Shown here: piece by piece, positions 1 to 64,000 of the stretch | Layout of the letters: each line of letters begins with the position of its first letter | Position numbering within the stretch: position 1 is the stretch's first letter | Notes under the pieces: generated by a model | Seen by the model: only the letters and a program-made list of their open reading frames with translations | Databases searched by the model: none | Told to the model about the DNA's origin: nothing | Translations under genes and position numbers: made by a program | DNA from: Acidobacteriota bacterium | GTDB lineage: Bacteria > Acidobacteriota > Terriglobia > Terriglobales > SCQP01 | Reading direction: 5' to 3' | Length of the DNA stretch: 64,000 bases | Assembly: GCA_027459505.1 (NCBI GenBank) | Contig: DAIDIE010000029.1 | Location: 124,001 to 188,000, forward strand

Positions 1-1
1 G

Positions 2-2689
2 CTGCTGGCCAGCAACGCGCCCCGTTATGTGCAGCCCGCCGCCCGTGCGCTGCTGGATGTGTTCACCTGCCTGCGCGAGCATACGCGCCTGGAGTTGGCC
101 GGACGCCTGCTGGCCGCCAACAGCGAACGCTATTTGAAGAGTGAGCGGGAGATGTGCGAGCTGTTTTTCGATCAGCGCGCCGCGGTGGAACGCAGCGGCG
201 AATTGGCCGAGCGGTTGCGCTTCACCCTGCACGACCTGGGCTACGAGTTTCCTCTGGCGACGGCGCCGCCGGGGGAGACCATGGCCAGTTGGCTGCGCCG
301 CCTGGTGCTGGCTGGGGCGGAGGAGCGTTATCGCCCGCAACGCGAACGCAGCCTCGACTTCTGGCGGCGCGTTGAGACGCAACTGGAGCGGGAATTGCGG
401 CTGATTGAAAAGCTGCGTCTGGAGGGCTACTTCCTCATTGTCTGGGACATTGTGCGTTACTGCCGCGAGCACGACATCCTCGCCCAGGGACGCGGGTCGG
501 CCGCCAACAGCGCTGTCTGCTACAGCCTGGGCATTACCGCCGTCGATCCCATCGGAATGGAACTATTGTTTGAGCGCTTTCTTTCCGAAGAGCGCGGCGA
601 GTGGCCCGATATTGATATTGATTTGCCCAGCGGCGAGCGCCGCGAGCAGGTTATCCAGTATGTTTACCAGCGCTATGGCTACCAGCGGAGCGCGGAGAGC
701 AGCGGCAGCGGCGCGGCCATGACCGCCAACGTGATTACCTACCGGGCACGCAGCGCCGCCCGCGAAGTGGGAAAAGTCCTGGGCTTTCCCGATGCCATGG
801 TGGCGCGCTTGGCGCAGAGCGCCGGCATTTTAGCCTGGGGTGGCGCGGGGGCGGAACGTTCCGAGGAGATGTTGCGGCAAAGTGGCGTGGACCCGCGTCA
901 TCCGCGCATCCGCCAGTTCCTTCAGCTTTGCGTGCGGATGCAGGATTTGCCTCGCCATCTGGGCCAGCACTCCGGCGGCATGGTGCTGTGTCAGGGACCG
1001 CTGGATGAAATTGTGCCGCTGGAGAACGCCAGCATGCCCGGCCGGGTGGTGGTGCAGTGGGATAAGGACGACTGCGCGGCGCTGGGCTTGATCAAGGTGG
1101 ACCTGTTGGGGTTGGGCATGATGGCGGCCTTACAGGATTCCATTCGCCTGGTCGAACGGCATGGCGCGGCGGTGGCGCGTTGCGGCAGCGCGGCGCGCAG
1201 CTTCGATCTGGCGCATTTACCGCCCGACGATCCGGATGTCTATCGCATGCTGTGCGAGGCGGACAGCATTGGCGTGTTCCAGGTCGAGAGCCGGGCGCAG
1301 ATGGCCACCCTGCCGCGCTTGCGGCCGCAACGCTTTTACGATCTGGTCATCCAGGTCGCGTTGATTCGTCCTGGGCCGATTGTGGGCAACATGGTGCACC
1401 CCTACCTGCGGCGCCGCAATGGTAAGGAGCCGGTGCGCTATGCGCATCCCGCACTGGAGCCCATTTTACGGCGCACCCTGGGGGTGCCGCTGTTTCAGGA
1501 GCAACTGCTGCGCATGGCGATGGTGATGGCGGGCTTCAGCGGCGGCGAGGCGGAGGAGTTGCGCCGGGCGCTCGGCTTCAAGCGCGCCGAGGCCGCCATG
1601 AGCGAGGTGGAGCTCAAGCTGCGGCGCGGCATGGCGCAGCAGGGGATTGAAGGCGCGGTCGCCGAAGAGGTCATCGACGCGATTACCTCCTTTGCGCTGT
1701 ACGGTTTTCCGGAATCGCACTCGGCCAGCTTCGCGCTGCTGGTTTATGCCAGCGCGTATTTAAAGGAGCATTTTCCCGCGGTGTTTTATACCGCCCTGCT
1801 GAACAATCAGCCGATGGGCTTCTACCATCCGGCAACCCTGGTGAAGGATGCGCAGCGGCATGGGGTGCGCGTGCTGCCGGTCAGCGTGCAGGAGTCGGAT
1901 TGGGATTGCCGCGTGCTTCCCGCAAAGGCCGGCGAAGCGGCGGCCATTCGTCTCGGTTTGCGCTACACGGCGGGCCTGCGCGCCGGAATTGGACAGCAGT
2001 TGCAGCGCGAGCGGGAGCGCGGCGGCGGCTTCCGTTCCCTCGAAGACCTGCGGCGGCGCAGCCAGCTCAATCAGACGGAGATCACCACGCTGGGGGAAAT
2101 TGGCGCGCTGAATTGTTTCAGCGGAAGCGATGGAACCGCGCTGCGGCGCCGCGAGGCGCTATGGCAGGTGCAACGAGCCTGGCGCGGCGCCGGCCCCTTA
2201 TGGGAGCAGGAGTGCGCGGAGGGCGGCGGGGAGTTTGCGCCGGAGCGGAGCTCACCGCTGCGCGATATGTCTCTGGAAGAGCGCGTGGTCGCCGATTTCC
2301 GCGGAACCGGGTTGACCGTCGGTCCGCATCCCATGGCCCTGCGGCGGGGCGAATTGTCGCGCTTGGGCATTCGCACGGCGGCGCAACTTCGCCACCTGCC
2401 TAACAACAGCAAGGTGGAAGTGGCGGGGGTGGTGATCGCGCGCCAGCGGCCGGCCACGGCGCAGGGACTGTTGTTTTTGAGTCTGGAGGACGAAACCGGA
2501 ATCAGCAACATCATTGTCCCGCAGCCCGTTCTGGACCGCTTCCAGATGCTGCTGGTCGCTGCGCCCCAACTGTGCATTCGCGGCACGGTGCAGAGTGCCG
2601 AGGGAGTGGTGAACGTGCGAGCCGGACAGGTCAGGGCGCTTCCCGGCGCCGTCGATGAGGTGTTGGAGGTTTCCCACGATTTTCACTAG
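2..2689 (+). CDS. dnaE2: Error-prone DNA polymerase III alpha subunit (DnaE2/ImuC-like), 5' end truncated by window edge
   Basis: ORF is open to the window edge (LLASNAPRYVQPAARALLDVFTCLREHTRL...); motifs QGRGSAANSAVCYSLGITAVDP, WPDIDIDLPSGERREQVIQYVYQRYG, QVALIRPGPIVGNMVHPYLRRRNG, C-terminal OB-fold. Confidence 0.93.
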   Translation: MLASNAPRYVQPAARALLDVFTCLREHTRLELAGRLLAANSERYLKSEREMCELFFDQRAAVERSGELAERLRFTLHDLGYEFPLATAPPGETMASWLRRLVLAGAEERYRPQRERSLDFWRRVETQLERELRLIEKLRLEGYFLIVWDIVRYCREHDILAQGRGSAANSAVCYSLGITAVDPIGMELLFERFLSEERGEWPDIDIDLPSGERREQVIQYVYQRYGYQRSAESSGSGAAMTANVITYRARSAAREVGKVLGFPDAMVARLAQSAGILAWGGAGAERSEEMLRQSGVDPRHPRIRQFLQLCVRMQDLPRHLGQHSGGMVLCQGPLDEIVPLENASMPGRVVVQWDKDDCAALGLIKVDLLGLGMMAALQDSIRLVERHGAAVARCGSAARSFDLAHLPPDDPDVYRMLCEADSIGVFQVESRAQMATLPRLRPQRFYDLVIQVALIRPGPIVGNMVHPYLRRRNGKEPVRYAHPALEPILRRTLGVPLFQEQLLRMAMVMAGFSGGEAEELRRALGFKRAEAAMSEVELKLRRGMAQQGIEGAVAEEVIDAITSFALYGFPESHSASFALLVYASAYLKEHFPAVFYTALLNNQPMGFYHPATLVKDAQRHGVRVLPVSVQESDWDCRVLPAKAGEAAAIRLGLRYTAGLRAGIGQQLQRERERGGGFRSLEDLRRRSQLNQTEITTLGEIGALNCFSGSDGTALRRREALWQVQRAWRGAGPLWEQECAEGGGEFAPERSSPLRDMSLEERVVADFRGTGLTVGPHPMALRRGELSRLGIRTAAQLRHLPNNSKVEVAGVVIARQRPATAQGLLFLSLEDETGISNIIVPQPVLDRFQMLLVAAPQLCIRGTVQSAEGVVNVRAGQVRALPGAVDEVLEVSHDFH

Positions 2690-2929
2690 CGAATGCCACC
2701 CCGCCGGAATCCACTTTGCCATTTGGATCATGGCTGCCCTGGCCGTTTCCTGAGAACGCCGCTTCCAAACCGCAACGTTCCACAGTGGACTGGCAATAGT
2801 AATCCGGCAACTTCTTCCTCCCCCCACCCATTTGGGTAGGTCCAATGCCCTCCCGCACTGGTGTGCGCCTGAAGTTTGTGTCTAACATTGACCTCAGCGT
2901 CAGGCCACACGGAATCGACCGAGGCCACC

Positions 2930-3910
2930 ATGGAAAACTCTAAACGCCGCACGCGCCGGCCAGTCCCCATCCCATTTCCGGGTGACAAGCGGACACTCCT
3001 GCGCTACACCAAGATGGTTTTGGAGGAGCAGGGAATTGATCTCAGCCCCGATGATCTGAAGTCCCTGGAAGCTTCCATCCTCCACGGCGAACTCGGCCGT
3101 TACCCGCCTTCCCCCCTGTTCACCGCCCGCCACAATGCGGAAGGTTACGTCTGGCAGGCGCTGCATTGCGGGTCTCGTGAGGAAGCGCGCAGATCGATCT
3201 TGCGCGCGCTGGAACTCGATCCGGAAAACCCGGACGCGCAAATCATTCTTTCCGATATTGACGGATTACGCGGAGAGCAGCGGCTGGCCGTGCTGCGGCG
3301 CGCCGCCGCCTGCGGTGAGCATCGCCTGGGCGACGCTTTCATACGCCAGAACGTGGGCCGCTTCTGGTCGCTGATAGAGACGCGCCCCTATATGCGCGCC
3401 TTGGGCGCCTTGGCCTTCCAGTTGCGCGATCAAAAGCAGTTTGCCGAATCCAGCGCGATCTTTGGGCGCATGATCGAGCTGAACCCCGCCGATAGTCAGG
3501 GCATCCGCTACCCGTTGCTGGGTGTGTATTTAAGGGCCGACAAGCTGGATCACGCCGCACGTCTGCTGCAGTTCTTTCATACGGACGCCAACCCCAGCAT
3601 GGTCTGGGGGCGCACGCTGCTGCTGCTCCTGCAGGGTGATGAGAATGGCGCCAAAGCCGAGTTGGCCAAAGCGCGCCAACTCAACAAGTACGTCGAGCTC
3701 GGCTTTTTATGCATTCTGGACATCCCTAAGGGATTGGCGGAAGACCCCGCCCCAGGATCGATTGTTGAGGCCTTTTACGTTATGGACAGTGTGGGCGTGG
3801 CCTGGGAGGAACATGCCGAAGCCTTTCGCTGGTTCAAGGAACAGGTCGGCAGCGCCAACGTAAAACGCCTGCTCAAGACCGAATTGGCCCCCGGCGAAAG
3901 GGCGCAATAA
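2930..3910 (+). CDS. Hypothetical protein with TPR-like repeats
   Basis: ORF; helical repeat segments (ARRSILRALELDPENPDAQIILSDIDGL); likely ATG at 2930 rather than 2876. Confidence 0.6.
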   Translation: MENSKRRTRRPVPIPFPGDKRTLLRYTKMVLEEQGIDLSPDDLKSLEASILHGELGRYPPSPLFTARHNAEGYVWQALHCGSREEARRSILRALELDPENPDAQIILSDIDGLRGEQRLAVLRRAAACGEHRLGDAFIRQNVGRFWSLIETRPYMRALGALAFQLRDQKQFAESSAIFGRMIELNPADSQGIRYPLLGVYLRADKLDHAARLLQFFHTDANPSMVWGRTLLLLLQGDENGAKAELAKARQLNKYVELGFLCILDIPKGLAEDPAPGSIVEAFYVMDSVGVAWEEHAEAFRWFKEQVGSANVKRLLKTELAPGERAQ

Positions 3911-4028
3911 TCAACCGCAACAACTCCTCTCCCGCGATTTCTTTCTCCCGGTTCCTCTCCCCCAACTCCCATCCCCAGCGACGGCTCCCACGCTGCCTGT
4001 TAAAATTGTTCTTTCACCGGAGGGTTTT

Positions 4029-4970
4029 GTGAGCGCCAAGCTACTTGATGGCACCAAGGTTGGTGCGCAGATTCGTTCCGAGGTCGCCTTGCGAGTTCGG
4101 GATCTGCAACAGCGGCACGGCTACGCGCCCACGCTGGTGGTCATCCTCATTGGCGACAATCCCGCCTCGCAGGTGTACGTGCGCAGCAAGATCAAAGCCT
4201 GCGAAGAACTGGGGATCCGTTCCGAGAAGCTGACGCCCCCGGCTTCGATCACTACTGGGGAGCTTTTGGCGCTGGTGGCCGAGCTGAATGCGCGTTCCGA
4301 CGTGGACGGCATTCTCATCCAGCTTCCCTTACCGAAGCAGGTGGATACCAAGCGGGTGCTGATGGCGGTGGACCCCTCCAAGGACGTTGACGGCTTTCAC
4401 CCGGTGAACGTTGGCAACCTGGTGAGTAACAATCCTGGCTTGCTGCCCTGCACACCCGCCGGCGTGATAGAGATACTCAAGCGCAGCGATATTCCAGTGT
4501 CCGGCAAGGAAGCGGTGATCGTTGGCCGCAGTGACATTGTCGGCAAGCCGGTGGCGCTGCTGCTGCTGCATCAGAATGCCACGGTCACCATCGCGCATTC
4601 GCGCACTCCCGATCTGCCCGCGGTGTGCCGTCGCGCCGACATCCTGGTGGCGGCGATTGGCCGGCCGGGGATGATCAGCAAAGAGCATATCCGCCCCGGG
4701 GCTGTAGTGATCGATGTTGGCATAAATCGCCTCACCGAGCGCGCCGAGGTGGAGCGCTTCTTCCCGGGCGACGCCAAGCGGCTGGCGGACTTTGAAAAGC
4801 GTGGCTCAACCCTGGTCGGCGACGTCGATCCGGTGGCGGCGATGGAACTGGCTTCTGCGTTCACGCCGGTGCCTGGGGGCGTTGGCCCGTTGACGATTGC
4901 CATGTTGATGTCCAACACGGTCGCGGCGGCGGAAAAGCGCATCCAAACCGAGGTTGAAGTAGGAAGTTAA
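4029..4970 (+). CDS. folD: Bifunctional methylenetetrahydrofolate dehydrogenase/cyclohydrolase FolD
   Basis: GTG start with GGAGGG SD; motifs GILIQLPLPKQVD, DVDGFHPVNVGNL, VIVGRSDIVGKPVALLLL, PVPGGVGPLTIAML. Confidence 0.97.
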   Translation: MSAKLLDGTKVGAQIRSEVALRVRDLQQRHGYAPTLVVILIGDNPASQVYVRSKIKACEELGIRSEKLTPPASITTGELLALVAELNARSDVDGILIQLPLPKQVDTKRVLMAVDPSKDVDGFHPVNVGNLVSNNPGLLPCTPAGVIEILKRSDIPVSGKEAVIVGRSDIVGKPVALLLLHQNATVTIAHSRTPDLPAVCRRADILVAAIGRPGMISKEHIRPGAVVIDVGINRLTERAEVERFFPGDAKRLADFEKRGSTLVGDVDPVAAMELASAFTPVPGGVGPLTIAMLMSNTVAAAEKRIQTEVEVGS

Positions 4971-5072
4971 TCAGGAGCCATGGCGGCATTTTGTGACTGC
5001 CGGCAATGAGGTGTTTACGGCACCGGCAATACTGGGTTTGGGCTAGCGCGCTGAATCGCCAGGAGAACGGCC

Positions 5073-5705
5073 ATGTTGCGGATCGCATTGACCGGCGGCT
5101 TGTGTTCGGGGAAGAGCACCGTCAGCGCCATGTTTGCCGAACTGGGTGTGCCCACCATCAATGCCGATCAGATTGGGCACCACTTGTTGCGCGCGGGTTC
5201 CCCATGGGTCAGCCGCGTTGTAGACGAATTCGGCGCCGGCGTGCTGGCGTCCGACGGCTCCATTGATCGCAAGAAACTCGCAGCCCTGGTCTTCGCCGGC
5301 ACTCCCGAATCAGAGCGGCGCCGCCGCCGTTTAAACGCCCTGCTGCATCCGCCGATTATGGAAGAGGTCGACCGCCGGATTAGCGAACTGCACGGCAAAA
5401 CCCGCCATCCGTTCGTCATTATCGAGGCCGCCCTCTTCGTCGAAGAGAAGCTACACCACCGCTTTGACCGCTTGGCTGTGGTCACCTGCAACCCGGAGCA
5501 ACAGGTGCTGCGTTTCCAGGGGCGCACCGGCGGCAGCCGGGAGGAGGCGGAAAGCCGGTTGAAGGTGCAGCTCCCGGAAGAGGCCAAGGCGCGCCTCGCC
5601 GATTACGTCATCAACAACTCCGGCAACCTGGAAGACACCCGTCATCAGGTGGAAAACCTCAACGCCATGCTGCACGCGGAAACCACCTCGGAAGCTGCCG
5701 GCTGA
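5073..5705 (+). CDS. coaE: Dephospho-CoA kinase
   Basis: LRIALTGGLCSGKSTVSAMFAELGVPTINADQIGH; CoaE family pattern. Confidence 0.95.
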   Translation: MLRIALTGGLCSGKSTVSAMFAELGVPTINADQIGHHLLRAGSPWVSRVVDEFGAGVLASDGSIDRKKLAALVFAGTPESERRRRRLNALLHPPIMEEVDRRISELHGKTRHPFVIIEAALFVEEKLHHRFDRLAVVTCNPEQQVLRFQGRTGGSREEAESRLKVQLPEEAKARLADYVINNSGNLEDTRHQVENLNAMLHAETTSEAAG

Positions 5706-5785
5706 ATTCCGGCCATGCTGCAGGGTTCCGGCAGCGGGCCTGCGCGGCCTGTTGCCTAGCGTCCATGCGGCTGTTTTGATGCCTC

Positions 5786-6325
5786 CTAGCGACGCAGTTC
5801 AATCTTATTGAATTCCGGAATGGCATCGCGCAATGACGCTGGCAGATGAGAAGGGATGGGTGTGTTCGGACGAGTGAGCGCGTAAAGGTGCTCAGCCGCG
5901 CGTTTGATCGAGTCGGGCTTGTTGAACTGAGGCTTGTAGTCTTGTACCTCATCAACTGTTTCTCCCAGAAGAGCGGCCACCCAAGTCTCGACATTGCGCG
6001 CAGGCACCAGCAACAGGAGGTGTTCTGGCGGCACGATGTTGCCCAATAGTTGTTGTTTTCGTTGGGTAGCGCCCAGACGGTCGGCGTCAATCATGACGAT
6101 CGCCAGCGAGCTTACTCCACGGCCCAACGAAGATGCTGACTCCTGAAGAAGCACGGGAAATCGCTCCCGTACGTACTGCTCACCGCTGCCACTGCCCCTC
6201 GGTAATGGCTCATAGCGGGGTGGGTGGTCCAGCCCAAGACAGCTCAAATACGTTCGGATGAATTTCTGCTGCGCCCGGTCCTCGACCAGGACCAGAATGT
6301 TCGTTGGCCTCCGGCCGCTAGGCAT
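5786..6325 (-). CDS. TOPRIM-like (RloB/DUF4276/OLD-nuclease-like) protein, partner of adjacent ATPase
   Basis: ILVLVEDRAQQKFIRTYL...SLAIVMIDADR: Glu after beta-1 and DxD motif as in TOPRIM folds; ATG overlaps the stop of the ATPase gene (ATGCCTAG). Confidence 0.6.
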   Translation of the reverse strand: MPSGRRPTNILVLVEDRAQQKFIRTYLSCLGLDHPPRYEPLPRGSGSGEQYVRERFPVLLQESASSLGRGVSSLAIVMIDADRLGATQRKQQLLGNIVPPEHLLLLVPARNVETWVAALLGETVDEVQDYKPQFNKPDSIKRAAEHLYALTRPNTPIPSHLPASLRDAIPEFNKIELRR

Positions 6326-7436
6326 CTTCCCATCCGGCGGCGACAATTTGACCAGCGGTCATGCCGTCCGTATCGGGGAAAGGCTTGACCCGGGTGGGGC
6401 CGCCATCATCGCGGGTGAGTACCACCGCGCCGCGAGCCGCAAGCTGGTTGAGCACCTCAGGATGGTGGGAGGCGATGATGAGCTGAGCCCCGGTCTCCTC
6501 GGCTTTATCAATGGCCCGTAGCAGCCAGGGCTGTATCTCTCTCAAGGCGATAAAGTTTTCGGGCTCGTCCAACAATAGCCCCGGACCCGAGACCAGTTGG
6601 GTGTGGAGCAGGAGGTACAGCCCGATTAAGCAGCGCTGCCCGTCGGAAAGCTCAGTCAGGGCGAGTTCAAGAGTGGGGCTGTTGGAAACATGGAATGATG
6701 CGATCACCTCACGATATTCACGCCCAGCGGCCTTTGCGCTCAGACCACGGAAGCCAGGAACCGCCTCACGAAGGTCATCGATCGCGGCGTTAACAGCCTC
6801 ACCGTCCTCCAACACCAGATGGCGATACCAGCTAGCGAGGTCGTCGAGGCGACGGGAGGGGAAGCGCACCTCAGTCTTGGACCGCTCTGATATTTCCCAA
6901 GGATCAATCTGAACTGGGCGGAGCCGCTCAATCCAGTCCTTGAATTTAGTAAGCTTCGTGTTGTCTTGGCGCGGCGATACAATCCCTAATCCGGATGTCT
7001 TCCCTTCAAACGGAAACGAAACTCTTGGCCCTGGATTGTGAGAATCGTTGTAATCGTTATAGAGGTGAACCTGACCGCTGGACAACTCGAACAGGGTTTG
7101 GCCATCCAACAGCAGCCGCTCGCTTCTGACCTTGGCGGCCTGTCTTCGGGAGCCCTCCTCCACGACCAACTGATACTTATAAATCGCTTGGCCGTCCTCT
7201 GCATCGATTTCGAACCGCTGAACTTGCGCCTGCTGCCATCGGGTCTTTGAGTCGCCAAGGAACAGTTCATCCGTGGGCTTTTGATCGGAAATGAATGCGC
7301 GCAGCACGTCGATGACATCGAATAGAGTGGATTTTCCGGTGCCGTTACCGCCCACCAGCAACTGCAATGGTTCCAGCCTGATTTCAAAGTTAACCAGGCA
7401 CCGGAAATTGTCGGCGTAAAGACGGCTAATGCGCAT
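6318..7436 (-). CDS. AAA family ATPase (RecF/SMC/OLD-like, COG4637-type)
   Basis: Walker A GGNGTGKST, signature LSDGQRCLIGLYLLL, Walker B GLLLDEPENFI, IIASHHPEVLN. Confidence 0.88.
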   Translation of the reverse strand: MRISRLYADNFRCLVNFEIRLEPLQLLVGGNGTGKSTLFDVIDVLRAFISDQKPTDELFLGDSKTRWQQAQVQRFEIDAEDGQAIYKYQLVVEEGSRRQAAKVRSERLLLDGQTLFELSSGQVHLYNDYNDSHNPGPRVSFPFEGKTSGLGIVSPRQDNTKLTKFKDWIERLRPVQIDPWEISERSKTEVRFPSRRLDDLASWYRHLVLEDGEAVNAAIDDLREAVPGFRGLSAKAAGREYREVIASFHVSNSPTLELALTELSDGQRCLIGLYLLLHTQLVSGPGLLLDEPENFIALREIQPWLLRAIDKAEETGAQLIIASHHPEVLNQLAARGAVVLTRDDGGPTRVKPFPDTDGMTAGQIVAAGWEDA

Positions 7437-7719
7437 ATCCGCATTATAGGTCCGAGCGGCGCCGGGGGGTGCCTAGCGGAACAGGAGGTGCCAGGTCCGG
7501 CGCCCATCTGAGCAATTCGGACCGGCCGACCGCAGAGTAGCACCAGGCGGCCGCCGGGAAGATGATCTCTCGCGGGATCTCAGGCGGCGGAAATCATCTT
7601 TGGGCCACCGAAGGAAACGGCGGCTGGCAGGCGCACCGTTCCCCTCCACCTGTGCGAACCTAAGAACATGCATGGGCCCAAGGCTCCTGCTCCCATCCGC
7701 TTTTTAGGAGTGTGACTGC

Positions 7720-8811
7720 ATGACCCTGTCTCGTTTCCAGCGCTGTCGCTCCCGCATTCTGACTTTTGCTGTGGCCCTCGGTTTCGCGGCCACCTTTGCC
7801 GCTTCCGCTGTGCGCGCCGCGGCGCCGGCAAAAGCCGGCGCTCGCCATGCCCCCGCCGGCTATCGCCTGCTCAAAGAGATTCCGCTGCATAGCTCCGGCT
7901 GGTGGGATTACCTCACCATCGACCAGGCGCGCCAGCGATTGTTCATCGCCCACGGCGATCATGTGGTCGTTTGGGACATTAAAGCCATGAAGCGGCTTAC
8001 CAGCATTCCCAAGACCCAGGGTGTGCACGGTATCGCCCTGGCGCCTAAACTGCATCGCGGATTCATCAGCGATGGTCAAGCCAACCAGGTCACCGTCTTC
8101 AACCTGGACACACTCAAGGTCATCAAGACCGTTCCGGTCACCGGCAAGAATCCTGATGCCATTGTGTTTGATCCCGCTTCCAACCGTGTATTCACACTCA
8201 ATGGCCGTACCGGCAACTCCACCGTCATTGACGCCAAACAGTTGAAGGTGATTGGCACCATTAGCTTGGGGGGCAAGCCCGAGTTTGCCACGGCTGACGG
8301 CAAAGGCTTTCTCTTCAACAACCTGGAAGACAAGAGCGAACTGCTCAAAATCGATACGCGCAAGCTTCGGATTGTGAACCGCTGGCCGCTGGCTCCCTGC
8401 GAGCATCCCTCCGGCATGGCCATCGATCGCGCCAATGAGCGCGTCTTTTCTGGTTGCCATAACCAGCTTATGGCGATGGTTGATGGCAACAGCGGTAAAG
8501 TGCTGAGCACGGTCCCCATCGGAGAGGGCGTGGATGCAAACCGCTACTTTTCTCGCCGCCATCTGGCCTTCAGTTCCAACGGGCAAGGAACATTGACGGT
8601 CGCCAGAGTCCTTGGTTCTGGCATGAAGTTGCTGGGTGACGTGAAGACCATGCAAGGGGCGCGCACCATGGCGCTGGATCGCCGCACGGGCCGCATCTTC
8701 CTGGTCACGGCGCAGTTTGGGCCGCCCCCTGCGCCGACGCCTGCCCACCCGCATCCGTGGCCGGTGATGAAACCCAACTCCTTCACCCTGCTGGTGGTGG
8801 GCCGCAAGTAG
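7720..8811 (+). CDS. Secreted YncE-like beta-propeller protein
   Basis: Signal peptide FAVALGFAATFAASAVRAAA; repeated blade pattern (VTVFNLDTLKVIKTVPVTGKNPDAIVFDPASNRVFTLNG). Confidence 0.8.
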   Translation: MTLSRFQRCRSRILTFAVALGFAATFAASAVRAAAPAKAGARHAPAGYRLLKEIPLHSSGWWDYLTIDQARQRLFIAHGDHVVVWDIKAMKRLTSIPKTQGVHGIALAPKLHRGFISDGQANQVTVFNLDTLKVIKTVPVTGKNPDAIVFDPASNRVFTLNGRTGNSTVIDAKQLKVIGTISLGGKPEFATADGKGFLFNNLEDKSELLKIDTRKLRIVNRWPLAPCEHPSGMAIDRANERVFSGCHNQLMAMVDGNSGKVLSTVPIGEGVDANRYFSRRHLAFSSNGQGTLTVARVLGSGMKLLGDVKTMQGARTMALDRRTGRIFLVTAQFGPPPAPTPAHPHPWPVMKPNSFTLLVVGRK

Positions 8812-8830
8812 GCGAAGCGGATTGAAAACG

Positions 8831-8867
8831 AGACCGGGCGCCTGCGGCCCGGTCTTGCTGTTTTTAT
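8831..8867 (+). terminator. Intrinsic terminator downstream of the YncE-like gene
   Basis: AGACCGGGC-GCCTGCG-GCCCGGTCT, then TGCTGTTTTT. Confidence 0.75.
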
Positions 8868-8919
8868 GAGCTGTATTCGCTCTACAATGGCATTGCCAAG
8901 GTGGAGCGGGAATCAGACG

Positions 8920-10308
<1,389 letters not shown>

Positions 10309-10335
10309 AGCCAGGCGCTTCATCTGATCGTCTCA

Positions 10336-11316
10336 ATGGACAACATCGAACAGTTGCTCGTCAGTCTGCGCGATCCGTCCAACCCGGGTTACCGCCGCGC
10401 CGTTGCCCATGCGCTCACGTTGGCCGAACAGGGTGGCGCGGCCGGCGAGCAGCTCGCCCAGGCGGTGTTTCCGCTTGGTGGGCACGCGCTGACCATCGGC
10501 TTTACTGGCGCCCTGGGCAGCGGTAAGAGCACGCTGGTGGATCAAGTGGCCGCCGAGTTCCGCTGCCGGGGCAAGCGAGTCGCCATTATCGCCGTTGATC
10601 CCAGCAGTCCCTTCAGCCATGGCGCGATCCTCGGCGACCGCATTCGCATGCAGCGCCACAGCGGAGATGACGGCGTCTTTATTCGCAGCATGGCCGGACG
10701 CGGCGCCGCTGGCGGGCTTGCCCCCAGGTTGCTGGAGGCCATCGCGGTTTTCGATGCCGCCGCCTGGGATGTGGTTCTCGTCGAAACCGTCGGGGTAGGC
10801 CAGGGCGACACGCTGGTGGCCAGCGTGGTTGATCTGACCGCGGTGGTCCTGGTTCCTGGTTTGGGAGATGAAATTCAGACCATGAAATCGGGGCTGCTCG
10901 AAGTTGCCGACCTGTTTGTGTTGAACAAGGCCGACTTGGGAGTCGAGCGGCTGCATACGGAGGTTACCTCCATGCTGGAACTCAGCACCAGCTTGCATAC
11001 GGACTCGGCCGTCGTCCCTGTGCTCAGAACCATTGCACTCACCGGGGAAGGCGTTCCACTCCTTGTGGAAGCAATTGACACCCAACGCGTTAGCCAACTC
11101 GCCTCTGGTCAGTGGCAGCGACGCCAGCAACGGCAATGGCGGCAGCGGCTCAGCAGCCGCATGCGGGAGTGGCTTTGGGAGCAGCAACTGGCTCCCTTCC
11201 TTGCTGCGGAAGAGGAAACCATGGATCAACTGGCGTCGGCCATCGCGCGGCGCTCTCTGGCTCCCGAACTGGCGATGGAGCAACTCCGTAACTTGTGGCG
11301 GCGCCGGGAAGTCTAG
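10336..11316 (+). CDS. meaB: Methylmalonyl-CoA mutase-associated GTPase MeaB (ArgK-type)
   Basis: GFTGALGSGKSTLVDQ, VAIIAVDPSSPFSHGAILGDRIRM, VVLVETVGVGQGD, VLNKADL. Confidence 0.92.
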   Translation: MDNIEQLLVSLRDPSNPGYRRAVAHALTLAEQGGAAGEQLAQAVFPLGGHALTIGFTGALGSGKSTLVDQVAAEFRCRGKRVAIIAVDPSSPFSHGAILGDRIRMQRHSGDDGVFIRSMAGRGAAGGLAPRLLEAIAVFDAAAWDVVLVETVGVGQGDTLVASVVDLTAVVLVPGLGDEIQTMKSGLLEVADLFVLNKADLGVERLHTEVTSMLELSTSLHTDSAVVPVLRTIALTGEGVPLLVEAIDTQRVSQLASGQWQRRQQRQWRQRLSSRMREWLWEQQLAPFLAAEEETMDQLASAIARRSLAPELAMEQLRNLWRRREV

Positions 11317-11439
11317 CTAGCAGAAGAGGCGACCGTCACTCCATGTGCTTGCCTCGTAGGCCGCGTGTCTTTAAAATAGAGCTAGGCGTTAAGTGCTTTC
11401 CCATCAAAGAATTGGAGAGCCGCCTGCAAAAACGAGCCA

Positions 11440-12513
11440 ATGCCAGAGGGCCATTTCAATCCGGTACCCCAATCATCTCTGACGCCGCGTCAGGACGAAG
11501 TCTTGCGCGCGGTGGTGGGAGCATATCTGAGCACCGGCGAGCCAGTCGCCTCGCGTACCTTGGCCCAGCAGCGCAGTGATGGGCTGAGTCCGGCCACTAT
11601 CCGGAACATTCTCGCGGCGCTGGAGGACCAGGGACTACTGCACCAGCCGCATACCTCTGCTGGGCGTGTTCCCACTCTGCTTGCACTCCGTATGTACGCG
11701 CAGGCGCTCTCCGTCCAGCCACGCCATTTATCCGCCGAGGACGCTGAGCGGCTGCACCGCGCCCTGGACGGCGTCAATGAAGGTCCCGATCTGTTGGCGC
11801 GGGCCTGCCAGTTCCTCTCCGACGTGACCCAGCAGATGGGTCTGGTGCTGGTGGCGCCTTGGACTGATGCCGGTTTGAAGCATTTGCGCTTTATCCGCCT
11901 CACCGGCCGGCGCGTGCTCGCCGTTTTGATCGCCGGCGATGGCCAGGTGCGCGAACGCGTGGCGCGCTTGCCGGAAGACTATTCGCAGGATGAGCTGGAC
12001 GCCGCCGCCCGTTATTTCAATGCCGCTTTCCCAGGCTGGACCTTGCAGCGCATCCGCCGCGAGCTGATCCGCCGCATCGATGAGGATCGCGCCGCCTACG
12101 ATGAGCTGCTCAAGCGTGTGCTGGTGCTTTACCACTGTGGCGTCCTGGAGATGCAGGACAGGGGCGAGGTCTACCTGGAAGGCACCTCACATCTGTTGAG
12201 CGTGCTGCGCGACCATGAGCGGATGGCGGGCATCTTATCCGCGTTAACCACGCGGGAAAAACTGCTCGGCCTGCTCTCGGGCATCCTGGAGGCGAACCAG
12301 CGCGATTCCTCCGCGGTGCGCATTGAAGTGGGATTGGAGCAGCAGAATCTGCCGGAATTTGCCCTGATAGCCGCCCCCTACATCGCCAGCGATCTGCGTG
12401 GCGGCACCATCGCCATTCTGGGTGCCACGCGTATGGAATACGAACGGGCGGTCAGCGCCGTTTGCAGCGTCCGCGACGTGTTCCAGCGGGTGCTCTCGCA
12501 GGAGTTGGACTGA
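11440..12513 (+). CDS. hrcA: Heat-inducible transcription repressor HrcA
   Basis: LTPRQDEVLRAVVGAYLSTGEPVASRTLAQ, LSPATIRNILAALEDQGLLHQPHTSAGRVPT. Confidence 0.95.
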   Translation: MPEGHFNPVPQSSLTPRQDEVLRAVVGAYLSTGEPVASRTLAQQRSDGLSPATIRNILAALEDQGLLHQPHTSAGRVPTLLALRMYAQALSVQPRHLSAEDAERLHRALDGVNEGPDLLARACQFLSDVTQQMGLVLVAPWTDAGLKHLRFIRLTGRRVLAVLIAGDGQVRERVARLPEDYSQDELDAAARYFNAAFPGWTLQRIRRELIRRIDEDRAAYDELLKRVLVLYHCGVLEMQDRGEVYLEGTSHLLSVLRDHERMAGILSALTTREKLLGLLSGILEANQRDSSAVRIEVGLEQQNLPEFALIAAPYIASDLRGGTIAILGATRMEYERAVSAVCSVRDVFQRVLSQELD

Positions 12514-12574
12514 GCCTGCGTTCTCCACGGACGCGCGGCCCGCGCCAGGGGGGCATCGGGAAGAAACTTGAGGA

Positions 12575-13153
12575 ATGTCGATTATGAGTGAGACGACAGA
12601 GACCAAAGAAGGCCGGCTTGAGGCTCAAGCCGGAAATCCGGCCGGTGAGCAGGAAGAGCTGAATCCGGCTGAAGTGCTGCAGCAGCGCCATGAGGAAGAA
12701 GTCCGCCGGCTCAAGTCCGAGCGCGACCAGATGGGCGATCAATTGCTGCGCGCCATGGCGGACTTTGACAATTTCCGCAAGCGTACCCAAAAAGAATTGG
12801 GCGAGCAGCGTATTCTGGGCGCCCTGGATGCGTTGCAACTGTTTCTGCCCATTGCTGACGGGTTCGAACGCGCCCTGCAGGCGGGCGGCTCTCCGGAGAC
12901 CTTCCGTAAAGGCATGGAGCTGATCTATCGCCAAATGCAGGACGCGATGCGCCGCGTAGGTTTGGAAGCCGTTCCGGCGGCGGGTGAACCGTTCGATCCG
13001 CACGTGCACGAAGCCGTCGAAATGGTCGAGACCGAGGACGTCCCGCACCACCACGTCGTTGAGGAACTGCAGCGCGGCTACCGGTATAAAGAGAAGCTGC
13101 TGCGTCCTGCCATGGTGCGCGTGGCGCAGAACGAAAAGCAGAAAAGCGATTGA
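12575..13153 (+). CDS. grpE: Nucleotide exchange factor GrpE
   Basis: LLRAMADFDNFRKRTQKE..., FDPHVHEAVEMVETEDVPHHHVVEELQRGYRYKEKLLRPAMVRVAQ. Confidence 0.95.
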   Translation: MSIMSETTETKEGRLEAQAGNPAGEQEELNPAEVLQQRHEEEVRRLKSERDQMGDQLLRAMADFDNFRKRTQKELGEQRILGALDALQLFLPIADGFERALQAGGSPETFRKGMELIYRQMQDAMRRVGLEAVPAAGEPFDPHVHEAVEMVETEDVPHHHVVEELQRGYRYKEKLLRPAMVRVAQNEKQKSD

Positions 13154-13174
13154 ACCAACAATTAGGACGGAAGG

Positions 13175-13241
13175 CCAGGGAGCCCTTGCTAGGGCTGCCG
13201 CTAGCTCCCTCCGATGCCGGGGCTTTAGCCCCACTCCCTGG
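13175..13241. other. Structured grpE-dnaJ intergenic element with mutually exclusive stems
   Basis: CCAGGGAG...CTCCCTGG closing stem, inner AGCCCT-TGCT-AGGGCT and GGGGCTTTAGCCCC hairpins; alternative AGGGAGC...GCTCCCT pairing. Confidence 0.55.
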
Positions 13242-13337
13242 TAGATGTTAGGCGCTGATGCCCGGTGCTTTACAAGCGTGTGAGTTGTCTTCCGCGTATT
13301 CTGAGCTGGCCAGCATGGCGCGTTGCAGGTAAGTATT

Positions 13338-14471
13338 ATGCCTATGACAGAGAAGCGGGATTATTACGAGGTACTCGGAGTGGCTCGCGACGCCTCCGAT
13401 GGAGACATCAAGAGCTCGTATCGCAAGCTAGCCATGAAGTACCATCCCGACCGCAACGCGGAAGCGGAGGCGGAGGAGCGCTTCAAGGAGGCCTCGGAGG
13501 CTTACAGCGTACTAGCCGACGCGCAGAAGCGCGCGCAATACGACCGCTTTGGCCATGCCGCCTTTGGTGGCGGCGGTAACGGTTCCGGCGCTGGCTTTGA
13601 TCCCTCGGTCTTCACCGATTTCAGCGACATCTTTGGCGACATCTTCGGTTTCGGGGACCTGTTCGGCGGGGGCGGCCGGCGCGGCAACCGGCCGCAGCGT
13701 GGCAGCGACCTCCGGTACGACCTGGAAATCACCTTCGAGGAGTCGTTGAAAGGGGTCGAGAAGACCCTCAAGTTCAGCCGCTTAGAAGAGTGTGGCGATT
13801 GCAAAGGGCACGGCGGGCGCAACGGCGCGCAGCCGTCTACCTGCCAGGCCTGCGGCGGCCGCGGCCAGGTGCGCTTCCAGCAGGGATTTTTCAGTGTGGC
13901 TCGCACATGCAGCGCCTGCATGGGCGCTGGGCGCGTCAATCGTGATCCTTGTCCGCGTTGTAAAGGGAAGGGCCGGGCCGAGCAACAGGTCACCAGGGCG
14001 GTGCCCGTTCCCGCCGGTGTTGACGATGGCAACCAGTTGCGCATCTCCGGTGAAGGAGAGGCGGGTACGCTGGGCGGAAGTCGTGGCGACCTCTTTGTTG
14101 TTTTGCACATCAAGCCCGACCCGATCTTCGAACGTCGCGACCAGGACTTGTTTTGCAGCGTGCCTCTTTCCTTCCCGCAGGCGGCGCTGGGCTGTGATCT
14201 GGTCATCCCGACGCCCTGGGGAGAAGAGAAGGTGAGTGTTCCCGCCGGCATTCAGAGTGGAGCGGAGCTGCCGGTTTTGCGCGGCAAGGGCGTGCCGCGC
14301 GTCAATGGCCGCGGCCGCGGCGATCTGCACATGGTCGCCCATGTCGAGACCCCGCAGAAGCTCACCCGCGAGCAGCGCCAGTTGTTTGAGCAACTCCGCG
14401 ACCTCATGCCCCACAACAATCAGCCTCGCGACCGCGGCTTGCTGGACAAGGTAAAGGACTTTTTTGCCTAG
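13338..14471 (+). CDS. dnaJ: Molecular chaperone DnaJ
   Basis: J-domain with HPD ([18 protein letters not shown]), G/F region, CxxCxGxG zinc-finger region. Confidence 0.96.
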
Positions 14472-14480
14472 GCGGCATCC

Positions 14481-15209
14481 ATGAGCCGGCGCCGCTTCTT
14501 CGCTTCCGCGCGGTCAGGTCAGCAAGCCTGGATTCGCGGACCCGAGGTACACCATCTTCGCTCGGTGCTGCGCGTCGCTCCCGGCCAGCAATACGAACTG
14601 GCGGTGGACGGGGACGTTTTTCTGGCCACCGTCGATGCGGTCGATGGCCAGGCGATTCGATTTGCGCTGGGCGAGCCCGTGCCCGCACGGGAACGGACAA
14701 TATCGATAAGGCTGTGCCCGTCGATTTTCAAGTTCGACCGGTTTGAATGGCTGCTGGAAAAAGCCACGGAACTGGGCGTTACCGAAATTCAGCCGCTGAT
14801 TACCAGGCGCACGGAAGCACACCTTGCCGCCGCCGCGATCAAACGGACCGAGCGCTGGCGCAAGCTGCTATTGCAGGCTGCGCAGCAATCCCGCCAGGCC
14901 GCTGCGCCCGCCTTACTGGATCCGCAAACATGGAAACAGTTCCTGGCCGCGCAACCGGAGCAGAATACCGGCCGGGTCCGCCTTTTCTTGAGCGAGTTCT
15001 CCGGGGCGCCTCTGCTGCGCGATGTGGTGAGTCCTGTGGAAGCGAACCAGTGGGAGCTCATTGCCGGCCCCGAGGGTGGGTGGACTGAGGATGAAGCGGC
15101 TGCCGCCAGTCAGGCCGGTCTCCTGCCCGTCTCGCTCGGTCCGCACATCCTGCGCGCTGAAACCGCCGGCATTGCCGCACTAGCCGCCCTGAATTGTCTG
15201 CTCTCCTGA
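14481..15209 (+). CDS. rsmE: 16S rRNA (uracil1498-N3)-methyltransferase
   Basis: HHLRSVLRVAPGQ, LITRRTEAHL, IAGPEGGWTEDEAAAA, LGPHILRAETAGIAALA. Confidence 0.94.
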   Translation: MSRRRFFASARSGQQAWIRGPEVHHLRSVLRVAPGQQYELAVDGDVFLATVDAVDGQAIRFALGEPVPARERTISIRLCPSIFKFDRFEWLLEKATELGVTEIQPLITRRTEAHLAAAAIKRTERWRKLLLQAAQQSRQAAAPALLDPQTWKQFLAAQPEQNTGRVRLFLSEFSGAPLLRDVVSPVEANQWELIAGPEGGWTEDEAAAASQAGLLPVSLGPHILRAETAGIAALAALNCLLS

Positions 15210-15245
15210 CCCGCCGCTTTTGCTGACGTCCTCCCTCAAGACGCA

Positions 15246-15276
15246 AAAGCCCGGGAACAAGTGTTCCCGGGCTTTG
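15246..15276. terminator. Bidirectional terminator between convergent rsmE and rho
   Basis: Perfect inverted repeat AAAGCCCGGGAACA-AG-TGTTCCCGGGCTTT in the convergent gap. Confidence 0.88.
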
Positions 15277-15315
15277 CTATTCTGATTGGCGCAGGTTCGG
15301 TGTATGGACCGGCGT

Positions 15316-16566
<1,251 letters not shown>

Positions 16567-16852
16567 GCGGATATATCGGGGAGGAGGGAGATTCGAGAAT
16601 GTTCAAACGCCGGGAACCCGGCGGGCGGGAGTTTTAACGTACAAGCCTTCTACGGTAAAAAGATGTTCCGGAGAAACGGGAAGTAATGCTTTCAAGCCCG
16701 TTCGGAGTGGTAGAAGCCACAGCATAACACAAATCAACTACTCGCGTGCAAGTCCTTTTGGCGGCTCGCGTTAGAGGCCGTACCGGCCGCAGGGGTGTTC
16801 CAGCCGCTCCATTATCCGGAGGTAACCCCGCCGCGTGGATCGGGCGTAACGC

Positions 16853-17152
16853 TTAGTCCAGGTCGAAATCCCGCAGCGGTTTGTCCGGCGCGGGCTCATT
16901 GCGGGCGCGCCGCAGCCCTTCTTCAAACTTTTCCCGCAGCAACTCTTCCCGGCGCTTCTGGGCAGCCACCGACTTCTGGAAGAGCTCGTGCCGCTGCGCC
17001 TCTCTCTCTTTCAACTGCCGGGCCGCTTCCCCCAGGTCCAGATCCACTTTGGGCCGGCTGCGTGGCTGGTGGTCAATGATTGCGCCGCTCTCGGCGTCCA
17101 CATGGAGTGTAGAGCCGCAATCCGGGCATTCGATTTTTAGGACGCCTTTCAC
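16853..17152 (-). CDS. Small zinc-ribbon-like protein
   Basis: KIECPDCGSTLHVDAESGAIIDH followed by charged coiled-coil; stop region overlaps upstream corC-like gene. Confidence 0.65.
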   Translation of the reverse strand: MKGVLKIECPDCGSTLHVDAESGAIIDHQPRSRPKVDLDLGEAARQLKEREAQRHELFQKSVAAQKRREELLREKFEEGLRRARNEPAPDKPLRDFDLD

Positions 17153-18624
17153 GCTGATCTGCCTTTCTGGGCCTCCGCCGCCCCGGCTTCGCGGCCAATG
17201 CGCTGCGCGAGCTGATTCAACGTGATTGCCAGCAGGGAATTGGCGCGCGGCCGCTTTCCGCCACGCTCGTCAGGAACCATTTCGATAGGGAGCGTGTCTC
17301 CGGGCTCGACCGGCCCATTGCCTTGGTGAGCCGAACCGCTGCCCTGATCCCCGGAGCCCGATTCCAGTGCCGCCGGTTCAAGACTTCGAACCCGTAGCCG
17401 CAGCACGCGCACCGCGTTGGCTTCGAGAACTTCGAACTCCAGCCCCTGCGTCTGAAGCTTCTCGCCGCGCTGAGGGATCGCCCCGGTCGTTTCCGCCAGG
17501 AAACCTCCCACCGTAGTGGCTTCGCGGCTTTCGATATGAGTATTCATCAGTTCGTTGAGGGTGTCCAGATCGAGCGTGCCATCCACCACAAACTGTCGTG
17601 GCGACTCTTCGATCCATTCCGGCGTAGGGTGGCCGGCCTCTTCGGGCATCTCGCCCACAATCTCCTCGACCAGATCGTCCATGGTAACCACGCCGGCAAC
17701 GCTGCCGTACTCGTTAATCACCACCGCGAGCTGCATGCCCTCCTGCTGCAATTCGCGCATGAGATCCGCGGTACTCTTGCTTTCCGGTACAAACAGTACC
17801 GGCCGCGTCAGCGAGCGTACCGTCTGGCTGGCAAGTTCTGTGTCGGGCACGTGCAGCAGTTCGTGCACGGTCACCACTCCCGCGACATGGTCAATGTCTT
17901 TCTCATAAACCGGCAAACGTTCCACATGCTTGTTCTTGGATAAGCCTCTGAGCATCGCTTTCAGCTCCGCCAGCGACGAGTCGGCGGAGATGGCGATGAC
18001 ATCCGGGCGGGGCACCATTACCTCGCGCACCCGCTTGTCGCCAAACTCCAGAGCCGATTGCACCAGCTCGCGATCGCTTTCTTCAATGATGCCCTCTTCG
18101 GCGCCCGCTTCCACCAACGCTTCTATCTCCGACTCGCGCTGCTGCTCAGGATCGGGTTCAACCGCATGCTCGTTGAGCGAGGCGAGCGAAAGTAGAAAAC
18201 GGGTGATCACCACCGCGGGCATGATGATCAACACCGCCACGCGCAGCAGTGGCAACAAGCGCTGCAGCCAGGTCCCCGATGTCCGCACCATCAATCCGCT
18301 TGGAATGACCTGCCCGCAAAAGACGATGAGCGCTCCCAACAGCACGAGAGCCACGGCCCAGTCCGCAAGCTGTGCCTGACCCGCCAGTAACAGCAGGGTT
18401 CCGGAGATGCCCATCGTAATCAGGCTGCCCCCTACCCAAAGTTGAGAGGCCAGCGCAATCTGTTCGTCAGGCACCCGGATACGTTTCTGCACCTGCTCGG
18501 CAAAGTGCTCCAGCGCCTCCTGGGCTTGCCGGTCCAGAAGACGGCCACGCTCGCGGTAAAGCTGGTCCACGTAAGAGAACAGCGTGTAAAGCAGCGCGGC
18601 GCAGATAAAAACAACGAGGATCAT
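17149..18624 (-). CDS. HlyC/CorC family hemolysin-like protein (membrane region + CBS pair + transporter-associated domain)
   Basis: REVMVPRPDVIAISADSSLAEL, RLPVYEKDIDHVAGVVTVHELL, VVINEYGSVAGVVTMDDLVEEIVGEM. Confidence 0.88.
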   Translation of the reverse strand: MILVVFICAALLYTLFSYVDQLYRERGRLLDRQAQEALEHFAEQVQKRIRVPDEQIALASQLWVGGSLITMGISGTLLLLAGQAQLADWAVALVLLGALIVFCGQVIPSGLMVRTSGTWLQRLLPLLRVAVLIIMPAVVITRFLLSLASLNEHAVEPDPEQQRESEIEALVEAGAEEGIIEESDRELVQSALEFGDKRVREVMVPRPDVIAISADSSLAELKAMLRGLSKNKHVERLPVYEKDIDHVAGVVTVHELLHVPDTELASQTVRSLTRPVLFVPESKSTADLMRELQQEGMQLAVVINEYGSVAGVVTMDDLVEEIVGEMPEEAGHPTPEWIEESPRQFVVDGTLDLDTLNELMNTHIESREATTVGGFLAETTGAIPQRGEKLQTQGLEFEVLEANAVRVLRLRVRSLEPAALESGSGDQGSGSAHQGNGPVEPGDTLPIEMVPDERGGKRPRANSLLAITLNQLAQRIGREAGAAEAQKGRSA

Positions 18625-19382
18625 CGTCCCCTCCCCACGCCAGTGCTCTTGATTGCCTTCTTCCCGCGCGACTTTGGTGCGGGAGCTGCCGTGGTCCGGT
18701 GAGCCGCCGCCTGTCGCACCCCACCCGTTTGGGGGGCCTTGGCGGCCCGCTTCGGATGGGGAGCCCCTTTTGCGGCTGTTACAGAGGATCGCGGTGAAGC
18801 CGTGGATGGTCCCGTCCCCTTTACCCGCGCCCGGCTTCGGCGCTTCGCTTCGTTCCTGGATTTGGGCGTGCCTTCAGCCGAGCGTTCGCGTGGAGCGCGT
18901 TTGGCGGCCGGTGAACGCCTCTGCGTTCGTCCAATCAGGCCGCAAGGCAGACCCAATTGCCGGCGCAGCGTCTCTTCCAGGCGGTGCATCTCCCCCCGGT
19001 CGGTCTCGTGGTCCATGCCGTTCAAATGCAGCAGTCCGTGCAGGATCAGCACGCGCACTTCCGTTTCAACCGAATGACCCAGCCGCTCGGCCTGCAGCTC
19101 CGCTGTGTCCAGCGAAACAATCAGATCGCCAAGATAATCCGGGGAAAAGTCCTCGTCGAATTCACCTGAGGCAGGGAACTGTTCCCAAGCCGCCGGGAAT
19201 GACAGCACGTCCGTCGGCGCGTCCTTCCCACGGTATTGCAGGTTCAGGGAACGAACGCTGGCGTCGTCAGTCAGGCAGACATTCACCCGCCGCTCAATGG
19301 CGGCTAACTCCTGCGCCTGGCGCAGAAACTGGCGCAGTGGGGCGAGTGAAAGCTTGCGGCGAGAATGCTGCAACAGAATCAT
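18621..19382 (-). CDS. ybeY: Endoribonuclease YbeY with long basic C-terminal extension
   Basis: DVLSFPA, VLILHGLLHLNGMDHETDRGEMHRLEE (HxxxHxxxxxH motif); ~110-aa K/R/A/S-rich tail. Confidence 0.9.
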   Translation of the reverse strand: MILLQHSRRKLSLAPLRQFLRQAQELAAIERRVNVCLTDDASVRSLNLQYRGKDAPTDVLSFPAAWEQFPASGEFDEDFSPDYLGDLIVSLDTAELQAERLGHSVETEVRVLILHGLLHLNGMDHETDRGEMHRLEETLRRQLGLPCGLIGRTQRRSPAAKRAPRERSAEGTPKSRNEAKRRSRARVKGTGPSTASPRSSVTAAKGAPHPKRAAKAPQTGGVRQAAAHRTTAAPAPKSRGKKAIKSTGVGRGR

Positions 19383-19566
19383 CGCCGCACACCCGCTCGC
19401 TCCGCGGAGCCATGGCGGATTGCCATGCGCCATCCGGTAGAGTGGTGCTGAAAGACTTGGTATTCGGGTTCTGGGGGCTCGTCCATGGTCGATGGCGGCG
19501 TCGCTTGAGACTGCGCCTGCTGCTTTGGTCTATGCTTCGATCGCTGCTTCGATCCTGCCACGATCC

Positions 19567-19608
19567 TGCCACGATCCTGCAACGATCGATCGTTGCAGGA
19601 TCGTGGCA
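19567..19608. repeat. 42-bp perfect palindrome adjoining 11-bp tandem repeats (19551-19583)
   Basis: TGCCACGATCCTGCAACGATC|GATCGTTGCAGGATCGTGGCA. Confidence 0.95.
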
Positions 19609-19626
19609 CCAATCGCTACCTTTTCA

Positions 19627-20715
19627 CTATATCCGGTTCCCGGAATTGCCTGGGCTGGTTACCGCCACCGGAGCGGCCAACTCGGCCTCCCTTTGGACCA
19701 CAGCCGGCTGAGCGCCTCCCGCCGTGACCACCACATCGCCTTCTTCGGGAAGCAATGGTAGTTGCAGGTTCCTTTGTTCGCGATGTTCGTCGTAGGCGCG
19801 TACAATCTGCTGCACCAGGTTGTGCCGCACCACGTCATGGTCGTCGAAGTAGATCATCGCGATTCCGTTCACCCGCGCCAGCACGTCGATGGCTTGCAGC
19901 AATCCGCTGGGCTTGCCTTGCGGCAGATCGATCTGCGTAATATCGCCGGTAATCACCACTTTGGAGTTGAACCCCATACGCGTGAGGAACATCTTCATCT
20001 GCTCCTGGGTGGTGTTCTGGGCCTCGTCGAGGATGATGAAGGCGTCATTGAGCGTGCGTCCGCGCATGAACGCAATGGGCGCGATTTCGATGGTGTTGCG
20101 CTCCAATAAACGCTCCACCTTCTCGGAGTCGAGCAGGTCATAGAGTGCGTCGTAAAGCGGACGCAGGAACGGGTCCACTTTTTCCTGCAGAGTTCCCGGC
20201 AAAAAGCCGAGCTTTTCGCCCGCTTCCACCGCCGGACGCGCCAGCACGATGCGGTTTACCTCTTTGTTGAGCAGGGCGGAGACGGCCATGGCAACGGCCA
20301 GGTATGTCTTGCCGGTGCCCGCGGGCCCGATCCCAAACACCATGTCATTGCGGCCGATCGCGTCCAGATAGCGGCGCTGATTAGCGGTCTTGGGCTGCAG
20401 AACCTTTTTTCCGAACGAGCGCTGTTTTCCGCTCTGCGCCAGCCCGTGCAGCGCAACGTTGGGATCGTCCACTACAACTTGCAGTAAGGAGCGCAGATCG
20501 CCGTTCTGGAACTGGTGGCCCTCGCGGCGCAGGCGCTCGTAGTCGACCACAATGCTTTCCATGCGCGCGACACTGCTTTCCGGCCCCTCCACTTCAATCG
20601 CGTCGGAAGCCAACGAGATACGGAGTTGCAGCCCCTTTTCCAGAAGACGCAGGTTTTCGTCCAGGGTGCCGAAGAGCGACTCGACGCCGCCGCTGAGCTC
20701 AATGCTTTTTTTCAT
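19627..20715 (-). CDS. phoH: PhoH family ATPase
   Basis: GPAGTGKTYLAVAMAV, ARPAVEAGEKLGFLPGTLQEKVDPFLRPLYDAL, FIILDEAQNTTQEQMKMFLTRMG; approximate start at MKKSIELSGG. Confidence 0.93.
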   Translation of the reverse strand: MKKSIELSGGVESLFGTLDENLRLLEKGLQLRISLASDAIEVEGPESSVARMESIVVDYERLRREGHQFQNGDLRSLLQVVVDDPNVALHGLAQSGKQRSFGKKVLQPKTANQRRYLDAIGRNDMVFGIGPAGTGKTYLAVAMAVSALLNKEVNRIVLARPAVEAGEKLGFLPGTLQEKVDPFLRPLYDALYDLLDSEKVERLLERNTIEIAPIAFMRGRTLNDAFIILDEAQNTTQEQMKMFLTRMGFNSKVVITGDITQIDLPQGKPSGLLQAIDVLARVNGIAMIYFDDHDVVRHNLVQQIVRAYDEHREQRNLQLPLLPEEGDVVVTAGGAQPAVVQREAELAAPVAVTSPGNSGNRI

Positions 20716-21217
20716 AGAACGCCGCTGCGGCTCCGCTGATGGAGTCCATGGCATGCCTCCTCCTGAGGGCAAATCAAATTGTTGTGGGGATGGGTACGGC
20801 GAGGACGAGCGTGGCGGCCAGGCACCAAGCTTGTATGGCCATCTTGGTAGCCATCCTGGTAGCAATGATCCCGGTGCTGATCGTCCCCTGAAACGGCTGT
20901 CAAAAGTACCATTGAGTCCACTCCCTGTCCGCCTGACAGGGAATTGCAAGGCAGCGTACTACGCGTCTGGCTCCGGGTCAATGCCCTTCAACAGGAAAAG
21001 CGCATTCCGGCCTCCCAAAGACGTTTTCCCCTGCCTTTCCTATACTTTAGATGCGTACAGCGGATCCGGGTGGCAGGTCGCGGCGCGATTTTCTCTGCCA
21101 ACTCTGGGCGGGGGGCAAACAGGACGCGCCCCAGGGCCCGCTTCTCGATACAGGAATTGTTGGCTGGCAACTTAACATCGCGTTTTTCCGGTCTCGGCAG
21201 TCATCCCCAACCCAGCC

Positions 21218-21247
21218 TTGGCGTTGCGGCGCAACTTCATGTACAAT
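21218..21247 (+). promoter_or_regulatory. Putative sigma-70 promoter of rpsT
   Basis: TTGGCG-18 bp-TACAAT upstream of rpsT. Confidence 0.45.
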
Positions 21248-21297
21248 AGGGATTTACCAGCAAGGGAGTTTTGGGTCCCAGCGACCCCAGACACAAC

Positions 21298-21570
21298 ATG
21301 GCAAATCATCCGTCAGCACTGAAGCGCGTCCGTCAGACCCGTACCCGTACCGCCCGCAACCGTTCCAACACCAGCCGGCTGCGCACCGCCATCAAGAAGT
21401 TCCGCGCCGTTCTGGCCGAAGGCGATAAGAGCACGGCAGACCAGCTCCTGGTCCCCACCCTGGTCACCATCGACAAGTCGATCCAGAAGGGTGTGCTGCA
21501 CCACAACGCCGCCGACCGCTACAAGTCGAGCCTCACGCTGGCCTATAACCAGCTCAAGGCCAAGGCCTAA
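21298..21570 (+). CDS. rpsT: 30S ribosomal protein S20
   Basis: MANHPSALKRVRQTRTRTARNRSNTSRLRTAIKKF. Confidence 0.96.
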   Translation: MANHPSALKRVRQTRTRTARNRSNTSRLRTAIKKFRAVLAEGDKSTADQLLVPTLVTIDKSIQKGVLHHNAADRYKSSLTLAYNQLKAKA

Positions 21571-21594
21571 AGTCCAGGCACACAGACAGCTTTT

Positions 21595-21637
21595 GAAAGC
21601 CGGGGCAGGATGCCAGTCCTGCTCCGGCTTTCTATTT
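21595..21637. terminator. Terminator downstream of rpsT (probably bidirectional)
   Basis: GAAAGCCGGGGCAGGA-TGCCAG-TCCTGCTCCGGCTTTC (16-bp stem with one G:U), then TATTT. Confidence 0.85.
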
Positions 21638-22678
21638 GGCGGCGCGTTTCAGCCGCTCCCCGGCGCCGCGCCACTGAAAGTGTTCGCTCACTACCTGGTT
21701 TCCAGGATTGACTAGGGCGTTCAGCGCCATCCCCGGTCCCCGCTCCACGTTGTAGAAGCGCAGGTCCGTGAGGATCACTTCCTGGTTCAGTCCGTTGGGT
21801 GTTGGCTGCGCCAGAACTTCAATCCAGGGAAAACGCGAGAAGTTCAAGAACACCTTTGCCGGGTGCGTCTGCTCCACCGCTCGAATGGCATTGCTCATGG
21901 GAGCGCGCGGGAGCTCCTGCTCGGGAGCATCGGGATCCCGGGCTTCGGTGTGGGCGTCTTCGGTAAAGAGCCAATCGTTGTGCGACGTTTCCACAATGGC
22001 GCCCCAGCGCCAGGGGCTGCCGAAAGTGGGCATTGCCGCCGCCACCAATGGCGCTTCGCCGCCATAAAGCCGGCCCTCGATGCCGGTCAACGCCCGTGCA
22101 TGCCCATAGGCGCGCAATCCCCACCAGCCGCAGACCGCGAGCAATCCCAGTAGCGCGCTGGTCTGATAACGCGGCTTGGCCAGCCCGCTGCTGACCTCCC
22201 GCGCCAATAGCCCAAACAGCATGGGCAGCAGCAGGAAGGCAAACAGGATCAGCCACAGCCAGGGATCGATGATCGGGCTGATGTCCCAGGCATACCAGTG
22301 AGTGTTCAGCGGATAGAGAATGCGTATTCCGTAACTGTTGGTCAAATCCAGCAGGAGATGCGATCCCACCCCCACCAAGCCTACCGCCAGCAGCGTTCCC
22401 CACCCCGGAACTATAGTGCTGGAGTCCCGGCGTGCGCGCCGCCGTGTTGCCCAGCGCAAGACGAAGGCAATAGCGATGGTCCAGACGGGGAGGAAAATCA
22501 GCGAGTGGGTAAGCGCTCGATGCCGCGCCAGGTAGGCAATGCCGCGCAGGCCGCCAATGATGTCCAGGTCGGGAGCATTGGCGGCGAAGATCAGGGCGGT
22601 GGTCGCGTAAGCCGTGCGCTTTTTGAAGAAGGCGCGCGAAAGCGCAATGCCCACCAGCGTGTGCGTCAGGTTATCCAA
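21632..22678 (-). CDS. YdjM-type inner membrane metal-dependent hydrolase (DUF457-like)
   Basis: MDNLTHTLVGIALSRAFFKK, RALTHSLIFLPVW, GVGSHLLLDLTNSYG, multiple TM segments. Confidence 0.85.
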   Translation of the reverse strand: MDNLTHTLVGIALSRAFFKKRTAYATTALIFAANAPDLDIIGGLRGIAYLARHRALTHSLIFLPVWTIAIAFVLRWATRRRARRDSSTIVPGWGTLLAVGLVGVGSHLLLDLTNSYGIRILYPLNTHWYAWDISPIIDPWLWLILFAFLLLPMLFGLLAREVSSGLAKPRYQTSALLGLLAVCGWWGLRAYGHARALTGIEGRLYGGEAPLVAAAMPTFGSPWRWGAIVETSHNDWLFTEDAHTEARDPDAPEQELPRAPMSNAIRAVEQTHPAKVFLNFSRFPWIEVLAQPTPNGLNQEVILTDLRFYNVERGPGMALNALVNPGNQVVSEHFQWRGAGERLKRAAK

Positions 22679-22732
22679 TAGCCGCGCTCCTGATTTTGAG
22701 TATAGAAGCCAAGCTGGGCCGCTGACTTCGCC

Positions 22733-22876
22733 TCAGCGCCCAAGCCCCTTTTTGCCCAACCCAAGCAGCAGCAGAACGATTGCGGCAAGCTGTGCGAAAA
22801 GCCAGGCAAACAGTACATCCGGGCCCGTCCACGGCGACATTTGTGCCGCTTTGGTCTGTACCTCGGTTTCCGGCAT
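22733..22876 (-). CDS. Putative 47-aa single-pass membrane protein
   Basis: MPETEVQTKAAQMSPWTGPDVLFAWLFAQLAAIVLLLLGLGKKGLGR*; below ORF-track cutoff. Confidence 0.5.
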   Translation of the reverse strand: MPETEVQTKAAQMSPWTGPDVLFAWLFAQLAAIVLLLLGLGKKGLGR

Positions 22877-22908
22877 GTTGTCGCCCTCCGGAATCTTCGG
22901 ATATTTGC

Positions 22909-23361
22909 TCAGCCCAACAGCCGCTTCACCGTTTCACTGACCAGTTTTCCGTCTACGCGCTGGTTGGCGGCCTGAAACTTCGCCATGCTCGCCTTCATCA
23001 CCGTTCCCATATCCTTGGCGGAACTGGCGCCCGTTTCCTGAATCGCGGCGCGCACCGTTGCTTCCACCTCGCCGGCGCTGAGCGCCTGCGGCAGATAGGC
23101 ATTGATGATGGTGATTTCCTTGCGTTCCTTATCGGCCAGTTCCTGGCGTCCGCCCTGTTGAAACTGCGTCACCGCGTCTTCGCGCTGCTTGATCTGGGTG
23201 GCGAGCACCTGCATGACCTCGGGATCGGTGAGCGGCTGGCGCTTGTCGATTTCCCGGTTCTTGATGGCACTTTTGATCATGCGCAAGGTCGACAGCCGCA
23301 GTTCGTCTTTGGCTTTCATCGCGGCTGTCATGTCTTTAGTAATCTGTTCGAGGATGGGCAT
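22909..23361 (-). CDS. GatB/YqeY domain-containing protein
   Basis: MTAAMKAKDELRLSTLRMIKSAIKNREID..., SAKDMGTVMKASMAKF...DGKLVSETVKRLL. Confidence 0.93.
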   Translation of the reverse strand: MPILEQITKDMTAAMKAKDELRLSTLRMIKSAIKNREIDKRQPLTDPEVMQVLATQIKQREDAVTQFQQGGRQELADKERKEITIINAYLPQALSAGEVEATVRAAIQETGASSAKDMGTVMKASMAKFQAANQRVDGKLVSETVKRLLG

Positions 23362-23446
23362 GGCCTACTCCTTCTTGGATGATTCGTTTGGGCGACTGTC
23401 TGCTGGCTTCACCTGAAGCGCGTCTTCCCCTCTCCTGCTCAGACGA

Positions 23447-24178
23447 TCAGTGGTCAACAGCCGTAACCTGCTTGTTCGCGGCCTGCATGGCTCGTTGCCG
23501 CAATACTTCCAGCGGCAGCTTGCCCGTATACAGCGACATGCCAAGCACGCTGTTGCAGCGCAACGCCTCCAGAGCGTCAATCTCTTCCAGGGAAGAGATA
23601 CCCCCGGCCACCGTCAACCCGGCGTTGGTGGCGGCGCGTACCTCGCGCACACGGTCCAGCGGAATCCCTTGCATGAGCCCCTCGGTATCGACGTTGGTGA
23701 AGAGAAACTCCGCCGTGTAGGGTTCCATCAAGCGGACGGCTTCCACGCTGGTTAGAGGCAACAGCTTCCGCCAGCCGCCCACCGCCACCTGCCCGTTACG
23801 GGCGTCCACGCCCAGCATGATATGCTCGCGCCGCAGCGCCTGCAAAGATTCCAGGAACGCAAAGTCCGGTTTACCGTCGCGAAACGCCGCGCTGGCAACG
23901 ATGACCTGTTCGGCTCCCCAATCCAGCACCTGCCGCGCGCGTTCCACCGAGCGGATGCCGCCGCCAACGCGCACGCGGTACCCCGCCCGGCAGCAGCGCT
24001 CCACCAGCGCGCCGTTGTTGCCCTCGCCCTTGGCGGCGTCCAGATCGATGATCTGCAGAACCGGAAAGCCGCGAAACAGCTCCAGCATTTCCTGGAGATC
24101 GCGCTCCAGCGCCTTCTGTTCGCCCTGAATGAGCTGCACCACCGTGCCGCCCTGGAAGTCGATTGCGGGAATGATCAT
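23447..24178 (-). CDS. hisA: ProFAR isomerase HisA
   Basis: MIIPAIDFQGGTVVQLIQG, RVGGGIRSVERARQVLDWGAEQVIVAS, TNVDTEGLMQG. Confidence 0.95.
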   Translation of the reverse strand: MIIPAIDFQGGTVVQLIQGEQKALERDLQEMLELFRGFPVLQIIDLDAAKGEGNNGALVERCCRAGYRVRVGGGIRSVERARQVLDWGAEQVIVASAAFRDGKPDFAFLESLQALRREHIMLGVDARNGQVAVGGWRKLLPLTSVEAVRLMEPYTAEFLFTNVDTEGLMQGIPLDRVREVRAATNAGLTVAGGISSLEEIDALEALRCNSVLGMSLYTGKLPLEVLRQRAMQAANKQVTAVDH

Positions 24179-24187
24179 GGAAGTCCG

Positions 24188-25591
24188 CTACCAGCGCATG
24201 CGCATGGGAATGCCCCGGCCGGCAAGTTCCTGCTTTAAATCGCGAATGCCGATCTCGCCAAAGTGAAAAATAGAAGCGGCCAGCGCCGCGTCGGCGCGCC
24301 CTTCCTGGAAAACATGAACAAAATCGCCGGGCTTACCCCCGCCGCCCGAGGCAATTACCGGTATCTGGACCGCCTGGCTGACCGCTGCGGTGAGCTCGCA
24401 ATCAAAGCCGCTCTTGGTCCCGTCACGATCCATGCTGGTCAACAGGATCTCGCCCGCTCCGCGCTGCTCGGCCTCCCGCGCCCACTCGACCGCGTCTTTT
24501 CCGGTCGGGGTGCGGCCGCCGTGAATGAACACTTCCCATCCGCCCCCCGCTCTCCGTCGAGCGTCGATGGCCGCCAATACCGCCTGCGAACCGAAGGCGC
24601 CCGCCAGTTCCGTAATCAGTGCCGGGTTTTGCACCGCGGCCGTGTTCACGCTGACCTTGTCAGCCCCGGCCTGCAGGATCTCGCCCGCATCCTCCAGTTT
24701 CCGCACACCGCCGCCAACGCTGAAGGGGATGAACAACTCGCGCGCCACGCGCCGCACTGTCTCAATTAAAATCGGCCGCGCCTCGTGTGACGCGGAGATA
24801 TCCAGCAGCACCAGTTCGTCCGCGCCGGATTGGTTGTAGGCCGCGGCCAGTTCCGCCGGATCGCCGCTGTCGCGCAGCGCCACAAAGTTCACGCCCTTGA
24901 CGACCCGCCCCTGGTGGACATCGAGGCAGGGAATAATACGGCGTGCCGGCGTGCGCTGGATCGCCGCTGGAGGCCGCACCGCCACCGGCGCCACGCGCGG
25001 CAGCGTGACAAAGTTGGTCAGCACCGCCAGACCGGCCTTGCCGGATTTTTCCGGGTGAAACTGCACCGCGTAGACGTTGTCGCGCTCGGCCACTGCCGCA
25101 AACGGCTCGGGATAGTGACCGGCATAAGTCGTTTCTTCTCCTACGGGCGCGTGGTAGGAGTGGGTGAAATAAAAGGCGGGGCTAGATCCCAACCCGGCCA
25201 GCATCCGCGATGGGCGCAGTCCCACCACCGGGCTCCAGCCCACGTGCGGCACCTTCACCCCGGGCTGAAAGCGGCGCACCTGTCCGCGCCACACCCCAAG
25301 GCCGGCAACGCCGGGCGCCTCCTCGCTGCCTTCGAAAAGCGCCTGCAAACCCACGCAAATGCCGAGAAAGGGTTTCCCCTGCGCAATGGCCTCCAGGACC
25401 GGCTGCCGCAGCCCGCGCCGGTCGAGCGCCTCCAGCATCGAGCCAAAGTGCCCAACCCCGGGCAGGATGACCTTGTCCGCTTTCCGCACCACCTCCGCAT
25501 CGGCGGTAAGCTCGTGCCGTGCCCCGAGATAACTCAAGGCTTTGCTGACCGAAGCGGCGTTGCCCGCCCCGTAATCGATCAGCGCGATCAT
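24188..25591 (-). CDS. hisHF: Fused imidazole glycerol phosphate synthase, HisH glutaminase + HisF cyclase
   Basis: One uninterrupted ORF: HisH part ([43 protein letters not shown]), then [20 protein letters not shown]...[11 protein letters not shown] (HisF). Confidence 0.93.
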
Positions 25592-25635
25592 GAAGTCGCG
25601 TTTTTCTGTGTGCTCACCCATGCCTGGCAGCTTTC

Positions 25636-26340
25636 TTAAAGCAGTCCTTTCGTGCTCGGCAAAACATCCTTCATGCGCTCATCCCGCGAACAGGCGTTCC
25701 GGAGCGCACGCGCGAAGGCTTTGAAAATGGCCTCGATCTTGTGGTGATTGCTGCGTCCGTAGACTGTCTTGACATGCACGTTGGCGCGCGCCCCCATGGC
25801 AAAGCCGTCAAAAAAGTCATGCACCAGTTCGGTCTGCAGGTCGCCTACCCTGACTGTGCGGACTTTGGTCTCCGTGACCGCGTGCGGACGCCCGCTGAGG
25901 TCGACCGCCGCCAAACCGAGCGTTTCGTCCATCGGCATCAGAAAGTACCCGGCGCGATTGATCCCCTTGCGGTCTCCCAGCGCCTGGTCAAAAGCGTTGC
26001 CCAACGCGATGCCGGTGTCTTCAACCGTGTGGTGCTGGTCGACATCCAAGTCCCCCACCACTTTAAGGGTCAGGTCAAAACCGCCATGCCGGGTGAATAA
26101 CTCCAGCATGTGATCGAAAAAGCGGATCCCGGTGGAGATCTGGTAGGCGCCGGCGCCATCCACGGTGAGTTCCAGATCGATCTGCGTTTCGCGTGTGTGG
26201 CGCCGCAGACTGGCCTGCCGGATGGCGCCTGGGCTGCGCGTCCCAGCTCTGCCAACGCTCACCGCGCCTTTGCCGTTCCCCGGTTTTGTCCGCCGGGCCG
26301 CCGCACCGGAAACAGCCGGCTTCTTACCGTTATTGGTCAT
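25636..26340 (-). CDS. hisB: Imidazoleglycerol-phosphate dehydratase
   Basis: [60 protein letters not shown]. Confidence 0.96.
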
Positions 26341-28175
26341 ATTTTTGCGGCGCTCCTTTCCAGCGAAATCTCTCCTGCCAGCACGGCCTGCGCTACTTGC
26401 GCCACGTTTTCGCGAACGGCGAGGCTGCCGTTCTTCTCAAATAGTTGCCGCATGACCTGGAAGCTCAAATGATCCGAGGGCAACACTCCCAGGAAGGCCA
26501 CTCCGGCGGAGCGGGCGCAACGCGCGTCATCGACGGTGTCGCCGATATAAGCCGCCATCCGGGCCGGCGCGAACTGTTGCCCCAGACAGAGCAGACCTTC
26601 CGGATCGGGTTTGCCGCGCTCGACGTCTTCCATGGCCAGCAGCTTCTCGAAATACCCGGTCACCGCGAAGCGGCGCAGCACAAATTCGGCGTCCTCGCGC
26701 GGCCGTCCCGTATAGATGGCCAGCCGGTAATACTGCTGAAGCTGTTCCAACAACGCGGTGGGCAACAGCCAGCGCTCGCACTGGATGAGTCCGTTCCCGT
26801 TGTCGCCGCGATACACCTGGTTGAAGGCCGCCACGATCTGCGCATAGGGAAACTCCTTGCCGCGGCGCCGCAAGATCTCTTGCGTGAGGTCCCAGTCGTT
26901 GTTGAATCCGCCCTGATTTTTGAGCGCCTGCACCTCTTCCGGGGCGACCTCTCCTCCGCCCAGCCGGAAAACGGTTTCGCGAATGGCGCGGCGATAGGAG
27001 TCGCGAACTTCCACCAGAACGCCATCCATATCAAACACCAGCCACGGCTTTTCCGCCGCTACCGGCGGCGCGGGGCTTGCCGCGAGCCGTTTCCAGGTGC
27101 CTTCCAGCAGTGTGATCGCTGTCTTTGTTTGCTCGACCGTGCCGCAGGTAATGCGTACCGCGCCCGGGTAATCGGCGCGGCGATCGCGCAACAAAATTCC
27201 ATTCGCGCGAAACTCCCGCAGCAACGTGCTGGCGTGGGCGCCCGCCTGGAAGAGCACGAAGTTGGCGTAGCTTTTCCAGTAGGGAATACCCAGCCGTTCC
27301 AGCGCCTCTTCGATCAAGCCGCGGCTGGCAATTGTCTCCCGGCGATAATTGCTGACCCAGCCGCGTTCCCGCACCGCCGCCCGTCCACAGATCACCGCGA
27401 GCATGTTGACGTTATACGGGGGATGCGCCTTGCGCAGCGTGGGCGTCATCGCAGGGTGTGCGAAGAGCGCTCCCAGCCGCAACCCCGCCAACCCATAGGC
27501 TTTGGAGAAGGTGCGCGCCACCAGCAGGTTGGGCAGGCGCAACACCTCATCCAGCAATCCGCGGTTCTCTTCGCTGACGAAATCGGCGTAGGCCTCATCC
27601 ACAAACACCAGCAGGTTAGGGAAGTCTTCCGCCAGCCGGACCAGCTCGTCTCCATCCGCCAGCGTTCCGGTTGGATTGTTGGGGCTGGCCACGAAGACCA
27701 TGCGTGTCTTTCCGGTCACCGCTGCGCGCAGCGCCGTCATATCCAGGCGGAACTCGGCCGCCCCTGGCGCAATCTCTGCCTCCAGGTAGCGCTGTGGGCG
27801 CAGCACCGCCTCAGCCTGCTGGCTGTAAAAGCGGTACATCGAGAAGGTAGGCTCGACGAACACGACTTCGTCGCCGCGATCCACAAACGTTTCCACCGCG
27901 AGCAGGATGGCGTCGTCAACGCCGTTCGTGAGCACCATGCTCTCCGGTGTGTGTCCAAAGCTGGCGGCGATTTCGCTTTCACCCTGGCTGTATTCGGGGT
28001 AGCGCGCCAAGTCTTCAGCCGTCGCGCTGTGCAGTGCCTCCAGTACCGCCGGCGAGCAGCCTTGCGTGTTTTCGTTGAAATCCAGGCGCAGCCCGGTGCG
28101 GCCCTCCAGCGGCGGGTGATAGGGCTGCATCTTTTCAATCGCCGGGCGCACGCGCGGCAAAGGCCGGTTGCTCAT
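26337..28175 (-). CDS. hisC: Histidinol-phosphate aminotransferase fused to HAD-superfamily hydrolase
   Basis: N-terminal HisC ([49 protein letters not shown]) in frame with HAD domain ([25 protein letters not shown] ... GKPDPEGL ... [17 protein letters not shown]). Confidence 0.93.
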
Positions 28176-29509
28176 CGTGCCGCCTCTCTGCCCGGCCGGC
28201 GCGAACGTGACCCGCGACGGGGCTTCCGCTCGTCTTCTACGCGCACCGCCACGGAATTGGCGTGCCCTTCCAGCCCCTCCGCCCGCGCCAAAGCCACAAT
28301 GTGCGGAGCCAGTTTGCGCAGCCCGGCCGCGCTTAACTTCTGCACCGTAATCACCTTGGTAAAATCGGCCACTGACAGGCCCCCGCGCAGCCGCGCCGTC
28401 GCCGCCGTGGGCAGGACATGGTTGGTGCCGCTCATGTAGTCGCCCACTGCCTGCGGAGCGTATTCGCCAACAAAGATCGACCCGGCGTTGCGAATTTTCG
28501 CCACCAGCTTCGCCGGCACCGTGATGTGCTCGGGAGCGATGCGGTTGGCGATCGCCACCGCCTCGTCCAGACCGGGGGTGAGTATGATCGCCCCGCGCTT
28601 CTCCAGCGCGAGGGTGGCGGTCTCGTTGGGTTGGCTCAGCAGTTGCCGCCGCACCGCCGAAAGCACCCGCTCTCCCAGACGGCGCGAAGGCGTCACCAGC
28701 CAAGCCGTTGCCTGCGGGTCGTGCTCCGCCTGCGCGATCAGGTCGGCAGCCAGGAAATCGGGATTGGCCCCCGCTTCCGCCAGCAGCAGCACCTCGGTCG
28801 GCCCCGCCAGAAAATCAATCGCGCAATCGGCCCACACCTCCCGCTTGGCGGCGGTGACAAAGATGTTTCCCGGCCCCACGATCTTGTCCACCCGCGGAAT
28901 CGACTCGGTGCCGTAGGCCAAAGCGGCAACCGCCTGTGCTCCGCCCACCCGGTAAATCGCGTCCACGCCCGCCAGATGCGCGGCGGCAAGTACCTCGTCC
29001 ACCGGTTGCGGACAGCACACCACCACCCGCTCCACACCCGCCACGCGAGCCGGAACGGCAGTCATGATCACCGTCGACGGCAGCGGATGCCGCCCTCCAG
29101 GCACATAACATCCCACGCTGTCCAGGGCGCGAACCTGTTGTCCAATCTCCACTCCGGCCGTCACCTGGCGCGTCCACGAAACCGGCTTCTGCCAGCGCGC
29201 CATGGTTTCAACATGGCGCCGCGCGGTGCGTAGCGCCACGCGCAAGCTCGATGGAATGCGGCGATAGGCCTCCTCCATTTCCGCCGGCGTCACCACTAAC
29301 GTTTGCTCCCCAGCCTTGCTCTTGCGGCCGGGCGGACAGAGCTCGCGCTTGTCCAGCTTGCGTGTCCAGCTCAGCAGGGCGCGGTCGCCGTTCTTGCGCA
29401 CGTCATCCACGATGCGGCGAGCCACCTTGGCCGCGGCGGCTAGATCGTCGCCACTGCGCTCCAACAGACGCCGCATGGCGCGCCCATTCGTGCTCTCAAT
29501 GATTTCCAT
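28172..29509 (-). CDS. hisD: Histidinol dehydrogenase
   Basis: SVGCYVPGGRHPLPSTVIMTAVPARVAGV, VDKIVGPGNIFVTAAKREV, FLAGPTEVLLLAEAGANPDFLAADLIAQAEHDP. Confidence 0.97.
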   Translation of the reverse strand: MEIIESTNGRAMRRLLERSGDDLAAAAKVARRIVDDVRKNGDRALLSWTRKLDKRELCPPGRKSKAGEQTLVVTPAEMEEAYRRIPSSLRVALRTARRHVETMARWQKPVSWTRQVTAGVEIGQQVRALDSVGCYVPGGRHPLPSTVIMTAVPARVAGVERVVVCCPQPVDEVLAAAHLAGVDAIYRVGGAQAVAALAYGTESIPRVDKIVGPGNIFVTAAKREVWADCAIDFLAGPTEVLLLAEAGANPDFLAADLIAQAEHDPQATAWLVTPSRRLGERVLSAVRRQLLSQPNETATLALEKRGAIILTPGLDEAVAIANRIAPEHITVPAKLVAKIRNAGSIFVGEYAPQAVGDYMSGTNHVLPTAATARLRGGLSVADFTKVITVQKLSAAGLRKLAPHIVALARAEGLEGHANSVAVRVEDERKPRRGSRSRRPGREAAR

Positions 29510-29551
29510 AAAAGCTAACCGTTCAGCGGCTCCGCGTCCGTTCGTCCGCAA

Positions 29552-30424
29552 CTACATCACGATCTTGTTCAAGGGATACTCCACAATCCCTTGCGCCTGC
29601 GCCGCCTTCAACCGCGGAATCAGCTCCCGGACCCGCTTCTCTTCGATGACGGTGTTCACTGCCACCCAGTCCGGATCGCTGAGATGCGAAATGGTCGGCT
29701 GCTTCAGCGCGGTCAGCACCTCCAGGACCTTCTCCAGGTGCTCGCGCCGCACATTGAGCATCAGCCCGACCTGTCCGTAGGCGGCAATCGCGCCCTCCAG
29801 CAACATTTTCAGAATGGCAATCTTCTCGCTTTTCCACGCGTCGCGCAGAGCCGCGTGGTTGGCAATCATTTGCGTGTTGGACTCCATCAACGTTTCCACA
29901 ATGCGCAGCTTGTTGGCGCGCAGGGAAGAGCCCGTTTCCGTCACTTCCACGATCGCGTCGGCCAGCACGGGCGGCTTTACTTCCGTAGCGCCCCAACTGA
30001 ACTCGACGGTCGCCTTGACGCCGTTGGCGGCCAGGTAGCGCTGCGTAAAGCCCACCAGTTCAGTGGCGATCACTTTGCCTTCCAGGTCCTTCACTGACGT
30101 CACCGGCGAGTCTTCCGGAACCGCCAGTACCCAGCGCACCTTGCCGAAACTCTGCTTGGAATACACCAGGTCGGTCACGGTGGCGACGTCGGCATTGTTC
30201 TCCATTACCCAGTCGCGCCCGGTCAGCCCCACGTCCAGCACACCGTCCTGGACGTAGCGCGCCATCTCCTGTGCGCGGATCAGCATGCATTCAATCTCGT
30301 CATCATCGATGCTGGGAAAATAGGAGCGCGAGGAGACGTAGATCTGATAGCCCGCGCGCTGGAATAGCTGCACGGTGGCGTCCTGCAAACTCCCCTTCGG
30401 GATTCCTAGACGTAGTTTGGCCAT
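29552..30424 (-). CDS. hisG: ATP phosphoribosyltransferase (long HisG form)
   Basis: [58 protein letters not shown]. Confidence 0.96.
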
Positions 30425-30433
30425 TGCGATGGT

Positions 30434-30820
30434 TCAGCCCTTTCCATAAACTTGCGCCGGATCGAAGACGCGCTCGCCCTGATCGGCGAATTTGCCGTCC
30501 TGCCATTCCCGGAAAAAGCAGCTGCGGAAACCTTCATGGCAGACCGCCTGCATGCCTTCCATCTCCGCTTCAATCAGCAGAGCGTCGGCGTCGCAATCGG
30601 TGCGGATGCGCAGCATGCGCAGGCGATTGCCACTGGTCTCGCCTTTAAGCCAGAGCTTGCGGCGCGAGCGGCTGTAAAAGGTGACAAAGCCGGTGGCCAG
30701 CGTGTGCTCAAACGCCTCCTGATTCATGAAGCCCACCATGAGCACGTCTCCGCCACGATCCTGAATGACGGCGGGAATCAGGCCACCCTCTTTTGCGAAG
30801 TCCAGTTTTACTTCTGACAC
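30434..30820 (-). CDS. hisI: Phosphoribosyl-AMP cyclohydrolase (HisI only, no HisE domain)
   Basis: VLMVGFMNQEAFEHTLATGFVTFYSRSRRKLWLKGETSGNRL, TDCDADALLI, CHEGFRSCFFR. Confidence 0.96.
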   Translation of the reverse strand: MSEVKLDFAKEGGLIPAVIQDRGGDVLMVGFMNQEAFEHTLATGFVTFYSRSRRKLWLKGETSGNRLRMLRIRTDCDADALLIEAEMEGMQAVCHEGFRSCFFREWQDGKFADQGERVFDPAQVYGKG

Positions 30821-30944
30821 TAGTGTTTACCTCGAAAGCGCGTAAAACCTGGCGGCGCGAATTGCGCTGCCCGGCGCCCGTGCCGGCGCTGATGATGCAG
30901 CTTTTGCCGCTTCTCAAGCGCGGGGCAAGAGGCTTTGCGCGGAC

Positions 30945-30976
30945 AAATAAAAAGGCCCGCCGCAAAACGGCGGGCC
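30945..30976 (-). terminator. Attenuator terminator upstream of hisI
   Basis: Minus strand GGCCCGCCG-TTTTG-CGGCGGGCC followed by TTTTTATTT. Confidence 0.92.
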
Positions 30977-31001
30977 CGGAAAATGTCGCTGACTCAAGGA
31001 A

Positions 31002-31082
31002 TCAGTTTCCGCAGCTCCGCCCATAGCCCAAATGGTGATGGGCATGATGGGGGCAATCGGAGCGCTGGAAAGTCAAATTCAT
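31002..31082 (-). CDS. hisL: His-rich leader peptide of the his operon (26 aa)
   Basis: ATG...TGA encodes MNLTFQRSDCPHHAHHHLGYGRSCGN; 5 His in 6 codons, just upstream of an intrinsic terminator and hisI. Confidence 0.85.
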   Translation of the reverse strand: MNLTFQRSDCPHHAHHHLGYGRSCGN

Positions 31083-31091
31083 TCCATTGCT

Positions 31092-31120
31092 AGTGTAGAA
31101 AACCAGCCGCCAGCTGTCAA
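31092..31120 (-). promoter_or_regulatory. Sigma-70 promoter of the his operon
   Basis: Minus strand TTGACA (31115-31120), 17-bp spacer, TACACT (31092-31097). Confidence 0.8.
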
Positions 31121-31411
31121 CCTAAGCTGGCAACGAAAAACGAAACCCGCGCATCGCCGCAGCCGCTGCGCCGCGCCGTGCCGCGCGACGTGGGGTGGCG
31201 CAGGTCATCGAAGCGGGGGGAACAAAAGCGGCCCCATTCCGGGGCAAGCGACAACAGCCGGGGCGGGCATGGCGTTCAGAGGACTGAAGTTCGCAGAGTC
31301 AGGGCGGCCACCGGAGTGGCCTGCCGAGTCTTCTTCTGGAGATGAGGGGAATTGGCGTTTGCGGTGGTGGGCATCGCCAGCATGCAGCCGCCCACGCGAC
31401 AACGCCAGCCC

Positions 31412-31621
31412 TCAGGCGGCTTGCGCCCAAATCAACGTTTCCGGAATGCGCCGCCGCCGCAACTCCGCGCTGACCTGTAAAATCACCTGCCACGTCTCTG
31501 CCTTGGCCGGATGGCCGGCTTGCAGGTCCTGGTACAAGTCGTAGGCCCGGGCGAGGTAGGACTTCAGGTCGGCATCGCTGAACGATTGCAGATTTCCATG
31601 CAAGGTCCCGTGCAGGCTCAT
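31412..31621 (-). CDS. Small hypothetical protein
   Basis: MSLHGTLHGNLQSFSDADLKSYLARAYDLYQDLQAGHPAKAETWQVILQVSAELRRRRIPETLIWAQAA, GGAG SD upstream. Confidence 0.5.
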   Translation of the reverse strand: MSLHGTLHGNLQSFSDADLKSYLARAYDLYQDLQAGHPAKAETWQVILQVSAELRRRRIPETLIWAQAA

Positions 31622-31661
31622 GATTCTCCTCCGTGCGGTTCGCCGGACCAGCCGGAAAGCT

Positions 31662-31692
31662 AGCCCCGAGTGGTTAGATGCCGCTCGGGGCT
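31662..31692. terminator. Hairpin downstream of the ROK kinase gene (terminator-like, no U tract)
   Basis: AGCCCCGAGTGG-TTAGATG-CCGCTCGGGGCT. Confidence 0.5.
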
Positions 31693-31820
31693 GCAACTGG
31701 ATGTCAGAGGAAAACAAATCCGGCCCGGAAAAGGGAGGGGATGACTGCCTGATTCTGGTTCTGGTAGCAGTCGAGGGCTGGCCATTGTGCGGCTGCGGCA
31801 AGCTGGAAGAAGCGAGCGCG

Positions 31821-32831
31821 CTAAACCCGGTAAGCTTGCGCCACTCCTTGCCCACGAGCAAAAGCCAGATAGGCCGAACCGATCAGCCCCGCATCGGCAT
31901 CGAGGATGCTCGGCTCTACGCGCGGCTGCGTCGCCCGGTAGACTACCGAGCGCCGCGGCAGTTCGTCCAGCAGGGCAGGGCCGAACACGTCCCAGGCTCG
32001 CGCCACCCCGCCACCCAGCACATACAGAGGCACATTGAAGGCGTTAATCAGATTGCCCACGGTGACCGCCAGCGAGCGGCCCACCAGATCAAAGATCTCC
32101 AGCGCCAGCTTGTCGCCCTGCTTGGCCTGCAGATAAATCATTTCCGAGGTCGGCTCCCCGTAATCGGCTGCCATTTTGGCCAACTGCGGCGAGCGGCCCA
32201 TCTTCACGGCGGCATGTGCCATCCGCTGAATGGCGGTTGCCGAGGCGTAGGCTTCAATGCAACCCAGGTTGCCACAGGCGCACAGCGCGCCATTGGGATC
32301 GATGGTCATATGGCCGAATTCCGCCCCCATCCCATCCGCCCCATGCCAGACGTGATTGTCCAGGATCAGTCCTCCCCCAATACCGGTACCCAGCGTTAGA
32401 ATGCAGAGGCTGGAGACGTTCTTGCCGCAGCCCACCCACTTTTCTCCAAGCGCCGCCGAGTTGGCATCGTTTTCCAGAAACACGCTGGTGCCCAGACGCC
32501 GCTCGATTTCCGCCTGCACCGGGAAGTCCGCCCAGCCGGGCAGATTGGGCGACTGCCGCACCGTGCCGCTGTGCAGGTTGATCACTCCGGGAAGTCCTAC
32601 TCCAATGCCGGCCAGTTCCTTCTTTCCCAGCCGTTGCGCCAGCTCGCTGATGCCGTTGCACATGTCTTCGATAACCCGATCTCGGCCTTCGGCCACTTCG
32701 GTATCGAGCGCAATCTTTTCCAGGATGACCCCATCGCGCGAGACCGCGGCGATGCGGAGGTTGGTTCCTCCCAAGTCAACCCCAATGCTGTAGCTTCCGG
32801 TAGACTCTGCACGCATAAGATTCACGATCAT
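31821..32831 (-). CDS. ROK family sugar kinase (glucokinase-like)
   Basis: IGVDLGGTNLRIAAV, LTLGTGIGGGLIL, GAEFGHMTIDPNGALCACGNLGCIEAYAS. Confidence 0.93.
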   Translation of the reverse strand: MIVNLMRAESTGSYSIGVDLGGTNLRIAAVSRDGVILEKIALDTEVAEGRDRVIEDMCNGISELAQRLGKKELAGIGVGLPGVINLHSGTVRQSPNLPGWADFPVQAEIERRLGTSVFLENDANSAALGEKWVGCGKNVSSLCILTLGTGIGGGLILDNHVWHGADGMGAEFGHMTIDPNGALCACGNLGCIEAYASATAIQRMAHAAVKMGRSPQLAKMAADYGEPTSEMIYLQAKQGDKLALEIFDLVGRSLAVTVGNLINAFNVPLYVLGGGVARAWDVFGPALLDELPRRSVVYRATQPRVEPSILDADAGLIGSAYLAFARGQGVAQAYRV

Positions 32832-32917
32832 AGCAGCATGCGCAAAAACGTGTCACTACATTTTTGCCTGGTGGGGAGCTAGCGCTGGGAAGGTGCACGC
32901 AACGCAAGTTGAATTCA

Positions 32918-33331
32918 CTACTGCGGCGGAAGGGTGGCCACATTTGACCAGAATTGTTCTACCGAGCGGACCACCCGGAAAAACTCCTTCGGACTGAAGG
33001 GTTTACTAATAAAGCAATTGGCGTGCAGGTCGTAGCTGGCGTTGATGTCGCGCGCCGCCGACGAGCTGGTAAGCATAATCACCGGGATGCGCAGCAGCCG
33101 CTGGTCCTGCTTGACGACCGCCAGAACCTCCAGGCCGTTGATCTTTGGCAGGTTGATATCCAGCAGGATCAGATCGGGAATCGGGTGATCGGGATTCTGT
33201 AGCCGTTGCAAGGCCGCGTCCCCGTCAAAAACATGCTCCAGTTGATGGGCGCTCCCCGCCAGCGCTTCCCGCACCAGTTCCGCATCGGCGGGATTATCTT
33301 CCACCAGCAGGATGTTGAGATTGATTGGCAT
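32918..33331 (-). CDS. Single-domain response regulator (Rcp1-like)
   Basis: NILLVEDNPADAELVREAL, DLILLDINLPKINGLEVLAVVKQD, ISKPFSPKEF. Confidence 0.9.
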   Translation of the reverse strand: MPINLNILLVEDNPADAELVREALAGSAHQLEHVFDGDAALQRLQNPDHPIPDLILLDINLPKINGLEVLAVVKQDQRLLRIPVIMLTSSSAARDINASYDLHANCFISKPFSPKEFFRVVRSVEQFWSNVATLPPQ

Positions 33332-35456
33332 GCACGTCTTGCTGCAGCGGCTGCACGGGGATAGTGAAGTAAAAGCTGGCGCCTCCGCCGGGTGTCTCGT
33401 CGGCCCAGATGCGGCCACCATGACTTTCCACGATTTTCCTACAAATCGCCAGCCCTATGCCAGTGCCTTCAAATTCCTGCCGCGCGTTCAGCCGCTGAAA
33501 GATTTCAAATACTTTTTCCCGGAAGCGCGGTTCGATGCCGATACCATGATCGCGGCAGCAGAATAACCAGTGGTTTTCCACCTGTGTGCAGCCCAGCTCA
33601 ATGCGCGGCCTGCCGGGAGAGAACTTGAGCGCGTTGCTGATCAAATTCTGAAAGAGCTGTACCAGATCGCTCTCCACGCCATAAATCTCCGGCAGCGGCG
33701 CAACGTCCACATCGGCCTCGCGGCTCTCCAACTCGGAGCGTTGATTGTCCAGCGCCTCGGCCACCAACGCCTTGGCGGAGAGCTGCCGCAATTGCTTGCG
33801 CGGCGCGTTTAACCGTGAGTAGGTCAACAGGTTTTCGATCAGCAGCCGCATGCGGTGCGCGCCCCCGGTGGCGTAATGCAGATACCGGCGTCCTCGTTCG
33901 TCCAGTTGGCTGCCATAGCGCTCGCTGAGCAGTTCGGTATAGCTGGCGATCATGCGTAATGGTTCCTGCAGATCGTGGGAAGCCAGGAAGGCGAAGCGCT
34001 CCAGTTCCTGGTTGGAACGTTCCAGCTCTTCCGACTGCCGCAGAAGCGTGTCCTCATAGTGCTTACGCTCGGAGATGTCGGCGTTGACCTCCAGCACGGA
34101 GTCCTGTTGCCCCGTCAAGTGCAACCGCCAACGGCTGAGAACCGGGACTTCATTGCCGGTTCTGTCCCGGTGGCGTAGTTCGCCGTTCCAGCGCCCGGCT
34201 TCCCGCAACTCCCGTTCGATCCCTTCCAGGGGCACTGGAAAGACGGTTTGCAGCAATTCGTGCGAAACCTTTCCCAGGGCCTCGCTGCGCGTCCAGCCAT
34301 AAAGCTGCTCGGCGCCGCGGTTCCAGTAGGTAATATGTCCTTCGCCGTCGCGGACCAGAATGGCCGCCGGAGCGAGATCCAGCAACAGGCTGCGCTCCTC
34401 CAAAACCTGGCGGTGATTGCGTTCCGCAGTGACATCCCGGGTAATTTTGGCGAAACCGCGCAATTCTCCTTTCTCGTTGTGCAGGGGAGTGATAATGGTT
34501 TCCGCCTGAAAGCTGCTGCCGTCGGCTCTCACGCGCATGCCGGCATCTTCCAGGCGGCCACCCTCCAGCGCCGCCCGCAGTTCCTGTTGGGGCTTGCCCT
34601 GTGCGCGGTCCGCTTCGGTGTAAAACACCGCGAAGTTGCGCCCCAGAATCTGCGGCGCCGTGTAGCCGGTAATACGTTCGGCGCCCTTATTCCAACTGAC
34701 CACTCGTCCTTCCTGGTCAAGCTGCAGGATCGCGTAATCGCGCACCCCTTCCACCAGCAATCGAAACCGCTCCTCGCTCACGCTCAGGCGCCGCGCCGCT
34801 TGAAAGCGCCGCCGCACTTCCGCCGCCAGCCATGCCAGCAGGGCCAGATTCAGGGCGATGCCGCTGTCAAACCAGTAGTGCAGGTGTCGCAGCCGCACCC
34901 CGGTGGTTTGTGTGCGCCGGGCGAGCAGTTGATCTTCCTCCAGTTGCATGGCCGTGGCCCGCTCCTGCTGCCGCTGCAAAAGATCGAGCAGATGCGACCA
35001 GAAGCCCGCGCTGACATCATTCGGAGGCGCATGCGGGGTTGCCGTCGCCCGCCGCAGTTCCGCGTCCAGCGCCGCAATCACCGCTTCAGTGGCGGTCGCA
35101 AGCCCGGTTGCCCGGCGAACCTGACTGCGATTGTCGGCCACCAGCGACTGGCTCGCCTTCAGGTCCTGCAGCAGCACCTGCTTGGTGATCTGATAGCGTC
35201 TGAGATCGGCTGCCTGCCCCGTGCGTATGTAGCGGTGTTCGGTTTCCAGTGCCCGGTGCAGGTCGCGATCAATGTTATCCAGGCTCTGCAGGACCAGGTA
35301 GCTGTGGTGTTCCCAGCCTTGGGCATCTTCCAGCGCGTGGTTGTTTTTGGTGTAAAGCACCACAATCGCGGCCATCCCAACGGCCACGACCAGCATGAGC
35401 GTAAGAATGCGTCCCTGTGGAAAGCTGCGACGCCGCTCGATGGCTGGAACCGGCAT
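33294..35456 (-). CDS. CHASE3/PAS-PAS sensor histidine kinase
   Basis: N-terminal TM + CHASE3-like region, two PAS domains, HisKA FAFLASHDLQEPLRMIASYTELL, HATPase NLISNALKFSPGRP. Confidence 0.92.
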   Translation of the reverse strand: MPVPAIERRRSFPQGRILTLMLVVAVGMAAIVVLYTKNNHALEDAQGWEHHSYLVLQSLDNIDRDLHRALETEHRYIRTGQAADLRRYQITKQVLLQDLKASQSLVADNRSQVRRATGLATATEAVIAALDAELRRATATPHAPPNDVSAGFWSHLLDLLQRQQERATAMQLEEDQLLARRTQTTGVRLRHLHYWFDSGIALNLALLAWLAAEVRRRFQAARRLSVSEERFRLLVEGVRDYAILQLDQEGRVVSWNKGAERITGYTAPQILGRNFAVFYTEADRAQGKPQQELRAALEGGRLEDAGMRVRADGSSFQAETIITPLHNEKGELRGFAKITRDVTAERNHRQVLEERSLLLDLAPAAILVRDGEGHITYWNRGAEQLYGWTRSEALGKVSHELLQTVFPVPLEGIERELREAGRWNGELRHRDRTGNEVPVLSRWRLHLTGQQDSVLEVNADISERKHYEDTLLRQSEELERSNQELERFAFLASHDLQEPLRMIASYTELLSERYGSQLDERGRRYLHYATGGAHRMRLLIENLLTYSRLNAPRKQLRQLSAKALVAEALDNQRSELESREADVDVAPLPEIYGVESDLVQLFQNLISNALKFSPGRPRIELGCTQVENHWLFCCRDHGIGIEPRFREKVFEIFQRLNARQEFEGTGIGLAICRKIVESHGGRIWADETPGGGASFYFTIPVQPLQQDVHANQSQHPAGGR

Positions 35457-35528
35457 AAATTTGGGGGGCTCCCAAAGGAGGACCTTATTAATGCATTAAG
35501 AAGCTGGATTGTTCCGCAAAGATGGCAA

Positions 35529-35560
35529 AGCCCCTCACTTCCTGGGGGGAGTGAGGGGCT
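35529..35560. terminator. Hairpin between rpsU and the histidine kinase gene
   Basis: AGCCCCTCACT-TCCTGGGGGG-AGTGAGGGGCT. Confidence 0.65.
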
Positions 35561-35595
35561 AGTGCCGCCTAAGAAATCCCGCTCTTGGGCCGCGC

Positions 35596-35793
35596 TTACT
35601 CGCTTTCGCGGCGCGCCTTCTTGCGGTTGCGTTTGCGGGCCAGCGCCTGCTTCACACGCATCTTCTCACCTGGCTTCAGGTAGAAGGAGTGGCGCTTGAC
35701 TTCCTTAATGATGTCTTCCTGCTGGACCTTGCGCTTAAACCGGCGCAGGGCGTTCTCGAGGGATTCCCCCTCCTGCAAGCGAACTTCTGCCAA
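35596..35793 (-). CDS. rpsU: 30S ribosomal protein S21
   Basis: MAEVRLQEGESLENALRRFKRKVQQEDIIKEVKRHSFYLKPGEKMRVKQALARKR. Confidence 0.95.
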   Translation of the reverse strand: MAEVRLQEGESLENALRRFKRKVQQEDIIKEVKRHSFYLKPGEKMRVKQALARKRNRKKARRESE

Positions 35794-35913
35794 TGGACTT
35801 CACCCCCTGTTCGACTCGCCGACCAGTACGGTGCGAGCGTTGGCAATTCCCATTCTAGCAGAGGTCACCGTATAACCCATGTCCCCCCGGCGGTACAGGC
35901 CACCGCGCATTCC

Positions 35914-35955
35914 AGCTTCCGCTGGCAAGCTTCCGCTGGCAAGCTTGCGCTGGCC
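35914..35955. repeat. Three 14-bp tandem copies AGCTTCCGCTGGCA
   Basis: agcttccgctggca agcttccgctggca agcttgcgctggcc. Confidence 0.9.
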
Positions 35956-36178
35956 TCCCACGGATGCTCAACCGAGGGGACGCCCCTGCAAGCCAGTCCA
36001 TCCCCGCCGGGGCCCTCCGCCACCGGCGGCCCGCGCCATGCCTCTCAAGTCCCCGCTCAGCCCTGCCGAAGTGCTCATCAACAGACAACTTGCGCGCCCT
36101 GGGCGCAGGGTTTGAAACCTAAGCTCCATTGCACGAGTCGTATCGAGAGCGGCAGGCAAAAGGAAGCGAGGAGGAATT

Positions 36179-36448
36179 ATGGAAGCGCAAATGCCAACTG
36201 AGGGAATCGTCCTTTCATCCATTCCGGCCAAGTTTCAGCCCGCTGAGATCCAGGTTCTCCGTAATGAACTGCTCGACTTGGTCGGTGACTACGGTGCCGC
36301 CTGCGAGGTCATCCGCGCCTTCCTGGCCGAACACGGCTATGGCAGTTCTCGTGAAGCCGTCCTGGAAGCAGCTATTGAGTTCGGCACGTGCGGATATTCC
36401 TTGCAGGCGATCGAACGAGCCCTGGATAAATCCGCTCTGATGGATTGA
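36179..36448 (+). CDS. Small hypothetical protein
   Basis: ORF preceded by strong SD GAGGAGGA; MEAQMPTEGIVLSSIPAKFQPAEIQVLRNELLDLVGDYG... Confidence 0.65.
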   Translation: MEAQMPTEGIVLSSIPAKFQPAEIQVLRNELLDLVGDYGAACEVIRAFLAEHGYGSSREAVLEAAIEFGTCGYSLQAIERALDKSALMD

Positions 36449-36693
36449 CCATGCCATGCGATCCGGGGGCTCTCCACTGGCGCGAGCCTCCGAGTCCTTG
36501 CGGATGATCGCCAGGCCCGGCGGCGGGCTCCACCCGGCCCCACCCGCCCTACCTTCTGCGGTTAGCGGTTCCCTGTGCACGCCGTGACCTTCTTCCGCTA
36601 CTATAGTTCTTTATGCCATGCGCTCCGGCGACCGCCCGCCAGCCTCATCGGCTCTTTAGGGGGAGCTTCCGGTATGCGCTCTAATTAATTGAA

Positions 36694-37266
36694 ATGAATA
36701 GACTTATTCGATCCACAACGGTCCTGTGTATCCGCCGTGGTGACCGCGTGGTCATGGCCGCTGATGGTCAGGTCACCCTCGGCGAAGGCGTCATCAAGCA
36801 CAGTGCCCGCAAGATCCGCCGCCTTTACAACAACAAGGTGATGGCCGGCTTTGCCGGCTCTACAGCGGACGCGTTTTCGCTTTTTGCCCGGTTTGAAAGC
36901 AAGCTGGAGCAGTTCCACGGCAACCTGAGCCGCGCCGCCGTTGAGCTGGCGAAGGACTGGCGCACGGATCGCGCCCTGCGCCACCTGGAGGCCCTGCTGG
37001 TCGTGGCTGATTCCACTGACACCTTCCTGGTCAGCGGGCAGGGCGATATCATTGAACCGGATGACGGTATTTGTGCGATCGGTTCCGGTGGTCCCTACGC
37101 CTCGGCGGCAGCCCGCGCTCTGCTTTTGCACACGAATATGGATGCGCATGCCATCGCCGTCTCCTCGCTGGAGATTGCCGCGCGGATTTGCATCTACACC
37201 AACGACAATCTGACCGTCGAGGAACTGCCGTCGACGCGGCCCGCCGCTGAAAAGCAAGCACAGTAA
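36694..37266 (+). CDS. hslV: ATP-dependent protease subunit HslV
   Basis: [61 protein letters not shown]. Confidence 0.97.
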
Positions 37267-37285
37267 GCTCCCCATTCAAGCTCTT

Positions 37286-38680
37286 ATGGCTCTTTACCTT
37301 CCCGTACCGGCAGAAGAAGAAGCACCAGCGCTGGACTCGCTGACTCCGCGCGAAATCGTCGGCGAACTCGACAAATACGTGGTGGGCCAGCAGGCCGCCA
37401 AACGTGCGGTCGCGGTTGCCCTCCGCAATCGCATGCGGCGCCAGAAGCTCACCCCGGAACTGGCCGAGGAGATCATGCCCAAAAACATGATCATGATTGG
37501 CCCCACCGGCGTCGGCAAGACGGAAATCGCCCGCCGCCTGGCGCGTCTGGCCAACTCGCCTTTTCTCAAAGTCGAAGCGTCGAAGTTCACCGAAGTCGGT
37601 TACGTCGGCCGTGATGTGGAAAGCATGATCCGCGACCTGGTCGAGATTGCCATCGACATGGTTCGCGACGACAAGCTGGAGGAGATTGCCGCCAAAGCCG
37701 AGGAGAACGCCGAAGAGCGCCTGCTCGATCTGCTGCTTCCTCCCGTGACGCCCGCCGTGGTGCCGTCGCCCGGCGAGTCGCAGACGCAATCCGACAGCAG
37801 CCGCGCCACCCGCGAGAAGCTGCGTGCCCAGCTGCGCGAAGGCAAGCTCGACGAGCGCGTCGTCGAACTCGAGACCCGGGAACGCAATTTCCCCTCCCTG
37901 GAAATCATCACCAACCAGGGCGCGGAAGACATGGACATCAATCTCAAGGATGTCCTGCCCAACCTGTTTGCCCCCAAGACCAAGAAACGCAAGATGCCGG
38001 TCAGCGAGGCCATGGACTACCTTATTCAGGAAGAGGAGCAGCGCCTGGTCGACATGGACCAGGTGACCCGCATCGCCGTCGAACGGGTCGAGCAGGGCGG
38101 TATCATTTTCCTCGACGAGATCGACAAGATCGCCGGCCGCGAATCCAGCCATGGTCCCGACGTCAGCCGCGAAGGCGTGCAGCGGGATATCCTGCCCATC
38201 GTCGAGGGCACTACCGTGAACACCCGCTACGGCATGGTCCGCACCGACCATATCTTGTTCATTGCCGCCGGCGCCTTCCATGTCAGCAAACCCAGCGACC
38301 TGATTCCCGAGTTGCAGGGGCGTTTCCCCATTCGTGTCGAGCTGGACTCGCTCTCCGTGGAGGATTTCGTGCGTATCCTGCAGGAACCCAAGAGCGCGCT
38401 GATCAAGCAATACACCGCCTTATTGGAGACCGAGGGCATCAAGCTGCACTTCACCGATGATGCCTTGCAGGAGATTGCCCGCTTCTCGGCTCAGGTGAAC
38501 GAGTCCACGGAAAACATCGGTGCGCGGCGCCTGCATACGATTGTCGAAAAGGTGCTGGAACAGATTTCTTTTGAAGGCTCCGAGCTGAAGGAAAAAGAAA
38601 TCACCATTGATGCCGCTTACGTTGGCAAGCAGTTGGAGAGCATCGTCAAGGATCAGGACCTCTCCCGCTACATTCTCTAG
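37286..38680 (+). CDS. hslU: ATP-dependent protease ATPase subunit HslU
   Basis: [57 protein letters not shown]-terminal LSRYIL. Confidence 0.97.
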
Positions 38681-38687
38681 GAGCGGC

Positions 38688-39941
38688 ATGCGCAACTTCG
38701 CCGCGGTCCGCTCGCCACAGTCACCGGAGATTGCCGGAAAGCCATTGGCCATTGTCCGCTGCCTTGGGTTGGCGTTATATGTTGACCGCTTCCCGGCGCT
38801 CCGCAGGGCTCTCAAGGGCGCTTTAACCGCGGCGCTGGCCGGGCTGGTGTTCAGTGGCTGCGGCCAGCCTGGCCCGCCTTTGCCTCCCAGCGCCAACATT
38901 CCCGCTGCGCCCGCAGCGTTCAGTGCGCAGAGGGACGGCGCCAACGTCGTTTTGCGCTGGCCCGCCGTGCTGCGCACCACGGATGGCGCGGCGCTGCGTG
39001 GCCTGGCCGAGCCCATGCTTTGCATTCGCCCCACCGGCGCCGGAGAAGAATTGGCGGGCGGTTTACGCCAGGGCCTGCATTGCCCCCACCTTCTGCCGCT
39101 CTCTGGCCGGCAAGGAACGGTGGTCCCCTTGTCTCGGCTGCTTGCCGTCTCCCCGGATCTCAGTGAAGCGCCGGGCGTGATCTTGAATCTGGCCTTTACC
39201 AATAGAGCTCATGTGCTCGGGCCCTTTTCAGATCGCCAGATCGTTTCCACCGCCCCCGTATCAGCGCCCCCTGTTCACCTCTGGGCGCAGCTCGATCCCC
39301 ATGGAGTGTTGCTGCGCTGGTCGCCGGTAAATGCAAGCGCGCCTGAACTGCTGCGCGTTTACCGCACCGTGGTAACTAATCCAAAACCCAAAGCCGCGAA
39401 TCCATCGGCGCACAACGCAGAAAATGGCATTCTCTCCAGCGTCGCCTCACCGGCCAATGCCCCTCCTCCGGGACCACAGGCGCTGGCGGATGTGCCGCTG
39501 CGCCGGACATCGTTTCTCGACCGCACCACGCAGTTTGGGCAGACTTACATCTATTACCTGCGCACAGTAAACCGCGAGCAGGTGGTCAGCCAGCCAAGCG
39601 CCTCGGTTGAAATCACTACCAGAGACGTCTTTGCGCCTCCCGCTCCGCAAGGTCTTCAGGTGGTGTTGACGCCCAACGGGGTTGACCTCTCCTGGGAACC
39701 GCTGGCCGTTCCGGATTTAGGCGGGTACAGCGTTTACCGCCTCGGCGCCTCCGGTATTTGGACACGCCTCACGCCGGCCCTGCTGGTCACGCCCGTCTTC
39801 CACGATCCCAGCGTTCCCGCCGGGCGCTGGCAGTACCGCGTCACCGCCAGCAATCAAAATAACGTGGAAGGCCCCCCTTCATCCCCCAGCGCCATCACGG
39901 TCCCGCCCTCTGCGCCAGCACCGAACCCCAACGCGCCCTAG
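38688..39941 (+). CDS. Lipoprotein with fibronectin type III-like domains
   Basis: Lipobox LAGLVFSGC; repeats such as PPAPQGLQVVLTPNGVDLSWEPLAVPDLGGYSVYR. Confidence 0.8.
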   Translation: MRNFAAVRSPQSPEIAGKPLAIVRCLGLALYVDRFPALRRALKGALTAALAGLVFSGCGQPGPPLPPSANIPAAPAAFSAQRDGANVVLRWPAVLRTTDGAALRGLAEPMLCIRPTGAGEELAGGLRQGLHCPHLLPLSGRQGTVVPLSRLLAVSPDLSEAPGVILNLAFTNRAHVLGPFSDRQIVSTAPVSAPPVHLWAQLDPHGVLLRWSPVNASAPELLRVYRTVVTNPKPKAANPSAHNAENGILSSVASPANAPPPGPQALADVPLRRTSFLDRTTQFGQTYIYYLRTVNREQVVSQPSASVEITTRDVFAPPAPQGLQVVLTPNGVDLSWEPLAVPDLGGYSVYRLGASGIWTRLTPALLVTPVFHDPSVPAGRWQYRVTASNQNNVEGPPSSPSAITVPPSAPAPNPNAP

Positions 39942-40074
39942 CGATTTTTCCGGGATCGCCGGCGCGGCTTGGGGACCCCGGCCGAAGCTTACGGATGGTG
40001 GCCGGGCTTTACTAGCCCGAGTTCGTCACACAACGGGGCTTCTGCGATCTACATGGGCGCCATTTTGGCGGCAT

Positions 40075-40101
40075 GCGGCTTTTCCTGTTGAGAAAAGCCG
40101 C
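40075..40101. repeat. 10-bp inverted repeat hairpin
   Basis: GCGGCTTTTC-CTGTTGA-GAAAAGCCGC. Confidence 0.85.
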
Positions 40102-40106
40102 ACTCT

Positions 40107-40235
40107 TCTCCGTCCCAACGACTGGCTTGGTGACGAACCCGGGCGTCGCCAGCGGTAGGAGACCTAACGGCAACCCCGGACTTGGCTATCACTTCGGCCT
40201 GCGATCTCGAACTCGAAATCAGTTCGACTCGGCCC
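40107..40235 (-). repeat. Interspersed intergenic repeat, copy A
   Basis: Reverse complement aligns with 63620-63765: gtccggggttgcc...cgctggcgacgcccgggttcgtcaccaagccagtcgttgggacggag. Confidence 0.75.
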
Positions 40236-40362
40236 TGGCTCGCGAGGAGGACGCAGTGGCTCGCACCCATGGGGGCTCGATGGTGGTCTCGCTGGCGAAT
40301 CGGGGTCTCCCTGCCAGGTGTCGATGGTGGGAAACGGCCGGTAGCGGCGTTCAAGTAACCGT

Positions 40363-40410
40363 GTGTTAGGTCGTACTTGTGTTAGGTCGCACTTGTGTTA
40401 GGTCGCAATA
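40363..40410 (+). repeat. Three 16-bp tandem copies GTGTTAGGTCGCACTT
   Basis: gtgttaggtcgtactt gtgttaggtcgcactt gtgttaggtcgcaata. Confidence 0.95.
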
Positions 40411-40506
40411 GATAAGATGCGGATAACGGGGGAGACGGCTGTCTGAGGGAAGGGGAGACGTATGGGTGGGTATGGGCGGGTCGGAGAGTTAGCGGAGGCA
40501 GTGAGG

Positions 40507-41049
40507 TTATTGCGGGGCGATTTGAAACGTGCCGCTGAGGCTGGCAATGCCGCTGCCACAATCGGGGGAGGCTTGCCAGAAGCCGGGCTTGGTCCAGTCG
40601 GAGGTCTGCATGGTGAAGCGGTCGCCCTGGGTGTCGGTATCGGCGTCGAGGAAGAGCGAGGCTGGGGTTTTGGGGTAGTCCGCTTGCCACTTCAGACTGC
40701 TGTCGGAACGGAAGCTGGCAACCACGCAGTTGCCGACATTCACGCCGCCCATGCCGTTGCCGTCCAACACGGCGGTCCAGGCGTCTTGAAAGCTGTCGTA
40801 GATGGCCGGTTCCTGCGCGACATAAAGGGTGAGCGTGCCCTGGTAGCTGGCAGCGGAGGGGCTACAGGAGGAGTCGGTTCCGCAGATATAGACGCTCCAC
40901 TGACCGGTAAGATCGGGAGAACCCGCCGGAGGGGGTGGGAAAGAGAAGCCGCTGGGGGATTGGGAGACAGCGCCGCCGCAGGCGGACAGCAGGAGTGCGG
41001 TCGAGCACACAAACAGGGAGAGCTTGTGTTGGCAGAGCGCCCACAGCAT
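40507..41049 (-). CDS. Hypothetical lipoprotein
   Basis: Lipobox LFVCSTALLLSACGG; DLTGQWSVYICGTDSSC... Confidence 0.65.
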   Translation of the reverse strand: MLWALCQHKLSLFVCSTALLLSACGGAVSQSPSGFSFPPPPAGSPDLTGQWSVYICGTDSSCSPSAASYQGTLTLYVAQEPAIYDSFQDAWTAVLDGNGMGGVNVGNCVVASFRSDSSLKWQADYPKTPASLFLDADTDTQGDRFTMQTSDWTKPGFWQASPDCGSGIASLSGTFQIAPQ

Positions 41050-41228
41050 CGCGCGCCTCCTGACAAATGGACGGAGGCATGCGGCGCTTGGTTTCAGGGA
41101 TAGCGGCGCGAGGTGGCGGTGCGGCAGATTGGGGGCGGGGCGAAAGATGGTGGCGGCGCAAAGGGCTGGTTCAAGGCACGGGCGCTTTTGATGCGGCCGC
41201 GTCGGCTTCCAGCTCTTACAGGCTGACG

Positions 41229-41543
41229 ATGAGCGCTACGAATCTGGTATTGATCGATATGGATCCTGGCGACCCGTTTGATTTTTATCTGGACCACTAC
41301 AAGCAACAACTGGTCGCTGGCTATACCAAGGAGACGCCGGCGTTTGGGCTGCATGTGTTCATGCGGGATTACAACAAGCTGGGGCGGCGCCGGCGGGCGG
41401 GCGCGCAGCGACGCAGGTAATACGAGGCGCAGTTGTGGCTTGGTCATGCGGCGATGCATGTGTTTGCGCTGGAGTCGCAGCCGCTTACGAGAGAGCCGAG
41501 TTCCGTACGTCTGGGCTGGTCACCTTCCAAGTACTTGATTTGA
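41229..41543 (+). pseudogene. Small ORF interrupted by in-frame TAA
   Basis: MSATNLVLIDMDPGDPFDFYLDHYKQQLVAGYTKETPAFGLHVFMRDYNKL...RRR*YEAQLWLGHAAMHVFALESQPLTREPSSVRLGWSPSKYLI*. Confidence 0.35.
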
Positions 41544-41606
41544 CAATCACTTGCGCGGCGACTGGGGTAGCGGCCGGCAAGTGTGGGTTGTTGCGTTTCC
41601 ACCCAT

Positions 41607-42536
41607 TCAGGCGGACCCTTTGGGGTGTCCCGCGACAGCCGCCCGGGCCTGCGAGATGGAAATGGGCTTGCGCGATTCCGCAGGGGTGGGTTCCGCCGGG
41701 GCCTGTTCTTGACTGCGTGCAGCGGTTGGGACGGTGGCGGAACTGCCGGTGGCGCCGCTGTCCGATGCTGGCGCTGGCTCAGCGGGCGGCGGCGCGCCGT
41801 TGGGAATGGAAGCGCTGGCGGACGGTGTGTCCGGGGATTCCGGGGCAGCCGCGGCGGTGGCAGTGGCGGCTTGCTCCGCCTGCGCTTGGCGGGCCTTTCT
41901 TTGGGCGCACTCGGCGGCCCACTCCTGGGCACAGAGGCGCTCCTCTTCTTCCGGAGATAGTGGCGGGGGCGTCTGGGCGGCTTGCCGGCTGTACTGCTCC
42001 AGGAACTTGTCGATGCCGCCAAAACGGCGTGGGACGAGCATGGCAAGCAGATGCCGGGAAGCGCGGAGGTCGCCGCGGGAGGCGCTGAAATGCAACGCCA
42101 ACAACGCCCAGGGGCCCAGGCGAACGGCATGGCGGGCGACACGTTCCGACAGCCACTCCATAAACGCGGGATCGTTGGACCAACGGTAATAGGTGGAGGG
42201 GCTAATTTCGGTGCGTTCGCAGACGGCGGTGACGGTGGGAACGGTAGTCCAATGCGGACTGGTCATCTCCTGGAGGAAGCGTTGCTGGGTGGGCGTGGGC
42301 AGAAACTCCCAGACCGGCGCCGGGGAAGGAGGAGGCAGGAACGACTCCCAGCCGAAGGGGCGGGCGGCAAAAGGATTGGGCTGAGGTCCGGCGGCGCCAT
42401 CGACGCCTGCGGGGGCCGCGGCGGAGGCCGGGGCGGAGGCGCGAGGAGGATTGGAGGAGGAGGATGCTGTTGGTTTGTTGGCGATGAGCGGGGAATGGTT
42501 GTGGTGATGCTTTTTGCGTTTGCGAGATTTCGGCAT
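41607..42536 (-). CDS. HTH protein, terminase-small-subunit-like, with low-complexity flanks
   Basis: TVPTVTAVCERTEISPSTYYRWSNDPAFMEWLSERVARHAVRLGPWALLALHFSASRGDLRASRHLLAML; Pro/Ala/Ser-rich N- and C-termini. Confidence 0.6.
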   Translation of the reverse strand: MPKSRKRKKHHHNHSPLIANKPTASSSSNPPRASAPASAAAPAGVDGAAGPQPNPFAARPFGWESFLPPPSPAPVWEFLPTPTQQRFLQEMTSPHWTTVPTVTAVCERTEISPSTYYRWSNDPAFMEWLSERVARHAVRLGPWALLALHFSASRGDLRASRHLLAMLVPRRFGGIDKFLEQYSRQAAQTPPPLSPEEEERLCAQEWAAECAQRKARQAQAEQAATATAAAAPESPDTPSASASIPNGAPPPAEPAPASDSGATGSSATVPTAARSQEQAPAEPTPAESRKPISISQARAAVAGHPKGSA

Positions 42537-42801
42537 GGGAGATGCTCCTGGGCGCGGGACTGGCCAGCGCCGACAAAGCAATGGTGGAGTGAGAGAGGGG
42601 CGATGTCGATTCCCACAAATGGGGGAGGGTTACCGAGGGGCGGGGTTGTCACAATTTCGTGACAATGTTGAAACGATAACGTGTTGAAACAATAGCGTGG
42701 CCGGCGTGGCTCCGCCACGGGGAGTTTCTATCGGAGCGGCCCACCAGCGGTTGAACCGCTGGCTACTATCCGCAGGTGTGGCTCCGCGACACTGGGGGGA
42801 G
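42404..42801 (+). repeat. ~390-bp direct repeat, left copy
   Basis: Near-identical to 49893-50276, covering the HTH gene 5' end and its upstream palindromic region. Confidence 0.93.
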
Positions 42802-43001
42802 CGGGGGTGATCCATGCAGACAGATGGTTGTCGACTCACGCATGCCTGCTGTGCACCGGGGAAAGTCGTTGCCTCGCAGGGTGCCCCGCAGCCCGTCGCC
42901 ATTGAAATGAGTTCTGTTGTCGCGTCGAAGTGAACGCAACGGAATCAAGGGGAGTTGAGCATTCGCCATCCAATGGCAGGCTGGGGCGCAGATCACGTCC
43001 A

Positions 43002-44120
43002 TCAGGCGAGACGTTTCCGGAAGAGATTGCCGGCCACGATCATCGAGAACAGCCCAATTGTGATGAGGGGCCAGTATTGCGGCCAGAAGAGGGCTATGCC
43101 ACCACCTTCCAGAAAGCTGCCCCGCAGGACGATCAGAAAATATCGCAACGGATCGAGCAGCGTAATGTACTGCACGGCCTGAGGCATGTTCGCAATCGGG
43201 GTTGCGAAACCCGAGAGAACGATGGCGGGCACCATGAAAAGAAAGACGCCCAGCAGCCCCTGTTGCTGAGTAACGGCCAGGGATGAAATCATCAACCCAA
43301 TGCCAACCGAGGCGAACAGGAAGCAGAGCAAACCGATGTAGAGGGCAATCAGGCTCCCCGTGAAGGGGACATGAAACCAGAAGATCGCCATCAAGATAAT
43401 CAGCGTTCCTTCCGCCGTTCCAACCAAGAAACCTGGCAAGGCCTTTCCCAGCAGAATCTCCGCCGGAGGCATGGGGGTTACGAGGAGCTGGTCGAAGGTT
43501 CCCATTTCGCGCTCCCGCGCCACGGAGAGGCCCGTGGTGAGCATGCCGACCAGAAGCGTGAGGATGCCGCAAATGCCAGGAACGATGAACCAGCGGGAAT
43601 CGAGGTTGGGATTGAACCAGGCTCGATCCAATAGCACGGCGGGCGGCGGCCTCATTCCGTGCTGCGCCACTTGCGCCTGGTTGAACCGAGCCACGATGGA
43701 TTCCACGTATCCCATGGCAATGGCGGCGGTGTTCGAGTCTCTCCCATCCAGAACGATCTGGACGTGCGCCGGCCGCCCACGCTCCAGGTCCGCGCTGAAG
43801 TTCGGTCCGATATCCATCGCCATCAATGCCGACTTGTCATTGATGGATTGCTCGATCGCTCTCTGGTCGTGGACGAAGCGCACCAGATCGAAACTGGGCG
43901 CACCGGCAAAGCGCGCGACCAGCTTTCGCGAGAGTTGCCCCTGGTCCTGGTTGTAAACGACAAAGGGGACGTGCTTCAGTTCGAAGGTCGCCGCATAGCC
44001 AAACACGATGAGCTGGATGATGGGCGGACCGATGAGAACGGCGCGGCTGGCGGGGTCGCGCAGCAGGGCTAGCAGTTCCTTCACCACAAGCGCCAAAACG
44101 CGCGGAATTGTCGCTCGCAT
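43002..44120 (-). CDS. ABC-2 type permease (YbhR/YhhJ-like)
   Basis: MRATIPRVLALVVKELLALLRDPASRAVLIGPPIIQLIVFGYAATFE; six TM pattern. Confidence 0.9.
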   Translation of the reverse strand: MRATIPRVLALVVKELLALLRDPASRAVLIGPPIIQLIVFGYAATFELKHVPFVVYNQDQGQLSRKLVARFAGAPSFDLVRFVHDQRAIEQSINDKSALMAMDIGPNFSADLERGRPAHVQIVLDGRDSNTAAIAMGYVESIVARFNQAQVAQHGMRPPPAVLLDRAWFNPNLDSRWFIVPGICGILTLLVGMLTTGLSVAREREMGTFDQLLVTPMPPAEILLGKALPGFLVGTAEGTLIILMAIFWFHVPFTGSLIALYIGLLCFLFASVGIGLMISSLAVTQQQGLLGVFLFMVPAIVLSGFATPIANMPQAVQYITLLDPLRYFLIVLRGSFLEGGGIALFWPQYWPLITIGLFSMIVAGNLFRKRLA

Positions 44121-45235
44121 CAGTCCAACCTCTTGCGAAACCGCAGTGCGGACAGGCCCAGAAAGACGATCCCGAGGACGATCAGGCCCAGAAGGTTGGG
44201 CAGAATGACGGACCAGAGATCGCCGGCAAGAAACGAGGTTTGCAGCGCGGCGACAAAGTAGCGCGCGGCGACAATGTGCGTCAGGATCCGAATCGCCCGC
44301 GGCATCGAGCGGATGTCGAACAGAAATCCGGAGAGGATGAAGGCGGGAAGGAAGGTAGCGACGATCGCCACCATGGCGGCCACGAACTGACTGCGCGCCA
44401 GCACGGAGATCGCCAATCCCATCCCCAGAGCGGTAAGCAGAAAGAGCGCGGTCGTTGCAACGAGGACGGCCAACGAACCGCGCAGTGGAACATGGAACAG
44501 GAAGACCGCCATCGCTGTCGCCAGCATCATGCCGCCCATTCCCATGACGAAATAGGGAACCAGCTTCCCCACCAGGACTTCGGTCTTCGCTACCGGTGTG
44601 ACCATGATGCCTTCCATGGTGCCGCGCTCCCATTCCCGCGCCACCACCAGCGCCGTCAGCAGAGCTCCGATGAGCGTCATGATGATGGCAATGAGTCCCG
44701 GGATCAGATAATCGCGGCTAGTAAGGGCCGGGTTGAACCAGATACGCACATCCACGGCGACGGGAAGGGCGAGCGGCTGCCCCTGCAGCGCCGCCTGCCG
44801 TTGCAACCAGTTCTGCCAGGTTCCGTTCACGTAGTTCTGAACGATGCGCGCCTGATTGGCATCGACACCGTTGACGGTGAGGTGAATCGGAGCCTCACCG
44901 GAACTCAGAAACCGCCGCGAGAAGTCGCTGCGCAGCCAGAGGATCGCCTGCACGCGGCCTTGCATCATGGCCCGCTCCGCGGATGCCCGATCGGCATAGC
45001 GCGCCGGATGGAACCAGGGTGAATGGGCGAGTTCTCCGAGAAAGGACGCGGTCAGATACGTCGGCCGATCCACCACCTCGGCAACCGGAACGCGGCGCGC
45101 ATCGAGCGAAACGCCATATCCAAAAATCAGCAGCAGAACCAGAGGCAGCACGAAAGCGATGGCGATGCTCGAAGGATCGCGAACGATTTCATACACCTCC
45201 TTGCGCATAAGGCCGGTGACGCGCATCCGGTTCAT
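44120..45235 (-). CDS. ABC-2 type permease (YbhS-like)
   Basis: MNRMRVTGLMRKEVYEIVRDPSSIAIAFVLPLVLLLIFGYGVSLDA; WERGTMEGIMVTPVAKTEVLVGKLVPYF. Confidence 0.9.
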   Translation of the reverse strand: MNRMRVTGLMRKEVYEIVRDPSSIAIAFVLPLVLLLIFGYGVSLDARRVPVAEVVDRPTYLTASFLGELAHSPWFHPARYADRASAERAMMQGRVQAILWLRSDFSRRFLSSGEAPIHLTVNGVDANQARIVQNYVNGTWQNWLQRQAALQGQPLALPVAVDVRIWFNPALTSRDYLIPGLIAIIMTLIGALLTALVVAREWERGTMEGIMVTPVAKTEVLVGKLVPYFVMGMGGMMLATAMAVFLFHVPLRGSLAVLVATTALFLLTALGMGLAISVLARSQFVAAMVAIVATFLPAFILSGFLFDIRSMPRAIRILTHIVAARYFVAALQTSFLAGDLWSVILPNLLGLIVLGIVFLGLSALRFRKRLD

Positions 45236-46965
45236 GACGCCCTCCGGCTGACGTGCTCGTGTTCTTCGATCAGGGAGATGAAGGCGTCTTCCATGCTTGG
45301 GTTGGGTCGATCGGCGCGGCGAACCCTTCCCTTGATCTCGGTGGGAGAACCTTCCGCGAGCACCTCGCCCAGCGACATCAGGACCAGCCGGTCGCAGTAC
45401 TCCGCCTCCTCCATGAAATGCGTGGTCACCAGGCAAGTCGTGCCGCCTTGCGCGAGCGCGTTGACGCGCGCCCAGAACTCCCGCCGCGCCAGCGGATCGA
45501 CCCCCGAGGTCGGCTCATCGAGAAAGAGGATGCTCGGCTCGTGCATCAAAGCGCAGGCCAGAGCGAGGCGCTGCTTGTAACCAAGGGGCAGATCGGCGGC
45601 GTTGACGGCGATGTAGTCTTTGAGTTCGAGTTCTTCGAGCGCCCACCCGATTCGATCTCGCTTGCGGCGCCTGTGAAGGCCGTAAACGGTTGCGAAGAAG
45701 GACAGATTCTGTTGGACGCTCAGAGCGCCGTAGAGGGAGAACTTTTGAGAGACGTAACCGATGCGGGCCCGCGCCGCCGCTTCGCCGGTGCGCAGATCGG
45801 CGCCGGCCACGCGCAAGGTTCCCGAGGAGGCCGGCAGCAATCCGCAGAGCATGCGGAAGGTTGTGGACTTCCCGGCGCCGTTGGCGCCGAGCAGTCCGAA
45901 GATCTCGCCCTTGTGAACCGAAAAGCTAACGTCCTTCACGGCCGCAAAAGAGCCGAAGTAACGGTAAAGACTCTTCACTTCAACCACCGCGGCGTCATGG
46001 GCGGCGGCCTTAGCGGCCGGAGGTAGGGGAATGGAACGATGCGGATTGCGATTGAAAAGCAGACTGACAAACGCATCTTCCAGCCGAGCCGGCACAGGCT
46101 TTAATTGCCCCTGGACTGCCGGATCCGGCGGCAGCGGCAGCGGGTCTAGGGTCTTTATGACGATGCGCAGTCCATCTCCCTGGATCGCCGTGTCCACCAC
46201 GTCCGGCAGCCGCGCCACCTGAGACTGCAGCGCGCGCGGTGTCATCGCGGCTTCTTGGAGAAGGAAGGAATGGCCTTGCATGGGAGCGACGAGGTCCGCA
46301 GGGCTTCCTTGCGCGAGAATCTCTCCTTCGTGCAGAAGAAGGACATGGTCGCATCGCTCCGCTTCATCCATGTAGGCCGTGCTCAAGAGCACGGTCACCT
46401 TTTCGTGAATCACTTGCCGATGAATGATGCTCCACAACTCCCTGCGCGAGATTGGGTCCACGCCGACGCTGGCCTCATCGAGAAGCAGCACCTTCGGAGG
46501 ATGAATGAGGGTGCATGCCAAGCCGAGTTTCTGCTTCATTCCACCGGAGAGTTTTCCGGCCCGGCGCGCGCGAAAGGGACCGAGCGCCGTCATGGTGAGC
46601 AACTCGTCGAAGCGCGGCTTGCGCCTGTCTTCCGGGATGTTGTGCAGATCGGCGAAGAGGGTGAGGTTTTCTTCAACCGTGAGATTTTCATACAGACCGA
46701 AGCGTTGCGGCATGTAGCCGATTTGGGCCTGGAGGGGCAAGGCTTCTTCCGGCAGCGCATGACCGAGCACCTGAAGCGCCCCCGCGTCGGGCTGAAGGAT
46801 GCCGGCAAGCAGGCGAAGAAGCGTTGTCTTGCCCGCTCCGTCCGGACCGATGAGCGCGGTCATGCTGCCTTCGGCGATCTCGAAGCGGACATTCTTCAGC
46901 GCATCCTTGCGGCTGGTCCCCTTGCCGAAGGATTTGCGGAGATTGTTGACGGCGATCGCGCTCAT
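45232..46965 (-). CDS. Tandem ABC ATPase (YbhF-like)
   Basis: Two complete NBDs: GPDGAGKTTLLRLL...LSGGMKQKLGLACTL...LLLDEASVGVD and GANGAGKSTTFRML...LPLGYKQRLALACAL...LFLDEPTSGVD. Confidence 0.94.
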   Translation of the reverse strand: MSAIAVNNLRKSFGKGTSRKDALKNVRFEIAEGSMTALIGPDGAGKTTLLRLLAGILQPDAGALQVLGHALPEEALPLQAQIGYMPQRFGLYENLTVEENLTLFADLHNIPEDRRKPRFDELLTMTALGPFRARRAGKLSGGMKQKLGLACTLIHPPKVLLLDEASVGVDPISRRELWSIIHRQVIHEKVTVLLSTAYMDEAERCDHVLLLHEGEILAQGSPADLVAPMQGHSFLLQEAAMTPRALQSQVARLPDVVDTAIQGDGLRIVIKTLDPLPLPPDPAVQGQLKPVPARLEDAFVSLLFNRNPHRSIPLPPAAKAAAHDAAVVEVKSLYRYFGSFAAVKDVSFSVHKGEIFGLLGANGAGKSTTFRMLCGLLPASSGTLRVAGADLRTGEAAARARIGYVSQKFSLYGALSVQQNLSFFATVYGLHRRRKRDRIGWALEELELKDYIAVNAADLPLGYKQRLALACALMHEPSILFLDEPTSGVDPLARREFWARVNALAQGGTTCLVTTHFMEEAEYCDRLVLMSLGEVLAEGSPTEIKGRVRRADRPNPSMEDAFISLIEEHEHVSRRAS

Positions 46966-46966
46966 C

Positions 46967-48049
46967 TCACTTTCCCTCGCAGGGATGGGCTTCGATTCCG
47001 CCGGCGGGGTTGTTGCCGAGGGGAACGATCACCGTGGCCGGCATGCCCAGGCGGAGTCGATGATCGGAATTGCAGGCATACACGCGCACCCGATAGACAA
47101 GCTGCGAGCGCAATTCCGTGGTTTCTACATTTTTAGGCGTGAATTCCGATACTGGTGAGATAAACCCAACCCATCCGGGAAAGCGCCGGCCTGGAAAGCT
47201 GTCCACTTCAATCCATGCGCGCATGCCCAGGGCGACTTTGCCCATCTGCGGTTCTGGCAGATAGGCTCGCACCCAGAGAGGATTGTCGAGAGCCAGGGTG
47301 AAGACCGGTGTCTGCGGGCTCGCCATATCCCCAGGCTCCAGAATTCTGTTCTGGATGACGCCCTCGGCGGGAGCATAGAGCTGGGTGTCCGCCAACTGCT
47401 TTTGTGCCAAGGCGAGCGCCGCCCGATCGGCCTTGAGCGTCGCCTCCGCCGCGGCGATGTCTTCCTTGCGTGGGCCGATCACGGCCAGTTGCAGGGCTTG
47501 CCGTCTGGCGGCAAGAATTTGCTCGGTGGCGGCAAGATCGGCCTTCTGCGCCAAGTAGGAGCGCTCTGCATCGTCCCGAACCTGTAACGAGACGTACTGC
47601 CGCTTGGCCAGGGTCCGCTGCCGGTGAAAAAGCAATTCTGCATTTTTCGCGTTGGCCCGCGCGGCGGCCACATTGGCTGAGGCCGCGGCTACGTCCGCGC
47701 GCGCCTCAGCGATCTCTTCCGGCCGGCTCCCGGCGCGCAGCCTCGCTACAACCTGCCGCTGTGCCGCCACAAGCGCCCGATCCCGCGCGACGGCATCGGA
47801 AAAGCGCTGCTGAGCCAACTGGCCGAGCAGTTGCCCGGCGTGAACCACGCTGCCTTCATCCACCAACAGCTTGTCAATGCGTTCATTGTCGTTGAAGGCG
47901 ATCTGCACCTGGCGAATGTCGACATTGCCATAGATTGTGACGCTGTCGGCTGGCGCGTTCTTCCGGTGAAGCCCGCGCCAGGCGAAGAAGCCCGCGGCAA
48001 CGAGGATCGCCAGTGCCAGGATGGAAATGCGCTTTCTGACCGAAATCAT
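46967..48049 (-). CDS. HlyD-family membrane fusion protein
   Basis: N-terminal TM, VDEGSVVHAGQLLGQL, coiled-coil, YAPAEGVIQNRILEPGDMASPQTPVFTLA. Confidence 0.9.
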   Translation of the reverse strand: MISVRKRISILALAILVAAGFFAWRGLHRKNAPADSVTIYGNVDIRQVQIAFNDNERIDKLLVDEGSVVHAGQLLGQLAQQRFSDAVARDRALVAAQRQVVARLRAGSRPEEIAEARADVAAASANVAAARANAKNAELLFHRQRTLAKRQYVSLQVRDDAERSYLAQKADLAATEQILAARRQALQLAVIGPRKEDIAAAEATLKADRAALALAQKQLADTQLYAPAEGVIQNRILEPGDMASPQTPVFTLALDNPLWVRAYLPEPQMGKVALGMRAWIEVDSFPGRRFPGWVGFISPVSEFTPKNVETTELRSQLVYRVRVYACNSDHRLRLGMPATVIVPLGNNPAGGIEAHPCEGK

Positions 48050-48069
48050 AAGGACTCCCGCGTGCCTGT

Positions 48070-49446
48070 TCAATTCGAGGTGCTGCCATCGAGCAAAGAG
48101 TTGATGCTCTCAATGTCGAGAGGGGTCAATACCCCCGCTGCCGCCTTGAGCTGCGTTCTAGCCACCAGTTGCGTGTAGAGAGCCAGATAGTAGTTGCGCT
48201 GCGCCGCCGCGTAGTTCGTAGTCGCCGTCAGCAGATCGACGATCGACCGGCTCCCAATCTCGTAGCCCTTGCGGGTGCCCGCGAGCGCTACCTTCGCGGA
48301 GGCGACCGATTGCCGCGCCGCCCGATACTGAGCGACGCTGTTTTGCAGATCGAGGAACGCCGTCTGCGTAGCGAGCTTGATCCGGTCTCGCGTATTCGCC
48401 ACATTCTCCCGGCTTGCCCGGGCCAGCGCCTGGGCCTGGCGAATGCTCGCGCGCGTGCGTCCGCCCTCGAAGACGGGAATGGAAAGGTTCAGCGCCGCGC
48501 CCGCCTGATCGATCGCAACCGGCGGTATCAACGCTCCCGCCGCATGTTGTCCGACTCCGCTGAGGGTCAGGGTTGGCCAGCGCGCTCGCTCGGCATACCG
48601 AACCTGTTGTTCGGAAACATGCAGGGTCGCCTTGGCCTGACGCAGGAGAGGCTGGTTCTTTAGGGCGGCGGCAACCCAGGCGTCCGCGGTATCCGGCTGG
48701 GGACCGATTGCTTTGAGACTCGTTACATCCCGCAGGGTCCCGATGGGATTGTGGGTGAGGCGCGCTAACTGGTTCCTGGCCACCGCAACCGCATTCCTTG
48801 CCTCGATCCAATCGGCTTTCGCGGCGTCTAGCTGCGCCTGCGCTTCCTGGACGCTGATGATGTCGCCGGTCCCAACTTTCAGCCTGGCATTCGTCTGGTC
48901 ATAGATACGATGGAGCAGATCGACCTGCCGATGGGCGACTCGCTCGTTCGCCCCTGCCTGGAGCACACCGAAATAAGCCTGCGTGACCTCCAGCGCAACC
49001 ACCTGTTGCGCATAGGCCAGGGCCGCCTCACTAGCCTGAATCCTGCTATCCGCCTGCTTCAGGGCTACGAGGCTCCGACCGTCGAACAGAGCTTCGGTGA
49101 GACTGGCGCTGAAAACATCGGAGTGATAACCGGTGGAGATGGACTGAGCGCCGAAGCCAGTTACACGTGCCGTATTCACGCCCCCACTGGCAAACGCGTT
49201 GAGATGAGGCAGGAGCGCCGCGCGCGCCAGTGGCTTGCGAGCCAGCGCCGCGTCCAGCTGCGCGCGGGACTGGGCAATCATCGGCGAGGAATGCGCCGCC
49301 TGCCGGTAGGCGGTTGCCAGATCCTCCACCGTTGTCTGCGCCGCGGCCGGCGCCGCGATCCACAACATCGCGAGCGGAACCAACGAGAACGCCCAGGTCA
49401 AGCGCCTGAATAGGGTCGCTCTTCTCCGTTTCGACTGGATCTTCAT
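48070..49446 (-). CDS. TolC-family outer membrane efflux protein
   Basis: Signal peptide; two OEP repeats (ALAYAQQVVALEVTQAYFGVLQA; TRDRIKLATQTAFLDLQNSVAQYRAARQSV). Confidence 0.92.
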   Translation of the reverse strand: MKIQSKRRRATLFRRLTWAFSLVPLAMLWIAAPAAAQTTVEDLATAYRQAAHSSPMIAQSRAQLDAALARKPLARAALLPHLNAFASGGVNTARVTGFGAQSISTGYHSDVFSASLTEALFDGRSLVALKQADSRIQASEAALAYAQQVVALEVTQAYFGVLQAGANERVAHRQVDLLHRIYDQTNARLKVGTGDIISVQEAQAQLDAAKADWIEARNAVAVARNQLARLTHNPIGTLRDVTSLKAIGPQPDTADAWVAAALKNQPLLRQAKATLHVSEQQVRYAERARWPTLTLSGVGQHAAGALIPPVAIDQAGAALNLSIPVFEGGRTRASIRQAQALARASRENVANTRDRIKLATQTAFLDLQNSVAQYRAARQSVASAKVALAGTRKGYEIGSRSIVDLLTATTNYAAAQRNYYLALYTQLVARTQLKAAAGVLTPLDIESINSLLDGSTSN

Positions 49447-49449
49447 TGC

Positions 49450-49749
49450 TTACCTCGAACGTTCTTTCAAAACCTGTGTCGCGCAAGTGAAGAAGTTGCA
49501 CACGCAGGGCGTGATCAGCCGGTAATACACGGTGGTCTTCTCGCGGCGGTCTTCGACGATTCCATGTGCGCGTAACAATGCCAGGTGCTTGGAGACGGTC
49601 GACAGATCGCTGCCAACGAGTTCCCGGAGGTCTCCAACCGAACACTCGCCATGGCTAAGCCGGTCTACAATCAGCAGCCGAGACTCGTGAGCAAGGGCTT
49701 TCAGCATCCTCGCCTGTTCCGCAAACGCGTGCCGCTTGTCCTTTGCCAT
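49450..49749 (-). CDS. ArsR-family transcriptional regulator
   Basis: RMLKALAHESRLLIVDRLSHGECSVGDLRELVGSDLSTVSKHLALLRAHGIVEDRREKTTVYYRL; C-terminal CVCNFFTC. Confidence 0.93.
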   Translation of the reverse strand: MAKDKRHAFAEQARMLKALAHESRLLIVDRLSHGECSVGDLRELVGSDLSTVSKHLALLRAHGIVEDRREKTTVYYRLITPCVCNFFTCATQVLKERSR

Positions 49750-49760
49750 GGTGTTTCCTT

Positions 49761-49770
49761 ATTGGCCAAT
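49761..49770. promoter_or_regulatory. Palindrome ATTGGCCAAT upstream of arsR, possible operator
   Basis: 10-bp palindrome 11 bp upstream of the arsR start codon. Confidence 0.35.
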
Positions 49771-49829
49771 TAGTCATCTATTTGCCGCCGCAGTCAGTGA
49801 TCGCCAGCACATGTCCCCATCACTGCCGT

Positions 49830-50024
49830 CTAAAGTGGCGGGAATCGGGTTGGATCGGTAGTGAAAACGCTGTGGAAAGCGGGGGCGTAGAAGCCTGCGT
49901 GGGCCGCGGCGGCGGCCGGAGCGGAGACGCGAGGAGGATTGGAGGAGGAGGATGCTGTTGGTTTGTTGGCGATGAGCGGGGAATGGTTGTGGTGATGCTT
50001 TTTGCGTTTGCGAGATTTCGGCAT
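49830..50024 (-). pseudogene. Truncated duplicate of the HTH gene 5' end
   Basis: MPKSRKRKKHHHNHSPLIANKPTASSSSNPPR identical to the N-terminus of the 41607-42536 protein, then diverges and stops. Confidence 0.8.
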
Positions 50025-50276
50025 GGGAGATGCTCCTGGGCGCGGGCGGGACTGGCCAGAGCCGATAAAGCAATGGTGGAGTGAGAGAGGGGCGATGTCG
50101 ATTCCCACAAATGGGGAGGGTTACCGAGGGGCGGCGTTGTCACAATTTCGTGACAATGTTGAAACAATAACGTGGCCGGCGTGGCTCCGCCACGCGGGGT
50201 TGCTATCGGAGCGGCCCACCAGCGGTTTCACCGCTGGCTACTATCCGCAGGTGTCGCTCCGCGACACTGGGGGGGA
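49893..50276 (+). repeat. ~390-bp direct repeat, right copy
   Basis: See left copy at 42404-42801. Confidence 0.93.
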
Positions 50277-50465
50277 GTGGCGTAGCGGGGGGAGGCGAGG
50301 GATTACACGTGTATTAGGCGGCTGAGCCGTGCGGGTGAGCGCCCTTACCCGCATTTTAGAGAGGGCGAACCCGAAAAGGGCCATGTCCGCAACACGTTTC
50401 CTTGCGAGAAACAAGAGAGGATGGGGGAAGAGGATGGGGAAGCTTGTGCCGTGCGAATCTGGCAA

Positions 50466-50963
50466 TTACGCTGGGCTTCGCTTGCGGCCGGTTGCCGCCG
50501 GCTCGACATCCAGATCGCCGAGGATGCGTCTGGCCACCATGCTGGTGGCGGCGGCGACCGCGGCCGACAGGGTTTGGCCGGGCGCAAAGCTTTGGCCTTC
50601 AATCCCGTAGACAATCACGTGCGCCGGCAGTTCTCCCAGGGTTCGCGCCAGTTCAATCGCCGAAGCGACGCCGAAGGCGTGACTGGAGAAGAGCACAAAG
50701 TTTTTGGGAAGACACTGGCTGCCCGCCTCCAAACGGTGCAGGGTCCCCACTTCGGCGCCGGAACGGACCGCGTCGATAAGGATCACCGTCTCGTAGCCCC
50801 GCCAGGCTTCCATCAGGGCGGCGCCTTCGCCGCTCAATTCAATCAGCTCCACTGCAGCGGGAAGAGCCCAGTTCCGCAGCTCACTGATCACCGCTTGCCC
50901 GGCGCCATCATCGCCCCGAAACCGGTTGCCGACGCCCGCAACCAGCACCTTGGCGGAATTCAT
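50466..50963 (-). CDS. Hydrogenase maturation protease
   Basis: [51 protein letters not shown]. Confidence 0.88.
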
Positions 50964-52273
50964 GCCTTCTCCAGGCGCAGGTCCAGGAAGTGGGTGGCGC
51001 AGGAGATACACGGATCGTAGTTGCGAATGGCCTGCTCACAGCGCCATTGCAGCTCGTCTTTCGGCAGGTCGAGGTGCCGGCTGGCCAACTCGAACAAGTC
51101 GCGCTCGATCGTCTTCTGGTTTTGCGCAGTGGGCGGAACGATCTTGGCGTCCAGAATGACGCCGTGATCGTCAAAGCGGTAGCGGTGATAAAGAATTCCG
51201 CGGGGCGCCTCGGTACAGCCATATCCGGAGGAGGCGCGAGGTTGCACCTCGATAAAGGGGCGCTCCGGCGTCTCGTAACTCTCCATGATACGCAGGGCTT
51301 CGTGGCAGGCAAAGACCAGCTCGACCGCGCGCACCACGATGCTTTGGAAGGGGTTGCGGCAAACGCGGCCAAGCCCGGCCTCGCTGGCGGCTTGCTGGGC
51401 AACGGGGGGAAGCACATCGTAGTTCAGCGCGTACCGCGCCATGGGTCCAACGAAATAGGCGCCCCGGGAATTGATCACCGAGTGCAGCGCATTGGAATGT
51501 GCCAGGTGCTCCTCCGTGAAATGCTGTTCGTATTCGCCAATCGATATCTGAGATTTACCCTCGCCAAAGCCATTACTGGAGCCCAGTTGCCCTTCATTCA
51601 GTGGGTACTCGGATGGATGTTGGAGAGCGACAAAGTCGTAATCGCGTTCGAAGTCCGGGAAGGGAAGCGTGGCGGCGAAGCGGACCGTCTCCAGTGCGGC
51701 ATCCAGCGCCCACTTCACATCGTCGATCAAGGCGCCAAGCTCGCGTCGCGCGGGAACCTTGTAGAAGCCGCCCACACGAACATTGATGGGGTGAATCTCG
51801 CGTCCTCCGAGCAGGGTCATGATGGCGTTGCCAACCTTTTTCAGGCGGAGGCCGCGCTTGACCGCTTCGGGGTGGTCCTGGGCCATGCGGATCGCGTCCT
51901 CATAACCGAGGAAGTCCGGGGCGTGCAGCATGTAGACGTGCAGCGCATGGCTCTCGATCCATTCGCCACAGTAAAGCAGGCGGCGCAGGTCGCGCAGCGG
52001 CCCCACGACCTGAACGCCGAAGGCGTCTTCGATGGCATGACAGGCGCTCATTTGGTAGGCAACGGGGCAAATTCCGCAGATACGCGCGGTGATATCGGGC
52101 GCTTCGCTGTAGGCGCGCCCGCGCAGGAAGGCTTCAAAAAAGCGCGGGGGCTCGAAGATGGCCAGCTTGGCCTCGAGCACGCGATCATCCTTGATTTTGA
52201 GACGCAGCGAGCCTTCGCCCTCGACCCGCGCCAGCACCCCGACTTTAATGGTCCTGGTGGTGTTCGCGCTCAT
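50960..52273 (-). CDS. [NiFe] hydrogenase large subunit, group 3b-like (HydA/HoxH-type)
   Basis: L1 [24 protein letters not shown]2 [33 protein letters not shown]. Confidence 0.94.
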
Positions 52274-53045
52274 GACTTTCGGCCTCCTTGCGAAAGGGCT
52301 CGGCATTGGCGTTGAAGGTGCGGTAGGCGCGCAGGATATCCTGTTCGCCCACCCCGAGCCCGCTCCAGATGGTGCTGAGCGAGTGGCTGTTGGGCGTTTC
52401 CTTGGGACCAAAGCAGCCAAAGCAGCCGCGCTCATACCCGGGGCACAGCGCGCCGCAGCCGGCCTGGGTTACCGGCCCCATGCAGGGGATGCCGCGCGCG
52501 GTCATGATGCAGATGGCGCCGCGGCGCTTGCACTCCATGCAGACACTGAAGGCGGGGATATTGGGTTTGCGGCCGTGCAGCAGGGCGCTGATCAGCTCCA
52601 CCAGTTGGAACTTGTTGACCGGGCAGCCGCGCAGCTCGAAATCGACGGCGACGTGATCTTTGATCGGCGTGGACTTGTTCAACGTCGCGATGTACTCCGG
52701 ATGGGCGTAGACGATCGCGGTCATCTCCCGCACATTCTTGAAATTGCGCAGTGCCTGGATGCCGCCAGCGGTGGCGCAGGCGCCAATCGTGACCAGCATC
52801 CTTGAAGAACGCCGTATGGCATGAATGCGCTCGGCATCGTGCGGGGTGGTAATGGAGCCTTCGACCAGCGAGAGCGCGTAGGGTCCGCCGACCACGGCGC
52901 GCGAGGCTTCTGGAAAATTGGCTATCTCGACCGCGCCCGCGATGGCGAGAAGCTCATCTTCACAATCGAGCAGGCTGAGCTGGCAGCCATCGCAGGAAGC
53001 AAACTTCCAAACCGCCAGTTTGGGGCGCTTGGCCGGTTTCGGCAT
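52245..53045 (-). CDS. [NiFe] hydrogenase small subunit (HydD-like)
   Basis: [78 protein letters not shown]. Confidence 0.94.
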
Positions 53046-53046
53046 C

Positions 53047-53919
53047 TTAGACCTCCGCCTTACCAAAAATCGGCTCGACGCGATCAAAGGAAAACACCGG
53101 GCCATCTTTGCAGATAAACGCGGGCCCATACTGGCAGTGACCGCAGAATCCAGTGCCGCATTGCATGTTGCGTTCCACCGAGACAAAGATCCGTTGGGGC
53201 GGGACGCCGCATTTGCGCAGATCTAGGACGCAGAAGCGCATCATCACTTCTGGTCCGCAGAGCATGGCAATTGTGCCGGCGGGATCAAAGGTGGCGCGCG
53301 GCAAAAGCGTGGTGACCACGCCAACGTTGCCGCGCCACCCGGCGCCGCCGCGATCCACGGTCACGTCGATTTCAAGGTCAAACTGGCCGCGCCAGCGCTC
53401 CAACTCGCGCAAGTAGAGGATGTCCTCTGGCGTTCGCGCGCCATAGAGCAGGGAGATGCGGCGGTATTTGCGCCGGTCATGCAGCAGGTGATAAAGAGCT
53501 GGGCGGAGCGGGGCCAGACCAATACCGCCGGCCAGAATCACCACATCCTGGTCCACCGCTTGCTTAACTGGCCAGCCGCTCCCAAATGGACCGCGCAGCC
53601 CGATCATGTCGCCCCGCTTTAACGCGCACAGAGCCTTGGTCACGGCGCCGACGGCGCGGATAGTGTGCAACAGTATGGGGCAGTCGTTTGGGTCGCCGCT
53701 GATGGAGATGGGAACCTCTCCGGCGCCGAATGCGTAGAGCATGTTGAACTGGCCGGGGAGAAACGCGGCCAGCCCGGGCGCCTGCGCGGGAACCATTTCC
53801 AGGGTAAACGTGTCGTAGGTCTCGCGCCGCACCCGTTCGACGCGGTAGGGAACCGGCAACATGGGGTTGCCCGCCGGAGCGCGCGGATTTGCCGCTAGTT
53901 CAATCGCGTGGGCCGTCAT
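53047..53919 (-). CDS. Hydrogenase FAD/NAD(P)-binding diaphorase subunit (HydG-like)
   Basis: [87 protein letters not shown]. Confidence 0.93.
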
Positions 53920-54379
53920 AGATGTCCAGTAACTGCAGCCGCGTGGCGTCCAGCCGCTCGAAAGCCATGTTGTAGAAGCGTTTCAGCATTTCGTAGCCCA
54001 GGTCGTGATCTTCCTCGCACTTGGCGCGCAGACACTTGCCATCGAAGGCCAGCGCTCGCGTTGGACACTTGGCGCGGCCGTCGAAATGCCAGCGATAGGG
54101 TGGCGCCAGCCACGACCAGCCGAGCACGTCCCCGGGACCCACGGTCTGTACGGTAACGGCGCCGCGGCGCGGAACCAGCAGTTCAATCGAGACGAGGCCC
54201 TCGCGTACGAAATAGAAATGATCGGCGTCGTCGCCCTCCCGGAAGATGAACTGGTCTTCCTGGAAGCGCACATTGGTGGCGCACCCGGCGATGAACTGGA
54301 TGTGATGCTCCTCCAGATCCTTGAAGAATGCGTGCTCACGAATCACGGAATCGAGCGTTTGAATCATAAGGCGCCTCAT
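53900..54379 (-). CDS. Cyclic-nucleotide-binding (Crp-like) domain protein without HTH
   Basis: [26 protein letters not shown]...[15 protein letters not shown]; ends without a DNA-binding domain. Confidence 0.8.
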
Positions 54380-54429
54380 TTGCCGTTCCTTGTAGAGACT
54401 TGCCCGCTCACCGTTAGAGCCCGGCGCAT

Positions 54430-55593
54430 TTAAGGCGCGTGGGCGCCAGCGGCTTGTGCCTCTCGCAACGCGCGTGCTTCCGCGGTGATATCGATTCCCG
54501 CCGGGCACCAGGCAATGCAGCGGCCGCAGCCCACACAGCCGCTCTCGTCAAACTGATCGATCCAGGCCGCCAGCTTGTGCACCATCCACTGGCGATAGCG
54601 CGCTTTCGTGGAGGACCGGACGCTGCCGCCGTGGAGGTAAGAAAATGCGGTGGTAAAGCAGGAGTCCCAGCGGCGCCAGCGTTCGGCGTGATCGCCGCTG
54701 AGATCGGTGACGTCTTCGATCGTGGTGCAGAAGCAGGTGGGGCAGACGAGGGTGCAGTTGGCGCAACTCAAACAACGCTGGGCAATGGCTTCCCAGTGCG
54801 GATGGTCGTAACTGCGGTAGAGCAAGGCCTGCAGCCCGCCGGTATCAAGCTGGCGTCCCATGTGGGCGGCGGCATGGTCCAGCTGGCTGGAGGCAAGTTC
54901 CCGCTCTTCGGCGCTGGCAACGCGGGTGGTCAACGCGGCCAACACGTCAGCGCCGCGCGAGGAGCCGGCACGTACGACAAAACGGTGACTGCCTTCCAGA
55001 AGTTCCGTAAGTACCAGGTCATAGCCCGAATCCGCACCGGGGCCGGTTCCCATCGAGGCGCAGAAGCAGGTGGCGCCCGCCTGGGTACAGTTCACAGCAA
55101 CAAGAAACGTGCTTTCACGAAGGCGCTTGTAGTCCGGATCGGTGTAGTTGGGGCTGGCCAGAACTTTGTCGAGGATGGCGATGGCATGGAGTTCGCAGGC
55201 CCGCACCCCCAAAAAGGCATACCGGGGCTGGCGGGACGGAACCTCCTCGACAATGCGGAAAGCGCCCTGCGTTCCGTTCTGCTGGCAGGTCGCGGTAAAG
55301 AGGCGATGGGAAGCTGGGTAGAGGAATTTTTTCCAGGAATGCGGGCCCACATTGAAGCCGAACAAGGCATCGTCATCGCGGCGCCGGAGGCGGTAATATC
55401 CGGGACCTTGCTCGTCGGTCCAGCCGCGTGGCAGGTCGTCAACCGTATGAACCGGTTCATAAACGATGGCCCCATCGCGAATGCTGGGACCGATCACTTC
55501 ATACCCCTGGTGGGCAAGCGCGCTCAGGAGCTCACCAAGCCGCGCAGCTTCGAGGATAAACTGTTCGCCAGCTTCCATGGCGCCATCCCTCAA
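54430..55593 (-). CDS. Hydrogenase 4Fe-4S dicluster subunit (HydB-like)
   Basis: [40 protein letters not shown]. Confidence 0.92.
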
Positions 55594-55635
55594 ATCCTTT
55601 ATCTCAGGTTGCGGCGGCGGGCGAAATGATGGGTG

Positions 55636-57996
55636 TCATTTCATGCTCCTTGCCGCCACCATAACCTGCCCCAAACTGAGTCCGCCATCACCGCTGGGCA
55701 CCGCGGACTGGCTGAAGACCCGGAAACCGGACAGTTCCAGTCGCCGCGTCAACGTAGTCAGCAAAAAGGCGTTGTGAAAGCATCCGCCAGAGAGGCAGAC
55801 GCGATCCAGGCCGCTCTCGTCGCGCAGCAGTTGGGCCAAGCGCACGAATGTCTCAACCAGGCCGCAATGAAATCGCGCGGCAATACTGGAGACCGGCGTC
55901 TGTTTTCTCAAATCGGCCAGTATGGCGGCAAACAGCGGCCGGGTGTCGATCAGCCAGGGCGCGCCAGGAGGCTTGGTCGCCCCACCTTCCTCGACTGCTG
56001 AGCGCCCAGCTTGCCGCCGTAACTCCAGCGGGTAGGCCCGAGCGCTACCGGGGTCGTGCAGAATGTCCAGAGCGGCTTCCAACTCGATAGCTGCCTGCCC
56101 TTCATACGTGGCCTTCTGACGAATGCCGGTCAGCGCGGCCACCGCATCGAACAGACGGCCGCAGCTTGAGGTTGCCGGTGCATTGAAATGGCGCTCCATC
56201 ATTTGCAGCAGGAGTTCGGTGGCATGCCGGTCGAGGGAGTGAACGAATGGAAGATCCATGGTTAGAAAAGCACGACCGTAATGACGGGCGAGGTAACTGA
56301 CCGCCATGCGCCAGGGCTGCCGTATGGCTTGTTCACCACCCGGCATGGGGACGTAATCAAAGTGAGCGGCGCGGGTAAACCCCTCATAGCCAGCCAGCAG
56401 AACCTCGCCACCCCAGATGTTGCCGTCGGCGCCGTATCCGGTGCCATCAAGCGCGAAGCCGATGACGCGCCCGTCGAGCCGGTTTTCGGCCATGCAACTG
56501 GCGATGTGGGCATGGTGATGCTGTACGCCGATCAGCTTTACCCCCTTGTGGTCCAGCGCCCATTGCGTGGAAAAGTAGCGGGGATGGAGATCGTAGGCGA
56601 TGGCGGCGGGCTCGATGTCGAGCACACGGGCGAGGTGTTCGATGACATCGTCGAAAAACTGCGCGCTGGCGGCGTTCTCCAGGTCCCCGATATGCGGACT
56701 GAGAAAGGCTTCCCGGCCTTTGGCGGCGCAGATCGTGTTTTTCAGCTCACCACCCACCGCCAGGATCGGCGGCACGGACTTGTGCAGGAGCACCGGCACA
56801 GGAACGAAGCCGCGCGACCGGCGCAGTTGCCGCACTCTGCCCCCAACTGCCCGGACCACGGAATCGTCGCATCTCCAGACAATGTCGCGGTTATGGACAA
56901 GAAAGGCGTCCGCGATGCCGCTTAACCGCTCGATGGCTTCGTGGTTACCCGTAACGATCGGCTCCTCGCTAAGGTTCGCGCTGGTCATCACCAGCGCTTT
57001 GAGAGTGCCGCCGGCGAAAAGCAGATGATGCAGCGGAGTATAGGGCAGAAAAAGACCAAGTTCCCGGCGGTGAGGCGCGATCTCCGCGGCAATGGCAGCG
57101 GGAATGGCACAGCTCTGGCGCTTGGGCAGCAGCACTATGGGCCGCTGTGGGCTCACGAGCGCCGCCGCACCGGCTTCGTCCAGCTCACAAAGCTCCTGCG
57201 CGGTCTCCAGATCGGCCACCATGAGGGCCAGCGGCTTCTCGAAGCGGTTTTTGCGGGCGCGCAGCTTGCGAACCGCATCGGCGCCGGTGGCATCGGCCGC
57301 AAGATGAAAGCCGCCCAGGCCCTTGATGGCGATAATCTCGCCCTGCAGCAGGCGCGGAATGATGGCGGCAACCGGATCGGCGCAGGCAATTACTTCCCCT
57401 GCCTCATTCCACAGGCTCAGGCGAGGGCCGCACTTCCAGCAGGCGTTGGGCTGGGCGTGAAAGCGGCGGTTGCCCGGGTCGGTGTACTCGGCCTGGCACT
57501 GCGGACACATCTGGAACCCGGCCATCGAGGTTAGACGGCGATCATAAGGAACTCCGTGAATGATGGTGAAGCGGGGGCCGCAGTTGGTGCAGTTGATAAA
57601 AGGGTACCTGTAGCGGCGGTCGGCGGGGTCGAGCAGCTCGCGCAGGCAGTCGGCGCAGACCGCCACATCGGCGGCAATCAGCGTACGGTTCGCGGCGCCA
57701 CGCTCGCTGGCGACGATCTGAAAGCCGTGTTCGCCTGAGAACCCAGCTTCGCCATGGCACGCCAGCTCTTGAACTTCAATCCGGGTGATGCGGGCCAGTG
57801 GAGGCGCGCCGGTTGGCAAGCACCGCAGGAACTCCTCAACCTGCTCTCGCGGCCCCTGCAGTTCAATCGTGGCGCCACGCGAAGTGTTGCGCACGTTCCC
57901 GGTCAGGGCACGCTCTTGCGCCAGGCGGTAGACGTAGGGGCGGAAGCCGACGCCCTGCACGATGCCGGATACCTCGATGCGCCGCCGTATCTTCAT
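55636..57996 (-). CDS. hypF: Carbamoyltransferase HypF
   Basis: Acylphosphatase domain GIVQGVGFRPYVYRLA, CADCLRELLDPADRRYRYPFINCTNCGPRFTI, HHHAHIASCMAEN. Confidence 0.96.
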   Translation of the reverse strand: MKIRRRIEVSGIVQGVGFRPYVYRLAQERALTGNVRNTSRGATIELQGPREQVEEFLRCLPTGAPPLARITRIEVQELACHGEAGFSGEHGFQIVASERGAANRTLIAADVAVCADCLRELLDPADRRYRYPFINCTNCGPRFTIIHGVPYDRRLTSMAGFQMCPQCQAEYTDPGNRRFHAQPNACWKCGPRLSLWNEAGEVIACADPVAAIIPRLLQGEIIAIKGLGGFHLAADATGADAVRKLRARKNRFEKPLALMVADLETAQELCELDEAGAAALVSPQRPIVLLPKRQSCAIPAAIAAEIAPHRRELGLFLPYTPLHHLLFAGGTLKALVMTSANLSEEPIVTGNHEAIERLSGIADAFLVHNRDIVWRCDDSVVRAVGGRVRQLRRSRGFVPVPVLLHKSVPPILAVGGELKNTICAAKGREAFLSPHIGDLENAASAQFFDDVIEHLARVLDIEPAAIAYDLHPRYFSTQWALDHKGVKLIGVQHHHAHIASCMAENRLDGRVIGFALDGTGYGADGNIWGGEVLLAGYEGFTRAAHFDYVPMPGGEQAIRQPWRMAVSYLARHYGRAFLTMDLPFVHSLDRHATELLLQMMERHFNAPATSSCGRLFDAVAALTGIRQKATYEGQAAIELEAALDILHDPGSARAYPLELRRQAGRSAVEEGGATKPPGAPWLIDTRPLFAAILADLRKQTPVSSIAARFHCGLVETFVRLAQLLRDESGLDRVCLSGGCFHNAFLLTTLTRRLELSGFRVFSQSAVPSGDGGLSLGQVMVAARSMK

Positions 57997-58030
57997 TCGT
58001 CCTCGTCTGTGGGAAGGCGACTCCCTCTGC

Positions 58031-58801
58031 CTATGAAATGGCGGTCTTAATGGCTGGCTTGCCTGGGGAACGGTCGATGCCTTCGGGCGCCGCCGTTGGG
58101 CGCGCGTTGGCTGCGCCTGCCAACGTTTCCGCCCCGAAGCTCCGGTTGCCGCAGGCGTGGCGCCGGCGCTCAATCCACTCGCTCCAGGCGCCAAGCCCCT
58201 CTCCAGTGGCGCAGGACAGGTGGATGATCTCCAACTCCGGGTTTACCGCCCGCGCGTTGGCCTCCGCTCTCCCAAGATCAAACGAGACATGAGGCAGCAG
58301 GTCGAGCTTGGTGACCAGCATGAGCCGGGCTTTGAAAAAGGTTCCCGGATACTTGAGCGGCTTTTCGTCCCCCTCGGTGACGCTGAGCAGGACAATCTTG
58401 GCGGCTTCCCCAAGATCGTAGCTGGAAGGGCATACCAGGTTCCCGACGTTCTCAATAAACAGGAGTTCGATCTTACCGATCGGGAATTCCCGTAGCGCGT
58501 TCTCGATCATGCTGGCATTCAAGTGGCAGGTACCGCCGGTGGTGATCTGTTTCACCGGAAAGCCGTAGCGCCGCAGGCGGGCGGCATCGGAATCGGTCTG
58601 GATATCGCCGGTGAGCACCCCCACCGCTTCGTGAGAGGCGAAGCCGTTCAGGGTGCTCTCCAGCAGCGCGGTCTTGCCGGAACCGGGGGCGCTGATCAGG
58701 TTGAGGCACAAGATGCCTCGTTCGCGGAAGCTCTCCCGGAGCCGCGCGGCGATTTTGTCGTTTTCGCTGAGCACCTTCTGTTCAAGTTCGACACGTTTCA
58801 T
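58031..58801 (-). CDS. hypB: Hydrogenase nickel incorporation GTPase HypB
   Basis: LNLISAPGSGKTALLESTL, GDIQTDSDAARLRRYG, FIENVGNLVCPSSYDLGE. Confidence 0.95.
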   Translation of the reverse strand: MKRVELEQKVLSENDKIAARLRESFRERGILCLNLISAPGSGKTALLESTLNGFASHEAVGVLTGDIQTDSDAARLRRYGFPVKQITTGGTCHLNASMIENALREFPIGKIELLFIENVGNLVCPSSYDLGEAAKIVLLSVTEGDEKPLKYPGTFFKARLMLVTKLDLLPHVSFDLGRAEANARAVNPELEIIHLSCATGEGLGAWSEWIERRRHACGNRSFGAETLAGAANARPTAAPEGIDRSPGKPAIKTAIS

Positions 58802-59138
58802 CTTCGACCTCCAGATAGGTAATCTCCAGTTCATCGCCGCCCAGCAAGTCCGCGCTGCTGCAAGCGCAGCGCGGGCAGGCGGACAACAGGCCGCCCACGT
58901 AGTGGGCGCCGCAGGCGCGGCAGAGGCGGCGTGGCGAGCACGACTCAATGGCCAATTCCAGTTCTGCAAACGGCGTGTCACGCGTCGCGGCGGTCAAGGC
59001 AAAACGCAGAGACTCGGCATTGACCGATGATAGTTCGCCAATGCGCAGACCGGCACGGCGCGGGCGCAGGCCACCCCGCGCGCGGCACTCCGCCTCGATG
59101 GTCTTCAGAATCGCATTGGCAATGCTGAGTTCATGCAT
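58782..59138 (-). CDS. hypA: Hydrogenase nickel incorporation protein HypA
   Basis: MHELSIANAILKTIEAE; zinc site CRACGAHYVGGLLSACPRC. Confidence 0.94.
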   Translation of the reverse strand: MHELSIANAILKTIEAECRARGGLRPRRAGLRIGELSSVNAESLRFALTAATRDTPFAELELAIESCSPRRLCRACGAHYVGGLLSACPRCACSSADLLGGDELEITYLEVEDETCRT

Positions 59139-59148
59139 AGAGCGGCTC

Positions 59149-60231
59149 TCAGCAGATACGCGGAAGTTGATCTCCGCTCAGCATGTCGAGCATGCGCGCG
59201 GTGCCCAGAGTGGTGCGCACGGTGACCCTGCCCGCAGGTCCGTTAATCACGGTTCCAATGATTTCCGCCTCCCGTCCCAGCGGGTGCTCCCGCAGGGCGC
59301 CCAGGGCGGTTTCCGCGTCCTCGGCTTTGACGATGGCCACCAGCTTGCCTTCGTTGGCGACATAAAGAGGGTCCAGCCCCAGCAGCTCACAGGCGCCGCG
59401 CACCTGTTCGCGCACGGGAACACGGTGTTCCTGGAGTTCAATGCCCACCTGCGACTGCGCCGCGATTTCGTTGAGCGTGCTGGCCAGTCCCCCGCGCGTG
59501 GGGTCGCGGAAGCAGCGAAAGGATGCGCCGGTGGCCAGCAGGGCCGCGACCAGGTTATGAAGCGGGGCCGAGTCGCTCTGAATGGCCGTTTCCAGTGCAA
59601 GCCCTTCGCGCTGCGCCAGAATGGCGATGCCGTGGTCGCCCAGAGGGCCGCTGACCAGCACCTTGTCTCCGGGCCGGGCGTTTCCCGCGGAGAGCGCCAA
59701 ATCGTGATGGACCACGCCGATGCCCGAGGTGTTGATAAAAAGGCCATCGCCGCTGCCTTTCTCGACGACCTTGGTATCGCCCGTAACCACCGCAACACCA
59801 CATGCGCGCGCCGCTTCTTGCAGCGAAGCGCTGATTTGCCGCAGCGTGTCGAGCGGCAGCCCTTCTTCCAGAATGAAGGCGGCGCTCAGAAAGAGCGGAG
59901 TCGCCCCGCCCATGGCGAGGTCGTTGACCGTTCCATGTACGGCGAGGGAGCCAATGTCACCACCGGGAAAAAACAGGGGCTTGACCACAAAGGAATCCGT
60001 GGTGAACGCCAGACGGATACCGTTGACGCTCACCATCGCCTGGTCGTTCAGGAGCGCCAGCGCGGGATTGTCGAAGGTGGGCAGGAAGATTTCATGAATC
60101 AGCTCCGCGCTGAGTTTTCCGCCGCTGCCGTGGCCGAGCAGGACGCTTTCCCCCGCCGGTAATGGAGAGGGGCAGAGTGCGCCGCTCATGGTTTGCGGCG
60201 CTGTTGCCTTGACTGGCCTGCTTCCGTTCAT
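59149..60231 (-). CDS. hypE: Hydrogenase expression/formation protein HypE
   Basis: [54 protein letters not shown]-terminal LPRIC. Confidence 0.96.
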
Positions 60232-61343
60232 GGCCGCGGCTCCCCCGCATGCGCGGCATGGCGGCGATATTGGTAGTAGGCGGCGCAGGCGCCCTCGCTG
60301 GAAACCATAGGGGCGCCCAACGGGTTGGAGGGGGAGCAGCGCTCAGCGAAAGCAACGCAATCGGTGGGCTTTTTGAGTCCCTGCAGGATTTGAGCGCTGA
60401 TACAGTCGGGCGCTTCTTCAATCGCCGCGCCGGTGGCAAATGGAAACACCTTCTCGGCGTCGAAAGCGGCATACTCCTCGCGGATGCGTAGACCGCTGTG
60501 GGGAATCAGGCCGATCCCTCTCCATTTCTGATCGCAAGGGGTAAAGACCCGCTCGACTGCCCGTTGCGCGGGCAGGTTGCCATCGCAGGTGACCGAGCGT
60601 ACGTACTGATTTTCGACCTGGGCGCGACCGTGTTCAAGCTGAGCGATCAGCATGGAAATCGCTTCCAGGAGATCGACCGGCTCGAATCCGCCGACCACAA
60701 TCGGCAGGCAAAAGTCTGCGCTGAGTTGTTCGTATTCGCGGTATCCCATCACGGTGCAGACGTGGCCAGGGGCAATCAGGCCTTGTACGCGGTTGCTGGG
60801 CGAGCCCAGCAGCAGGCGCATAGCCGGCGGCACGAGCACGTGGGAAACCAGCATGGAAAAATTGGTGATTCCAGCGCGGTGCGCCTCCCAGATCGCCATG
60901 GCATTGGCCGGTGCGGTGGTCTCGAAGCCTACGCCAAAGAAGACCACCGCTTTATCCGGATGCGCGCTGGCAATCGTGACGGCCTCCAGGGGCGAGTAGA
61001 CGATGCGCACGTCGGCCCCGGCGGCTTTCGCGCGCAACAAGTCGTTACGCGACCCAGGGACGCGCAGCATGTCCCCGTAGGAGACCAGAATGACCTCCGG
61101 CCGCATGGCGAGCGCGATAGCCCGATCGATCTTCTCCAAGGGGGTGACGCAGACGGGACAGCCGGGCCCGTGCACCAGTTCGATGCCGGCCGGCAGCAGA
61201 TCCTCAATGCCATAGCGCATGAGGGTGTGGGTCTGGCCGCCGCAAACCTCCATGAGCACCCACGGACGCGCCGCCGTTTCACGAATTTGGCTGACCAGCA
61301 TCCGCGCAATGCGCTCGTCGCGATACTCGTCGAGATACTTCAT
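60228..61343 (-). CDS. hypD: Hydrogenase formation protein HypD
   Basis: [51 protein letters not shown]. Confidence 0.96.
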
Positions 61344-61649
61344 AACGCTGGTGGCTCTGGTTTCGCCAGGCCTTGCGGAGGTGGTTGGGGCGGCTCCGCG
61401 CCGGAAGCGGCGAGTTCGGCTTCCAGCAGGCCCATGGCTTGCAGCAGTTGAAAAGTTCTTGCGGCCTCCGCCGCGTCCACACGGCTGATGGCGAAGCCCA
61501 CATGGACGATGACGTAATCGCCGGCGCTGGCCTCCGGGACGAAGTCCAGGCAGACCTCACGGACCACGCCGCCAAAGCTGACCCGGGCGTGGCGCAGGGG
61601 GGCCCGCTCCGTTATCTCCAGGACCTTTCCGGGGATAGCCAGGCACATA
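61340..61649 (-). CDS. hypC: HypC/HybG/HupF family chaperone
   Basis: [14 protein letters not shown]...[27 protein letters not shown]. Confidence 0.94.
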
Positions 61650-61890
61650 GGGGGAACTCCTATACCGGCGGCGGTTTTCTGCACTCTCGGCCAGCGCTGA
61701 GGTAAAGGTAACGCAGGGCGCGGTGACCACGCTGTAAGCCACCGCACGTGGCGATGTGTGCCTGCTAACACAGTCGCCAGCAGCGGCAGAGCGAGCAATG
61801 GACGCCACCGAAGGGCGTGGGGTTGTCTGCAAACGTTGCGGGCAGGTTTTGCGCGGGAAGGGGGGTCTGGCGCCGCCCCGGGCTTAAAGC

Positions 61891-63525
61891 TTAGGGGCCG
61901 CTATCGCCCCGCTCCGGTTCGATTTCCAAGGCGTTAAGCTCGGCGTAGTTGATGTGCGGTTCGAAGGTGATCTCGAGCCGGTCTTGTGGAGAAGGCGAGA
62001 GGTGGTGAAACTCCTCGATCACCGCCTCGTGCCCGGGTGTGGTGTGTTTGAGGATATCGAAATTGTGCAGCAGCACATGTCCATTGCAGTAGACGTCAAA
62101 CACACGGCTCCCGATGCCACCACTGACCCAGCGTTGTTTGCCAAACCAGCCTTCGGAGAAGAAAAGGCGCAACGTGTAATGGCGACTGGTGTGATTGGGG
62201 TCGTCGGGGACGGGAATGTCGTAGCGGAAATGTCCAAACCGCTCCCAGCGGAACAGGCCCGGGTCGGGAGCTCCGGCCACCGGAAAACTGCGTTGCGTGA
62301 GGCTGCCTCCGGTGACGAACTCATCGGGCATCCAGTAGCGGCCCAGCCGGTCGCGGTATCCCTCGGGTGCGGCGACGTAGCGTATGGGCCGCATGTGGCC
62401 GGGGATGCCGGGGAACACCTCGACACCGCTTAGAAACGATTGCGGGTCAATAAAATCCAGGTGAATGTCGCCATCGGATTCGGGGTGGACATCGGTATAC
62501 ACCAACTCGGTGGCGGTGTAGGGTCCCATTGTCTCGTCGGCCACATCCATATGCTGTTGCAGCCAGCCGTTCACGGTGAAATGAAAACGCGCCTGGGTTT
62601 CGCCGACATCCTCCGTCTCGGCAAACAGCAAATGAATTTCGCTGACGCCGGTTTTCGAGGCGGGAATGCTGCATTGAAAGATGCCTTTGCGGCCGCGCTG
62701 AAACACCTGTTGGAAGTTGGTCCCCTGGATAGTGAGCCTGGGCTGGTCATAGGCCGCGCCACCACTGCAAATGCCGGAGCGCCACAGGCGGCCAGCCGAG
62801 TCCTTGAAGGGGGGACCATCGGCGGCCGTGTAATCCGCTTCCGGACCAGGCGGTGCAAGCACCTGTTCCGCTCCAAACGGATGCGGAGAAACCGCGCTGA
62901 CTGCCCCGTCAAGCGACGTCTTGCGCAGGCCACGGCGCAACCCCAGATGGTAAAGCCATATTCCGCCGGAGACACAGAGGGCGGAAGCGACAACCATCCC
63001 CAAGGTGAGAAACAGCAAGCGCTTTCCCGGGGGGCGCGGCGGCTCCATGGCGTTGCGCAGGGATTCAATCTCTAAATTCCCGGCGGCTGGCAGGGTAGAA
63101 ATGGCGCTGTAGCCGTTGTTGCCGCTGTCGCCATGCTGCTCTGTCAAGGGCAAGTTGCTGGCGGCGTGGGCCCGGCGTACAAAGCGTGGCGAGTATTGCC
63201 CCATGGGCAGTTCCACTTGAATGTGGCGGTCAGCCCCGTTATTGCGGTAATACAGCTGCAGGCGGTGTCGAATGGCGCGCGCAGTGACGCGCACCACCGA
63301 GTCCATGGCGGGGTCAAAATCGCCCCGCCGGCCAAGTGCCTGGGTGGCGATTCCAAACTCGCAGATCTGGTCGGCACGTCCCGCCCAGTACTCCTCACAG
63401 ATGTATCTCAGAAAACGCGCAAGATTGCCCGAGCGGCGAAACTCCTGGGTTTCCAGAAGGTTCTGCAACTCGGCCTGCTCCTCTTGCCGGGTGGGTAGCT
63501 GCGGCGGTGTGTCCAGAGCCGACAT
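61891..63525 (-). CDS. Membrane protein with N-terminal cytosolic domain and malectin-like domains
   Basis: ~170-aa N-terminal domain, TM LLFLTLGMVVASALCVSGGIWLYHL, then IHLLFAETEDVGETQARFHFTVNG and FDVYCNGHVLLHNFDILKHT malectin-type segments. Confidence 0.75.
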   Translation of the reverse strand: MSALDTPPQLPTRQEEQAELQNLLETQEFRRSGNLARFLRYICEEYWAGRADQICEFGIATQALGRRGDFDPAMDSVVRVTARAIRHRLQLYYRNNGADRHIQVELPMGQYSPRFVRRAHAASNLPLTEQHGDSGNNGYSAISTLPAAGNLEIESLRNAMEPPRPPGKRLLFLTLGMVVASALCVSGGIWLYHLGLRRGLRKTSLDGAVSAVSPHPFGAEQVLAPPGPEADYTAADGPPFKDSAGRLWRSGICSGGAAYDQPRLTIQGTNFQQVFQRGRKGIFQCSIPASKTGVSEIHLLFAETEDVGETQARFHFTVNGWLQQHMDVADETMGPYTATELVYTDVHPESDGDIHLDFIDPQSFLSGVEVFPGIPGHMRPIRYVAAPEGYRDRLGRYWMPDEFVTGGSLTQRSFPVAGAPDPGLFRWERFGHFRYDIPVPDDPNHTSRHYTLRLFFSEGWFGKQRWVSGGIGSRVFDVYCNGHVLLHNFDILKHTTPGHEAVIEEFHHLSPSPQDRLEITFEPHINYAELNALEIEPERGDSGP

Positions 63526-63619
63526 TGCATGTCAGGTTATGGGAGCGCTTGCATTTGTGTCAATGGCTGAAACGGCCCGCGGCGGGAGGTGCTTCCGGGA
63601 ATTCACCCATGGCGGCACG

Positions 63620-63765
63620 GCTTGCGGCCGAGTTGGAAGGAGTTCGAGTCCGAAGTCGCAGGTCGACGTAAGGGTAAATGTCCGGGGCTGCCATTGAGGT
63701 CCGGCGCCGCTGCTGACGCTCGGGTTCGTCAGCAAGCAAGTCTTTGGGAGGGAGCGGGCGGGCCA
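63620..63765 (+). repeat. Interspersed intergenic repeat, copy B
   Basis: gtccggggctgcc...cgctgctgacgctcgggttcgtcagcaagcaagtctttgggagggag; homologous to 40107-40235 (minus). Confidence 0.75.
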
Positions 63766-63945
63766 CCCGAACGGTCTTGATACGCGGTCGACGGGGATTT
63801 ACGGTTCCGGCGCCGAGGCGATCGGTATAGTTTGTTAACGTTTCACGCTGGTTGCGGCGGTTTTGCTACGGCTTGACCCTTGTCTCCAAAGAGCAAGCGG
63901 AGGATAACTGAACACGTCTGACCTCAACGTATACTTGGCACAATT

Positions 63946-63974
63946 GGGGGGGGAGAACACCCCCCCGCTTTTTT
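63946..63974 (+). terminator. G8/C7 hairpin followed by T6
   Basis: GGGGGGGG-AGAACA-CCCCCCC-GC-TTTTTT. Confidence 0.6.
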
Positions 63975-64000
63975 GGCCGCGGCCTAACGCGCCAGGGCCG

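Follow-up and report, generated by a model that had tools for sequence, protein, structure and literature searches.

How is histidine synthesis controlled in the Acidobacteriota? The question is raised by a his operon in a 64-kb stretch of DNA (the window) from a draft genome of 4.06 Mb in 45 contigs, the SCQP01 genome, whose named relatives are Acidobacteriota and whose sister family includes Granulicella and Terracidiphilus. According to the NCBIfam assignment, the gene order is hisI-G-D-C-B-HF-A, all on the minus strand. A sequence-only reading had proposed a transcription attenuator with a His-rich leader peptide in front of this operon. As judged from comparative sequence analysis and modelled folds, we consider it very probable that the operon is controlled by a ribosome-mediated transcription attenuator of this kind, and that its leader ORF is leaderless, a feature which the earlier reading had missed.

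The operon itself shows some peculiarities. The genes hisH and hisF form one ORF of 477 aa (24188-25621, minus strand; HisH 12-206, HisF 226-474), an arrangement known chiefly from the eukaryotic HIS7. The hisC ORF (26337-28703, minus strand) carries in frame after hisC a HAD-type hydrolase domain (TIGR01548, just under cut-off), possibly a histidinol-phosphate phosphatase. No hisE was seen in the operon (23447-30820, minus strand), and HisI, with 128 aa, comes without a HisE domain.

Read along the minus strand, the leader consists of a promoter, a 26-codon His-rich ORF, an 11-bp terminator with a U-run, and then hisI (Table 1). All of these elements were found where the sequence-only reading had placed them, including the 17-bp promoter spacer, the five His in six codons and hisI some 125 bp downstream, and NCBIfam backs the operon. 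The promoter is the single sigma-70-like match within 30700-31420 (mean in shuffles 0.1). The first T of its -10 box lies 15 nt 5' of the leader ATG, and from this we infer a transcription start at about 31085. No other short ORF on either strand of the window contains 5 His within 10 codons (about 0.17 per strand in the shuffled window), and the terminator hairpin is the longest among 5 terminator-like matches in the scan. Another terminator-like hairpin, GCCCCGGAATGGGGC, with a T-rich tail (31231-31245, minus strand) separates the upstream gene from the leader promoter; it probably ends the upstream unit. A T-box riboswitch was considered as well, and no T-box model is among the Rfam matches up to E 10 in 30600-31400.

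Table 1. Elements of the his leader and operon in the window, with the basis of each assignment.
Feature	Position	Strand	Basis and remarks
-35 box TTGACA	31115..31120	-	sequence reading, promoter scan
-10 box TACACT	31092..31097	-	sequence reading, promoter scan; spacer to -35 of 17 bp
Leader-peptide ORF MNLTFQRSDCPHHAHHHLGYGRSCGN, 26 codons	31002..31082	-	without Shine-Dalgarno site; predicted leaderless
Regulatory codons CAT CAT GCC CAT CAC CAT	31032..31049	-	5 His in 6 codons, HHAHHH
Region 1 (protector)	31047..31071	-	ribosome-free fold, 1:2 partner swap; TTTCC, GC, GCTCCG and CCCAT pair with region 2
Region 2, entirely within leader ORF	31006..31024	-	folds, swap tests; partner is region 1 or region 3
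Small hairpin CTGATTC/GAGTCAG	30989..31005	-	fold; between regions 2 and 3, closing the antiterminator
Region 3	30969..30982	-	fold; overlaps terminator 5' arm; antiterminator with region 2, 5+3+6 bp
Intrinsic terminator hairpin (3:4), 11 bp, GC-rich	30953..30977	-	sequence reading, fold, terminator scan
U-tract TTTTATTT	30945..30952	-	sequence reading
hisI, first structural gene, GTG start at 30820	30434..30820	-	NCBIfam; GAGG upstream; 125 bp past U-tract
hisG, hisD, hisC-HAD, hisB, hisH-hisF fusion, hisA	23447..30424	-	NCBIfam

The closest HisI proteins in the own family share only 62-68% identity, and conservation of the leader is thus informative. Sixty genomes of the order yielded 56 hisI loci, and every one of these has a His-rich leader ORF with a dense run of His codons, located 127-265 bp before the hisI match. 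Loss of this ORF from orthologous upstream regions that keep the terminator had been named as an observation that would speak against attenuation; the opposite was found. In other families of the phylum, 19 of 20 sampled hisI loci are positive, with a single exception in family f23. Only 3 of 20 hisG loci are positive, and hisG may not be the first gene there. A scan of the collection by organism name gave 26 positives among 30 loci labelled Acidobacteriota, counted from record titles, and one of the four misses has merely 69 nt of upstream sequence. Such an ORF is absent from all 45 hisI loci that bear labels of other phyla and have at least 300 nt of upstream sequence. Two further loci with foreign labels do carry a His leader upstream of hisI: the MAGs L084 and L077, labelled Armatimonadetes and Ferrithrix. 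Either these MAGs are mislabelled or the distribution extends beyond the Acidobacteriota.

Overall, 111 leaders were collected, with a median of 25 codons and 7 His; both CAT and CAC are in use. On the opposite strand, a His-rich ORF occurs in one of the 111. A terminator was called automatically in 109 of the 111, a few of the calls being weak, by a wider rule than the finder limited to simple perfect stems, which misses the majority of the sister family. Peptide sequence beyond the His run varies freely among families. A search for similar leaders before trpE, ilvB and leuA in 18 genomes revealed nothing general. Two loci of family f3 (L214 and L215) each have a short ORF with a high content of Ile, Val and Leu about 235 bp before the ilvB match, and both ORFs have a PNQAL motif near the start; an ilv attenuator restricted to this family is possible.

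The position of the promoter relative to the leader ORF was evaluated in 99 non-redundant leaders, where the in-frame ATG closest to the His run on its 5' side was taken as start codon without regard to the promoter. In 91 of them the first base of a TANNNT box lies 12-17 nt ahead of the start codon (most commonly 15 nt), compared with 2 and 1 in windows farther upstream and 6.6 in shuffles, and TTGAC is mostly found at -40 to -37. A Shine-Dalgarno-like site precedes 3 of the 99 leaders versus 66 of 96 hisI genes. Leaderless mRNAs have been defined by a -10 box some 10-12 nt ahead of the start codon together with the lack of a Shine-Dalgarno site, and this signal marks 13.3% of the genes in three Acidobacteria genomes (PMC3160421). 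The leader ORFs show the same signature. Since the -10 box keeps this distance and ribosome sites are this rare, we predict that the leader ORF is leaderless. An out-of-frame ATG GAA TGA (31079-31087, minus strand) lies 5 nt ahead of the leader ATG and might be a competitor in case 31087 is the transcription start.

The same attenuator might also operate on a leadered mRNA, with the real promoter farther upstream and the leader ORF started from an unrecognised ribosome site. The transcription start is deduced here from promoter position, and 8 of the 99 leaders are without a -10 box at the expected place, which leaves some room for this variant. We nevertheless regard it as unlikely in view of the fixed spacing of both promoter boxes across the phylum and the rarity of Shine-Dalgarno-like sites. 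In the leader of E. coli hisL, by comparison, the nearest TANNNT is at -44, whereas in the SCQP01 leader it is at about -15.

How a leaderless attenuator could respond to the ribosome was modelled by folding the leader with RNA segments masked for three ribosome positions. In the ribosome-free state of the window's own leader, two structures are formed: the 1:2 helix and the terminator. The sequence-only reading had assigned region 1 to GCCCAT at 31038-31043, pairing with ATGGGC. This pairing has a probability of 0.0 in the ribosome-free fold, where GCCCA instead pairs with TGGGC at 31026-31030, and ATGGGCGGAGC pairs with the upstream segment 31047-31063. With a ribosome at the first His codon (mask to 31035), a helix of 5+3+6 bp that encloses the small hairpin joins 31021-31006 to 30982-30969. 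The pairing of region 2 with the terminator 5' arm, as originally suggested, is thereby supported by the fold, while its extent is 14 bp rather than the 5 bp of GGCGG/CCGCC. In the stalled state, the probability of this 2:3 pairing stays at 1.0 while the RNA is extended as far as 30960 and is 0.85 at 30957, as against at most 0.14 without a ribosome, so that the antiterminator is formed in the model before the terminator 3' arm is transcribed. With the ribosome at the stop codon the terminator alone is left.

Once the full 3' arm is present, equilibrium favours the terminator despite the stalled ribosome; the same holds for the established E. coli his leader when it is calculated in this way. 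Therefore the order of transcription must decide, as in the textbook case. The stalled-state antiterminator is found in 87 of 91 leaders, and its lack in their stop-codon state follows partly from the definition of the mask; protection by the 1:2 pairing clearly separates the ribosome-free from the stalled state in only 48 of the 91. Taken together, the modelled folds suggest that the ribosome position would decide between the two structures.

Both competing helices were written out in an alignment of 36 leaders of the sister family (A2). In the terminator columns 92.8% of the cells are paired, compared with 29-64% when the columns are slid, and there are 26 cells with double changes against 9.9 after shuffling. 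For the antiterminator the corresponding values are 94.4% versus 32-46% and 11 versus 4.4. Its covariation score of 0.235 (0.185 shuffled) was reached by none of 500 shuffles; since the sequences are related, these counts and the swap counts below are not true probabilities. Compensatory changes thus support the maintenance of both the 2:3 and the 3:4 helix. Partner-swap tests covered 91 leaders drawn from all families: the duplex energy of region 2 is -19.5 kcal/mol with region 3 of the same leader and -16.7 kcal/mol with a swapped partner. None of 5000 permutations was as low, and this holds inside as well as outside the sister family. The 1:2 duplex behaves similarly (-22.3 own versus -18.8 kcal/mol swapped). 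As a control, region 1 was paired with the terminator 5' arm and gave no difference (-8.3 in both cases, p 0.48), and two other control pairs differ by 0.4-0.6 kcal/mol, a measure of the effect that arises from relatedness alone.

These data also bear on a different interpretation, in which the ORF encodes a functional small peptide, e.g., a metal binder or a trans-acting product, and the hairpin is a plain terminator of the upstream unit. The high His content would suit such a role, and trans-acting leader peptides such as peTrpL do exist (PMC7298713). Outside the His run, however, the sequence is free to differ between families while the RNA pairing is kept. Even the conserved VSAAVSG tail of the sister family can be attributed to pairing, as the antiterminator there consists of GUGUCGGCGG inside the leader ORF together with the terminator 5' arm. 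The upstream region, moreover, has a terminator-like hairpin of its own. We therefore hold a functional peptide to be highly improbable. Translational attenuation, where the downstream hairpin would mask the hisI ribosome site, deserves even less credence. In some relatives the stem indeed ends just 7-30 nt before the hisI match, but the hairpins are followed by U-runs, and in the SCQP01 genome the stem ends 136 nt before the match, far from the ribosome site. Short ORFs are common, yet a chance His-rich ORF beside a constitutive terminator has practically no standing against the conservation, the covariation and the controls.

The leader thus combines the features by which amino-acid attenuators are recognised: a His-rich leader ORF, an intrinsic terminator before the first gene, and a covarying, mutually exclusive antiterminator. 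Comparison across genomes, beyond the single sequence, supports the attenuation logic of the sequence-only reading. In the proposed mechanism, transcription would begin at the leader ATG or a few bases before, and a ribosome would bind the nascent RNA at its 5' end, with no need for a Shine-Dalgarno site. When charged tRNA-His is scarce, the ribosome would stall on the His codons and cover region 1. Region 2, which lies in the same ORF, could then pair with region 3 while the 3' arm is still to be transcribed, and the polymerase would read through into hisI. When histidine is plentiful, the ribosome would reach the stop codon and cover region 2, and the terminator would form. Without any ribosome, the 1:2 pairing would allow the terminator to form too, at least in the SCQP01 genome.

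More tentatively, and with somewhat less than even confidence, we suggest that the ancestral way of controlling histidine synthesis in the Acidobacteriota is a leaderless His attenuator, which arose or was kept independently of the enterobacterial one. It might then sense not only the charging of tRNA-His but also how easily ribosomes start on bare 5' ends, since the leader ORF has no ribosome site.

Among known systems, enterobacterial hisL (Rfam RF00514, His_leader) is alike in its short ORF with a His run, its alternative antiterminator and terminator, its U-run and its location directly before the his operon. It differs in that hisG is the first gene there, whereas in the SCQP01 genome hisI comes first and region 2 lies inside the leader ORF. 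The RF00514 model has no match in the window at the family cut-off of 49 bits; permissive Rfam thresholds gave sub-threshold matches only, the best His_leader scores being 28-29 bits in two relatives. The sequence-only reading saw his attenuation as mainly a gammaproteobacterial matter, and this has to be widened. Besides those of Proteobacteria, candidate his attenuators were predicted by comparison in Firmicutes, i.e., in the Bacillus cereus group, Peptostreptococcaceae and Erysipelotrichales and in hisZ/hisS leaders of bacilli, and also combine a His-rich leader peptide with a terminator and an antiterminator (PMC9413887, PMC2965389). As far as the available text of these two reports goes, they concern another phylum and few species and do not mention a leaderless start. 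In view of these predictions, occurrence outside the Gammaproteobacteria is not new per se. For the Acidobacteriota, no earlier description was found in the literature, which agrees with the novelty originally claimed; an older survey (Lopatovskaya 2010, PubMed 20198868) might mention one. The mechanism is known, while its occurrence throughout the phylum Acidobacteriota and a leaderless version for histidine seem to be undescribed. A 2010 survey states that hardly any attenuator predicted in Acidobacteria was associated with a function (PMC2965389). One attenuator can now be given a signal, an operon and a probable mechanism that apply to much of this large phylum of soil bacteria, with relatives in Granulicella and Terracidiphilus.

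The closest parallel to the predicted start is the trpL attenuator RNA of Sinorhizobium meliloti, a leaderless attenuator ORF whose ATG is the 5' end of the transcript (PMC7298713). It is a tryptophan system of an alphaproteobacterium, and its start site is reported, whereas that of the Acidobacteriota leader is deduced from the promoter. A leaderless start would raise the question of how attenuation can operate with initiation on a bare 5' end, given that it requires ribosome and RNA polymerase to advance together from the first codons onward.

Follow-up and report, generated by a model that had tools for sequence, protein, structure and literature searches.

Layout of the locus

The window analysed here is a stretch of 64,000 nucleotides from an Acidobacteriota bacterium (Terriglobales; SCQP01), covering positions 124,001 to 188,000 of the forward strand of contig DAIDIE010000029.1 (assembly GCA_027459505.1), and the piece in focus runs from position 41,607 to 50,276. 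The genome is a 4.06-Mb draft in 45 contigs. Within this piece, two long direct repeats enclose a set of genes which all belong to one minus-strand operon, arsR-tolC-hlyD-ybhF-ybhS-ybhR. The gene names, first proposed in a first-pass annotation of the same DNA, were confirmed by Pfam and NCBIfam. The positions of the operon, the repeats and the neighbouring features are listed in Table 1.

Table 1. Features of the efflux-operon locus and its borders, in window positions
Feature	Position	Strand	Remarks
Intact HTH gene, 309 aa	41607..42536	-	left repeat is its 5' end plus upstream region
Left direct-repeat copy	42391-42799		HTH codons 1-46, promoter region, REP-like element
REP-like triple-hairpin element, left copy	42702..42792		mismatch in third hairpin
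Left junction sequence, ~160 bp	42803..42960		no similarity to relatives, HTH locus or donor loci
ybhR-type ABC-2 permease	43002..44108	-	Pfam/NCBIfam
ybhS-type ABC-2 permease	44120..45253	-	Pfam/NCBIfam
ybhF-type double ATP-binding-cassette protein (double-NBD ATPase)	45232..46965	-	Pfam/NCBIfam
HlyD/YbhG-type membrane-fusion protein	46967..48073	-	Pfam/NCBIfam
TolC-type outer-membrane factor	48070..49446	-	Pfam/NCBIfam
ArsR/SmtB-type regulator	49450..49749	-	Pfam/NCBIfam
Operon's own upstream region	49750..49820	-	palindrome ATTGGCCAAT kept in several other genomes
Right junction sequence, ~65 bp	49816..49880		
Right direct-repeat copy	49879-50274		truncated HTH 5' end, promoter region, REP-like element
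Truncated HTH remnant in right copy	49887-50024	-	residues 1-46, 89% identity, then diverges
REP-like triple-hairpin element, right copy	50177..50267		
Hydrogenase maturation protease (hycI), right flank	50466..50969	-	opens [NiFe] hydrogenase and hyp cluster

The efflux operon

The operon combines an HlyD adaptor, a double-NBD ATPase and two ABC-2 permeases, which is the gene set of the YbhGFSR-type exporters. E. coli YbhFSR is described in PMC7190983 as exporting tetracyclines and dyes. The window operon differs from these exporters in encoding its own TolC protein as well as an ArsR-type regulator. Because it also keeps its own conserved ArsR-type promoter region, the operon probably works as an inducible exporter that is independent of the repeat. 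The ArsR-type protein carries a cysteine cluster, CVCNFFTC, at its C-terminus, which may be a metal(loid) site.

A variant of the same operon was seen in another acidobacterial genome (locus L078), in which about 4.1 kb (4500-8540) lie between arsR and tolC. This interval encodes a DGC/GcvH-like (lipoate-binding) fusion, a second DGC protein, a lipoate-protein ligase and a CMD-family protein, and these genes suggest a link with lipoate-dependent sulfur chemistry.

The direct repeats

Only one long direct-repeat pair was found in the 10-kb region. The two copies share the same orientation at a spacing of ∼7.49 kb and are slightly longer than the first-pass annotation had noted. A global alignment of 42391-42800 with 49879-50275 gave 414 columns with 20 mismatches and 21 gap columns, and the gaps fell into three indels of 4, 1 and 16 bp, the last of which is TGTTGAAACRATARCG duplicated in tandem in the left copy. 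The identity was ∼90% when gaps were counted and 94-97% per block (divergence ∼5%), for which the earlier description of the copies as near-identical was a little strong. The longest identical run spans 114 bp (42440-42553), and the match as a whole lies far above chance (E about 1e-163).

As had been described, the left copy is part of an intact HTH gene together with its upstream region, and the right copy holds only the 5' end of that gene before diverging, with ∼46 codons instead of the ∼40 given previously. Read outside inward on the HTH coding strand, the repeat consists of the hairpin element, followed by an inverted repeat TTGTCACGAAATTGTGACAA and a box CCCCATTTGTGGGAATCGACA, and then by the start codon and 46 codons. 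The inverted repeat and the box are taken as an HTH-family promoter region because counterparts of both precede the two HTH paralogues of this genome. A sigma-70 scan of the repeats returned no promoter-like match and was uninformative.

The first-pass annotation had considered that its reading would fail if the repeat lay at many unrelated loci. The full repeat was present in two copies in the genome and only its REP-like end was dispersed; every further match fell within the hairpin element or the opening 43 bp of the HTH genes. In 40 relatives the full repeat was not found, and the matches there were limited to 22-47 bp. Since the genome is a draft of many contigs, an assembly or binning artefact could be suspected, but the copies differ at 20 positions and by three indels and both lie inside one 245-kb contig, which makes a collapse or join by the assembler unlikely. 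We therefore give an artefact almost no credence: the structure at 42391-50274 is real and is counted as ordinary genome evolution.

A feature that went beyond the first-pass annotation was that the outer end of each direct repeat coincides with the end of a REP-like element of ∼90 bp. The element is built of three hairpins, which read GCGTGGCTCCGCCACGC, CCAGCGGTTTCACCGCTGG and GTGTCGCTCCGCGACAC in the right copy. This copy folds 5.2 standard deviations below its shuffles (z -5.2), and the left copy (z -1.6) shows no such strong folding. At positions 42720, 42753-42754 and 42780, where the dispersed copies are decisive, the base that prevails among them is found in the right copy. At least eight degenerate REP-like copies occur elsewhere in the genome (among them G000 C1, C21, C42, C45, C32, C20 and C10; L004, L006-L010 and L012). 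The element resembles REP elements and other palindromic repeats in being short, dispersed, palindromic, extragenic and prone to mark recombination ends. It differs from them as a ∼90-bp triple-hairpin unit with degenerate copies, and has been assigned to none of the described REP families.

The HTH gene and its paralogues

The HTH protein is Ala/Pro-rich with a basic N-terminus (MPKSRKRKKHHHNH), and its HTH resembles that of transposases and terminase small subunits. Two full paralogues with 49% amino acid identity were found elsewhere in the genome, on contigs C14 and C19. Their loci are ∼82% common over 1.4 kb and share further blocks, a segmental duplication which shows that the HTH gene family takes part in such events. 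The paralogues are longer than the window gene and, counted from the common MPKSRKRKK start, exceed 450 aa (L162 ∼5130-6653, L163 ∼5341-7137), and the first 43 bp of their coding sequences are 91-93% identical to it, although the proteins are only 49% identical.

As judged from the genomes searched, the HTH gene is lineage-restricted. No good-scoring relative was found outside this genome among 14 family genomes, none among 397 genomes of the order, with few candidates scored per genome, and none in 14 operon-carrying genomes, in a search run without a positive control. Plasmids and viral contigs were also without a relative of the protein, and this result, like those for the order and for the operon carriers, holds at the thresholds that were applied.

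Foreign origin of the operon

About twenty acidobacterial loci have the six-gene order or its five-gene core, and proteobacterial loci share the hlyD-ybhF-ybhS-ybhR core. Acidipila rosea is one culturable acidobacterium in which the operon occurs. The operon proteins of the best three loci (L077-L079) are 84-93% identical to those of the window, whereas the HslU proteins of the same genomes reach only 72-75% identity to the window HslU, compared with 85% for a family member. The same relation was seen at fourfold-degenerate sites, where divergence from these loci was 0.27-0.41 for the operon and 0.50-0.63 for hslU. The operon was not found in 13 other family genomes, several of which are incomplete (best HlyD match 37%), and the plasmids searched held only distant relatives, at about 48% amino acid identity at best. 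Similarity to distant genomes above that of a core gene, together with absence from close kin, argues for horizontal acquisition from another acidobacterium, a conclusion that these comparisons support well.

DNA homology with L078 spans 42960-49815, a stretch that includes the arsR upstream region, and breaks off 65-160 bp short of the repeats on their inner side. The proposal that a foreign cargo of ∼7 kb had been inserted is well supported on three counts: the similarity to distant loci, the absence from the family, and the end of homology just inside both repeats. In the comparison of composition between insert and flanks that the first-pass annotation had suggested, no clear difference was seen. 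No resemblance was found between the two junction sequences and the HTH gene, its 3' flank or the sequence preceding hycI, and a search for the source of the 160-bp left junction gave chance-level matches only.

Flanks and variability of the site

On the left, the family shares hslV-hslU and an FN3-like gene, beyond which the genes differ by genus. An empty site was sought through hslVU synteny in nine family loci, which had only hslV, hslU and the next FN3-like gene in common, and none of them offered an empty site for comparison. From window 39941 onward, past the FN3-like gene, the genes are genus-specific (L222-L230), which marks the site as insertion-prone.

On the right, positions 50466-61798 hold a group-3b-like [NiFe] hydrogenase, a cNMP-binding regulator gene and a hyp maturation cluster. 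The hydrogenase resembles the HydADGB type, and we infer that it is group 3b-like because of its ShyA/HydA-type matches. The cluster was found in ∼30 of the 397 genomes of the order, and the 13 family genomes lack it save for very weak matches. It is probably a second acquired cluster adjoining the efflux operon, and the site is variable and probably took in at least two foreign clusters. The operon has landed at a site that varies between genera.

Formation of the duplicated borders

The locus holds a directly duplicated host segment that brackets foreign DNA, as in Campbell-type insertion-duplication and in homology-facilitated illegitimate recombination, where direct repeats of host DNA likewise flank foreign cargo and one gene copy is intact while the other is truncated. 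We tentatively regard such an event as the most likely route by which the acquired operon arrived, at somewhat under even chances. Its entry point would have been the gap that separates the hydrogenase cluster from the HTH gene and from that gene's promoter and REP-like element. The incoming molecule would have included the 5' portion of the HTH locus, or been attached to it, and would have recombined there, either by a single crossover with a circle or through one homologous end and one illegitimate end. The HTH gene would then be present as a pair of direct repeats, one copy complete and the other truncated. Single-crossover insertion of a gene fragment produces just this layout, in which foreign DNA is flanked in direct orientation by the intact gene and by its 5' fragment. 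The joining of a homologous end with an illegitimate one in natural transformation is described by works cited in PMC8116780.

The repeats, the foreign origin of the operon and the limits of its homology are established by the data; we infer in addition that a single event brought both the insertion and the duplication, with the repeat already present on the incoming DNA. The match between the outer repeat end and the end of the REP-like element also speaks for this route. The divergence of the repeats (∼5%) is far below the fourfold divergence of the operon (0.27 or more), and therefore the duplication is younger than the split from the nearest known relatives; it may date from the arrival of the operon. 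The case departs from the Campbell-type model in its diverged repeats and in the filler at its junctions. Three results weigh against it: neither an empty-site allele nor a circular form nor a donor with an HTH fragment was found in the genomes, plasmids and viral contigs searched, the 65- and 160-bp junctions match no source found, and the operon loci of other genomes are without the window's repeat.

The same borders could have formed in two steps, which we consider possible but distinctly less probable. The operon would have been inserted between the REP-like element and hycI without any duplication, and a local segmental duplication would then have copied the HTH 5' end, promoter and REP-like element to a place upstream of arsR. 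The HTH loci are prone to segmental duplication, as the C14 and C19 loci illustrate, and the right copy sets an HTH-type promoter region just upstream of arsR in the operon's orientation. Under this order of events, however, the duplicate must land by chance exactly at the outer edge of the operon, and one event is simpler. With respect to the earlier claim that integration duplicated flanking DNA, duplication by the insertion itself remains plausible, but duplication after the insertion is equally compatible.

The reverse order, in which the HTH locus was first duplicated in tandem and the operon was then inserted into the right copy with deletion of its 3' part, appears rather unlikely. It agrees with the presence of paralogous HTH duplications in the genome and with the state of the right copy, in which the promoter region is intact but only the 5' part of the gene is left. 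However, a remnant of a tandem HTH gene was sought at the left junction and rejected, as the 160-bp sequence there is unlike the HTH 3' part or its downstream flank, and this order would therefore need total loss of what remained of the second gene. Each of the two-step histories, with a local duplication after the insertion or a tandem duplication before it, fits nearly as well as the single insertion-duplication event.

Excision and mobility

Recombination of the RecA type between the two copies could possibly delete ∼7.49 kb in any RecA-proficient cell, because 114 bases are identical. This run also bears on the first-pass suggestion of a recombination-excisable cassette, in which recombination at the direct repeats would let a mobile unit leave and re-enter the chromosome. 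A crossover within the homologous stretch would excise the same length, and the intact HTH gene, its promoter region and the REP-like element would stay behind beside hycI. No recombinase or transposase gene lies between the repeats, however, the copies have drifted by ∼5% with three indels and show no sequence homogenisation, and the full repeat is found nowhere else in the genome. The identity permits RecA to act, but the locus gives no sign of activity, and we consider an active cassette highly improbable.

The known classes of mobile unit fit poorly as well. A composite transposon also carries cargo between direct repeats, but the window repeats encode an HTH fragment only, with no transposase, and occur nowhere else in full. 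As for an integrative element with att sites, the interval between the repeats holds no transposase, integrase or tRNA, no integrase was found among the genes of 41607-50969, and there is no tRNA in the whole window. Overall, the structure has the appearance of a routine horizontal insertion accompanied by a local duplication, without sign of an active mobile cassette, and a new mobile mechanism is not indicated. The case documents a tripartite efflux operon that has moved among acidobacteria and settled beside a duplicated host fragment.

A broader reading would make the HTH 5' module (promoter region, first codons and REP-like element) a recurrent recombination anchor of this lineage that captures foreign operons. 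We hold this to be very improbable; if it were true, RecA could afterwards remove the captured operons as units, and an intact HTH gene would stay in place. When direct repeats around the operon were sought in 14 other genomes, only one locus (L083) had a long pair, of a different sequence. There the operon lies inside direct repeats of ∼827 bp that are 92% identical (1975-2800 and about 16692-17518), enclose about 14 kb, are unrelated to the window repeat, and carry a 140-aa ORF without a Pfam match.
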